Shown in pieces: positions 1 through 64,000 of a stretch of DNA of 64,000 bases (position 1 is its first letter; each line of letters begins with the position of its first letter). The notes under the pieces were generated by a model. It searched no databases. It saw only the letters and a program-made list of their open reading frames with translations, and was not told the origin of the DNA. Both the position numbers and the translations under genes were made by a program. Source of the DNA: Cloeon dipterum (taxonomy: Eukaryota; Arthropoda; Insecta; Ephemeroptera; Baetidae); contig NC_088787.1 of the NCBI RefSeq assembly GCF_949628265.1, positions 9,352,501 to 9,416,500 of the forward strand. Direction: 5' to 3'.

Positions 1-1408
1 AGCATCTTGAGTGGATTTGTTTTCCGTGGCGTGCGGTGCAGCAGCAGAAGCAGCAGCGTTCGTGCGAGCGGCGCAGGGTCAACTTCACGCCACATTATTC
101 GTCTTAACGAGCTGCGGCGCGCCTCTTTCACCTGCCAATCAAGCGTACAAAAACAGGCCCCAGCACTTTTTTGTTTCCACAAAAGTAAATTGTTTTATAA
201 TGATGCACTAGGTCAGTTTTTGCAGAACAACCAGAGCAAAATAAACAATAAATAGGAAAATTGAATAATAAACACAGAAAGGGGAACACACACGAATCCG
301 GACGCAAGCTCTCGTTACTCTGGCGCTGGAATTGCACTTTTATTTAATTAACTCTTTTCTTGTCTGGTTCTTGCGTCCTGGGTGGTCGCGAGTTGTGAGC
401 AACCGGCAGAACAGTCGTGTCGAGCGGGCGCAGCGCCAGCCAGGCGCTCGCGTAGACTTTGAGAAAAGTCCAGCTCTAATCACGAGTCATTAATTTTAAT
501 CTAGATATATGTGATTTCATTTTCATTCGCAACATTTTGATTCAAGAGTGGCTCTTCTTTATTCTGATTCAAAAATTACTTTTATAAACATTACCTACTT
601 ATTAAAATGTCCTTATCTTGAAATTCATAATTTTTGAAACTGCCCAGGGAAAAATGAAATATTTTTAACTGTCTCCAGTTTTCGAAACTTTGCCAAAATT
701 AGTTTTGTATCTAAACAGATACACCCATTTCTTATTTATACATTTTGGTATTTTAATTAAAAAAAAACATTCATAAAACCCATAAAACAAAGAAATCAGT
801 TTTTAATTATTCGATTTTACAAATTAAACCTAGCAAAAGTAGAATTTTTAAAAGATTTTATAGCAATTACAGTACTTTAAAATCAATTAGGAGGAAGTAC
901 TGGGTTACCAACCAGGAAAAAGCATTAAAATGAAACAAAAAGACGCCGTTCCGAAGCAGTCGCATTATTTCATGAATTATCCTGAATGAAAAGAAAAGCT
1001 GAATGAATGGTTTTCCAGTTCAAATATTGATCCACTCTCTTGTGGTTTGTTTTAAAAGCTAAACAGTCATTAAGCGAGCAAACAAGTGAACGAAGCAGAA
1101 ATTCCATTTGTCGTCGCAAAATGCACTCTCTTCTTGCGCGCACAAAGCTCTTTAATGCAATTCATCGCGGCCGCAAGCGAGACACACAATTGTCATTCTC
1201 CCCGGCGGTAAGTAACAAATAAATAATGCAAGTACGCGCATGTACAGTTTTTATTGTGTGATTAGGCAGTACAAACTTTTATATTATTTGTTTTATGTAT
1301 CCGCAGTGGTCACTGTTCAAATGATTAACGGGATTTGTCTGCAAACTCAGAGCTGCAACGGAAAGATTTATTTTTTGTGTCTTTAGTAACATGCAATTTT
1401 ATTTGTTA
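1..1408. other. No confident gene; GC-richer patches at 1-150 and 360-470
   Basis: I find no exon supported by a domain or by a chain of splice sites. The first 150 bases and 360-470 are richer in G+C than the AT-rich DNA between them, which would suit a promoter or 5' UTR of a gene lying outside the window. A short open frame at 1121-1219 is followed by a donor-like GTAAGT, but it resembles no family I know. Confidence 0.4.
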
Positions 1409-1682
1409 CAGCGGGGGCCAGATGTGCAATAAAATTGGTTCACACTGCGCAGATCCAAGATGGCGTCTGAATTTGGAAAGCAAAAAACTCTCTTTGGATT
1501 CCCGTACAAGTGTCAAGAGTTTGTTTTTACGATCCAAAAGGCACAATTAGTTAAGAGTAATGCAAATTATAGGTCACAGTATTGATCAAAACTTGGTTCT
1601 TTCTGCGCATTTTCACGTGACCGTTTTTTCGCGCCATACTCGGACGCCATATCTGCGCGTCGCACGAATCTGGCCCCCGCTA
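1409..1682 (+). mobile_element. hAT-type MITE, copy 1
   Basis: About 274 bp beginning CAGCGGGGGCCAGAT and ending in the inverted counterpart, with the last base mutated. It is flanked by a perfect 8-bp direct repeat, ATTTGTTA, at 1401-1408 and 1683-1690. Eight-base target duplications and CAG...CTG ends are typical of hAT superfamily elements. No transposase frame is present, so it is non-autonomous. Confidence 0.85.
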
Positions 1683-2290
1683 ATTTGTTATATTTAATCT
1701 GTTATAAATAATAATTAAAAAATTCCTACTTCTCGAGATCCAATAACAATAATAGCAGAATTATAAGAAAAACTGGATCTAAATCATAAATGATGAAACA
1801 TTTAATTACCCTCTGAAAAAAATAAATAAATTGATAAGACAAAGTTTCTTATCTTTTAGCTCAAAGTACAAATAAAACTTTTGGGACTTTTCTTGACGAA
1901 AAAATTGGTGTTTCGCTGCTTCAGTTGTAATTAAAAAATATATATTCAATTTTTTTTCTATATTATTGTCAAAACTATGTTTGGATAAAAATTTAGTAAT
2001 ACGCGATGATGCGTGAATGTAGTGCGTAATTGGCCCCCACCCACAGCGATTAGAGGTAGCATAACGAAGAGCGAATGTCGTAGACTTTCTGCCGTTGAGC
2101 TGAAAATAGTGGGGCACGCACCACAAGCAGCAAGCAGCACAAATCAACCTGCTTTCAAACGTTTTGCTGCGCCAAGGTCTAAGTAAGTAAATGATTTTAA
2201 TATTGATTTTAGCAAATAGAAGAATAGTTTCTACATTAAAAGAAATTGTTGAAAAATACACCAAAAATCAATTGTTTTTTTTACTTTTAG
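1683..2290 (+). promoter_or_regulatory. Probable promoter and 5' UTR of the first PARG gene
   Basis: The stretch at about 1990-2180 is richer in G+C than its surroundings and ends in a donor-like TAAGTAAG near 2182. An acceptor (poly-T then TTTTAG) at 2281-2290 lies six bases before the PARG start codon. I infer a noncoding first exon joined to the ATG exon. The second PARG gene has the same arrangement. The transcription start is not pinned down. Confidence 0.4.
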
Positions 2291-2296
2291 TTGAAA

Positions 2297-4842
2297 ATGC
2301 TGAAATCGTGGAGTGATATCGAGTCTATAGATGGCTTAAAGCTATTTCTTTCGTCTTGCCAAGATGCGGAGAACGCATCACAGGACTTCACAGTTTTGGA
2401 GCAATATTTCTACAGTGTATGCGTTTTAATATCTCTATATTAAGATTTTAAGCAATATAACTCGAGTTTAGTTGCAGCCGACTGATCAGACACTATTCCT
2501 CGATGTTTTGATTCCTAAAATCATAGACCTGGCGAAGAAACTCGAGGAGACTCCGTTTTCTGGCAGACTTGTTGCGGGTCAACAAGCGCAAATGGAGTTT
2601 AGCAAAGAAAAAATCTCGCAAATATTAGCCAACGCTTTCTGCGGCAGATTCCGCGGCCTTGCATCCAACGTAAATTTTGATCGGTATAGTAAATCAAAAC
2701 TGTAAAAAATTATGAGATGAATTTTGGTTTTTAATTTTAGGCTCTTCGCTCATGGCCATAGAGATGCTACAAAAATTGAAAAGCTGAAGTGTCTGATTCA
2801 TTACTTTAAGATAGTCACTGCAACAAAATCCGGCGTCAGCTCAATGTCAGGTAAAATTTAGGATATTTTTTTTATTAAATATTAATTTTTAAATTCTTGC
2901 AGAAAAAGTAACTTTCGAAAGAGTTGTCACAAGAGAAGCACCAAAGTGGCATTCGTCTCGTGCTTACCTCACTGAATTTGCCATAAACACAAAGGACAGC
3001 ATGTTTGATTGTCCAGAATACATGGCTGAAGTGGATTTTGCAAACAAGTGAGTTTTTATTTAGGAGGAGGAAAAGGGAAAATTGTTTATTATATAAATGC
3101 ACGTGTATACATTAACGCAGTAAATTTAAATTAGGGAAAAACCAGAAAAAAATCAAATAAAGTCTTATTGATAAAATAGAGAAAGGCCGGTATAATATAT
3201 AAAACTTAAAAAAGATAGTACAAAATAGTTAGTTAGGTATAATTACTTCAAAATTTATTTAAAAATCAAAAAATCCTAACGAAATTTTATTTTCACATGA
3301 TTTAATCATTAAAGAAGTTCTCTAATTAAATTAGAAAGTATTTTTCATTGGTTTAATATATTTTTATTAAATACAATACGTGAAACACCTAAAAATTCGG
3401 CCCTCTTGATTTTACATTAAAATAAGAAGCAATATTATTAGTCTAGAGCACTTCCCTCTATCATTCGTTATAAATACCAAAATTGTTTAGAACATATATA
3501 AGATGCCAAATAATTTGATAAAATTATAAAAGGTGATTAATAGAATTAGGAACACATCTAAAAAAATCTTTTCAGGAGGATTGGTGGTGGCGTTTTGGGC
3601 AACGGCTGCGTTCAAGAGGAGATAAAGTTCATCACATGTCCAGAGCTGATCGTGGCGAAAGCCTTCTGCGACGACCTGAGGATTAACGAGGCCCTAATCA
3701 TGACGGGCGCGACGCCCTTTTCCGCCTTCACCGGCTACGCGAGCACCTTCAAGCACGCCGGGGGCGCCAGGAAGCCGGAAGAGTCCAAAGTGGTCGTCGC
3801 TATTGACGCGATGGACTTCTCCAGGATTGAACCTAAGATGCAGTTTAGGAAGGAGTGCATTGACAGGGAACTGCTCAAGGCGTACACCGGCTTTGTGCAC
3901 TGCCCGAAAAACTGGATTGCCACTGGAAACTGGGGCTGCGGAGCTTTCAGGGTTTGTTTTAAAAAATTCTTATTTTCCCGATAAGATAAATAGATCAGCA
4001 AAATATTTTCGTTCTTACCCTTTTTCTCTAAATTTCATATTGTCCATTTCTGCTAATTAAATAATTTTTAGGGAAATCCGGAGTTAAAAATGAAAATTCA
4101 ATGGATTGCTGCTTCAATGGCGAATAAGAAGCTGTGCTACTTCAGCTACAATGATTCAAACCTGAAGGAGACCTTTGAAAAGGTCCAGCATACATTTTCT
4201 GGGATGAGGATCGGTTTGTACCAAAATATCTGATCAAATTCATTAAGTTTGTTTAAATGCAATGTTTCTGCTGCAGGCGAGGCTTACAACTTGCTGCTAT
4301 CCAATGATTCAAGCATAGTTAAACGTCTCACGAAATTGATATTTTGGGTGAGAGATAAAAATTTTATTTGAACCATGAATATGTTTTAAATACGCTTTTT
4401 TAGGCATTCGTCGCTTTTTCCGTGGCCACCCACATGTGCCGCAGTTTTTGGCTTGGAGGAAGCAGCGCCAATCAGGTAAATAAAAACAAATTAAATATGT
4501 ATATATTATTAAAACAGCAAACTTATAAATTTACAGCCTTCTCTTGTGCGTACCGGCGTGTCACTTGCTGTGAGTAGAGTTTCTGGAGCAAAAATATTCA
4601 GCAATTATTCGACAGTTTTTTCTTTGTAGATTGCCGTGGAAGATCACCTGCGTTGTGCTGAGGCGAATTATGAAGTGCAAAATAGTCATGCTTATCTGCC
4701 CCAAGTGGGTTCAACTGCAAATAAAAAACATAATTGTCTCACGTCAAGTCAGCCAAACAACCAGCGGAAACGACTTGATCCCTATTTATCATCGAATGAA
4801 CACCAGATAAAGAAACTAAACAAGGGAAAAGTACCAAAATAA
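2297..4842 (+). CDS. Parg: Poly(ADP-ribose) glycohydrolase, tandem copy 1
   Basis: Predicted 497-residue PARG, the enzyme that hydrolyses ribose-ribose bonds in poly(ADP-ribose) and so reverses PARP signalling in nucleus and cytoplasm. Exons (all in phase): 2297-2416, 2472-2683, 2741-2850, 2903-3047, 3576-3951, 4072-4213, 4277-4347, 4404-4475, 4537-4569, 4630-4842. The family signature GGGVLGNGCVQEEI sits at residues 199-212, with the catalytic glutamate pair at E210/E211. The Tyr-clasp segment (FTGYASTF), DRELLKAY and GNWGCGAF follow in family order. It is shorter than human PARG (976 residues) because it lacks the long N-terminal regulatory region; the N-terminus begins directly with the helical accessory domain. 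After about residue 420 the tail is basic and not recognisably conserved. Start chosen as the first ATG after a 5' UTR acceptor. A matching second gene follows about 1.1 kb downstream. Confidence 0.9.
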
Positions 4843-5005
4843 TTGACGTTTATTGAGTTAGGACTTTACACCAATAATCTTTACTTCTCTTTTGCACATG
4901 AGGAAATGCTAAAAACAATGCTATTAAATTATTGGGATTAATAGCAGATTTATTTAATTTAGACCTTCTATATAAGAGTTTATATGTATTAATTGTGATA
5001 TATCC

Positions 5006-5011
5006 AATAAA
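5006..5011 (+). terminator. Polyadenylation signal of PARG copy 1
   Basis: An AATAAA hexamer lies 164 bases after the stop codon in AT-rich DNA, a suitable place for 3' end formation. No other gene feature is nearby. Confidence 0.5.
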
Positions 5012-5951
5012 TTCAATATTTAATTGAACACGATCAACCTATATTTTATAAAAACGCATTTTATTTTGTCTAAAAATTGATTTAATGGAAACAGTTTTGT
5101 CGATTAACTTGCTTATTTCATTTTTTTTGTTTACTTCCGAAAAAATGTGGAATATATATGTTTTAGAGGGAAATTTGTAAATTTATTAGACAATAATTAG
5201 ATAAATATGAATTATAATTCAAAAAACGATTTTTAAGACGGTAGTTTGCTTATTCCCCGTCAAAATGTTCACCTAAAATTACAGTGAAAATATTTTATTG
5301 TATATACTAGACCCCCCTGAAAATATTTTTCTAAGCAGGAATCTGTTAATTTTCTGTTAAGGCGTAAAACAATCCCAGCATATATTACCTTAAGAAATGG
5401 AATAATTAAATATAATTATCTGTTTACTGTTTTGTTCAATAATTTTAATCTATTGCGTGTGATGAAGCAAATTGAATCCAGGTTTAACATTTGTATAATT
5501 TGCGTTTAAAAGTTATATTTTGAAAATATTTTAATGCACACTGCTCTTTTTAGCGCTCAGTAAATTTTGCGCTATCTCTCTATCTCTCATCAAAACATTT
5601 TCAAAAGATTAGATCAGTAGCAGCATATCGCGCAATTTCAACTCCGCAAAAGGTTCATAGACTTTAACTCGTGCCTTAGACTTTTGCTTGCTTTAAAGCA
5701 AAAGGCAGCCAACATATATTCGCAGTTACCATACAACTCGTGCATTCGATAGATTAAGTCTCACCAAGGTTCGTTCTAAAAGTCTCACTCCGTTATCACC
5801 GTAAAACATTGCATCAACCGCAGTAAGAAAATTATTCTTTTTCTTTTAACTATAGAGTGCGCATTTTTGAACTTTCAAATCGATCTACCTAAGCAAATTT
5901 ATAGAAAAAAGTTAGTAATTATCTCTGTTTAAACTCTAGTCTGCTGGCAAC
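5012..5951 (+). promoter_or_regulatory. Intergenic spacer and 5' UTR/promoter of PARG copy 2
   Basis: AT-rich spacer followed by a more complex stretch at 5550-5822. An Inr-like TCAGTA at 5614-5619 may mark a start site. A donor-like GTAAGA near 5823 and an acceptor ending CTCTAG near 5939 suggest a noncoding first exon and a roughly 115-base 5' UTR intron just upstream of the ATG at 5952, mirroring copy 1. The transcription start is inferred only from the motif. Confidence 0.4.
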
Positions 5952-8900
5952 ATGTCGGTGCAACTGAAAAATTGGGATTCATTTGAATCATTTGAACAAC
6001 TGGAATTATTTATAAAGTCGAGGGTACCAAGCTGCATAAGAGATAGTTTCCAAAACCTTAACCACGCTATTAAAGAGGTTTGTATAGCTATTAAACCAAT
6101 TTAAAATTTTTCTTGACTCCGCATGTTACCTCATTGTTAGTTTGATCACCCCAACGTACTAGGAGACCTGGTTCCTAAAATCTTGCGTCTGGCCAAAGAG
6201 GCTGGCGCCGAAAGATTTGAGACGTATGTGCAACGAAGAGGAGCCGACGAATTCTTGATGACCAAAAGGGACATTGCTCGGATGATGGCAAACGGATTCT
6301 TCTGCAATTTTGCAAATCCTGGCGAACCTCTGAACTTCTGCAGGTTAGACTGAAGTGAAAGTGTTAACTCTTGATAATTATATAAATTATGCCATTCGAC
6401 ACACAGGCTCTACCGCAGCACAAGCGGCGATGAAAACTCAAAAGTGGAAAAGCTGAAGTGCCTTTTAGAGTACTTCCGCCAGGTCACTTCCAGCAACATT
6501 TCTCCCAATCTCGGTAAAAGACTATAAATAAGCTCTTAAAATTAGACTTCTTTACTAAATAAGTATATATTTTCAGATGAGATGGTGACGTTCAAACTCT
6601 GTCGTGTGGAAAGGATTCCAAAATGGGAGGAATGTGGAGATAAAATGGGAAATTTCATTTTTGAAAAGAGCAACATGTTCGACTGTGACAAAGAACTGGC
6701 TCAGGTTGATTTCGCAAACAAGTATGTAAACATGAGTATAAATTTTTGTGTTAAATTTATTGAATTATGACTTAAAAAAATATTTCAAGACTGCGATAAA
6801 AATTTAATATCAGGTAAAACAGAAACCAATTCATAAATATATAATTTGTTTGATATTCATTAATTAATGATATAGTTTAATCTGCTACAATTTAATTACT
6901 ATGTCATTTTCAGGAGCATCGGAGGAGGAGTTATGAGCAATGGATGTGTGCAGGAAGAAATCAAGTTCATTACGTGTCCGGAGCTGATCGTGTCCGCGAT
7001 GATTTTCAAAAATTACATGGCAGACAACGAGGCCATCGTGATCGAAGGCGCCGCTCCATACGCAAAATACACGGGTTACGGCAAAACGTTCAAGTTTGCC
7101 GGGCCGGTTACGAACCTAGAGAAGGAGAAGAAATCAAAAACCATCATCGCGATCGACGCCATCAACTTCCACGAGTCGGGTGTCCACGGACCTAAGTACC
7201 AGCAGTACTCCAAGCAGGCGGTGGATAGGGAGCTGCTCAAGGCCTACGTCGGATTCTCCAACTGCCCGGGACAGATGAACATCGCGAGTGGAAATTGGGG
7301 CTGTGGAGCATTTGGGGTTAGCAATAACAATTATTTATTTAATTTTTTAATATTTTTGTCAGAATGCGGCAGCATTAATAATATCTTAGAAGAGCTAGAT
7401 TCAAAGTTTTCACCTATATATTATTATTATTTTTTTACGAATTTTATATACATTGTTTTAGTTTAATACTAAGAAAATATGTTCTAGACAATTATATAAT
7501 CTTTATTTCATTAAGGCATTAATTTCACAGAGGGCTATTGAGTTGAAAAAGTCACAATCTAATATATTGTAGAAGCTTTTTTTAAATCAGTGGCAATTTG
7601 CATTTAATATAATACGATTATTAATAGAAAAAAATAAATGAGTTAGAATGCCCCTTTGATCTCCAGTAAAATTGCCTTTAGAATAATATAATGGTTCAAA
7701 TAATATTAATTTTAATATCTTAACTCGCATATTTTAATTTTGCAATTTTTTATAGGGTGACGTCGAATTAAAAATGTGCATCCAGTGGTTGGCAGCCAGC
7801 TATGCTGGGAAAGAACTCTACTATTTCGGTTATTCTGACAGGTTACTGTGCAAGGCATATGACGATTTGCTAAGCTCCTTCAACTTCCTCACACTAGGTA
7901 CGTGTCTGACTGTGTGGTGTTGCTAATTTAGTTATTTTCATTAATTGCAGGAGAGGTGTACTCCCAGATTGTAAATTTGTGTGTAATGAAGGCCAAATAT
8001 TTTCCAAATATGTCAATCGTTGAAATATTAAATGAAACAAGAAGAGCTCACAATCAGCAGATGGCAGCTCCGCAGAATTCCGTGAGTCTAGAAAAAACTA
8101 TTTGCGCTATACAGATAAAGAGATATTTCCTTTTCTTTCATTAATGCTGATAGCTAATATATGGTTGTTTTAATTTCAGTACCAAGCGAATGCTGAGCAA
8201 GTGGATCCTGCAGATGAAGCAATGGAACCATTTGAGGTGATCTCCGGTGATGAAACAGGAAACTACCACAGCAGGCAAATGTACCCAAATGTCAGTGTAA
8301 CGATCTTCGCATTGTAAAATTCATAAAATCATATTGCTCCCCACAAAACAACGTTTGTATATTACATAATTATTACACAACGTATTTACTTTCAAAAGTA
8401 TAGTGTGTCTAAAATTATCTCCCAGCTTTGTGGCTTATACTTTTTGTTTAATAATTCTTGCTTTAGTTTATGTACATCGAAGATCCATTTAACATAAAGT
8501 CTCATTTACTGCAGGCATAGTCCACAGTGAATTACAAATTTAATTACCAAAAACGAAGTAACACATGAAATATGAGAGTTACTACTGTCAATGTACTTGT
8601 AAAATGTAATAATTCGTCACCTTATAGATTAAAATTTCTTCACTGCTTAATACATTTCGTTCTCTTTTTACGGAACGCAAAAATAATATAAATTCTTAAA
8701 AAAAAGATGGGAAAAATGGGGAAAACTAATTATACTGATAATTTTGAATTAATTTATTTTTAGTTACCTGGAACCACCGCACAACCTGTTTATTCGTCGC
8801 CGTTGCAGATAAATCAAGAGCATAGCATGACAAGAAACATGTAACTATATTCCGCAGCACTGCAAAACACAATATTTTTTCGTTTTTTTGCGCGTTGCAG

Positions 8901-9045
8901 GCCAACACCGCCGTCAACTCCGAGTGACAGTCAAGGATTTCAGCAGTGGCCTTCCCAAGGATCAGACCAGGGTGGTGGTGTCGGCAGTCTTGTCACAAGT
9001 TATAATAATAAGGTTAAAAATCAAAGACATCCAAGAAAAAATTGA
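5952..9045 (+). CDS. Parg: Poly(ADP-ribose) glycohydrolase, tandem copy 2
   Basis: Predicted 529-residue PARG paralogue. Exons: 5952-6077, 6141-6343, 6407-6513, 6577-6721, 6914-7316, 7756-7897, 7951-8081, 8180-8290, 8764-8840, 8901-9045. Exons 4 (145 bases) and 6 (142 bases) have the same length and phase as in copy 1, so the genes are DNA-level tandem duplicates. The signature reads GGGVMSNGCVQEEI at residues 197-210, with the glutamates at E208/E209 kept; the LG pair of copy 1 is replaced by MS. The Tyr-clasp segment YTGYGKTF and GNWGCGAFG are intact. Copy 2 carries a Gln/Ser/Pro/Gly-rich C-terminal tail (exons 8-10) absent from copy 1. If intron 8 is retained, translation stops at 8317 instead, giving a shorter protein. 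The tail exons are the least certain part of the model. Confidence 0.87.
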
Positions 9046-10100
9046 CTTCTTGTATACTAAATAACAATCTTACAAATTTAATCATTTATATCTTGATTGT
9101 CGTATGCTTTATGCAATAATTGCGAAATATTCATGTATTAAAATTAAAAAAAGGAGTTATGGAAATTTTAAAAGTTGGTTTTGACCTGAATTTTCCTTTA
9201 AATATTCCACTAATGGAAATATAAATTTAAAACAAAAGATATAAAACATAGATTCTAACAATTTTGGCTATGTACCGTTTTAAGCAGAATAACAAGGAAT
9301 TATTGATGGCTCAGCCAGTCAGCACAGATAAAATAAAATAGTTTTCAAACTTTTTCCTTGACGGCTATAAAACAAAACCCTGAGATTATGCACCAATGAA
9401 ACCTATTGCTTAAGCTTTAAGCTGGTGTGTGGTACACGTGGTTTTGCCTATATTTTCAAGACGGTGGAAACACCTCGTAAAGATTGATCGCGTAGACACG
9501 GAAAACGCGTTGCTTATTCAATTCATTTAGTTCGGTTGTACGCTATGCCGCTCTTCATGAAACACCCCTATAGCTTGACAGCCAAGAAATAACCGGTACT
9601 AAAAAACTAGATAATTGTGAATTTGTACTGCTTTGCAAGAAGTTAAACCTAACATATCAGACTGCGTGAGCCCTGTCTGCTGAGGTAAAAGTTTATTTTT
9701 TTTTTAAATATTATTATAAAATGGCTAATTATTTTGAAATCCTTACTACCGCAAGTCAAAATTAATCCAGAATTTTGAAAATACTAAGCACTCGTTCTCA
9801 ACCCGTAAATAATTAATTTACCCCCGGGAATTTTCGGGTAGCAAAAATTTACCAGAGGCTCTGCGAACGCACTGATCGCGCCGGTTATTAGTGGTCGTTG
9901 CCAAGGTAACCGGTTAAAATTGCAATGTCATTCAGTTACTAACCGCATATAGCAGAAGCAGCTGAGCACACGGTGCATACAACACAAACACTCTTGAGGA
10001 ATTCCGTCCGTGCTGGCGCCAAATCAAATAGGATTTCGGGTCCCGATGCCGGTGTCGCCGACCTGCTGACCCTTTCGGCCGTCTCTCCCGCGGCAGCGCG
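9046..10100 (+). promoter_or_regulatory. Intergenic region with 5' UTR/promoter of the ZDHHC6-like gene
   Basis: AT-rich until about 9800 (3' flank of PARG copy 2; a candidate AATAAA lies at 9332-9337), then GC-richer up to the ZDHHC6 start codon. The sequence ATTCAGTT, with an arthropod-type initiator TCAGTT at 9932-9937, is a plausible transcription start about 165 bases before the ATG. An AACCGGTT palindrome lies just upstream near 9909. I see no further gene here. Confidence 0.4.
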
Positions 10101-13100
10101 ATGTGCGTGGGTCCCCTGAAGAGGATCTGCCACTGGGGCCCTCTGGCAGCCCTGGGTGAGTCAGTCGTCAGTCGGCTGAGAATGGCCCACTTGCGCGCGG
10201 CCGTTTCTAGGCCACTTAATTGCGCTTGCCCCGAACGACCTAACGAGTGTCTCTGCCCCTTGCAGCCATCATCAAGAGCATCATCTACATGACGGTGTAC
10301 TGCAGCCGCATGTGGTGGCCGCCGGAGACGTCGGCCGGCGGCGCCCTCCAGCTCGGCCTCTTCCTCCTGCTCAGCGGACTCACCATGTACAACTTTCTCA
10401 ACGCAATCTACGTGGGACCAGGCTATCTGCCTCTCGGATGGTGTCCAGTGAGCTCCACTTTTCATTATAATAAATGTTATAGGGGTGCCACATTCCCATG
10501 AACCCCTGTTTCCACTAAAAAATTAAGACGAAAATGGCCCTAACCGCAGGGTTCATCAATTTTTCATTGGTTTCAAATGCACGTGCCACTTAAAGTTAGG
10601 CGCTAATGACAGCTTAAATAAAACACTTAGATTTTTTTCTCGATTTTGACACCGAAAATGTGTAATATTTTGCGCAGCACTAGACTGGGGCATCTGGCTT
10701 CAAGGAGGCGCACCTCTTTGGAGTATAATTACATCACGTTTTTTGTTGGAGGGGGGTTTATGGGTTTTAAAGAGGATTTATACTGCAAAAACCTGGAAAA
10801 TCCTTGTTGCCAATGCATGAACTAAACCCTTAGGATTCAGTTGAAGCCAAAATTTATCTAAGGAGCTCTTTAAATTTTTAGAAAAATGGCTGCAATGTTG
10901 CATGCTGTCTCCTTACTTGAAATCTGTTATTAATTCACAACAAGGAGTTTCCCTTAAAGGTTTCATACTCAGTCGAACAGATTTCGACGAGAGGTATCGA
11001 AATCTTCCAAGAAAATGTGGTCAAGCGCTGGAAATTTTGGAGAAAATTTGAAAAATTTGAATTTCCACTGTAGTAAGGTCCTTTTTGATTGTTGCTAATT
11101 GTTTAACGATTAACTGCTTATTGCATCAAACAATTCAAATAATTTTCAATTATTACCCAGCATCAATCTACTTAAATTTGGATGCAAGAAATTCAGTTTA
11201 ACGCTTTCAAAGTTTCGTTTAAATTTTTTAATGGTTTGGGGGCGCAAACAGGGTTGCAAAAAACCTGAATAAAAAATGCATTGCAGTGGTAAAATGCGTT
11301 TTTTCCCTTTTTGCCAGTTTTTTTTTGCAGGGAATGTTTTCACCCCTTTTTTCAATAATTTTCTAATTATTAGCTCATGACCTCGACTTAAAAAATGATC
11401 AGAGATAAACTTTTGGAGAAATTGAGGCAGAAAAATAGCAATTTAAAAGAAAATATCATCACAGTAGGGGAAATTTTGAGCACTCCGACCGAAATTTTAG
11501 ATTTTCACAGTAAAAAAAAATGGAATAAATTCATTTCTTGCAATTCTTGCGCGAGAAATTGGTAAAAAAACGTTAAAAACTAGTGGTGAAAAAACCGGGT
11601 GGTTAGCAAATAATGCAACCCTGGGCGCAAATAACTGACAGCTTTGGCAGGGTCAAGGGGGCACACTGAGCCAGATAGGCCTGTCCGGCCCTGATTTTGC
11701 GCCAAATTTAATTGGATTTACTTTTTATTTTTGTAAATAAATTTAAAAAAATTTCAAATAATATTTCCTCCATTTAACAGTCCTGAAAATTCAACCTTGA
11801 AACATGATGAGAGTCCTAAATAAAACTAATTTTTGCCTGTTTTGAAGGACAAGGAGAGCGACGCAAAGTTCCTTCAAGAGTGCAATGTGTGCGGCGGGTT
11901 CAAGGCGCCGAGATCTCACCACTGCCGCAAGTGCAACCGCTGCGTCACCAAGATGGACCACCACTGTCCGTGGATCAACAACTGCGTCGGTCACCGCAAC
12001 CACGGCCACTTTGCTGCATTCCTCTTCTACGCCGTCCTCGGATGCATGCACGCCTCAATTGTACTCATCTGCACTCTCTATCACGCACTGCACAGAGTGA
12101 GTAAAATATTGTCTTTTTTTTAATTTAATTTTTTTAGTATTTTTTAGCATGCAAGTTTTTTAAAATAAAAATAGGCATTTTAATTTCTGGTTTATGTGTT
12201 TGACCAGCAAATTAGCAAATGACAAAAATTCGGATTTTATTGGTTATATTGCTGTTATAAATCCACTTTTATTTTTATGTTGTTAGATCCACAAAACAAT
12301 TTTAACGTAATTAAATTATTTTGTCAATATTGCAGCAATAATTATTATTTCATAGTTTGTTAAGTGAATTTCAGTGTGTTTTTTTATTTGCTGTTTCAAA
12401 ACTAAGATATTTGAGAAAACCTGTCACATGAAATGAATTTTAACTCATTTTTATAAGGGAAATCGGTGAGCCAGCCTAGCATCCTTTTTTTTATTAAAAT
12501 TTTACACAGTTGGAATATGGTCGTGTTTTTTATTTATTTTTGAAATGTTGGAAAATATAAACATTCATTCATCAATGATTTAAATTATAGCTCAAACTAA
12601 AAGATATTTCTATTTTTCCTAGGTGAGATACGAATATTATGGAATCGGCTCAGGTCCCATTATCACTTTTACACTTTACGGCTTAGTTGGCTGTGTTTTC
12701 TGCCTCGGACTTTCCATCGGCGTTGTTTTGGCTGTTGGAATGCTTCTCTATTTCCAGGCAAGCCCAAAATATTCCTGAAAATTCCAATTGAAATCTAAAA
12801 CGAATTTAAATTAACAGATGAGAGCAATAATCCGCAACCAGACTGCCATTGAAGACTGGATCCTAGAGAAGGCAAAATATCGTCGATTGCACAGCGGAAG
12901 CAAGAAGACACCCTTTGTTTATCCTTACAATTTGGGAATTTGGCGAAATTTCAGACAGGTAAATTGATAGTCTAAGTTCTTATTTGATTAAAATTGATCA
13001 TAAATATTTACTCTCAGGTGGTGACTCTGACCTGTGAGCCTTACGGTGACGGAATCAATTGGCCTGTTGTGGAAGGCTGCGACCAATATACATTTACGGT

Positions 13101-14247
13101 AACTCATATTTTGGTAATCTAACATCCTCTTGATTTTTTTTTAATTGCCTTTTAAAATCGCGCTACGCACGTTTCTCAATTTTAAATATTTCCAAAATAA
13201 CTCGATTACACTGTAATCAAATGATGAAAACTAAACTGACGCAAAACATGATTTCGTCCTGGTCCCGGCAAAATTGCGTAACTTTCAGCAACCAAACGCG
13301 AATTTCCTTGTTGCAAGAAAAGGTCAATAATCAATTAGACAATGAAAATTTGGATGTTTGTTGAACGTTGCGCAATTTTGCCGGGACAAGGACGATTTAT
13401 TGGTTAGTCTTTGTCCTATAAGCACCCTAATTTTTAAATTAAAATTCATGAAAAAAGGATTTTCAGGATGAATATAATGGGAAAAAATATTGCGCTGCAA
13501 TGTTTACTTTTTGACGGCCGCAATCGCTGCCCTATTCAAAATTGTTTTTCCTATTTTTTATTTTCTTATATTTATTTTTACTACCTGGTAGTAAAGCTAA
13601 ATACTATTTTACATTTGATTATTAAAAAATTGTGTATCCAGAAAAAATGAGGACTGAAATTTCTCAATTTCCCTTTGCTTTATTTAATAATAATATTTAT
13701 TTACCAGTACCCTCCTGCATTTTTCTTGTATTTTACATATTCTATCAAAATGACGCCAAAAATTTGTTTTAATTTCTGTTCCCAATGAATTTTTCGAATA
13801 ATTTAATTTCAATATCTTCACATTGAGTCAAAAAATAAAAATAACAGATTAATTTTTCTGTTCTTATTTCTGCAGGTAGAGCAACTGTTGCAAAAGCAGG
13901 AGAAACGTCAGCGCGCTCGCAAGTACGAGGTGATCCGCTCGTACTCAGGGTCGTGGCTGCCGGTGACGCACGGCTTCTACACCTTCTTCTGTCCGCCGTA
14001 CAGCGACGAGCCGCGGCTGCGGCTACGCCAGGGCAGCATCGTGCTGGTCACCAGGTGGAAGAAGCACTGGCTCTTCGGCGAGCTCGAACTGCCCGCCGAC
14101 AACGGCTTCAAGGAGAAGTGGCGGCTGCGCGGCTGGTTCCCGAGGAGCGTGGTCGTCGACCTGGTGGACGTTGTTGATGACGACGAGGACAGTGAGGAGG
14201 AGCAGGAGCAGCAGGTCACGGCCAAGGAGAGGAAGAAGAGGAAGTGA
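10101..14247 (+). CDS. ZDHHC6: Palmitoyltransferase, ZDHHC6 type (DHHC plus SH3-like)
   Basis: Predicted 404-residue multi-pass S-acyltransferase of the ER; human ZDHHC6 is about 413 residues. Exons: 10101-10155, 10266-10447, 11848-12096, 12623-12757, 12818-12958, 13018-13098, 13876-14247. The cysteine-rich domain starts near residue 91, includes APRSHHCRKCNRC, and has the catalytic DHHC tetrad at residues 116-119 followed by PW. Two hydrophobic segments precede it and two follow (exons 3 and 4). Exon 7 encodes a variant SH3-like domain, found in ZDHHC6 among DHHC enzymes, then an acidic stretch. The last residues are KKRK, a dilysine (KKxx) ER-retrieval signal like that of human ZDHHC6. Intron 4 uses a GC donor (GCAAGC at 12758). 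ZDHHC6 in mammals palmitoylates ER proteins such as calnexin; the substrate here is unknown. Confidence 0.92.
10770..11168 (+). repeat. Dispersed repeat R, copy in ZDHHC6 intron 2
   Basis: A roughly 400-bp copy starting near TAAAGAGGATTTATACTGCA and ending in an ATTCAAATAATTTTCAATT-like tail. It shares blocks with other copies in the window: GGAAAAT-CTTGTTGCCAATGC, CTGTCTCCTTACTTGAAAT, TCGACGAGAGG and AAGAAAATGTGGTCAAGCGC. It has no coding capacity and I cannot see clear terminal repeats, so its class is unknown. Confidence 0.75.
13253..13400. repeat. Short foldback element in ZDHHC6 intron 6
   Basis: Two arms of about 28 bases, at 13255-13283 and 13368-13398, are near-perfect inverted repeats; both contain GCAATTTTGCCGGGAC or its imperfect complement. 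They enclose about 85 bases of unrelated sequence. This shape fits a small foldback MITE. Flanking ATTT on both sides may be a short target duplication, but it is too short to be sure. Confidence 0.55.
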
Positions 14248-14441
14248 CGGTAGTGCATATACATACATGCCGCCACTCGCCGAAGCATTTCAATCTAGTC
14301 GTAAACGCGTGTTTGTGTCGGAAAAGTGTTGCTGCCCATCCGAAACGGGTGAATTTATTCGTATTTCATTCCGTGTGACTTTGCTCTACTGCTATCTCTT
14401 TAGTATTCAATTCATTATTTTGTTACGTTATTTGTTTTTCT

Positions 14442-14447
14442 AATAAA
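14442..14447 (+). terminator. Polyadenylation signal of the ZDHHC6-like gene
   Basis: An AATAAA lies 195 bases after the stop codon and is followed by a T/G-containing stretch. It is the first hexamer downstream of the coding region. Confidence 0.6.
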
Positions 14448-14584
14448 ACGGCTTCAATCTCCACTCAAGTGTTTTAATCAGTCGCTCTTGCACCTGAATT
14501 ATTTTTTAATGTTGGAGAGAAAATAGAAGGACAGTTGTACCACCAAAAGGGCTATAATACTTGCAATTATTTCTTCTTTTGGAG

Positions 14585-14862
14585 CAGCGGGGACCAGATT
14601 TGCGCGACGCGCAGATATGGTGTCGGGTGGAGTATGGCGCGAAAAAACGGTCACGTAAAATTACGCGAAAAGAACCAAATTTTCGTCAATATTGTGACGT
14701 AATTTGCATTACTTGTGGACTAATTGTGTCTTTTAGATTGTAAAAACAAACTCTTGACACTCGTACGGTAATCCAAAGAGAACTTTTTGTTTCCCTCATT
14801 CAGACGCCATCTTGGATCTGCGCAGTGGGAACCAATTTTATCGCACATCTTACCCCCTGCTG
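14585..14862 (-). mobile_element. hAT-type MITE, copy 2
   Basis: About 278 bp in the opposite orientation to copy 1, between ZDHHC6 and tolloid. It is flanked by a perfect 8-bp duplication, TTTTGGAG, at 14577-14584 and 14863-14870. It begins CAGCGGGGACCAGAT and ends CCCCCTGCTG. It has no coding capacity. Confidence 0.88.
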
Positions 14863-15644
14863 TTTTGGAGAACAAAATCAAAATAGGGAACTGTTTAAAT
14901 GCGTACATCGAAAACCGCTTTATCGCAAATAAATAAATTTATTTTTCTTTAGAACTTATAATTTGGAAATTCCACGCAAAAATAAAAATAAAATTGAAAT
15001 TACTGTCATTTATGATATTTCTTAAGGAAAGTTTTCTACACTCAACACTGCAAATTGAATGTTAAATCGGTTATATTATAAAATCTATAAAAATTATATT
15101 TTTCTGAACGTATTCAGCAAACAATATAAGAATGATTATTTTTTTATTAAGTTATTAACATTAAAAAAATATAAAACCTATTATAATAATACAAGATAAT
15201 TATATAAGGGCGCATAGACCAACAAGACTTGGTTTGTCGAAAAGATATAAAAATAAAAGAGGTGCAGAGCTATTACTACCGGTTTTTTACACCAAGAATT
15301 TATTTAATCGAAAAATCTTGAAAGAAATATGAAAGAAAAATACAATATGCAAAAATTGAATCCTTAGGAGACAGCAACGAACGCAAAGGTGCGTCGGCGA
15401 CCTCTACACGGACGGTGCTGCCGCCGCGGGGGCGGCCGGAGGCGCGTGGCTGGGGCGGTCGGTTGGTTGGTGGGTCGGAGGGAGAGCCACCCCACCACCG
15501 CTGGCGGGCCGCGAGCGGCGGCAGTCGGCGGTGTCTGTCGTCGGCGTGCGCAACGCGGTCCGCGAGCCGTCCCGCAGACACACACACACACACACACAGA
15601 AGAGAAAGATCAGGCAGCCGCAGGAGAAAAGGAAGCTGGAGAGC
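14863..15644 (+). promoter_or_regulatory. Tolloid promoter and 5' UTR
   Basis: AT-rich DNA gives way at about 15365 to a strongly GC-rich stretch running into the tolloid start codon. It includes a (CA)n run at 15580-15597. The block around 15505-15565 (GTCGGCGGTGTCTGTCGT and flanks) recurs upstream of both protease-less tolloid paralogues and in their relics, so it marks the part of the promoter/5' UTR that was duplicated. An open frame runs in phase upstream of the chosen ATG, from an ATG at 15531. Confidence 0.5.
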
Positions 15645-18600
15645 ATGCGGCTCGTGCTGGCCGCCCTGGCCGCGCTGGCCGTGCAGGCGGCCGCCGAGCT
15701 GAGCGTGCAGCAGGCGCTCGCGCTCGTCAACACCGGACACCGCATCTCTGAGGACATCGACATCGACCCTTGCAAGAAGAGTAAGTAGTTTTATTTTGAT
15801 AAAATGTTTAATTTGATCTTAAGATTTCAATTGGAAAATTTATTTTGGATTAAATTAGATTTTTAAGCAGGATTGAAATAAATTCCAAAAATTGTGCAAC
15901 CAATGTTTTGATTATTTTGTATTATATGAATGTTCAAAATGAGGAGTTTTAGTAAAATTTTAATTTTGTATTTAAATTAAACTCTTCTGAACAAATTTTT
16001 GGTAAATTTCTATTCATCTCTCATCTTACTGTCAGTTAAATCTCTTTATATTCCACGTGATTTTTGTTTGTTTTTCATATTTTTGCTCATGAGTCCTAAT
16101 TTGAGGTCAATTTGAGTTAATTTTTTAAATTATAAAATTTAATTAAAAAAAAATCCGAAATTGCAATATAATTTAGAGAGGATAAACTGTATTATCAGCT
16201 CTTTTTCTCTTGTTTTGCTTCAATCGATTGTTCTAGAGGGTTTTTCCACAGTGAATTTGAGTATTTACGCATCCCCCTTCACAGTCCGTTTGTTTGCTGT
16301 TTGCTCTGACCATATCGCGATAAAAATGCTGCGCACCACAAAATTTTATTTTCGTCAGAAAACAAAAAAAAATCATTAAAAATCTAAAATTTGAATCACG
16401 CAGTTTTATTTTGCATTCAATTGATTGTCCTGAGGGGTTTTCCGATGAATTCAGAACTTTTCCTCCTTCATCCGAACTCGTTCCCAGCTGTTAGTCCGTC
16501 TTTGTCAGCATGTTTGCTCTTCTCTCGCAGAGCACTGATTGATCGTCATCAAAAGTAAACAAACACGTTTATATACAATTAAATAAATACAACTATAACT
16601 CCCTTTATCACACGCGGTGTGAGAATGACAAACGGACGTACTTTTCTCCGCTCTTCGCGGTGAAAATGATGCAGCCCGCGTTAAAATTTTCGTAACTGTA
16701 CAAACAGGACTGAGAGCTAGTGAAATTCCAGGAAAATTACTCGTCCTGCCCTGAGGAGGATGTGTGATTTTTCTCTGCTCTCGGTCGTTCCGATTTTCTC
16801 TCCTTTGTCAGCGCGCGGCATTGAGGAAAATAATTGTGGCTCAACTGCTCAACATGCCTGTCAAAATCCGCACACGAGGTTTTAAAAGCTATTGTGAACG
16901 ACAGTCGCGGGTTGCAGCCGTCAGAAGTCACACACATGTCAATGCTGCGCCTGTCGTTTGCTGACAATCACACCGACAGGACAAGATCATTTGTGGGAAT
17001 TCGCTGGATTTACTCAATTTACACTGCACAGATTTGGATCAGTGTATTTTTAAGCATTCGTCTAAATTCATTTAGCATAAAATTATGATTTTTACGATAG
17101 AACTCTACATTAATGAATAACACGAAGATAAAAGTCAAGGACTTTTAACTAATTAAATTAATTAAGTATCTTACTAATTAATTACTGTTGAATTAATTAA
17201 ATTGCATCAATACAAACATGTCATATTACAGAGGAAATAATTAAATAAAATGCATCTCAAGAACACGAAAGTCAAACTATTTCAATAAAAACATATCATC
17301 GTTCTTAATAGGTTATTATTTTTTTAATTTAGTTTGTTTTACCGGGGTTGATTACAGAAATCTCAGAGTCAAATCACTAGTTTTCAAATAGCAACTTTTC
17401 CAAAATGTGAAATAATTTCCAAATTATTTTCCTGAACTTCAAAATATTTAATTTAAAACTTTTAAAAAATAATAAACCATCAATTTCTGGTCGCAAAAAT
17501 GTGTCCTTTATTAAATCGAAATTTTGAAAATGAAATACTTCCAAATTTGGACCAAAATTAAACCATCGCTATAAGTCATTAAATCTGTGGAAAATAATTT
17601 TAATGTTGTTTGGAAGTATTGGGTTTCCTCCGAAACTTGTAATGTCTCTTTTAGCCAATGGTGATTAATAAAATACCTGTAAAAATTATAATTTATCATC
17701 GCACAAAGTATAGAGTTGGGTTTCTTATTGGCTTTCCAATCGACTTAATTACCTATTTTTTATTCCACTATTTATAGCATAGGGTACATTAACAAACCGT
17801 CTGAATTTTTTGTTCAGGTTTGGGTAAACAATTTTGTCTTCAATAAGTCTACTTTATATTTTCCTACTTCATATGCCAAAATTTTTTATCTATAAAGGAG
17901 TTCGGAGAGTAAAGATTCTAATTTATGGTTGATTTTCAATATTCACGAGTTTGAAAACGAAGAAAGATGTTAAAAACGCGTTGAAGGAATATTTTCACAT
18001 CCAACTAAGAAATTTCCCTTTAAATTAGTATCATTTTCATTCATTATCGGTCTAAACATTAAATTTCACAACCTGCTCCAGCGCGAACGGGAAAAATTTG
18101 TCTAAAATTGTGTTCTGGAACCATTTGAAATTTACAAATCTGTCAGCCCGGAATTATTTACTTGTTGTGAGTTTTATATTCAATAAATTATATGTAATTT
18201 TACTACCACAATCCACTTCTTTTTATAGAAGAAGAAATTTATTAAAAAAAACATTCACTTAAAACTTGTGCTATTTCTGGAATGGAATTTCCTAATGCGA
18301 TTTTAAATAACTCCGCCCAACCGCATGAGAGAGGTATTTTGCATTTAAATATATATGGGAGGGAGAATGTAGAGCGAAAAATTAAAGCAGTGTGTAAACT
18401 GCAGTTGACTTCGGACAAGGGAGTTATGCGCTATAAATTTCAGTGTGGAACAAAACGCAGTGGCAGGTCACGGTGCTTAATTAAAAAGCCGCTGTTATTT
18501 TGTATTCAGCAGGCGGATGCAACTGCGAATTTAATTGCTGCCAACAAAAGTTTGTAAAAAGCCGACTTTGCTGTCAGCTGAATTTAATACTTGTCGACAG

Positions 18601-21600
18601 TTGCTCTCTTCAAAGTCTGTCTTGTACGGATTCACCGACGACGAGTCTCAGAGTGCAGAGTGCAGACAATTAGTAAATAGAAGAGTAGTCTTTCATTTCT
18701 TTGTGTCTCATCGCGATGACTTCTTATTGCAGCCGCCGCAGATGAGAATGACGAGATTATTTATTTTTTCATCTGTTTGATGCATAGCAAGCCGCCCGAG
18801 AGCTTGAAAAGCGTCGTTCTCATACAATTCCTCACCTTTTTTTTTGTATAAGGAAGGGGTTTACGACCTAATTGCGGTAATCACATAATTGCGTTTAGCA
18901 CGAATCTGCAATTGATGTTAAATTCAGTGATGCAGAGAGGAAATGGTCTGTGCGAAAGTGAAACTGTACACGCTCCATAAATACTTTTCGGTGCCCGGTA
19001 ATTTTAATTGATTACGAAATACCAGAGGAAATCTTTGCAATAACAATTAATTTAAATAAAATCTGGCTTAACTTTTAAATCTCTGCATATTTATGGATTT
19101 CTAAACTACTCGAAAATATATTTAGATTATGAAATTTAAGCTTTCAAGACAACACAAAATTTAAAGTTTGCAGCAGTACTGTTCCGATTTTATTAAAATT
19201 ATCTCATTTTTATTCCTGTCTTTGCTCCAGGGTGTTGGGCAAGGACGCTCTTTACGTAAATCACAGTCTGTATAGGTTAATCCGAAAAGGCTCGTTCGTA
19301 ATCTAAATCAGAGAGCTATAATAATGAGATGAAATGGGAGCACCATATAACTATAATCTAATTTATTTCTGTACTTTCTTTTTCTTTTATGACTATGAAA
19401 ACATTGCAATGAATTTTGGTGTTTTAAAGTGGATCTACAGCATATTTTTTTTATTTAATTTTACCAGTAACTTTCTCTTAAGTTTGGGATAGTGCTAAAT
19501 TTGCACAGGATATGCCGTTTAAATTTCTGAGGAAATTGGCTCCAAAGTTTGCACGCAAATCAATCGGCGTGAGCTGAATCCCTAGTGAAAATCATGATGT
19601 GTTTCACCAGAAAAAATTTGCCACACAATTTGCACGTCATTGGTTAGATCACGATTAAATAAGGACTTCAAATCAAGCCTAAATAGTTTTAACTTTCGAA
19701 AAATTTGGTAAAAAATCTGAAATTTTAAATTTTCTAGGTCCTGATTGAAAAGGTAGACACAGAGGAACAGACTTTCCCTTTACATGACAACAATTGAAAA
19801 TCATTTGAATTGTTGGATGCAATAAGTAGTTGGTCGATGGATAATTTGTTCTTGATTGTTGTAAAATTTCAAATTTTCTCCAAAATTTCCAGCGCTTGAC
19901 CACATTTTCCTGGCAGATTTCGATTCCTCTCGTCGAGATCTGTCCAACAGCGTGTGAAACCTTTTAGGAAAACTCTTTTTTGATAAATAAAATAGGATTT
20001 CAAGTAAGGAGACAGTCCTTACCATTTGAAAAGCATTCTAACTTTGCAGCCACTTTTCTTAAAAAATTACGGTGCTAATTAAATAAAATTTGGCTTCAAC
20101 TTAATTGTAAGGGACGAGTCTTTGCATTGGCAACACAGAAAAAAAGCTATGAAAACTCAAAATGTTATTGAATTGAGGGGTAAATTAGAAAATTACTTTT
20201 TTCGACCAGACACAAAATAATATAAAAAAAGTATTCAGGTGATTGCAAAAAAATCATTACGAGTTTCCGATGCAGCGGCCGGCCGAGATGGACTGACTGT
20301 GGAGAGCGAGAGAGGCATTCGGCTGCATTATTGATCAAAAGAGAGGGCACGAGATGGGCCTAGTGCACGTGAACGCGGGTATTATGCAGCTGGGCTGAAA
20401 GCGCCTGCCTGCCTGCCTGCCCGCCGGCCGCCGGGTGAAATTGTACTTTGTTGACACTTGATCGCGTATGCGTGCAGACACCGGGCCAAGAAGCGGCCGA
20501 GGGAGTAGTCGAGCCAAAAGGTTGCAGAAAACCTACCTCAAGCAGAAACGGATGGCCGCCGCCACCGCCGCTGCTTTCGTGCGGCTTTTCTCGGTATGGC
20601 AGCTCGAAATTTTTGCCATATTTGCGTGTCTGCCGTTTTTTTGCCCGGCTTTGCGCGTGGGAAACGTTCACAACATGACTCACTTTTTGCCTCAGTGAAA
20701 TTCGATTGTGGCAGGGCCGAGATTTCTTGAGACATTGAAAAAAAAATGGTTGGGAACGACTCCATTTGAAACTCGTTTAAAATATGGGTCTTTTCCGAGA
20801 GTGACAAAGTGATACGGTCTCAAACCTTTGAGTTTTCATCCTGGTGTGCTTTACATAAGGTCCAAAATAAATGTCATGCAGTTTTTTTTATAAAATTGGG
20901 GTGAAATGTGGGATTACGAGCCTCTTAGTGTTAAAAATTGAGAGAATATTTATTTCTCAAGTTTTTATAATGCGTGGATTGATAAATTTTTAACAGATGC
21001 CTAATTAAAGTAAAGCTAAAGAATTAAACCCTTTATAAATTTTACTTTCTAAAAATTAGGAAATAAAGTTTAAAATAATTCCCAGGTTGCCGTTTTTAGA
21101 TAATCAGCTGAAAAGTTTGCATGTTAATCAAGCGGCGCGCACTGTCTCCTTATTGATAATCATGATTTATTTCGCCAGAAGAGAAATTTTGCTCATAATT
21201 CGCACACCGTAGGATAGATCGCGATGAGAGAGATAGAAATCAAGCGAAAAATTAATAGGAAAACCGTTTAAATTTTCGAGAAAAGTGGTAAAATTAGAAA
21301 TTTAACTGTTCCTCGGTACTGATTTCAATATTTTACATATTGGAGATAAACTTTGCTAAATTTCACAAAAAACCCTAATTAACGTCTTGGTTGGTGAGCA
21401 ACACAAATGTTCAAAATTAATTATTATTGGTTTCGGCCAATAACATCTAAATTGAAACGTTTTTTTATTTGAGAAATTTGTTAACTATTAAATAGCATCA
21501 GTGTCTATTGGTTTTTTTCCGAAAGCAAACATTTTGGAGAAAATTAATTTCAATTCTGATTTTTAATAAAATATAGTATCTCCCTAATTCGATTTTTTAA

Positions 21601-24600
21601 TACTTTTCAGTTTTTTTTTTTTAGTAAAATAACAGTCAAAATTAAACATCCATATAAAAAAGGATTCATGCTACTTGGAATATCGTCGTCAGTGTCGTCA
21701 CTCATGCATAAACTAAATAACCCCAATAATTCAATTAGAGACAAAATTACCTTGTGAATTTTTCAAAAAAGTGGCTGCAAAGTCATCACGATTTGCAAAT
21801 GGTGACGACTGTCTCCCTTCTTGAATTCTCATTTTATTTCACAATAAAAATTTCTCCAAAAAGTATCAAACACTTTATGGATAGATCTGCTTTGAGAGGA
21901 AACAAAATTAGGCAAGAAAATGCGGTCAAACGCTGTGAATTTTAAAGAAAATTTTAATATTAATATTGGAATCATTTCCTCAGGACGATAAATTGTCAAA
22001 ACTAATAACTACTTGATCAGATACTTATTGTAGCTCTGTATGAATCCACTTTTACTCAGTATAATTTTACTTGTGAGAGGAAAGCTAAATTGCGTACAGT
22101 CTTCATTCCACTTATTTGAGGTGCGTAAAATTTCATGAACTATATAGTTGTAAATTCACAATCAAAAGTTTCAATCGCTGCTTCTACTTTCAAGCTTGGC
22201 TTGCGCTCGCTCTTTCAGATTTCTATATAAATGCACCGCCGATCAGTGAAATCATCATTTTGAGGTTTAAGGTCAGCAATCTCTGGTGCACTGCTCGCAT
22301 CATTTTTTATCCTGACTTTGATGTGCACTTGATATGAAACTCATAATAAATGCGTGTATGTGTGCATGGTGTGAGAACGGTCCAAAAGCTCATTTTCCGT
22401 TAGCTTATCTACTTCGAGACGGCTGCTGCTGCTGTCTGGCACACACATATATGTATTAACTGCTTCACATTCGAACATGTGCGCAAATTTTATCTGCCCA
22501 AGAGAGCTCCATGCACTTTTGATGATATCATTGCTAGGGTCAAAATCAGAAAGATTTTTTCGCAACTCTGCCCTCGTCGGCCTTAAAACGCCGAGATTAG
22601 AAACTAATTGCGCTTACCCTTCGGCCTCGATCCACTAAAATGTAGCCTGCATTTTTAGGTTTCATGATTCTAATTTATTTATGAAATAGATTTTACAATA
22701 TAGGCAAATGAAATAAGGAATGGGAGGTTAAAAAATTAAAAAAATGTGTAAAATAAAATTAATATCACACGCTCTCGTTCCTTACAGCTGCTTTTTTGGC
22801 CCTGCAGGCAGTATTTTTAGATACAAAAGTAATTTTACTGTTGTTCAGCAGAGCTAAAGTCTGATTTTTAATTTATTTAGTCACAAAAAACACGTCATTA
22901 ATTTATTGCCTGTAAAAAAAATCACCAGGTATGTTTAAAATAACGCAAAAAACAGTTTTTATATTTTTTTACAGTACTTTAGTTTGGAGAAATCTGAGAT
23001 AAAATTCATACATTGTTTAAAGTCGATTACCCCAAAATAAATGGTGTGCTAAATTAAGAGTTCAATGTTATTTATTTGAAAATAACTACTCTCTGACCTC
23101 TGACGAACAAGTTTTTCCTTGTGTCAAGGCCGAAAATCTTAGATAACGTCATTTAATTTTTATAAAATTCAAATTCTCGACCAATTTTTCTTTTTCTTTT
23201 TTAAATTTGGGGTTTGCGTGATTCATAATGCATCTAAATATTTTAATTCCAAGAAATAATTTGATTCATGTATACTTATTATTCTCTGCCTGTTAAAAAT
23301 GAATTTAATTAGCATTATTTGTCTAATTATTTTAATAAGCAAGTATTTTGGTCCTAGAACGCATGTCAGTGTTAATTTGTAGTCAAATTTATTCCTAGAA
23401 AAATCTCATTTCAAGTTAATTTTGCACAGTAACAATCCATTATCCAATTGCTATGCAAACTAGTCTAATTAAGCTCCACAAAAAAAAAACACTTCCGGGG
23501 CGTAGAAATCCAATCCCATTTCCCAGAAACGATTTTTCGCTAATTGCCTTTCATTACTGCTCTGAGCTGCATTATTTAATAAAATTGCAGAGTCGATGGA
23601 ATGACGTGGGACAAAAAACTGCGAATCGCGTTGTTCGTGATGCGCGCAGCTCGTGAAATTTTGAAACCGACTCGGATTTCAATTGCGTGCGGTTTGCGCT
23701 TTATTCAGCCTCGTACTTTTATGGCTCAATCAGCGGCCCTGCAGGCTGGCTGCGATGGATTTTCTTGATTAGTCAGTCTTTCACTGGTAATCCGCTTTCG
23801 GCGCAAAAACTGGTCTCTCTCTTAATCAGATTATAGCTCTCGGGTTAAATATTTTTGAGTTTGCCGTCTAGTTTTGCTACTTGTCTTTGATATAACAAAA
23901 AAAAATATAATAATTTTTAAACTGAAATATTGCAAAAAAATGCTTTGTTTACTTTTTTACATTTTTTTAAATAAATATTAAATTAATATATAAACTGTTG
24001 ATATTCAAATAATTAAATTCTATTATATTTTCTTTAAATTTTAACATAAAATTACTATTTAATTTATAAATTTGCATGAAAGCCGGTATTAGGATATTAA
24101 TATAAGTGAAGTCTTATTTTACAGATCTTGTCCTCAGATAAATTAAATCTAGTTTTGCAAATAAATAGAAAAATCCACGTTACCTAAATAGGCTAGAAGA
24201 GTAAGTGTCTCTCGTTGGCTGTTTTCCCTGTGCGCCGGTTTGTATTTTTGCAGCAAGTAATACACCTTCAGGGGACTGACCTTCACTTTTGCTGCTTGAC
24301 AACAACAGATTCACTCTTGGAGCCGAGTGTGCTCTTGAAATATCGCAACAATCAGGCTAATAAATCGCTTTTCAGCACTCTTTTGACAACTCCCCCTCTG
24401 GCCGTTTGCGCCGCTCGATCCGCACTCTCGGCAAGAGGATTTACTTTACAGTAGCCACCGTCGCTTAGTTCTCTTTAAAGCAGTCGAATAAAACTTACTT
24501 GCAAGAATTGCTGCAAAACGATGGATTTTTCTTGCTTTATCTGAGTCAATTTTTTCTCTTTATTTATGCAGTTTTAGACGGCTAGATTTTTTATAGAAAT

Positions 24601-27600
24601 TTTTTAAAATATAATATTTTGTAATCTTTTGACATTTTAAACTCTTTTAATTTAATCGCCCATTGAAAAGCGTATTTTGCTTTAGCAATTTGTAATTATT
24701 TATTTTTAAAATTGGTAGAAATCAAATTAGGATCATGAATTAATTAAATTTCACTGCTTGTTGCTCAATATTTCGAAAAGTTTAACAGCTTTTATCCCAT
24801 TTTTGTTTTCGTCGTCACGAACTATTAAATGGTGTGCAAATTATAGGGAAACTTTCCCTACTTGTGAAATAAAACGTGATTTCAAATAGGGAGATAGTGC
24901 TTGCTGCTTGATCCGTCTTTTTCATAAATATTAATGTTTATTTGGAAAACTGCTGCTTATTCCCAAAATTAGAGTAAATTTAAATGTATAAAAATTATTA
25001 TTTAAATTCAAATTTAACTATAATAGAGTGTTTGGCATAAAGAATGAGCCGGATTTTAAAAAGAATGAAATTAAAAATAAATTCCTATTTTATCTTGCGT
25101 ATTTATTTTCCTGTTTAACAGCTATACAATTTTTGGAGAAATGTAATAAATTTAAATTAATAATTTTTAAACTTGCACAAAACAGATCAATTTTAAGCAG
25201 GTCATCGTCATGAGATATGCTTGTCGGTTTTATCCAGTATGATTTGGGCAGGTCTATACCAAAAAAAAACTACTGTCGATTGTCTAAATTTCACAGAGAG
25301 AGCAGGCCTTAATTTTAAATTGGTACAATTTTAGGCAATATAATTACGCGCTATTTTCCATGCAAATTGCTCGCTCAAAGTTTTATAGGCCCGGCTACTC
25401 GACCTCTTTCGTGTCCTTCTCGTTTTGAGTAATTGCAGTGCAGTTTTATTTATTGCTGACGTTTTCTCATCTGCTCGGCGCAGAGATATTCGGTGTGAAT
25501 GACTCGGGCTTGTTGCTCAAGGATTTCTGTATCTGCTTCCTCTCCATCTGCATTATGCTAATATTCGCTCTCGAACTCCCGAGGCTAGGACAACCTGCAA
25601 TTTTTCGTGAGTGCGTGCGTGCGCTGTGGAAAAGTTTGCTGAATGAATTCAGCGGACAGAACTACTCATATGCGCGCGTCGTGTTGTAAATAATCTGCGC
25701 CCAGAATCGGAACGGCCGGGGAGCGCATGCAGCTAGGCAGTTTCAAAAAGCCGTCTATTCAGTGCGCACCGGCGGAAAGGAAATTGGACGGATGAATGAG
25801 ACGAAGAGATAATCTCCCGCAACGTGCTCCTTTCAGCTGATTTATTTCGCGTGTTCGAGCTGATTCAGTAAATGACCTGAAAATGATCGATGGTGCCCCG
25901 ATGCTCACAATCAGTTAGAAACCGAAATGATGCAGATCCGAGGCCAGAAATACATTCGTTTTCCCCCAGTTACTGCTTGAATGTCCCCATTTGATAAGAA
26001 TTGGTGCTGCAAAATCCTGGATATTCCTTGTTGCCATTGCATAAAACGTAAAACTCGCCTTTAAAAAAAAATTGTCTAATTTTTTATGCCCTCTTAACTA
26101 TTTTATGAGCTGTTTTTGTTGATATGTATTTAAATTTATTATTTTCTTCTAAATAAAACCCCCCTGCTCATGTGTATTTGACCAAATTTAACCAACATAA
26201 TATTTTTCAAATAAATTAAGGCAAGCCAAGAATTTATTGAACCTCATTTTGCAAACAAATATATCACAAAAGTACTAAATTCGGTTTATGGCTTCTATTT
26301 TATTGTTTAAATTAGATAATATGCGCGCAATCAGTGAAGTTATTTTTTAAGTAAAGGAAATTTGAAATTAATTTAAATTATCTACAGCGGGGTCCAGATG
26401 TGCGATAAAATTGGTTCGCACTGCGCAGATCCAAGATGGCGTCAGAATGTGGGAACTGGGAAGCAAAAAGCTCTCTTTGGATTCCCGTACGAGTGTCAAG
26501 AGTGTGTTTTTACGATTCAAAAGACACAATTAGTACAATGTCACAATATTGACGAAAACCTAATTCTTTTCGTGCATTTTCACGTGACTGTTTTTTCGCG
26601 CCATACTCCACCGGACGCCATATCTACGCGTCGCACGGATCTGGACCCCGATGATTATCTATACATTAAAAGTGTCAGATTATGTGAAGGAGATTCAAAA
26701 TAATAATTAAACCCTTCTGAAAAAAGATGAGATTCCACTCTCCTCCATAATATTTGCGTTTGTTTATTCAGAGAGCTGGAGCCGCGCGGAGAGATAATGA
26801 AATTCCAGGTGAAACGAGAGCAGACCGCGAGCAATTAATTTCTACTCTCGTATGGTACGGGTGTGTGTGAGTGTGTTTGTGTGTGTGAGCGGCCGTTGCA
26901 AACTGCGCGATAATTACTCTCGAACACGTGCTCAGGAGAGAGAGAGGGAAAAAAGTGCCGCACACAAAGGATGACTTTTAATTTGGTGTGTCGGCCGCAA
27001 AAACACGGCCGCGCGGCATATTTTTATTGCCTCTGCAGGATAATAACCGCACATACACATCAATTACTGCGCAAATTATTCGGCCATTACCGCACTTCCA
27101 AATGGCTAATAATAAAAAGCGGCGCCGCTTTAATTAAAAACGCACGCCAGATTTTTCATCCACGGGGAGCGTGGAGTGAGTCTGAAAATAATTCATTCTG
27201 TGGGATACCCGGCCGCTTTAATTTACATTTTAATATTGATGAACCGTTCCGCGTGTCAAAATATTGATCTCGAATTCGGAATTTTACGGAGCACTTCATT
27301 TGCATTGGCTCGAATAGTAAATATTTGGAGTCTTTATTTCAAGTGGATCGATACAGGGCGAGAATTGAACATTATTTGAATTGAATGGATGCAACAAGCA
27401 TCAGTTGATCGGTAAATAATTTGTTCTATAATTTGAAATAATAAAAAAGGACCTTGCTATAGTAAATATTCAATTTTTCTCTTAAATTTACACCGCTTGA
27501 CCAAATTTTCTTTGCATCAGCGGGGGCTAGATTCTTGCGACGCGAAGATATGGCGACCGGTGGAGTATGGCGCGAAAAAACGGTCACGTGAAAATGCGCG

Positions 27601-30600
27601 AAAAGAAGCAAGTTTTCGTCAATATTGTGGCATAATTTGCATTACTTGTACTAATTGTGTCTTTTGGATCGTAAAAACAAACTCTCGACACTCGCACGGG
27701 AATCCAAAGAGAGATTTTGGTTTCCCTCATTCAGACGCCATCTTGGATCTGCGCAGAGGGAACCAATTTTATCGCACATCTTGCTCCCGCTGCTTTGCAT
27801 ATTTCAGTTCCTCTCGTCGAGATCTTTCCGCAACGGCGTATTAAATTCTTAGGGGAAACTCTTAGTTGGGAAATAAAATAGGGTTTCAAGTAAAGAGACA
27901 GTCCTCACCATTTTGAAAAGCAAACTAACTTTGCAGCCACTTTTCTAAAAAAATTACAGTCAATTTTAGCTTAAATTAAATCCTGGCTAAAAGGATTTTC
28001 CAGGCTTTTGCAGTATTAATCCTCTTTAAAACGTATTTCCAATATCCCATACAGGGATCTGAAATAATTTTAACCCCATTTTCGTCTTTTGAGACACATT
28101 TAAAAGTTTTGTCTATTTTGAATAAATACTGATGGCCAACGATTTGCACTCATTTTTAGCAACATTTACATTCATTTAAACGATTTACGACGAATTTCCG
28201 TTGACGGGACGCATCCTTGATAAGTTTAGACGCAAAACGTTCGATCTGTCGTAGTACAAATACAGATTGACCCATGGCGGAAAAAAAGACCAGTGCAGTG
28301 CAGTTTCCACGTGCCGCGCGGCGTACGAGAACCCAATAATTTTGTTTGCTCCGATTGACCTGTTGGATAAACAAGCAGGGCAAAGGTCAAACAGCATTTA
28401 TTTAAAAAATGCTCCGAGCAAGAGAGATCGAGCAAATTAGGAGAATTATTGGTTGGTGGCTGCAGGCGAGGAGAAAAGACGGTGCAACGTGCGTTAAAAC
28501 TCAAACCGGTGGCGGATTAAATTTCACGGCACACATCATTGAGGCGCCCCTCTCGAAACGAAGACTTACAAATTGTAAGCATCACTCCACACGTTTAACC
28601 CCTTTAGTCGTCGCCAGGTCTCGCTCTCCGTTCTCTCTTTCTCTTTCTCTTTCTCTTTCGCGCAGCATCATTTTTGGTTGGCAAAAAAACGCGAAGCGTG
28701 CCTCGGTATTAAATTACACTGCGCGGCGACGCATCCCTTTGTCATTCCCAAAACACATGCACGCAAAAACAACAAAACACCCGCCAACTTTTGCCTCGCA
28801 ACAGACGACAGGCACGGACTGTCTGCCTAATCAGGCAGAAGTGGTTTCTGCTCTGCGACCGCTATCCGATTTCAGTTTTTCCAACGACAACTTCAAGGTG
28901 AAAATCCGGGTCTTTTGCCTCCGCGTTCACCCCTTTAGATCGCTTAAAGCGGTTAGGATTTTTTAGAACACAAAATACATAATGGATGCTACGCCGCTTT
29001 GTTATCTTTCATAATATGGGATCTATTTTTATTTACTCTGCGGTTATTCGTCCACTCTTAAATTGTCTTGGTGATAGATTTTGAAAAGAACTCTAAAATC
29101 CTTTAGAAATGAGGCAAATATAGGAGAAAGAACTTTCATTATTTGATTTATGTTCAGTTGATAATAAATTGCATGAAGAAACTATTTATTTAACTTTTTT
29201 GTTCTTGAATGGTAAATTATTTAAACATGTGTAGGTATTTAAAATTTTGCTTTTTTAAACAACCTTATTAAATAACATTACAAAAATAATTAACATTGTA
29301 TTATTAAATTAATATATAATAAATGTTTTTGACAACTGCAAATACTCTGCTTTTATAAATTTACACTAAGGTTAAACTATTTGTTTTTTTATATTTTAAA
29401 TTCAACTTAGTCGATCTTTCTTGTTAGGGGACTATTCTGATCCTAATGCTTTGAATTTGGCACTCAACAAAATTTATTTCGATGTACTTCAGCCAAAAAT
29501 CGGTCCACCAGTCGCCGTAAAAAGCAAAAATGATATTTTTCTAATGAAATAAATTATTCGATAATTCTACTGCAATTGTCTTGAACAATTTTTATTTTCA
29601 GGACGTCGAAAGGAATAATAAAAGCATGCGTATTTTGGCAGGATAATTAGCCTTATATTGCAGAGGTACATTAAAATCGTAAATATAGTCAATGGTGGCT
29701 TTAAACACTAATTATTGCAAATTGCTTTGGCAAATGATAAATAATTAAATAAATAAATAAAATTTTAGATTTCTGCGTGTCAAATTAAATATTTTACACC
29801 ATAGAAAGCACAAGTAATAGGATTGAAAATAAAAAATCTAAATGGAAATGCCTGAAAATTGATAGTAAATTGTTGACACCATCATATAATCAAAAGAATA
29901 ACAATTTCTAAAAAAACTTAACGATTTTTATTTATTTTTTGTTATCTTCTCATAGCTTAAAATACTATACTGACAATATCGTTTCCTTACTTAAAGATAT
30001 ATTATCATGCACAAACATTGCCCTGTTAAGCAAGAATAAAGCACCTAGAACAATCTAAGGTGTAGAAAAAAAGTCTAAAAATAGCCTGCTCCCGAAAATT
30101 TCACAGTCGTTTAGGAATCACTCCAGCAAACACCATAGTTTTAGACGGTCGCAGTCCGTTCTTTAACATTCGACTGTCAAATAAAAAGTGGAGCCAATGT
30201 GGTAATAGTAATAATAAAGTAAAAACCGCACCGCACCGCTCTACGCACATATTAACAAAAAAAAGGGCCGCGAGCTCTCGTGTTGATGCTGTTGGCGGCC
30301 AATTTGTCAGCGTGACATAAATGTGCCTGCTTGATGATGATGATGATTTTCTTTCTCTCACGCGTTTGTTTGTCAGCGACAGAGTGTGCGAAACCCCGCC
30401 CTGTGTCTTCCTCTCAACCCCTCGACGCGCCGACCATTAAAAGCGGAAAAAACGCTCAGTCAGCGAGGCTTAATTATTCCTTTTGTTCGACTTTGTCATC
30501 ATTAACTTCGTTAAAACCAAACTGCCGTCTGCAAATTCGCTTCCATTGCCGTTTTTTTCTGCGTTTGACAACCAATTGATTGTTAATTGAATCAATCATC

Positions 30601-33600
30601 GATTAGAAAATTTTAAAATTAAAAAATGTTACATTTTTTATGTGATACAAAAATGGAGCATATTATTTCACACAGTGAACCATTAAAATTTCAAACAGGT
30701 TTTAGAGTATATATACAAAAATTTGGCGTCTTTTTAGTCTAAAATTCAAACTAATTTTAATACATTAAACGTTTGCTAGAAAAAATTCAATAATTTCGCA
30801 TTATTTTTGCATAAATATAATTCTCTTTTCAGAGCGGAGAGACGAAGACATCGCACTGCCGAACGTCCAGCAAGATATGCAGCTGGCCCTGCAGCGAGAG
30901 TGGGACCGGCAGCACACCATTCCCGTCCACCCCCTGTCGCATAATCAGCACCACCCCCACAAACAACACCAACACAACCCCTCGAATCACACGGAGGGCA
31001 ATAAGCGCCGCAAACACAGAAATAAATCGAAACGAAGGCACAAGTAAGTCCTGTTCTGTTTTCCCCGATAATCTCCTTCAATTATCGAATATTATCAACT
31101 CTGCTGAGATAAAGGCGGGTAAAGTCAAATAAAAGTTATTTAAATTTTTCTCATTAAAATCTTTATCGGCACTTACATAAGGATCACAACCTTATTGACA
31201 ATAAATAATGTGTTATTTTTAATTGATTTTACCGGGTTCAATAAAACATTCCCTCTCTTGGAAGCGACCTACAGTCTCTTTGGTACATTTCGTCCAAGAA
31301 AACGATTGATTTTCAAGTGACAATCACGAATAAATCATTTTTAAAACATCAATCATAATAGCTATCCTCTATTATTTATTGCTAAGCTTCCTAGTTTGCT
31401 GCAAAATACGAAAATCTTGAATAAAACTGTTGGACATAATTTAACTAATGCGTGCAAGCGTTAAAACACGTGGGCGAGATAATACTAAAAAAACTGAGTA
31501 ACTTGTTGACAACAAAATTAGACCAATTATTGAATTCTTTTAGCTGCACGTGTATGCCCCTATGACCTAAGATTGAGATAAGAAAAACACTTAAATACAA
31601 TGTATATTAATTTTCTTATTTTCTCGTTGAAGTCAATTTAATGTACATTTCATTGCTTTGAGCAAAATGCATTATTGTTTCTGCTCTGATCTTAGCTTCA
31701 AGAAACCTAATTCTTTGTCTATTTTGTGCATTTACTAAGGGAAACCTAAAATCAGAAACTTGTAGATGATAAATTGATAAATGGCCCCCATCTTTTAGCA
31801 TTATTTGGGATTTATGAATTGCGAAAACAAGCATAAAAAATTTGCAAAACTTTTATTCGTTTCAATTAAAGCACATAATTGCATTTTTATCTGTATCAGC
31901 GGGGGCCAGATTCGTGCGAAGCGCAGATATGACGTCCGGTGGAGCATGGCGCGAAAAACGGTGACGTGAAAATGCGCAAAAAGAACCACGTTATCGTCGA
32001 TATTGTGACATAATTTGCATCACTAGTACTAATTGTGTCTTTTGGATCGTAATAACAAACTCTTGTCACTCGTACAGCATCCAAAGAGAGCTTTTTGTTT
32101 CCCACTGCTTGGATCTGCGCAGTGCGAACCAATTTTATCGCACATCTGGTACCCGCTGAACTGCACGAAAAAAACTCTAGCAATCGTCTGTCTGTAGAAT
32201 TATTCAGGACAACAAAAATTGCGGGCTTCTAATCTGCAATAGATTATCAGAAAATTAAGAAACCCTCTTTATCACATTTTTGTTAAATTCAATCTACAAA
32301 AGCAACATGTGGAATTTCTGCATTTTATAAAGCATCTCATTACATTAAAGATTTTGAGGTGTGTATTTTAAAATCTTAACTCATTAAAAAAGAAAAAGAA
32401 AATAAATAGTCCGTGCGTCACAAAACTTTGCTTCATTACAATCAGAACCGGCTTACAACTGGAACAAAGAAGCCTCGAACTTTTAAGTTGCACCATTGTC
32501 TTATTTGTCAATAATAACAGTCTTGATTAACTCCACTTGGCGGCGCGATGCATTTTAAAGTGCACTCTGACTGTGCATAATGAGAGCTGATTTGAATAAA
32601 ACATTGTATAGTCTCGCTGCCGCCGCCGCACAGCGCGGAGAAAATTGGGATGCTGGCTCTGTGTTTGTTCTTCTTCTTCTTCCATCAGCAACTTTGACGA
32701 CACGTATAGAGCAGCGGAATTGCTCCATTATTATTGTGTTATTGCCGCGCGCTCTGCACAGTGCACTCACTGTCGAATTAATCACCGAATTAAAAGCGCG
32801 CTCCGCGATGCAATTAGCCCGAGTAATGAAGACATGAACTCGGCTTTGTGTAATTGCCCTACTGCGATTTGCATAATTATTATAAACAGCACTTTATTTC
32901 ACCATTAATACATATTACTCAACTTGCACGATCAGAACTTGTCGAGGCAGCGAATAATTTTCACCGGTGTTGCTGCTATCGCTACTTTCGCTAGATGGAT
33001 TATTATTTATAAAAGAAATAGTATTAGACTAAATAAATGATTGTATGAATGGCTTACTGGAAGAAGTCTATATTTTTTTTAAATATGTAGTGGTTGCGGA
33101 GTTCAGCTCCCACTCCTTTTTCATTTTTGATCTAGGGAATTGCTATTAATGATTGTTAGACGATATTTGTTAGAAATTCGTTAATGCAACAGAGAGAGAT
33201 TTTGAATTTAAATTAGTTTTCGCCGGACACACAAGCCAACAAGTCGCATCTTAAAGAGGAATGATACTGCAAAAGCCTGGAAAATGCTTGTTGCCAATGC
33301 ATAACCTCGCCCCTTAGGATTCAGTTAAAGCCTTAATTGACCCAAGAAGCACTGTAATTTTTTGAGAAAATTGGCTGGAAAGTTACCGTGCTTTTCAAAT
33401 GGCAATGGCTGTCTCCTTACTTGAAATCCGATTTAATTTCAAAACCAAGAGTTTCCCCAATAAGTGACATACACCGTTGGACCGATCTCGACGAGAGGAA
33501 TCTAAATATGCCAAGAAAATGTGGTCAACCACTGTAAATTTTGGAGAAAAATGGCGAAATTTGAATTTTTATTGTAGGAAGGTCCTTTTTATTATTGCAA

Positions 33601-36600
33601 ATTGTTGAACATATTGTTTATCGATCAATTGTTTATGGCATCCAACAATTTAAATAAATTTCAATTGTTGCCCAGTATCATTCCACTTTAAATTAAGAAG
33701 AAAATAAGTGTTTCAAATAAAAAAAACTCATGACTCAATATTCGTTGTATTATGAACAATTAGTTAATAAATTCTTCAATTAAACGGACTGTTCAAAATT
33801 TGGGTGCAAAATAATCTAAAGTTAGTCCAACACGACAATGAAAATCTCCAGGATACAAATTTCTCTAGATTTTAAAAGTTATCTGGCCCCTAAATTACAT
33901 TTCTCTTGTTTTAATCTTTGCAACGGTGAATGGCTACTACTTTGAACGAAATAATTCGAAATTTTGATACACAGTTGAAAAGCATGACAATTTTGGAGCT
34001 GCTACTATCGGAGACCTGGGGAAATTTTAGTTCTGATTAAATTTTAGGACAAAAAACTTTCCGGCTTAGAGAATCGTGACCATAGAAAAAAGAAAAGGGT
34101 TTTTTCTAATCTATTTTGAAATAAATTACAGCCCTAATAAACAAAGCTCTCTGCTGCTAGAAACTTCCATGACAGCAGTAATGGAATCAAATTAAAAACA
34201 GAGCATTCCTTTACGCAATACGAACTCTGTCTGCGCGTGATATAGTTTCAGAACGATAATGATGATATACACTGAGCCGGATTCACCCCAATAAAAGAGT
34301 CGGCTTATTATGAGTGGCTCGCACCTGACAACAGCCCTGACCTTGCGCCTGGCTCCCTTCATTATTACTCATTTCCTCTCGCATGCAGCTCGAGTTTCTG
34401 GTACCTGCTGGAGGAACTTTTCACCCCCGCTGTCAATGCAGAGGGAGGAAAGCTGGAAATAATTAAGCGGTTCGAGTTCGGTTCCGAGTTATCAGCACCA
34501 CTGCAGAGCCAATTAAATTAAAAGCGAGTCAATTAAAGCTGCAGAGCGGCGATAAGCGCGTCGGATTTATCTCTAGCAGAGATCCGATTATCCGGCACTA
34601 TAATCCCTGAATAAATATTATTGCAATTAACTCGAGTGCCGTGCCGACCGTTGCTGCAACCCGTATTCAACGCTCGACTTTAAAATAATCTGCTTTTTTA
34701 TGCAAAACTGATTCTATATAGTTTGACTTTTTCTGATGGGTTTTAAAATACAAATTTATTCAGCAGATAAATCGCTAGATTGAAAGTTATTTATTATATT
34801 CTAGTTTTATTTGAATGTTAATAAAAGCAAAGAGACCAGGAAGGTTTCCTGTTGTACAGAAATTCCATTTTTTGCTTATAAATTTTAAAATGTGATGAAA
34901 CGCGATCTTGCCGATTGAGTGCTTTAAGAATAAGGGTTAACATAAATGTTTTACAATTTTTTACATTTCTTCCAATGATACCTGCATGAATCTAAACAAA
35001 ATTAGGGAATATTTTAAATGTTCAAAAATTGGAAACATTTCTTTTGGTGGCACTGCTCCATTTAAAACTGCAACTGTCTAAATTAATTATACATAAAATT
35101 AATGTTATTTAATTTAATCAGTGGGGTCCGGATTCGTGCGACGCGCAGATATCATGGCGTCCGGTAGAATATGGCGCGAAAGAACGGTCGGAAAATGCGC
35201 GAAAAGAACCAAGTTTTGTCAATATTGTGACGCATAATTTGCATTATATGTTTTTTGGATCGTAAAAATAAACTCTTGACACTCGTACGGCAATCCAAAG
35301 AGAACTTTTTGCTTCCCACATTCAGACGCCATCTTGGATCTGCGCAGTGGGAACCAATTTTATCGCACATCTGGCCCCCGCTGAATTTAATTAAATTTTC
35401 TTCAAGATTAATTTACAATTTTTATCTCAATACCTATTTATAATTGGATTGAATTTTAAATTCCCTGTTGAGTCATAATTCTTAATCAAAATTTTGGTTC
35501 TTAAAAAATTTTTCTTCTTGAGATTTTTAATCTCAAAGAGAGGCAAGGAACTGTGTGAAATGTGCTCATACGGACGGCGAAAAATTTTGCCATTCGAGAA
35601 ATGAGGGCGTTTTTGCGCTAGCTGTTTCATTTCAGAGCCGAAAAAGGGTGTACATATGCGTTCCTTTCGGTCGCGCGCGGCGCCAAAAAGGTGCAAAATG
35701 TGTGTATGTGATACGGCAGAGAGAGCACTTGTGCGGAACTCGCTACACTCCACACGCGCTTTGTACTTTATTGTAATCATCAGCACTTTTCATGTGCGAC
35801 CTGCTTATTTTTAATTCCGCACGAGTGCTGCCCGGACCCTTTTTTGTCGGGCCGCCGAAAGTCGTTTTCCACCCGAGACAAATCCAAATTGAGTTTCGCT
35901 GATTGCCGTTTGTGACGATAATGGCTCTGCATTTTATGTGGTACGCATTACGCAGGCAATTATTTGTCAGATTAAAAGTATTTCTGTCAAAAATATGAAA
36001 ATGCACATAAATCATCAAGCGCATCTTTTAATTTAAATAATTTGTTAGTATATTTAATATATAAAATTTTATTATTTTTTATTTTTTCAATTTAATTTTT
36101 TAAATCAAAATATATCATATTACAACTCATTTACGTTATTATATTGTATATATGTAGGAGATAGTATTCACATGTTATTTTTATTATTATTTATTGCTTG
36201 TGCTCACATTATCATATTTTATGAATTAAATATTAAATCGCAAATTGTTATTTCCGGAACTATAGATATACAAGCATAGTTATAGAAAATTGAACATTGA
36301 ATACAAACTTAAGATTACCTGATTGATATTAAAAATTTGAAAAAATAACAACCGTCTCTGTGGTTAAATTTTAGTAACAAAAATGGTTTTGGGATAAATT
36401 ACGTTTCAGTTTAAGTTAAACTTAAAAAGATTTAGAGGGGCAGCTCTGCCGATTTGATTTTTTTCGGTAATTTAATTAAAATTTAAAAATAACAGTTAAA
36501 ATAACTGCTAATTGTACTACATAACACATTAACCTAACAATAAGAAAAATAATTTTCATTTTTATGCTATTTTGTATACATAATAAAACTATTTGAAAAA

Positions 36601-38034
36601 AAAATACTATTTTGTGTTTCAGGGGCCGCCACAGGTCTGAGAAGAAGAGTGTGCAGAAGAGGGCGGCGACGGCGCGCAAGGACCGTATCTGGGAGGACGG
36701 CGTCATCCCGTACGACATTGACACCAACTTCAGCGGCAGCCACAAGGCCCTCTTCAAGATGGCCATGCGCCACTGGGAGAACATGACGTGCATCAAGTTC
36801 GTCGAGCGCAACCCCAGCGACCACCCCAACTACATCCTCTTCACCGAGAGACCCTGCGGGTGAGCTTCAGGTTCCACCCTACTTTTATAGCAAAAATGAT
36901 TCTATTTTTTTTTTAAATCACGTTTTTACTTTTATTGCTGATGATTTATTTATAATTTTGTTTAAATATTATAAGTTTGACAGGACAATTATTTGATTCG
37001 TTCTAGGTGCTGTTCGTTTGTCGGGCGTCGAGGGAACGGTGTGCAGGCCATTTCCATCGGCAAAAACTGTGACAAGTTCGGCATTGTGGTGCACGAGCTG
37101 GGTCACGTGGTTGGATTTTGGCACGAACACACCCGACCTGACAGGGACAACCACGTGGCCATCGTCAGGGAAAACATCCATGCTGGTGAGTACAGATCAA
37201 AAGTTTTTAATCAAAATTAAAAAACTCACTGCGTTAATCACATTGAAAGGGGAAAATTGATGAATATGTCCAGTGCGTAGCTTAATATTTTTCCACGAAC
37301 GTTACATGACCTTTTTTACAAAAAAAAATATATATTTGCTCTCTAAACCTGTTTGTTTTAGAAATCAACTCAGTTTTTATATTTTTATTTCAACCTTTAT
37401 TAAGCGACTCAATTTTCCTGCTATGAAATTTATGACTTTGGCCTATAAATGATTTTTTTTTTGCTAGTGTTTTCCCCTTTTTATTGGAAAAATTAGATTG
37501 AAAAATAAAAGGAACAATTTAAAACTAAAAAATCATAGACTTGTAAAATAAATAAATTGTAATGATTTTAAACACCTTGTTAAATCTTTTCCTTTTGATA
37601 ACTCTGAATTCTAAAGATTATTTTGGGAACAAAATTTATTTATCCTAGAAAAAAGCTTTTAATTTTCGTCAAAATAATTCAAATCCGCCTTTATAATTAT
37701 CTGAGTTCGACCTCTCAGAAAGTACCGCAATATCATACTAACTAAGAGAATTATGAAAAATGCTAATAATTAATAACTCTGAACCCGTCTAAATTTGCTC
37801 GGAACTCGTCGGAAAAGAGTCGTTTAAAATTCAAACCCTTTATTAAAGTAATCCAGTTTAAAAAATCGATTCATCGAAAAATGTTTGTCCAAATTGGATG
37901 ATGGCTTCACAGAAACTCGTGGCGTGCTCTTGAATGGGACGTTTTGGAGCGCTGCAACAGCCCAATTCAATTGATTTCGCGTAATTCCACGATGTCAAAG
38001 CAACGGGCGGCGCTGGCTGGGCAGGAGAGCAGAG

Positions 38035-38096
<62 letters not shown>

Positions 38097-41000
38097 CGAG
38101 TGGCTCAATTAACTGAAGCGCTCTCATCTCGTGCAGAGAGGACGTGATTGATTCGCAATCAAGCACATTAGCATGCCGCTGCACTCATGCACTCAAAATA
38201 ATGTGCACGGGATTATTGGCTACGCTCTACACACCGGCCGGTACGAGGCAATGACAAATCGCACAATATGCCCTCGAGCGCACAAACAAGTGCTAAATCC
38301 GCGGGACCGTTTTCCGTGCATGACCGAACACACGAGCCGGGAATTAGAGAGATGAAATGTGCCTGTTTTTTTTAAAAGCACTCAGACGACGCACTTTGTT
38401 GCAGACGCGCGCGGTCCATAATTGCTAGACACGCCTAATTTTGCAACTTTTTAGCACATTGATAAACCAGCAAATTATTTACGACAAATAATGTCATGGA
38501 TTTTAGAGGACAAAAATTAGGAAAACCTCACAATAAAACTTTGATTGCGTCATAAATTTTCGGATTTTATCAGCGGGGGCCAGTTGTGCGATAAAATTGG
38601 TTCGCACTGCGATGATCCAAGATGGCGTCTGAATGTTAGAAACAAAAAGCTCTCTTTGGATTGCCGTACGAGTCTCAAGAGCTTGTTTTTACGATCCAAA
38701 AGACACAATTAGTGCAAGAAATGCAAATTACGTCACAATATTGACGAAAACTCGGTTCTTTTCGCGTATTTTACGTGACCGTTTTTTCGCGCCATTCTCC
38801 ACCTGACGCCATATCTGCGCGTCGCAAGAATCTGGCCCCCGCTGGATTTTATGGGACAATTTTGGAAAACATTCAGTATATCATCTCATCTAAAAGAAGC
38901 GCAATTTCAAAATTAGAGGTGTGCTCTATATTCCTCTTTTGCTAAGCTAACACCAATTTTGATGTCCTAGGTCAAGGTCAAAGGTCACTGCTGTTAATTT
39001 TCGTTTCCAGATAAAATTTTGGAATGTAATGAAATTTTTATCTGTTCAACTTCCTCTACCCAAACGTAGAATAAAATAATCGCATCACATTGGGAAGAGA
39101 AAAAATTAGATTAGACACAAAATAAAAATATAATGGTGCTTAATCGGGGCTCTAAAAATGGATGGGCGAAGTCAAAATTGCTTCCTTTGTTTTTAATCCG
39201 GAAAGCGTGTCCGGCGCTGCCGTAATAATGAGCCCCGCGAACGAGAGATAAGCGCAGAGCAGCTAAATTGCATTGTTGGTCAAGGACGGGGCGCTGAAGA
39301 GAGGCCCAGGCCACGAGGAGAATCGAACGCGAACGCCTTCGCTCTTCTTGTCGAATGTACGAATGGGAGCAGATGAGAGCCCAATAAAGGCGCATAAACA
39401 GCGCGCGGGGTCGGCCGCCAACAAAACGGGCCCAGAGCACAGCTGATACAACACACACTCACTCTCATTCTAATATGCATCCTCGGGGTTGGACACTTTA
39501 TTCAAATCAACTGAGCCGTTAAGCATGAGCCATTGAATAAGTTCTTCTGTAAAAAAATTCCAGTAGTGAGAAACGGAAGATTTAATACCTAATATCATGC
39601 AAAAAGTATTAAAAATTTACACATTTTTTACCAGCACCAAGTTAGATCAGCTATTGAGTATTTTACAAAGTTTCTCTTCATTAAAGCGGTGAAGCTTAGT
39701 CAGTTTTTTAATCAAAAGACTTTTTGGTCCGAAATATTTGGTTTTATATTCACATTAGTGCGATCGTTCACGTAGACGCAGATTTTTTAATAAATTAAAT
39801 TTTGAATTTATCGCGTGCTTTATTAAATTGCCACCGCCTGACGCTGCACTAAAATTGCCAATTTGTAAAGTTAAAAGAGTTTGTTTCGGATACATACAAC
39901 TATTGAAAACAGATTAATTGTTGGAATTAAATTATTTGGTGTTTAAAAATATTTTTATACATAATTAAGAATAATCAGGGAATCTCCCAAAAAAGGATTT
40001 TGAATTGCAACATAATTTTTAAGTCCTTCAATTGAGGGGATATTAAATATTTTTTACCATTGATATTAATTCAATAATTTTGATAGCATTTAGAATGAAA
40101 TGATTGTGCAAGGTTTTTTACTTAAAAATAACTCTATTAAGAAAAAAAAATATATTTTAAATTTTTATTTTCTTTCATTATTAATAACATTCAATAAACA
40201 AAAGTCTAAAAATTCAAATGAAAGTTTAATTTAATAAAAGAAAAATTATTGTAACTTAAAAACACGAACAAAAAGCGTTTTTGAGCTTGTTTAAATTTTT
40301 ATTTTATCTTCACACAAACCATCATTATAACACTTTGCAAGGTAAGTACTGTGTTTAACACTGTTTTGTTAATTTCAAGGGTTGCGGTTCAAATATAGCT
40401 GACAATTGCATAATTCGTGGTTCTGTGAAGATTGGAAGCTTAGAAAATATTCAACCATCTAAATATTCAGCCGCTCTACTTCTCACTAACAAAAAATCGG
40501 GTTTGAAATGCTCAACCCAGAAGCAGTATATAAATTTGTCCCTAGCGACTCCTGCACAATGATTTTGATTTATTGCCGTGCTGTGTGTTGATTTAATTTT
40601 ACGACCATGTGCATGCACTACGCGGTGGCGGCGGCACACTCCTAAATCAACTGCTGGGGAATTATTACTTATTACATTTAACTCCCTATTAATATCCCGC
40701 GAACAGCAGCAACAGCAGTTGTTGGAGCTCGCGTTCTGCAGGCTCGGTGGTTTGCTCTATATTATAATGCGCGTGTTGTACATCATTTTTTGTAGTTTCC
40801 GCTTTGATTGCTGCCCAAACACGTGTGCGTTACATCAACTGGAAATCGTTTGTTATGGCTGTGAATGAAAAATAAATACATAGATAAACGAATTTTAATC
40901 TCTTTCAAACACTAAAAATGTTTAAAAGGGTTTGGATTTTATTTTGTCAGATGCCTTTTTATCAGGAAGCATTGCCCAAAATTAGGATTGGGGATTTTAT

Positions 41001-44000
41001 TTGTTTTTCGGTAAATACGTTCAATATTGGGACAAAAATAGTTGAATTTATATCGGGTTTTCGGTTAAAATAGTTGTCCTCTGAGATGAAAATGGAGACA
41101 TTGATTATTTTTAGTGTTTTAGTAAATACCAATTTCTTTTAAACAAAAAAACAATAATAGAACAATTGACGAGCTGTTTAAACCCTTGTTGTTTGAAGCT
41201 GCCAACAGATGGCGCCACCGTATACTTTCGTTTTAAGGCACTTCCACTAAGATTTCAGACTTAATCCTGCTACTGTGAATTCTTCACTTAATATGCTTTC
41301 TTTTGATATGCTTAAAACCAAAATCAGTCCAGCCATTCGCCGTAGAATCGTTGGAAAATATTTTTTATTTAAAACAATAGCTGATTCTACGGCGATTGGC
41401 TGAACCGATTTTGGTTTTCAGCATATTAAGTGAAGAATGCACAGCGGATAGATTTAGTCTGAAATCGTAGCGGAAGTGCCTTGAAGCTAAATTTTTTAGA
41501 ACATCTATGGTTCCGTCATCTGTTGGCGGCTTCTGACACTAGGGATTTATTCAACTGGTCAATTAAAAATAGTAACAAAAATTAAGCTAATGTATGTATT
41601 TTTGTAACATATCTTGTCTAGACAGCGAGACTTCTGATAAATTAAGTTTTTAAGTGTGTTGAAAATTACAAAGGACAAAAAAATTAAATTAAAGACTTTG
41701 ATTCCAAGTATTAAATTTCCTCCTGAGCAATATTGTTAACAGGTTGAAAAGAAATCAAAGTTTTAGGGTAAATCTTGTCAATTTAAGCCAAAAATAAAGT
41801 TTGAGATTTAATTAGGATCAGTTTTTTCTCATGACATTTCTTACCTGCAAAAAATGCTTAGAAAAAAATCTATGAACCAAAATAAAAATTTACAAGAATA
41901 AATATATAAGTGATTTTGAAACAATTTGTCCCTTTCAAATGAATTTAAAAGTAAAATTATTTCCGTGGATTTCAGGCCAAGAGTACAATTTCAACAAGTT
42001 GACGTCTGAGGAGGTGAACTCCTTGGGTTTGAGCTACGACTACGACTCCATCATGCACTATTCCAGAAACACATTTTCCAAGGTACGTTTTTCCTTGTTA
42101 ATTTATGAAAATTTTGTCTTAAATTTTGCGCCAAACAGGGCTCCTATTTGGACACAATCCTGCCTTTTGAGCAGCTGGCGTCGAAAAAGCGACCTGAGAT
42201 CGGACAGCGCATCAAACTGAGTGACGGAGACATAGCTCAAACCAATTTGCTCTACAAGTGTCCAAGTAAGTGTCAAAAATATTTCAATTTTCTAAAAGAT
42301 GAATTTTAAATTTTTGTAGAGTGCGGGAGGACGCTTCAAGACAGCTCAGGGTCAATCCAATCGCCCCAATTCGGCACCCTGGAGCCGTCAGACCTGCCAG
42401 AAAAGTGCGAGTGGCGCATCACAGCCACGCATGGCGAGCGAATTGTGCTGAACATCACGGAAATTGACGTGCCTGAATCGGACGACTGCACCAGGGACTT
42501 CATTGAGATCAGGGATGGCTACTGGCACAAGTCACCGCTCATTGGTCAGTCTCCCGATTTTATTAATTAATACCAACGTAAAATTTATAAATTTATAATA
42601 CAGAATAGCTGAAAACTAATTAAAGGAGAAATAAAATTCAAATTATTAATCATAACAGCCGGAATAATCGAGTAAAATTTAAATTTAATTGGCTGCCGTT
42701 GACAGCAAAATACTGTCAATCAAATTTCCACTAAATCTTTTGAATGCGAAAAATCAAAAGATCTCACAAGCAAGAATTTATATATTTTTATCAGCGGGGT
42801 CCAGATGTGCGATAAAATTGGTTCGCACTGCGCAGATCCAAGATGGCGTCTGAATGTGGGAAGCAAAAATCTCTCTTTGGATTGCCGTACGAGCAGTGTC
42901 AAGAGTTTGTTTTTACGATCCTAAAGACACAATTAGTACAAGTAATGCAAATTACACGTTACAATTTTGACGAAAACTTGGTTCTTTTCGCGCATTTTCA
43001 CGTGACCGTTTTTTCGCGCCATACTCCACCAGACGCCATATCTGCGCGTCGCACGAATCTGGCTCCCGTTGTATTTTTATTTTTAAAATCCAAATAAAAA
43101 AATTGATCTTGAATAATTAAATTTGTCTATCCCAAATATCAACATAAAAGCAAATACAAATTTTCAGATTTTTTTGTAACCTTTTTGAAAACTATTTTTT
43201 TTTCAGGCAAGTATTGTGGCAGCCAGCCTCACCCAACGACGATCAAGTCGTCGGGAAGCAGGATGCTCGTCACCTACAGAACGTCGGGCAGACTCGGCGG
43301 ACAGGGCTTCCAGGCGTATTACGAAGGTACAATTTTTTGCTCTCTCCTTTTTCTAAACACATTATCATGCTCAAGACACTCTTCAGCAATTGTTGACTGT
43401 AGCGAGATTAAATCTCATTACTGACAAACTCCTCTTCTGCATCCTGTCAATTGTTTTTATCAGCTCAAGTTCATTGACTTGCACTCGTAAACTCGTGATC
43501 TGGATTTGCTGAGCAACATTTTCAGTAGAATAAAAAAATTGGCAAATTGAGACCTAAATTCACAAAATAAATTATTTTTAAAAATTTGTTGAACTATGCC
43601 ATAATTTCCCTAATCTAAATAAATTTTATAGTAAATAAATGTTCTGATGTATTTCATGCCCAAAAATTTGTGTTAATAAAAAAATAAATTAAATATTATG
43701 GATGAATTTTTTAATAAAATAAAATTTTAAAATTATTTTCTCATTTTGGTCCAATTTAATTTTAGCTGTCTGTGGTGGTGACTTCGAGATGGACAAAGGA
43801 CACCTAGAGTCTCCAAACTACCCGGATGACTACCCTGCCCGTAAGGAGTGCGTGTGGCGCATCACGGTCGAGGAAAACTATCAAGTGGCGCTCAAGTTCC
43901 AGTCGTTTGAGGCAAGTCTTTCAATATTTTTAGGAAACGACTGCTCGGCGGCGAGCTCAAATTAGCTTTCGAGGGGATGCAGGGAAGAGGGTGAACCATC

Positions 44001-47000
44001 CCTCTGCAGCAATTTCCTCTTCTCGGCTGCTCCTTCCTCCACTCCAACCGCCGGCAAAATAGAAAATTTATTTTCGGTCACCTGCTCTGCGCTTTATCAA
44101 TTTTCCTCGTTCTTGTTCTCTCTCTCTCTCTCGCTTCGGCAAAGTTGCGATATGACAATTAATTGCAGAGAGTGTAATTATAAAAATGTAATCAGAGCAA
44201 ACCCGGCGACGACGACAGTTACAAGTCGCTCTCTTGTGTTGTGCAGCGCGGCTTGAGCCTGGTCTGGTGATAAGGCACCAACTATACTATAACACTCGTC
44301 GCTCGAGAGAAGAGAGAGAGGTTTACCTCTTCAGCCTACATGGTCTGTCGTCGATACATAAAAGCCTGCTGCCTTGTGCTTGTCGCACTCGGCTTGTTTT
44401 CTGTCTACAAGATGACGATACACCCCGTGGAGCAAATTTTCCTTCCTTAAAGGTGTCTCGCCAGTTTTCAAATTAATTAAGAAAAATGTCCTTTTTCCGT
44501 GCAATTAAATTGTAAATTATTCTTTCCCCGTGAAAAACTGCAACGGTTTCAAAATTATTGTGTTGAAACTTTTCTAATTCCTGAAGTGTTTGAAAAACTA
44601 TGGAATTTTGCGAGAATTTTTAATATTGAGAAGAAAATCACAGAATATTCGCATTTTAACGAATTAGTTTTTTGGTCGTAAGTATTAACTAGAAAATAGT
44701 TAGTTAATAAAATCCTGAATCAAAATATTGGGCCATCCAGCTTCAAAGAATATGTTTTTAAATCATTTTCATCAATGCTTCACTTTCTCTCGTTTTATTT
44801 TTTTTTTTAATTTGAAGGGCCTTAAACCAGATGCAAACCCTCTGTTATATTTTCATCTCTTTGATGTAGGCAGCATTATACAAAAAAGCACGAAAAGCTT
44901 TGAAGCAGAGTGCGCGCGACTCTTATTTCTTTTAGTAATTTACACCAGTAAGTGTGAAAACTGCTACTGCACGACAATGAGTTTATTTTAAAAATATTAA
45001 ATAAATCTACAAACTTAAGTTTACTCTAATAACAAATTACTTCATCAGGTTGTTGTAGGCGAGGAGTGTGAATATGTGACTTTGAACCTATTGGATAGAT
45101 AATAGCAACAAATATATTTAAAGAGGATTAATACTGCAAAATTCTAGAAAATTCAGCGGGGTCCAGATGTGCGATAAAATTGGTTCCCACTGCGCAGATC
45201 CAAGATGGCGTGTGAATGTAGGAAACAAAAAGCTCTCTTTGGATTGCCGTACGAGTGTCAAGAGTTTGTTTTTACGATCCAAAGGGCACAATTAGTACAA
45301 GTAATGCAAATTATGTCACAATATTGACGAAAATTTTCTTTTCGCGCATTTTCACGTGACCGTTTTATCGCGCCATACGCCACCGGACGCCATATCTGCG
45401 CTTCGCACGAATCTGGCCCCCGCTGGGAAAATGCTTGTTTGCCATAGGATTCAGTTGAAGCCAAAATTGACCTAAGAAGTACTTAAATTTTTGAGAAAAT
45501 TGGCTACAAAGTTAGAATGCTTTTTAAATGGTGAGGACTGTCTCCTTACTTGAAATCTTATTTTATTCCACAACAAAAAGAGTTACTCTAAAAGATTATA
45601 TACGCCTTTGGACAGATCTAGACGAGAGGAATCGAAATCTGCCAAGAAAATGTGGTCAAGCGCTGTAAATTTTGGATAAAATTTGAAAAATTTGAATTTT
45701 CACTGAAGCAAAAGGTCCAAATTCTTTATCGATCAACAACTGCTATTGCATCCAAAAATCCTAATTATTTTAAAATTGTTGCCCTGTTTAAATATTCACC
45801 TTGCTTTTCTTCTCCTACAGACGGAAAAGCACGACAACTGCGTGTACGACTACCTGGAAGTACGCGACGGCCACTTTGAGAACGCGACGCTGCTGGGCAA
45901 AATCTGCGGTCACGAGACGCCCTCAGAGATGCTGTCCACCGGAAACAAGATGTGGATCAAGTTCGTCTCGGACTCGTCAATTCAAAAGGGTGGCTTTTCC
46001 GCCAGCTTCATGAAAGGTCCGTCTCGAGAGTTTTCCTCCACTCTATATTTTTTTTCTTGAGTTTGCGAGAAGTGTGCTTGACGCGAGTTTTTCCGTCTGC
46101 AGAGTTCGACGAGTGCGCGTCGGCCAACGGCCACGATTGCGAGCAGGAATGCGTCAACACCCTCGGAAGCTACTACTGCGCCTGCAAAATAGGCTACGAG
46201 CTGCACTCGGACGGCAAGCACTGCATCGGTATGATGAATTGATGCACTACTTTGTGCCAGACTCTTTTATTTCGCATTGTTTGCAGACGCGTGCGGAGGC
46301 CTGTACGCCGTGGCCAACGGGACAATTACCAGCCCCAGTTTTCCGGCCTTTTATCCCGGCAACAAGCACTGCTTGTGGGAAATTCACGCACCAACGCAAT
46401 ATAAAATTACCCTCAACTTCACCTTCTTTGACCTGGAAGGAAACAACGTGAGTATATATGGAGCGAATTGGGGCGAACTGCTCGCCGCATGTGGGACACG
46501 TGTATTATTTCTTTGCAAAACTGTGTCACTGCAGGTGGATAAAAATGATTTTTTTTGTTTGCAAACTGATGCTATAGACGCCATTGTTACATTTGCATTA
46601 TTTATCATTGTAAAAACAAAAATTGAATTTGAATAAGTAGTAAGACAAGGACAAGCTCTCGTAAACTCTCAGCTGATATTAAAAAATGTTATAATTGAAA
46701 AAACAACATCCAGTTTTCTCTCTTCAGAATTATATTCATTTTTATTACATCAAAATGCAAAGGTTAATTAATTTTTATAAGAAAGCTCATTCATTCTAGC
46801 TCTATAATCTTTTTCACTTTAATTAAATGATGCACATATATTTGATTTTATATGGTTTTTATAATAAAAAAATGTTTTTTTTAGTACGAATTTTCTGCTT
46901 TATCGTTTTATTAAAAAAACTGAAAACTATATTGGGATAAATGGGATAAAATGAGCCAAGTTTTCTATTTCTACGTTCTTTATTAAACATTGAGAGTAAT

Positions 47001-49152
47001 ATGGATACAAATAAGATGCGCTAAAAATTGCTTACCATATATATATCTATGATTTTTTGTATTTCAGCAAAGATTTCAGCGTCACAAATTGAATTTTTTC
47101 AATTATTCATCGAGAATTTCAAATGTCTTGAACTCTACATTAATTCAATGACTCTGTCTAATGTGGATTTTGATCGTTTTTAGCATGACTGTGAATACGA
47201 CAACGTTGAAGTGCAGAGCATTCACTTGTACAACGTGGCCAGGACCCACGGTGTTTACTGCGGCTCGTCTTTGCCTGAAATGATCACTTCCGAGACAAAT
47301 AAAATGCGCATTGAATTCTCAACCGATAACTCGGTGCAGAAGACGGGTTTCGCGGCAGTTTTCTTCACAGGTAATTAATTTCCGCAATTCATTTTTTACT
47401 CATACACTGAATCTATGATTCTAATTTAATTTTTTCATTTATATATCCGAAAAATTGACGTTTTAATTATTATCTTCTTATAAAAATCAGTTATTTCACA
47501 AGGAAAACTCAATTTTAATCTTTAGACATCGATGAGTGCACGGAGCAAAACGGCGGGTGTCAGCACGAGTGCAAAAACACAGTGGGCTCATACGAGTGCA
47601 GCTGCTACAACGGCTTTACGTTGCATGAGGACATGCACAGCTGTAAGGAAGGCGGCTGCAAACACGAGATTGACGCTCCCAGCGGCAACATCCACAGTCC
47701 AAACTACCCTGAGTACTACCCTAATAAGAAGGACTGCGTGTGGAAATTCTCCACCACACCTGGGCACAGAATCAAGCTGGTAATGAAAATGAATAAATGA
47801 ATTGACGATTTAAAATTATTGCCTTACACACAAAACTATTTTATTTACTTTAAATCGTTGGTTTGTTCTGTATCAAAAGTAAATATTGAAAACAAAATAA
47901 ATAATTTTTAAGCAATTGCATTCTGGTTTAAACACTGTTTTGTTATCATATTTTTTATACTCGAATTTTAGTAAAATAAAAAATTATCATTTTATATTTA
48001 ACTCACAGGAGATAAAAAAATCTACAAAATGGATACACACTTAGAACGCTAAGTAGCTTTAATCTAAATATAATTTTTTTGTTAACAAATTGTGAAAATC
48101 CTATTAAATATGATTCTTCTTGTAGGTCTTCAAAGAATTCGAGTTGGAGTCGCACCAAGAGTGTACCTACGACAACATCGCCTTCTACGACGGCCCTGGC
48201 GAAGACTCCCTCTCCCTTGGTCGGTTCTGCGGCTCCAAACTACCGCACCCCATCGTAGCCAGCACAAATGAACTCTACATGGTGTTCAAATCGGACGCCT
48301 CTGTCCAGAGAAAGGGATTCTTGGCTGAGCACTCCACTGGTCAGTTTCAAATTTTTTTATTATTCTTTTTTACTTGTTATTTTCATTTTGAATTTTAATT
48401 TCAGTGTGTGGAGGAATTTTAACGGCGTCGAGCCAAGTACAGCACCTGTACTCGCACACCAAGTACGGCGACCAGGACTACGACAACGCGGCCGACTGCG
48501 AGTGGACCGTCCTTGCGCCCTCGGGACACGTAGTCCTCCTCAAATTCATCACTTTCCAGCTGGAGGCCGAGAACGAGTGCACCTACGACTGGGTGCAGGT
48601 CCTTATTGGAGAAGATATGAGCCCTCTCACCGATAAACTATGCGGGGACCAAGTAAGAAATCATAAATTATGAAAAATAGTTAAACTGGAACAGAACTGG
48701 TCCAAATTAAAATATTTTCAATCAGTGAAACAGGTCATAGAATGATACAGAAAATAAAAAAGAATTGGATGCAATTATTTAAACTTATATACGCTTTATT
48801 TCTTGACTAATTTGGTCATTATAATTAATACCAAACTAAAAGAAATAGTTTTATTTTCCAAATGTAAAGCAAAAATATTATTAAGAACAATATTAGCTAT
48901 TTTATTTTCTTGAGTTCCTCATTCCTGATTTAATTTTTTGTATTAAATCCACCAAAAATGTTCTCCATCATGATATTTTATTCATTTGACGATCTGGAAA
49001 TGAATTTAAAAATTCTTTATGTATTTCAGAAACCTCCCGACACGTACTCGATGGGCGAGGAGCTGATTCTGCGCTTCAGGACTGACGACTCGATGGTGTC
49101 CAAGGGTTTCTCCGCCTCGTACCAAGCCGTCCGCGATAGCTTCATCGACTGA
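15645..49152 (+). CDS. tld: Tolloid/BMP1-family metalloprotease, full length
   Basis: Predicted 998-residue secreted astacin protease. Members cleave chordin/Sog-type BMP antagonists and procollagens. Exons: 15645-15780, 30833-31043, 36623-36859, 37007-37185, 41976-42082, 42139-42265, 42320-42544, 43207-43326, 43766-43911, 45821-46016, 46103-46228, 46287-46447, 47184-47370, 47526-47779, 48126-48339, 48405-48652, 49030-49152; every junction is in phase. Order: signal peptide (about 1-18), His/Lys-rich prodomain, basic cleavage site ending QKR at 127-129, protease from 130 with [13 protein letters not shown] at 224-236 and Met-turn SIMHY at 279-283, CUB1 from 334, CUB2 from 450, EGF1 from 562, CUB3 from 606, EGF2 from 720, CUB4 from 764, CUB5 from 877. 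Both EGF domains have six cysteines and the Asp/Asn-hydroxylation consensus. Intron 9 has a GC donor at 43912. Whether it is tolloid or tolkin by descent cannot be settled here. Confidence 0.95.
16185..16520 (+). repeat. Degenerate tandem duplication in tolloid intron 1
   Basis: A segment starting near 16204 (TTTTGCTTCAATCGATTGTT, then a GAGGGTTTTTCC-like stretch, a TTCA-rich stretch and TCCGT) recurs in altered form near 16408, about 205 bases later. Both end in a stretch resembling GTCCGT...TTTGCTCT. This looks like an old local duplication; its function is unknown. Confidence 0.4.
19784..20136 (-). repeat. Dispersed repeat R, inverted copy in tolloid intron 1
   Basis: The reverse complement matches the ZDHHC6-intron copy over the CTGTCTCCTTACTTGAAATCC block, the TCGACGAGAGGAATCGAAATC block and the AAATGTGGTCAAGCGCTGG block. 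A related but more diverged stretch precedes it at about 19520-19735. Confidence 0.75.
21105..21320 (+). repeat. Diverged relative of repeat R
   Basis: Resembles the stretch at 19520-19735: both have AAGTTTGCA-, AATCATGAT-TTTC-CCAGAA and TAGATC-CGAT blocks in the same order. Both show weaker likeness to the middle of repeat R. They are probably old members of the same family. Confidence 0.45.
21765..21965 (+). repeat. Dispersed repeat R, partial diverged copy
   Basis: Contains GTGGCTGCAAAGT, GACTGTCTCCCTTCTTGAA, GATAGATCTG, GAGAGGAA and AAGAAAATGCGGTCAAACGC in the same order as the full copies, with many differences. Neither end of the repeat is present. Confidence 0.6.
26000..26065 (+). repeat. 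Fragment of repeat R (5' part only)
   Basis: TGCTGCAAAATCCTGG and CTTGTTGCCATTGCATAAA match the first 60 bases of the full copies; similarity then stops. Confidence 0.45.
26385..26653 (+). mobile_element. hAT-type MITE, copy 3
   Basis: About 269 bp in tolloid intron 1, beginning CAGCGGGGTCCAGAT and ending ATCTGGACCCCGATG (one change from the usual CTG end). It is flanked by a perfect 8-bp duplication, ATTATCTA, at 26377-26384 and 26654-26661. Confidence 0.88.
27378..28030 (-). repeat. Dispersed repeat R, inverted copy split by a MITE
   Basis: The reverse complement carries the TAAAGAGGATTAATACTGCA start at the right end, the GACTGTCTCTTTACTTGAAA block and the TCGACGAGAGGAA block. It is interrupted at 27518-27792 by MITE copy 4, which landed inside the AAATTTGCCAAG-like region. 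The repeat is therefore older than the MITE. Confidence 0.75.
27518..27792 (-). mobile_element. hAT-type MITE, copy 4 (nested in repeat R)
   Basis: About 275 bp, starting CAGCGGGGGCTAGATTC and ending GCTCCCGCTG. It is flanked by a perfect 8-bp duplication, CTTTGCAT, at 27510-27517 and 27793-27800. It is inserted within an older dispersed repeat. Confidence 0.88.
31897..32158 (-). mobile_element. hAT-type MITE, copy 5
   Basis: About 262 bp, starting CAGCGGGGGCCAGATTC and ending GGTACCCGCTG. The flanking octamers (ATCTGTAT and AACTGCAC) agree at only five of eight positions, so the target duplication is decayed. A small internal deletion relative to other copies removes part of the GATGGCGTC block. 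Confidence 0.8.
33252..33685 (+). repeat. Dispersed repeat R, most complete copy
   Basis: Runs from TTAAAGAGGAATGATACTGC to a tail with ATCCAACAATTTAAATAAA and TTGTTGCCCAGTATCA. It is uninterrupted, so it is the best single reference for the family. It has no open frame and no evident terminal inverted repeats. Confidence 0.75.
35119..35383 (-). mobile_element. hAT-type MITE, copy 6
   Basis: About 265 bp, starting CAGTGGGGTCCGGATTC and ending CTGGCCCCCGCTG. It is flanked by a perfect 8-bp duplication, AATTTAAT, at 35111-35118 and 35384-35391. Confidence 0.88.
38039..38094 (+). repeat. (AG)n microsatellite
   Basis: About 27 uninterrupted AG units, preceded by imperfect GAGAG sequence from 38024. 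It sits at the start of a GC-richer island. GAGA-type tracts bind GAGA factor in flies; whether this one does is unknown. Confidence 0.95.
38571..38844 (+). mobile_element. hAT-type MITE, copy 7
   Basis: About 274 bp, starting CAGCGGGGGCCAGTTGTG and ending TCTGGCCCCCGCTG. It is flanked by a perfect 8-bp duplication, GATTTTAT, at 38563-38570 and 38845-38852. Confidence 0.9.
41181..41547. mobile_element. Long foldback (inverted-repeat) element in tolloid intron 4
   Basis: About 365 bp made of two arms of roughly 160 bases that are imperfect reverse complements around a short AT-rich centre near 41360-41380. Matching blocks include GCCAACAGATG with CATCTGTTGGCGGC, GGCACTTCCAC with GGAAGTGCCTT, TTCTTCACTTAATATGC with GCATATTAAGTGAAGAA, and ATTCGCCGTAGAATC with GATTCTACGGCGATT. 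It has no coding capacity. The target duplication is unclear. Confidence 0.8.
42792..43071 (+). mobile_element. hAT-type MITE, copy 8
   Basis: About 280 bp in tolloid intron 7, between the two CUB1 exons. It starts CAGCGGGGTCCAGATGTG and ends CTCCCGTTG. TATTTTTAT occurs on both sides (42783-42791 and 43072-43080), consistent with an 8-bp duplication extended by one chance match. Confidence 0.86.
45119..45790 (+). repeat. Dispersed repeat R split by a MITE, adjoining a tolloid exon
   Basis: Starts AAAGAGGATTAATACTGCAA, is interrupted at 45154-45425 by MITE copy 9, then continues with GGAAAATGCTTG, GACTGTCTCCTTACTTGAAA and AAAATGTGGTCAAGCGCTG. Its tail ends about 30 bases before the acceptor of the exon at 45821, so repeat DNA lies close to the 3' splice site. 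Confidence 0.75.
45154..45425 (+). mobile_element. hAT-type MITE, copy 9 (nested in repeat R)
   Basis: About 272 bp, starting CAGCGGGGTCCAGATGTG and ending CTGGCCCCCGCTG. The flanks AGAAAATT and GGAAAATG agree at six of eight positions. Comparison with the uninterrupted repeat R (CTGGAAAATGCTTG) shows that GGAAAATG was the duplicated target. Confidence 0.86.
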
Positions 49153-50600
49153 GCACTTCTTACATTCATTTCCGACTCTCACGACGTGGACGTGCAAAAG
49201 TCTCGAATGCAACAAGAACGCTAGCTATTCCGTCGTCGCGGGGCAGAAAACGCGAAAAGACTTTTTCTGTATTCGATGCCAGTTGCGAAATAGTTGTGTT
49301 ATCAAAACACTATTAATAATTATTGTAAACGAAGAGGGAGGGTGTCGGAGAGCGCCAAAACTACTTAAAAGTTTATTCGAGCCCTTTTTCTGTGCGCTGT
49401 GTGCAAGAGTGATTGCGACTGCTGCAATTTTTGGCCCGCGGAATATGAGAATTTTTGTGTGTAAAAAGTCAGTCTTTCTCTCAATATATCTGGCGCACAA
49501 TCATTTCCTTCCGCCTTTGAAGAAAAATGCATCGTCAGGCAAAAAGTGAGTTCACCACGGCGTCTGATGGATCTTTTGTTTCTTGCGTTCCAGCTGTGTC
49601 GCCTTTTCACAAGATGTATGACTAATTTGAACGTTTGTAATTATTTGGACTTGCAGAGTGGAATTGGCGAAGGTAGAATCGGAACTATTAATTGCTAAGC
49701 TTGGGAATTTCAGTATTTTTTTTTAATTTCTACCAAAAAGGCAATTAATTTTTCGTTGACACTAAAATACTTTGGAACAAGCTTTAAAATTGTTTACAAA
49801 TTTTTAATATTCCTTTTGGCTGCTGGTTTAATCTCATAATTTAGGTCTCAAATAAATTTATTAATACTTTTCATAATTAGTTTGAGATTCTCAAGTGTAC
49901 CGATTTCACATGCGAATGTTCGCTACTTGGCAATTATTTCTATATTGCATTTTTTTTCTCAACGACGATGAATGTGTTCACGTATTTAAACGGTTTAAAG
50001 TCGACATTTTCAGTGCCATTACGGGAGAGGTAGAACTCTCTTCAACTGTGTTTGTATATCCGTATAGTGGTACCAAAAATTCGAGTACGCCGTATAATAG
50101 GCTTGTGTGTAGGATGGGAATTAACAATTCTTCCTTTTGTACTGATACACATTCGATTGATTGCTACACGGAATAACAATGTACGCCAGCTCAGGCATTG
50201 ATACGTTAGATTGAATTGAAATAAATACAACTTCTCATGTGTTGTAAATAAAATTCGTCTTTTTGTTTAACACTCGACGCTGGTTCTAATTTATTTACAC
50301 CCTAACTAGATTTTAGATTTTTCATTGAAAACACGCAAGAGCGCAAATATCAATTAAATTTATTATTTTCATTAAAAAATATGATAATTTTCCTCTGTGA
50401 AATTAATGAAATCGAAACATTCCATGTTTACAATCACCCAAATAAATAAATAAATGGGATTTTTAATTAATCTCAATGAAAATTAGCACTGATAGAAATA
50501 GATCTCGTGTTTCTCAATGTTTTTTTTTTCTATCAGACGTTTATTTTTAGTGAAAACAACTACAGTGTGTGCTTTTAGGACTTTGAATAATCGCATTTTG
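49153..50600 (+). other. Tolloid 3' UTR and spacer
   Basis: No coding exon is visible. The first 500 bases are GC-richer than the rest and probably 3' UTR. Candidate AATAAA signals lie at 50220-50225 and 50247-50252; the pair is followed by GTCTTTTTG, a plausible downstream element. The remainder is AT-rich. Confidence 0.5.
50220..50252 (+). terminator. Tolloid polyadenylation signals (pair)
   Basis: Two AATAAA hexamers 27 bases apart, just over 1 kb past the tolloid stop and before the duplicated exon-1 modules. The second is followed by a T/G-rich stretch. Confidence 0.45.
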
Positions 50601-50636
50601 AAGAAAGAGTGACTGTAGACAGCGGAGACTTTCATC

Positions 50637-50725
50637 AGCGAGCACAACGTGGTCCACGAGCAACCCCTAGAGACACATCATGTGGTGTGTGCTGACCGCT
50701 TTGGCCGTGCAGATGTCCGACACGT
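50637..50725 (+). pseudogene. Relic of the tolloid-type promoter/exon-1 module
   Basis: GCACAACGTGGTCCACGAGC, followed at 50680 by an ATG and then GTGTGCTGACCGCTTTGGCC, matches the intact signal-peptide exon of the paralogues at 50890-51005. Several internal bases are deleted, and GTGCAG then runs into unrelated sequence. No usable signal peptide or donor remains. It lies 240 bases upstream of the intact exon. Confidence 0.65.
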
Positions 50726-50964
50726 TGAGACGGAATAGGAAGAGATTACGATGAACGCAAAGAAGCTAATTCTAACAGTGGAGCATTGAAAGACGGTGCT
50801 GCCGCTGAGGGATTGCAATGCAAATCGGCGGTTCAGAGAGCAGGCAACGCGCGAGTTGCATAGTAGTCGAGTCGGCGGTGTCTGTCGTTAGCGAGCGCAC
50901 AACGTGGTCCACAAGACACCCACCCAGTTCTCCAGACATGGGTCTGTACAGCAGAGGAGATAGC

Positions 50965-53900
50965 ATGAGGTCTGTGCTGACCACTTTGGCCCTGCTGGCC
51001 GTGCAGGTGGCCGCCGCGTCGAGCGACTATTCTGTCTATTCCACGGAGCAGACCATTTGTATGGACAACGACTTCGAATCGTACAGTAAATCTATTTTTT
51101 TAAATCATCTCTATATAAGGAAGTTTAAAATTTTCATCAAATTTCCAAAGTTGAGGGAGAGTAAATAATTTCACTAAAATATATAAATTAAATATCAGCA
51201 ACTTGAAGAGATTGAAATATCGATGAAATGAAAAAATAACACCTATTGCCAATATAGTTTTGAAATCGAGTCTATATGTAAAATGCTTTTTCACCGGCAG
51301 AATTCAACGCATTTTTTTGTTGCTTCTCACTCTCTGAATTTTGTCTTGCATAAATTTTTATCCCCTAAACCAATCACGTGTTTTTTTTATTTTCTATAAG
51401 AATAACAATATCTTTTTGAGGAAAAGAAGAAGGTTAATTATTTTTTATTGTAGCAGTTGACGGGATATCAGGGGGTTGTGGTGAAACATATCAAAGGAAA
51501 AGTCATCAGACGCTGCATATCCTATAGGGATTGGCTGTTTGCGTCTTGCGGATATATGATACAGGGGATCGTGTATTTGCAGTTCGCACAGGAAGAAGGC
51601 TGATTTTACAACCATATAGCTTGTGCTTATTTTCGTGTTATGTTTTGCTGATTAAGTGTGGAGTGTGGGACCACATAAGGAAAGGAAGATTCGACTTGTC
51701 ACTGCATCCGAGAACAGCTTCCACTTTATTTTGTAACTTGCTTTCCTCATCCGATTAACTTATTGGTAAAAATAAAGCAAAGCCAATTTTATGCATGAAC
51801 GGTAATATTCTTATGTAGCGACCGCTCGCCGCGCCTTTGGTCTGCATAGGCGCGCATTGGGGCAGATTATAGGTTCACGACAAATGGTTCCTTATCTGTT
51901 TTCTGTAATTTTTATTCTAATGCAAATTCAAATCAATCCGCAGCTTTCTGCGGTGGCAACTTTGAGATGGACAAAGGGTACATAGAGTCCCCGAGCTTCC
52001 AGGAGGACTACCACCCTGCCCAAGTGTTGTGTGTGTGGCGCATCATGGTGAAGAAAAACTTTCAAGTCGGGCTCAAATTTCATTCGTTTAAGGCGAGTTA
52101 TTTAATATTTTTAATGAACTGGTGACTCGCTAAGCTCTACCAAATGCATTTTTGCTAATAAAAATAACGTACCCTCGATTTTAATGCAGATGGAAAGGAA
52201 CGACAACTGCCTGAATGACTATTTGGAAGTTCACGACGGCCACTTAGAGAACTCGACGCTGCTAGGAACGTTCTGCGGTTACGATCTTCCCCTAGAGATG
52301 AGGTCTACTGGAAACCAGATGTCGATAAAGTTTGTTTCAAACTCATTGATCCAAAGGAGCGGCTTTTCCGCCAGCTTCACGAAAGGTTGATTTCAAGAAT
52401 TTTTTTCCATTGAATTCACGAATTTTACCGTCTGTAGATATTAACGAGTGCGAATCAACCAATAACTGCGAGCAGGAATGCATCAACACCATCGGCAGCT
52501 ACTACTGCGCCTGCAATGTAGGCTACGAGCTGCACTCTGACGGCAAGCGCTGCATCGGTATATACATATGCGATTTACTTCCAAATGTTTCGGTCGTTTT
52601 GATTTATGTACATTGTTTGCAGGCGCCTGCGGAGGCCTGTACGCCTCAGCCAACGGAACAATTACCAGCCCTGGTTTTCCAAACCTTTACCCCAACTCAC
52701 AGTACTGTTTGTGGGAAATCCACGCACCAGCGCAAAATAAAATTACCCTCAGATTTACGTTTTTTCAACTGGAGGGAAACCACGTGTGTTGCCTTTTTGC
52801 CAAAATAAGCATTAGCACTAAAAATATTATTTTCTGATTTTAGCTCGACAAAGTCGAGGTGCAGAGTGTTCACCCATGCAACGTGACTAGCACCCACGGC
52901 GTTTACAGTGGCACGTCCGTACCTCGGTTGATCATTTCCAAGACAAACAAAATGCGCATTAAATTCTCAACGAATCGCTCCGTGCAGAGGAAAGGTTTTG
53001 CGGCTAGTTTTTTCACAGGTAACACGACTGCATACGCTTTAATTTTTGGTTCGCTTCTGTTGATCTCACGAGAAGATTTGACGTGCGACTCTTTGGTCTG
53101 CCCACTGACCTGAGAGGCGCCATGACCAGGTGCCTGGGCCGACAGCCGACAAGTAAAAATCCGCTTGATGTACCTAAATTGGCTTTCCTTTCGAAAGCGT
53201 GAGACGAGCAATGTTTAAGTTTAACCTAGTTGTTAGTGCCTTTAGCGTATGAATTGTCTGTATAGCGACCGGCAGCCGCGCCTTGGGTCTCTGAAAATAA
53301 ATCAATTTAAAAAAACCCAGCCAAGTTGTTAAATTTAAGAAGCAGAAGAGATTATATGGATCGAGTAATGCTTATTTTTATTTTTAGACATTGATGAGTG
53401 CTTGAAGCAAAATGGTGGGTGTCAGCAGGAATGTAAAAATACGGTTGGCTCGTATGAGTGCAGGTGCAAGAACGGCTTCACGCTGGATGATGACATGCGT
53501 ACCTGCAACGAGCAGGGTGACTGCAAACACTTGATCGACACTCCCAACGGCACCATCCACAGCCCAAACTACCCTGAGTACTTGCCTTACAATCGCAAAA
53601 AGAGGGAATGCGTTTGGAAGTTTTCCACAAAGTCTGGACATAGAATTAAATTGGTGAGTTTAAATACATAAATGAGATTTAAGTTTTAAATCCGAAAATA
53701 AAGTTTTCCGAAGAACATGCAAAGTGGAATGCCAGTTCTTTATGAAAGAAATTTCGACTATTCTACAACTGCTATTGCTGGCTAATCGCATTTAACTTTT
53801 TTTCTTTTTTCTTTTCATTTTATTTATAAAACATTCTAAAACTCATTGATAATTCTTGTAGAACTTCAAAAAAATCGAGATTAATTGCACCTACAGCAAC

Positions 53901-54855
53901 ATCATCATCTACGACGGCCCTGGCGAGGTCTCGACCTCCCTTGGCAGTTTCTGCGGCTCCAATCTACCGCCCCACATAATAGCCAGTGCAAATGATCTCT
54001 ACATGGTGTTGAGGTCGAACGCCTCAGTCCAGACTGGAGGGTTTTGGGCCGAGCACTCCACTAGTAAGATCTTTGTAGAATTCCTTCTTGGTTCCCAATT
54101 AACACTAAATCGAAATTCATTTAAAACTTTTACCAAATGTTTTGATGGAACTATGTAGAACTATGAAAACTCGATGAATCCTTAACTTTGGCCTTGGATC
54201 AAATTTTGACTTGTTTCAAGGAACATTTTTGCTATTTTTGCACTTAATTATGGTCAGTTAATCCTGCTTTATTTGCCATTTTTCCATACAATTTCAGTTT
54301 GTGGGGGAAATTTTACGGCGTCGAACCAAGTGCATTACCTGTACTCGCACGACAGTTACGGTGACCAGGACTACAAAAACATGGTAAACTGTGAGTGGAA
54401 CATTGTTGCCCCCGTCGGAGACGTGGTCCTTCTCAAGTTCATCACCTTCCGACTGGAAAAGAGCCACGATTGGGTGCAGGTCTTTGACGGCAAGATCAGG
54501 CAACCTCTCACCGAAAAATTCAACGGAACTCATGTGAGTATAATTTTACAATTTATTGATAATATGAGAACGAGGCTCCTTTTCTGAAAAGGAAATTTTT
54601 ATTTAGTCCCTTATGATTCTCACGTTTCAGTTTTTAATTAATATACAAACGTAAGCACAATTCAAAGAATACTTTAAAAAATTCCAATGTGAATAAGAGA
54701 TTATGCAGACCTGATTTTTCCTCTTATTATAGAAACCTCCCAAAACATACTCAAGAGGCGAGGAGCTGTTGCTGTGCTTCAGGACTGACGGCTCGGACGT
54801 ATTCAATGGTTTCTCCGCCTCGTACCAAGCCGTCCACAAGAGTTTCTTCTATTGA
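50965..54855 (+). CDS. Secreted protease-less tolloid paralogue A (CUB/EGF only)
   Basis: Predicted 582 residues. Exons: 50965-51085, 51944-52092, 52190-52385, 52438-52557, 52623-52783, 52844-53018, 53388-53653, 53862-54063, 54298-54533, 54733-54855; all junctions in phase. A signal peptide like tolloid's ([18 protein letters not shown]) is followed by a 22-residue linker, then CUB2 from residue 43, EGF1 from 156, CUB3 from 196, EGF2 from 308, CUB4, and CUB5 from 464. Prodomain, HELGH protease and CUB1 are missing, so it cannot be a protease. Intron positions and phases match tolloid, including a GC donor at 52093, so it arose by DNA duplication plus internal loss. EGF1 and EGF2 keep six cysteines. 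CUB3 and CUB5 have each lost both cysteines of the second disulfide. No stop or frameshift is present. Role unknown; binding of tolloid substrates without cleavage is a guess. The ATG at 50965 is chosen for the signal peptide, though the frame stays open upstream to 50818. Confidence 0.85.
51470..51630 (+). pseudogene. Possible decayed CUB1 exon in paralogue A intron 1
   Basis: After an acceptor-like TTGTAGCAG, one frame reads CGETYQ, like the CGRTLQ that opens tolloid CUB1, and stops at a TAG near 51531. A neighbouring frame continues with ISYRDW and SCGY, faintly like IEIRDGYW and KYCGS of CUB1. If real, it is a broken exon left from loss of the protease/CUB1 region. The likeness is weak and could be chance. 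The same sequence lies in paralogue B at about 57597-57737. Confidence 0.25.
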
Positions 54856-54967
54856 TTGCGCATCCATTTGACTAACAAAATTAAATGGCCACAAACAGAT
54901 ATCTTCATTAAATAAGTGAGAGCTGGTCCTGAAATCAGATCGATAGTTTTTATCATCTTTACACAGA

Positions 54968-54973
54968 AATAAA
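54968..54973 (+). terminator. Polyadenylation signal of paralogue A
   Basis: An AATAAA 113 bases past the stop codon, in AT-rich sequence. The equivalent site in paralogue B is altered. Confidence 0.45.
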
Positions 54974-55540
54974 TCCAAAAGCATGAAATTAAAATTTACT
55001 GAATCAGTTTTTAGGAAAAGTAAAATACCGCTTAGCTACAATGCACAGCGGCTATTTTGGCTTTGCAGGCCTCATCTGCGGTACTTTACCTCCAAAACGA
55101 CAATTTTAATTTTTAATTTTCTCTGAATAAATTTCATATTATTGAACCACTAACAAAAAAGTTGATTGTTTTTATTATCAACCCAAAGGGTAACTTTAAT
55201 TTTACTCCTCTATTATTTCGATAAAATTAGATCAAATAGATTGTTTTATAATTTGTGTGGGAAGCAAAAGAAAATATGATTAAAAAATCTCTATCGCTCA
55301 CTTTCGCCAGGTCGAAATAAAATCCAATGTTAAAAATTTTATCTAAAGATATCCAAATAGAGAGACAATAATTTACTTTTTAACCACCTCCGCTTGACAT
55401 TTTGCACAATGTATTTCGAAGATATTATTCATATTTTTTTTAATAAAAGGCATTTGGACTTAATGAATTAATTTACATTAATCGAATTCAACAAAGGGTT
55501 TTGAGTAAAAATGAAACATTTCTTTTACAACAATGTAATG
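54974..55540 (+). other. 3' flank of the duplicated unit
   Basis: Matches 61535-62098 downstream of paralogue B with scattered differences and small gaps. The match ends abruptly after ACAACAATGTAATGT, which marks the right edge of the tandem duplication. No gene is seen. Confidence 0.65.
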
Positions 55541-56260
55541 TCGAGCCGAGGGATTCGGCGAGAGGTGCCGTCCAGGGAACCGTACCGCGGCTCTTCGCCA
55601 AAGGTACGTGGTAGTTTAGGCGCCTATTTGGAGCCGGATTGATCAACCGTCCTTCATGATATTGGAACCGACACCCGTTCCGGAGAAGCGTCGGCGACTG
55701 CCTGAACGGAACGGAGCAGCCTCGACTGCCCGAGGGGAAGAAGGTGCGGCCACATCGAGCCAAGTGACGAGGAGGCTTGAGACCCCCGCCGAGTTCTCCG
55801 GCGGCTTGGCATCGAACCGGCCCGCACCCGTGCAGAGATATTCACCGCCGAATTCTGATCCAGGGTGAGAGCGCACAGCCAGGACCAGAGACGGGACGAA
55901 GAGACAAAGGGCAGCCGCGGCACATCGACGAGCAGCGGAAGGGCATCGCAGCTCGCCGAGAAAACTGAAATCATCAGCCATAAAATTGTGTGCTGCGAAC
56001 CAATAAACACCCTTGCCTCTTACACGCCAGGCGAATTCTTGCTTTTCCCGTTTTCTCTTCACTATTTGCCCTGCTCCACGCCTTTTGGTATTAGATTTTA
56101 ATTGTTGTCTATCAGCGGACAGATTCAGCGGCGGGGTTTTGAGTCTGCAGACTGAATTTGTCATGACCATCGAGGTGTTCAATTGCCGGCTTACTTCCTT
56201 CCAACACATCCAGCGGTGGAGGAGGGAAATCGTCATTTAGGGACAACAGGCCGCAGCAAT
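55541..56260. other. GC-rich segment of unknown origin between the two paralogues
   Basis: About 700 bases, far richer in G+C than their surroundings. They begin exactly where homology between the two duplicated units ends and have no counterpart after paralogue B. Open frames of 70 codons (+, 55656-55868) and 197 codons (minus, 55643-56236) exist, but neither shows a domain I recognise. It could be part of a transposable element or foreign filler at the duplication junction. Confidence 0.45.
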
Positions 56261-56474
56261 GAGATCTGTATAGTTCTCAAAATAATCCACGAAATATAAA
56301 ATCAAATTAACCGCAAAAAATCGACAAAATGGTATACTACCATGTTTTCAACGATTCTATATTAGTTGAGAAAAAAATTGGTGAGAGTAGTTTCGAAGGT
56401 TTCGCTAAAAATTAGCAAAAACTCAAACAATCCATGTCACACCCCGAGTCTATTGATCTTCTTTAAAAGCTCAT

Positions 56475-56735
56475 CCCCTACTTTTAATGCATGAAAATTA
56501 CCTTTTGGGACATAGATGAGAAAAGATTACGAAGAACACAAAGTAATAAGAGCATCTGACAAAATGATTGGTAAGTCGGTGCTGCTGAAGGGCAAATCGG
56601 TGGGTCAGAAAGCAGGCGACGAGCGGCAGTCGGCGGTGTCTGTCGCAAGCGGTCTAGAAGACACCCAACTCGTTTTAGACACACGGGTCTGCACAGAATA
56701 GGTGATAGCATGCGGTCTGTAATGACCACGTTGAA
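56475..56735 (+). pseudogene. Second relic of the promoter/exon-1 module
   Basis: Contains TTTTGGGACATAGATGAGAA, GCGGCAGTCGGCGGTGTCTG, ACACGGGTCTGCACAGAA and then, at 56710, ATGCGGTCTGTAATGACC. These blocks appear in the same order as in the intact module at 56843-57120. The hydrophobic core codons are lost and no donor follows, so it is a dead copy. Confidence 0.7.
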
Positions 56736-57090
56736 CATAAAATCGGTGCGAATTTCGAGGTTGTTAAAAAATTTGCAAACACTGTCAAATATCAAAAGTC
56801 ACGCACTAAAAGCTCCCCTGTAGTACTTCTAATGCATGGAAATTACATTTTTGGGACATTTATAAAAAGAGATTACGATGAACGCAAAGAAGTTAATTCT
56901 AACTGTGAGCATTGAAAGACGGTGCTGCCGCTGAGGGATTGCAATGCAAATCGGCGGTTCAGAGAGCAGGCAACGCGCGAGTTGCATAGTAGTCGAGTCG
57001 GCGGTGTCTGTCGTTAGCGAGCGCACAACGTGGTCCACAAGACACCCACCCAGTTCTCCAGACACGGGTCTGTGCAGCAGAGGAGATAGC

Positions 57091-60000
57091 ATGAGGTCTG
57101 TGCTGACCGCTTTGGCCCTGCTGGCCGTGCAGGTGGCCGCAGCGTCGACCGACTATTCTGCCTATTCCACTACTGAGCAGACCATCTGTATGGACAACGA
57201 CTTCGAATCGTATAGTAAATCTATTTTTTAAATCATATCTCTATATAAGGAAGTTTAAAATTTTCATCAAATTTCCAAAGTTGAGGGAGAGTAAATAATT
57301 TCACTAAAATATATAAATTAAATATCAGCAACTTGAAGAGATTGAAATATCGATGAAATGAAAAAATAACACCTATTGCCAATATAGTTTTGAAATTGAG
57401 TATATATGTAAAATGGTTATTCATCGGCAGAATTCAACGCATTTTTTTGTTGCTTCTCACTCTCTGAATTTTGTCTTGCAAAAATTTTTATCCTCTAAAC
57501 CCTAAACCAATTACGTGTGTTTTTTTTCTAAAAGAATAACAATATCTTTTTAAGGAAAAGCAAAGGTTAATTATTTTTTATTGTAGCAGTCTCCGGGATA
57601 TCAGGGGGTTGTGGTGAAACATATCAAAGGAAAAGTCATCAGACGCTGCATATCCTATAGGGATTGGCTGTTTGCGTCTTGCGGATATATGATACAGGGG
57701 ATTGTGTATTTGCAGTTCGCACAGGAAGAAGGCTGATTTTACAACCATATAGCTTGTGCTTATTTTCGTGTTATGTTTTGCTGATTAAGTGTGGAGTGTG
57801 GGACCACATAAGGAAAGGGGAGATTCGACTTGTCACTGCATCCGAGAACAGCTTCCACTTTATTTTGTAACTTTCTTTCCTCATCCGATTAACTTATTGG
57901 TAAAAATAGAGCAAAGCCAATTTTATGCATGAACGGTAATATTCTTATGTAGCGACCGATCGCCGCGCCTTTGGTCTGCATAGGCGCGCATTGGGGCAGA
58001 TTATAGGTTCACGACAAATGGTTCCTTATCTGTTTTCTGTAATTTTTATTCTAATGCAAATTCAAATCAATCCGCAGCTTTCTGCGGTGGCAACTTTGAG
58101 ATGGACAAAGGGTACATAGAGTCCCCGAGCTTCCAGGAGGACTACCACCCTGCCCAAGTGTTGTGTGTGTGGCGCATCATGGTGAAGAAAAACTTTCAAG
58201 TCGGGCTCAAATTTCATTCGTTTAAGGCGAGTTATTTAATATTTTTAATGAACTGGTGACTCGCTAAGCTCTACCAAATGCATTTTTGCTAATAAAAATA
58301 ACGTACCCTCGATTTTAATGCAGATGGAAAGGAACGACAACTGCCTGAATGACTATTTGGAAGTTCACGACGGCCACTTAGAGAACTCGACGCTGCTAGG
58401 AACGTTCTGCGGTTACGATCTTCCCCTAGAGATGAGGTCTACTGGAAACCAGATGTCGATAAAGTTTGTTTCAAACTCATTGATCCAAAGGAGCGGCTTT
58501 TCCGCCAGCTTCATGAAAGGTTGATTTCAAGAATTTTTTTACAATGAATTCACGAATTTTACCGTCTGTAGATATTAACGAGTGCGAATCAACCAACAAC
58601 TGCGAGCAGGAATGCATCAACACCATCGGCAGCTACTACTGCGCCTGCAATGTAGGCTACGAGCTGCACTCTGACGGCAAGCGCTGCATCGGTATATACA
58701 TATGCGATTTACTTCCAAATGTTTCGGTCGTTTTGATTTATGTACATTGTTTGCAGGCGCCTGCGGAGGCCTGTACGCCTCAGCCAACGGAACAATTACC
58801 AGCCCTGGTTTTCCAAACCTTTACCCCAGTTTAAAGTACTGCTTGTGGGAAATCCACGCACCAGCGCAAAATAAAATTACCCTCAGATTTAACTTTTTTG
58901 AACTGGAGGGAAACAAAGTGTGTTGCCTTTTTGCCAAAATAAGCATTAGCACTAGTAATATTTTTTTCCGATTTTAGCATGACAAAGTCGAGGTGCAGAG
59001 TGTTCACCCATGCAACGTGACTAGCACCCACGGCGTTTACAGTGGCACGTCCGTACCTCGGTTGATCATTTCCAAGACAAACAAAATGCGCATTAAATTC
59101 TCAACGGATCACTCCGTGGAGAGGAAAGGTTTTGCGGCCAGTTTTTTCACAGGTAACACGACTACATACGCTTTAATTTTTGGTTCGCTTCCGTTGATCT
59201 CAATAGAAGATTTGTCGTGCGACTCTTTGGTCTGCCCACTGACCTGAGAGGAGCCATGAAGACCAGGCGCCTGGGCCGACAGCCGACAAGTCAAATTCCG
59301 CTTGATGTTCGTAAATTGGCTTTTCTTTAGAAAGCGTGAGACGAGCAATGTTTAAGTTTAACCTAGTTTTTCGCACCTTCATCGCACGAGTTGTCTGTAT
59401 TGCGACCGGCAGCCGCGCCTTGGGTCTCTGAAAAAAAATTAATTAAGAAAAACTCAGCCAAGTTGTTAAATATAAGAAGCAGAAGAGATTATATGGATCG
59501 AGTAATGCTTATTTTTATTTTCAGACATTGATGAGTGCTTGAAGCAAAATGGTGGGTGTCAGCAGGAATGTAAAAATACGGTTGGCTCGTATGAGTGCAG
59601 GTGCAAGAACGGCTTCACGCTGGATGATGACATGCGTACCTGCAACGAGCAGGGTGACTGCAAACACTTGATCGACACTCCCAACGGCACCATCCACAGC
59701 CCAAACTACCCTGAGTACTTGCCTTACAATCGCAAAAAGAGGGAATGCGTTTGGAAGTTTTCCACAAAGTCTGGACATAGAATTAAATTGGTGAGTTTAA
59801 ACAAATAAATAAAGTTATGAATTGATGCTTTTAATATGGAGGAAACATTTTTCGAAAAAAAACCGTTATAACTTTTTCGTAAAAAAGTTTTTATCTCTTA
59901 ATGCCTATTATGATCATACAAGTTTTATCGTGACTACTCATGGCAAAAAATTACAATTTTCCGAAGAACATGCAAAGTGGAATGCCAGTTCTTTTTGAAA

Positions 60001-61419
60001 GGAATTTCTACTATTCTTTTACTGCTATTGCCGGCTAATCGCATTTAACTTTTTTTCCTTTTTTCTTTTCATTTTATATGTAAAACAGTCTAAAACTCAT
60101 TGATAATCCTTGTAGAACTTCAAAAAAATCGAGATTAATTGCACCTACAGCAACATCATCATCTACGACGGCCCTGGCGAGGTCACGACCTCCCTTGGCA
60201 GTTTCTGCGGCTCCAATCTACCGCCCCCCATAATAGCCAGTGCAAATGATCTCTACATGGTGTTGAGGTCGAACGCCTCAGTCCAGACTGGAGGGTTTTG
60301 GGCCGAGCACTCCACTAGTAAGACCTAAAAGAATTTCTTGTTGTTTTCAGTAACACTAAATTGAATTTTTAATAGAACATTTGGAAAATTGGGTTGAATT
60401 TTGACACATATTTTGATAGAACTACAATTCAATGATACTTAATTTTTTTGGATTAAATTTTGTTTTCATTACCTATTGAAAAGTAATTAAGATAGTGAGT
60501 TTCATTGAACTTTTATGCTAAATTGGACTTCATTAGGGTCACTTAAACCTGCTTTCTTTACCTAGTTTCTATAAAATTTCAGTCTGTGGGGGAAATTTTA
60601 CGGCGTCAAACCGAGTGAAATACCTGTACTCGCACGACAGTTACGGTGACCAGGACTACAAAAACATGGTAAACTGTGAGTGGAACATTGTTGCCCCCAT
60701 CGGAGACGTGGTCCTTCTCAAGTTCATCACCTTCCAACTAGAGAGCAACAATAACGATTGGGTGCAGATCTTGGCCGCCGGGTCTCTCAACAAAACATTT
60801 AGCGGTAGCCGTGTAAGTAATTTTACAATTTATTGATAATATGAGAGGATGAGGCTACTTTTCTGAAAAGTCAATATTCAACAAAGCAACTACTAAATAA
60901 TAGGAAATACATTTTTTGGCTGGAATATCTGATCAGGAAAATATCAAGACTGAATTAAAACCACAAGATTTTAAGGAGTCTAGTTCAATTAAATTGAATT
61001 TAAATACCTTTAAGTCTTGTAATTTACTGAGCATTGCACGATAGAAAGCGTGATCAGCTGACATTCTCTGTATGAAATATGACGGCAGCAGATGCTTTAT
61101 TTCTATGTGAAAAACCTTCCTGCTTACAATCATAATATCGAATTCCTCCGAAATCACTTTCAAGAACAGCTACAAATTTTATTTGTGTGTGTTTTGTTAA
61201 TGCTTAAAATTGTATTTGTAAATCAAATATTTCCAATGAGTAAAGATAATGTGAAGTTGAAGTGATTGAAGACTGATTATTTTCCTCTTATTTTAGAAAC
61301 CTCCCAACACATACTCAGGAGGCGAGGAGCTGACTTTGCGGTTCAGGACTAACGGTTTGAACGTATTCAAGGGTTTCTCCGCCTCATACCAAGCCGTCCA
61401 CAAGAGTTTCTTCAATTGA
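57091..61419 (+). CDS. Secreted protease-less tolloid paralogue B (CUB/EGF only)
   Basis: Predicted 581 residues, a near twin of paralogue A with the same architecture: signal peptide, linker, CUB2, EGF1, CUB3, EGF2, CUB4, CUB5, with no protease. Exons: 57091-57214, 58078-58226, 58324-58519, 58572-58691, 58757-58917, 58978-59152, 59525-59790, 60116-60317, 60583-60812, 61297-61419; all in phase. The GC donor of the CUB2 intron (58227) is shared. Sequence is almost identical to A through EGF2/CUB4, including introns, but CUB5 differs clearly around [15 protein letters not shown]. The second-disulfide cysteines of CUB3 and CUB5 are absent here too. Reading frames are intact, and the exons differ less than the later introns, which suggests constraint or recent conversion. 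Expression is not shown by the sequence. An in-frame ATG exists upstream at 56944. Confidence 0.85.
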
Positions 61420-62098
61420 TCGCTCATCCATTTGACTAAAAAAATTAAACGGGCACAAACAGAAATCTTCATTAAATCCATGTGGGCTGGCCTTGAAATC
61501 ATAGTTTATATAACATAGAAAAAAATTCAAAAGCAGATAAAATTTACTGAATCAGTTCTGTGCATATTCATTCTGGATGGAGAGGTATTTATCATCGAAG
61601 TTTTGAGAAGTAAAATACCGCTTAGCCGTAATGTACAGCGGATATTAAGCTTTGCAGGCCTCATCTCCACGATGACCATTTTATTAATTTTAAATCTTAA
61701 TTTTCTATGAATAAATTTCACTAATAAGTTGATGGTTTTCATTTTCAACCCAAAGGGGTAACTTAAATTTTACTCCTATTATTTCAATTAAAGTAGATCA
61801 AATAGTTTGTTTTATGCTGTGTGTGGGAAGCTAAAGAAATTTTGATAACAAATCTCACTCGCTCACTTTCGCCAGGTCGAAAAATCCAATGTAAAAACTA
61901 AAGTCTAAAGATATCCAAATACAGAGACAATAATTTACTTTATAACCACCTCGCTTGATATTTTGCACAGTATTTCAAAGAAATTATTCATATTTTTTAT
62001 ATAAATGGCCTTTGGACTTCATGAATTAATTCCCATTAATCGAATTCAACTAAAGGTTTTGAGTAAAAATGAAACAATTTATTTACAACAATGTAATG
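61420..62098 (+). other. 3' flank of paralogue B
   Basis: Corresponds to 54856-55540 with small insertions and deletions. A candidate AATAAA occurs near 61709. No coding sequence was seen. Confidence 0.55.
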
Positions 62099-63892
62099 TA
62101 TATTCTCCGCTGCGCTTTACATTCACATTCATTCAAATTGTACGACATGCACGTGGACAAATGGGCACATTCATCTATCTCCTATACTAATAATGAGTCT
62201 TGTAGTTCGCCAGTGGCTCGACAAATTAGCAAATATTCAGGGGGCGTTTCGTATGGATTATTGGATGCGAATATATATGGCTACGTTATTTATGACACGT
62301 AATTTCCCTAAATATTCCTAGATCTTAGCTCGTCTTTTTAAAATCTAGAAAGGTACCAAAAGCACGCTGCTCTTTCTTTTTAAAGTTAGTTCTCGTAGTC
62401 TAAAGAGGTTTAAGTATAAAAGTTGCGTTTGAAGACGGCAGCACTGGGTTTCCGGGAGGACACGGAACACATTTAAGAAATATTCAATTATGGCATAAAA
62501 TCCCGGTCAAACCAGCTGCTGCCACGGTTGACGAGCGACACTTTTAACCTTTAAAAGTTCAACAGTGAATTTAGCGCGTTCATTTAACTCCTGCAACTCG
62601 GATTTTTGTTCCCTCTTTAAACCGGTAATCAGGCTCAGAGGAACATTTGTTCTAAACTTAGTAATTTCGGGTTCTTTGGCATCTCGATTTCCGAGCACAG
62701 GAGTTCAAAGCACCTGTATTTAGAATACAAGTTGTTCTTCTCGACATTGAAGAGATTTTCTTTACAAATCGAATGTTCGCCAACCTAAAGCTACACATTG
62801 AATTACATTGAGGGTCGTCATTGCGTTGAAAAATTATAAAAAAAAAAATCGTCATGCGGTAAAAATATTAGGCACGAAATCATTTTCATAGGCACGGCAC
62901 ATGCATACAACCTGGACAGCAATACGTTAATTTTCCTTTTTTACAAATCTGAAAATGTAAGGCTAGTCAGGAACCGTGCAACAAAAAGCGATCCATTCAA
63001 GGTTCGTCGACGACAGCATAATACTTTCAAGTCTAGTTTCAACAAGGCAATCCAATCAGGAAAATAAGGCCAATCTTTTCCGCCGCCTTTGTGCAATCAA
63101 ACTTGTGCGCGCCGCAATTAAGTAATAAAAGAAAAAAATTGTGTGTAAAAATGGCTGCCAAATATAAATAGTTGCCTTCTGTTGAATATTATTGTTTCCG
63201 TATTGCACACACTCTCGACTATGTACATCAGGGTTGAATTAAATAAAAGGTAATCACATTTCATCACAAACGGCCCTGCTCAATCAGGGCTACATAAAAA
63301 AGAGGGCATCCATCTCGGCTCGGCGCGTGAGGTAGATACTCCAGCAATTATTAATACTCGGCAATGATTTTGAGATCCGAAAGCAAACGAACGATGAATA
63401 AATTTGGCCCGGTCAATGCGCTGAGTGAAGACGATAGACGCAGGGTTGAAACAAACTGACAATATACAACATTTTTATTTTTTACTAATTTATTGCAGAT
63501 GAGTTAAAAATAAAAATATGGCCAATTATTAAAAAATAATCTCAGGAATTTAGACTTGTGATTTGTTATTTTTAAATTACGTTCACAAAAAAAGCATTTT
63601 ATTGCACGTGGCAAAAAATTGAACTGCAACTGGCTCATATTAAAATATTCATATTCATTAGAAATCAAAAAAGAAACCACTAACGGGGTAAAAATTAAAC
63701 CCTGCTATCTGATCGTCCAATTTTGATCGACTTCTTACAATTTTCAGCAAAATTAAAACCCGTTTTCCTGGAAATCTTTAGAATCAAGTACAGGAAAAGG
63801 TACTCTTAAAAATTTAAATTATTATCAGAGTGTAACAGTTTGGCAACCCTGCGTCAGAGAAAGAGAGAAATGAAATTAAAAAATTCAGTCAG
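62099..63892. other. No gene recognised; probable 3' flank of a minus-strand gene
   Basis: Mixed AT-rich DNA with no supported exon. Minus-strand frames of about 60 codons at 62507-62855 are short, overlap one another and lack convincing splice sites. On the minus strand an AATAAA occurs at about 63598-63603, suitable for the gene whose last exon begins at the right edge. Confidence 0.45.
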
Positions 63893-64000
63893 TCAGACCA
63901 TCCTGGGAATGCAAGCGGCCATTTCCTCCCTGGAGACGTAGTCAGGGTTGCGCACCACGTTGTACGGTCGGAACGTCAACATGGTCGGCGCCACGGCGGC
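63893..64000 (-). CDS. C-terminal end of an unidentified minus-strand gene (partial)
   Basis: The minus strand reads 35 codons without a stop from the window edge, ending in TGA at 63893-63895. The peptide contains TFRPYNVVRNPDYVSREEMA and ends CIPRMV. Its G+C content rises sharply against the adjacent AT-rich DNA, as with other exons here. I do not recognise the family, and the upstream part lies outside the window. A downstream AATAAA near 63600 on the same strand supports a 3' end. Confidence 0.5.
   Translation of the reverse strand, partial: AAVAPTMLTFRPYNVVRNPDYVSREEMAACIPRMV

Follow-up and report, generated by a model that had tools for sequence, protein, structure and literature searches.

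What can a tolloid gene still do once its protease is gone? BMP gradients and matrix assembly are set by tolloid activity, and the question is raised by a 64,000-nucleotide window of the Cloeon dipterum genome (contig NC_088787.1, positions 9,352,501–9,416,500) in which two tandem genes, here called paralogues A and B, adjoin an intact tolloid gene on the same strand. The original prediction was that each joins a tolloid-type signal exon straight to CUB2-EGF1-CUB3-EGF2-CUB4-CUB5, with open frames and intron phases in common with tolloid, and that the products could act as secreted decoys or enhancers.

The intact tolloid gene lies at 15645–49152 on the forward strand and has 17 coding exons for 998 amino acids, with a signal/prodomain region, an astacin protease and the array CUB1-CUB2-EGF1-CUB3-EGF2-CUB4-CUB5. 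Pfam recovered the astacin domain (E 7e-72) and five CUB stretches, and the nearest PDB relatives are the protease domains of TLL1 and BMP1. Paralogue A (50965–54855, 582 amino acids) sits downstream of tolloid and paralogue B (57091–61419, 581 amino acids) downstream of A, each with 10 exons on the forward strand; the span 50965–61419 runs exactly from the A start codon to the B stop codon. In the A gene model, exon 1 (50965–51085) encodes a signal peptide, resembles tolloid exon 1 and ends in phase 1, and it is followed by CUB2 in exons 2–3 (51944–52385, with a GC donor at 52093), EGF1 in exon 4 (52438–52557), CUB3 in exons 5–6 (52623–53018), EGF2 and CUB4 in exons 7–8 (53388–54063) and CUB5 in exons 9–10 (54298–54855), where the stop codon ends at 54855. 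The B model has the same order: a signal-peptide exon 1, again ending in phase 1 (57091–57214), CUB2 and EGF1 in exons 2–4 (58078–58691), CUB3 in exons 5–6 (58757–59152), EGF2 and CUB4 in exons 7–8 (59525–60317) and CUB5 in exons 9–10 (60583–61419).

Splice sites in A and B were picked by homology to tolloid. Both spliced frames are open with a single terminal stop, and all nine introns of each copy are GT-AG except the one within CUB2, which has a GC donor at an equivalent place in tolloid, A and B. Exon phases equal those of tolloid exon 1 plus exons 9–17. Exon 1 ends at a phase-1 donor and CUB2 begins at a phase-1 acceptor, so the loss of exons 2–8 keeps the frame, as had been proposed. Pfam found four CUB stretches and EGF-type domains (two EGF_CA stretches) in each protein, and the CUB2–CUB5 part is 68% identical to the neighbouring tolloid. 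The architecture, frames and phases originally predicted thus agree with the gene models and Pfam, as does the presence of a complete tolloid alongside.

The predicted absence of the protease was also borne out. Tolloid exons 2–8, which encode the rest of the prodomain, the protease and CUB1, are missing from A and B, and Pfam detected no astacin domain in either. When these exons were compared with 49153–64000 by tblastn, there was no astacin match better than E 4 and no prodomain match up to E 10; every match better than E 4 traced to the CUB1 portion of these exons. A search of intron 1 of both copies found no protease remnant. The stretch 51440–51930 in intron 1 is well conserved between the copies, and its only other matches in the genome are two short, weaker ones. 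No further close copy was found in the 190-Mb genome among the 75 of 118 candidates that were scored. A profile search with a three-sequence CUB2–CUB5 alignment gave 146 pattern stretches in prokaryotic contigs and 24 in viral contigs, none of them confirmed, a result that is uninformative for other animals. Gene models, Pfam, substitution rates and tblastn together give good support for reading A and B as secreted-type paralogues of tolloid from which the protease is missing, with exons 2–8 absent across a phase-compatible junction.

Comparison with known systems places the two genes beside several families. They share the signal-exon type and CUB2–CUB5 order of the tolloid/BMP1 family (Drosophila tolloid and tolkin; vertebrate BMP1/mTLD, TLL1 and TLL2), and intron positions, phases and the GC donor indicate common descent, but they lack the remainder of the prodomain, the protease and CUB1, their CUB calcium sites are incomplete and two of their CUBs have no second disulfide. 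The astacin domain with HExxHxxGxxH is absent from A and B and present in the neighbour. PCPE proteins have no EGF domain and are not known to derive from a cut-down tolloid gene. PCPE-1 and PCPE-2, with which A and B can be compared, are described in PMC10696041 as secreted CUB proteins that lack catalytic activity and modulate BMP-1; PCPEs consist of two CUBs followed by an NTR domain, whereas A and B have four CUBs with EGF domains and no NTR domain by Pfam at E 0.001. MAp44 and MAp19, from MASP1 and MASP2, are, like A and B, non-catalytic CUB-EGF chains related to a protease, and are held to be inhibitory in the relevant passages of PMC10855846. The protease genes yield those proteins through alternative splicing or polyadenylation, with the N-terminal part retained, whereas A and B are genes in their own right and retain the C-terminal part. 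Defective tolloids that disturb BMP patterning are described, in passages of PMC4337604 and PMC4988381, for antimorphic tolloid alleles and dominant-negative Xolloid. Those are mutant alleles and injected constructs; A and B are fixed separate genes.

We presume that the calcium-site residues of C1s map onto the tolloid CUBs at the positions used here. They are the equivalents of C1s E45, Y52, D53 and D98, with roles taken from passages of PMC4222235. New here, in an alignment read by eye, is that the canonical calcium/ligand set appears complete in all four tolloid CUBs compared (CUB2–5, with the glutamate of CUB3 shifted by one residue) and in none of the four in either A or B. Separate deletions have removed three or four residues from the calcium/disulfide loop in CUB3, CUB4 and CUB5 of the copies. 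The third and fourth cysteines, which form the second disulfide, are either both present, as in CUB2 and CUB4, or both lost, as in CUB3 and CUB5; in A, exons 5–6 lack this pair together with some of the calcium loop, and exons 9–10 lack the pair. The first cysteine pair is intact in all four CUBs of both proteins and the EGF cysteines are complete. Net charge is −41 in tolloid versus −2 in A and −1 in B, and sequons number three in tolloid versus nine in A and eight in B.

These changes would suit a reading in which the two genes encode genuine secreted proteins that have moved out of the tolloid/BMP pathway, with ligand sites erased and the scaffold re-used, near-neutral and more glycosylated, in a new extracellular role such as matrix, egg coat or haemolymph. 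We consider this almost as likely as a tolloid modulator. Simulations starting from tolloid, which place all change on the copies' side, made the sequon number of A improbable (P 0.002–0.0055), and with a provisional human BMP1 sequence as the sole outgroup, 49 changed sites fell on the lineage of the copies versus 19 on the tolloid side. The shift in charge is less telling: P for A ranged from 0.014 to 0.066 and was not significant under AT-rich mutation models (0.06–0.07). Any new partner is hypothetical, and relaxed constraint would likewise be able to erase the sites.

Whether constraint has been relaxed can be judged from substitution rates. Over exons 2–10, omega was 0.26 on the path to tolloid (versus 1, p 2e-21) and 0.71 on the A and B tips, which is not distinguishable from 1 (p 0.25) on tips whose shortness gives the test low power. 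The tip value is significantly above the path value, and a one-omega model was rejected (p 0.001). In the dN/dS check suggested with the original prediction, the path is well below 1, but 1 lies within the range of the tips. Tip omega in CUB5 was 0.78, not different from 1 (p 0.50), and for exons 7–8 the estimate is at its upper bound because there were zero synonymous changes. Whole-codon gaps are forced by the method in protein-based alignments and were excluded as evidence; exon lengths and DNA alignments were used instead. Seven of 10 exons differ in length between A and tolloid, all seven by multiples of 3, as are all three exonic indels between A and B versus 10 of 36 non-coding ones. 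No stop codon was seen versus approximately 16.5 expected if the stem, with an assumed length of 0.33 substitutions per site (half of dS), had been neutral. The rates, open frames, in-frame indels and kept splice sites support long protein-level constraint on A and B for most of their history. In the A–B DNA alignment, B exon 7 is identical to A over 266 bp, and exons 9–10, encoding CUB5, are the most diverged; much of the two genes has probably been homogenised by gene conversion.

The elevated tip values could also mean that A and B were once useful and are now decaying, a loss that would have begun in CUB5 and been hidden by gene conversion. Extra cysteines in A at positions 32, 261 and 557, with no obvious partner, would fit such decay, as would additional decayed 5′ UTR/exon-1 modules on the forward strand upstream of A (50640–50760, approximate limits from alignment) and of B (56592–56733, by alignment a 70% match to the A module). 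Neither copy, however, has a stop, a frameshift or a lost splice site, and with every exonic A–B indel in frame we regard decay as unlikely.

At the 5′ ends, the signal-peptide part of exon 1 matches tolloid exon 1 within the window (67 bp, 77.6%, E 3e-7), the 3′ half of that exon is diverged, and a tolloid-like 5′ UTR block aligns upstream of both copies. The copies share strand and phases with the adjoining tolloid, as alternative 3′ cassettes spliced onto its protease exons would, but this is highly improbable given that the tolloid stop (49152) and polyadenylation-type signals (50220 and 50247) precede A, and that each copy comes with a 5′ UTR block, start codon and signal peptide of its own, followed downstream by further signals of the polyadenylation type.

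We favor, at a probability of roughly 0.4, the reading that A and B are co-secreted non-catalytic modulators of tolloid. A tolloid copy without exons 2–8 would have kept its frame through the phase-1 junction of signal exon and CUB2, and because the 5′ end is common to all three genes, tolloid-producing cells may secrete A and B as well. The resulting CUB/EGF chain of approximately 540 residues would modulate tolloid without catalysis, most likely as a brake, by occupying a tolloid partner such as collagen, a BMP or the CUB region of tolloid itself. Precedents are described in the cited work: Tolloid CUB pairs in isolation can bind BMPs, with an inhibitory effect on signalling (Lee 2009, cited in PMC4337604), the CUB domains of PCPE-2 alone inhibit BMP-1 (PMC10696041), and MAp44 is an inhibitory protease-less product of MASP1 (PMC10855846). 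Open frames, constraint, kept cysteines and a signal exon and 5′ UTR block in common with tolloid speak for a modulator; the incomplete calcium sets, the disulfide lost from CUB3 and CUB5, and the tip omega speak against it. With the canonical sites incomplete, contact would need other CUB or EGF surfaces, and together with the charge shift and added sequons (six in A, five in B), this suggests that A and B may have stopped binding the ligands of tolloid itself. The decoy or enhancer role originally proposed is still possible, but a simple decoy for those ligands is weakened by the site, disulfide, charge and sequon changes. According to PMC4337604, Sog is bound by CUB4 and CUB5 in Drosophila Tolloid, and the loss of a disulfide from CUB5 and its divergence between A and B weaken the role further. 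More tentatively, the pair might be a genome-encoded tolloid antagonist, born by protease-exon loss in a tandem tolloid copy and maintained as two genes under gene conversion. As an invertebrate equivalent of MAp44 or PCPE-2, it would set tolloid dose.

The papers drawn on here rely on deletions, point mutants and constructs to probe the CUB/EGF part of tolloid. Two protease-less tolloid genes that are natural and fixed would reveal what that part does alone. If A and B are modulators, they would offer an evolved inhibitor to test; if not, a clear case of CUB/EGF modules turned to another use once their calcium/ligand sites had gone.

Two protease-less paralogues of tolloid, A (50965-54855, + strand; 10 exons, 582 aa) and B (57091-61419, + strand; 10 exons, 581 aa), lie in tandem on the same strand as the intact gene (15645-49152, +; 17 coding exons, 998 aa), with A starting 1.8 kb past the tolloid stop. 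Exon 1 of A and B corresponds to tolloid exon 1 and their exons 2-10 to tolloid exons 9-17; exon phases are identical throughout between counterparts, and the sole unusual splice site, a GC donor within CUB2, is common to all three genes. Pfam recognized five CUB stretches and an astacin domain (E = 7e-72) in tolloid, whose closest PDB relatives are the protease domains of TLL1 and BMP1. Four CUB stretches and EGF-type domains were found in each of A and B, and Pfam detected no astacin domain in either. The gene models and Pfam thus bear out the original prediction of protease-less genes in which a tolloid-type signal exon is joined to the CUB2-CUB5 exons with shared phases. A dispersed repeat of approximately 280 bp is present in nine copies at 1395-45425, on both strands and with 79-91% identity, seven of them inside tolloid introns. 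The window also contains PARG_cat_C (poly(ADP-ribose) glycohydrolase) exons in two places at 3562-7463 (E = 2e-42 and 4e-45), as if from two tandem PARG-type genes, and an exon for a DHHC palmitoyltransferase at 11830-12120 (E = 3e-27).

In alignment, tolloid and the copies have in common a block of 5' UTR and the stretch of exon 1 that encodes the signal peptide (67 bp, 77.6%, E = 3e-7), so the copies have the tolloid 5' end. Two more 5' UTR/exon-1 modules, both decayed, were located upstream of A and of B. A tblastn search with tolloid exons 2-8 revealed no remnant of astacin or the prodomain around the copies (49153-64000); these exons could either have been removed from a full copy or never have been copied. 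The region between A and B at 55545-56300 is perhaps a mobile-element insertion because partial matches to it (78-84%) occur at four further genomic sites. When A was searched against the whole genome (190.1 Mb in 10 contigs, the window being C2:9352501-9416500), no further close copy appeared outside the locus; of 118 first-look candidates, 75 were scored, and matches elsewhere had E values of 2.9e-8 or worse. The protease-CUB1 part of tolloid had no second close match among the 63 candidates, all scored, the runner-up reaching 43% identity at E = 1.1e-21. A series of astacin-type matches that resembles a tandem cluster is located approximately 144 kb upstream of the window (C2:9162397-9208222), and C3:2776574-2779273 has four homeodomain matches in a single open frame of 2040 aa.

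A and B are nearly identical from the 5' flank through exon 4, introns included (intron 1, 97.3%), with 0/149, 1/196 and 1/120 base differences in exons 2, 3 and 4. Exons 1, 5 and 6 differ at 7/121, 10/161 and 6/175 bases, exon 8 at 2/202 and exons 9-10 at 44/350; aligned intron bases differ by 24% in intron 8 and 38% in intron 9. Exon 7 (53388-53653 in A, 59525-59790 in B) is 100% identical (0/266), and its flanking introns, 6 and 7, differ by 8% and 12.5%. Gene-conversion tracts are the likeliest cause, because the identity extends to synonymous sites. As a result of this homogenization, dN/dS between A and B rests mainly on exons 1, 5, 6, 9 and 10.

Pairwise NG86 estimates were dN 0.21 and dS 0.60 for tolloid versus A, and dN 0.037 and dS 0.062 for A versus B. 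The dN/dS check of the original prediction, made by codon likelihood with three taxa (tolloid, A and B) over exons 2-10, gave a split outcome: omega was clearly below 1 on the path joining the copies to tolloid (0.26, p = 2e-21), a value that mixes the constraint of tolloid and the copies, whereas on the terminal branches it was indistinguishable from 1 (0.71, p = 0.25). A single omega for all branches was rejected (p = 0.001). Tip omega was 0.61 for all exons (p = 0.07), 0.19 for exon 1 (p = 0.03), 0.24 for exons 2-4 (p = 0.33), 0.77 for CUB3 (p = 0.65) and 0.78 for CUB5 (p = 0.50); for exons 7-8 it lay at the upper bound, with zero synonymous changes (p = 0.36). In a Tajima test with a human BMP1 sequence as the single outgroup, the copies' side had changed at 49 ungapped sites versus 19 on tolloid's (chi-square 13.2, p = 0.0003), so the copies evolved approximately 2.6 times faster at these sites. 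Had the stem been neutral at 0.33 substitutions per site, assumed as half of dS, approximately 16.5 stops would be expected (probability of no stop, 3e-8); for a stem of 0.06, that probability is 0.018. Exon length differs from tolloid in 7 of 10 exons of A, each time by a multiple of 3, and A-B indels are multiples of three in 3/3 exonic versus 10/36 non-coding cases.

The CUB calcium/ligand sites were read by eye from a protein alignment of tolloid, A and B, at positions that we take to correspond to the C1s site residues. Residue roles follow those reported for C1s (PMC4222235). The set is complete in all four tolloid CUBs examined (CUB2-CUB5, the CUB3 glutamate being shifted by one residue) and in 0/4 CUBs of A and 0/4 of B. 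CUB2 of the copies retains the glutamate and first aspartate, the latter perhaps also being retained in CUB3 and CUB5; the last aspartate persists in CUB3 of B and CUB5 of A. The loop bearing the third cysteine and calcium ligands has lost 3 or 4 residues separately in CUB3, CUB4 and CUB5. In the copies, CUB3 and CUB5 have lost cysteines three and four as a pair; CUB2 and CUB4 retain both, and the EGF cysteines form a full set. Across CUB2-CUB5, net charge moves from -41 in tolloid to -2 in A and -1 in B, and sequons rise from 3 to 9 and 8, respectively. In codon simulations started from tolloid and run to the divergence of A (2000 per mutation model, ungapped columns only), the sequon number of A was unlikely (P = 0.002 to 0.0055) and its charge borderline (-37 to -4 in these columns; P = 0.014 to 0.066, depending on the mutation model).

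A role for A and B as tolloid modulators is plausible because of several precedents. Drosophila Tolloid binds collagen IV through its N-terminal CUB domains and Sog through CUB4-5, and tolloid CUB pairs are reported to bind BMPs and inhibit signaling (PMC4337604); dimers of mammalian mTLD and TLL-1 are calcium dependent (PMC4988381). PCPE-2 provides a precedent for modulation by non-catalytic CUB domains, which act as BMP-1 inhibitors that apparently do not bind to the active site (PMC10696041), and MAp44 is an inhibitor that lacks a protease and is produced from a CUB-EGF protease gene (PMC10855846). Among the open-licence PMC papers listed by literature searches on tolloid, no title or abstract opening describes protease-less genes like A and B, and print beyond that may differ. 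Candidate partner genes in the genome comprise one CHRD match and eight fibrillar-collagen C-propeptide matches at two loci. Set against these analogies are the incompleteness of the calcium sites and the shift in charge, which leave a new role, in place of tolloid modulation, almost as likely. The same two features make a simple decoy for the ligands of tolloid less likely and weaken the decoy or enhancer role originally suggested. The shared 5' end suggests that A and B are co-expressed with tolloid, in which case they would be secreted from tolloid-expressing cells.
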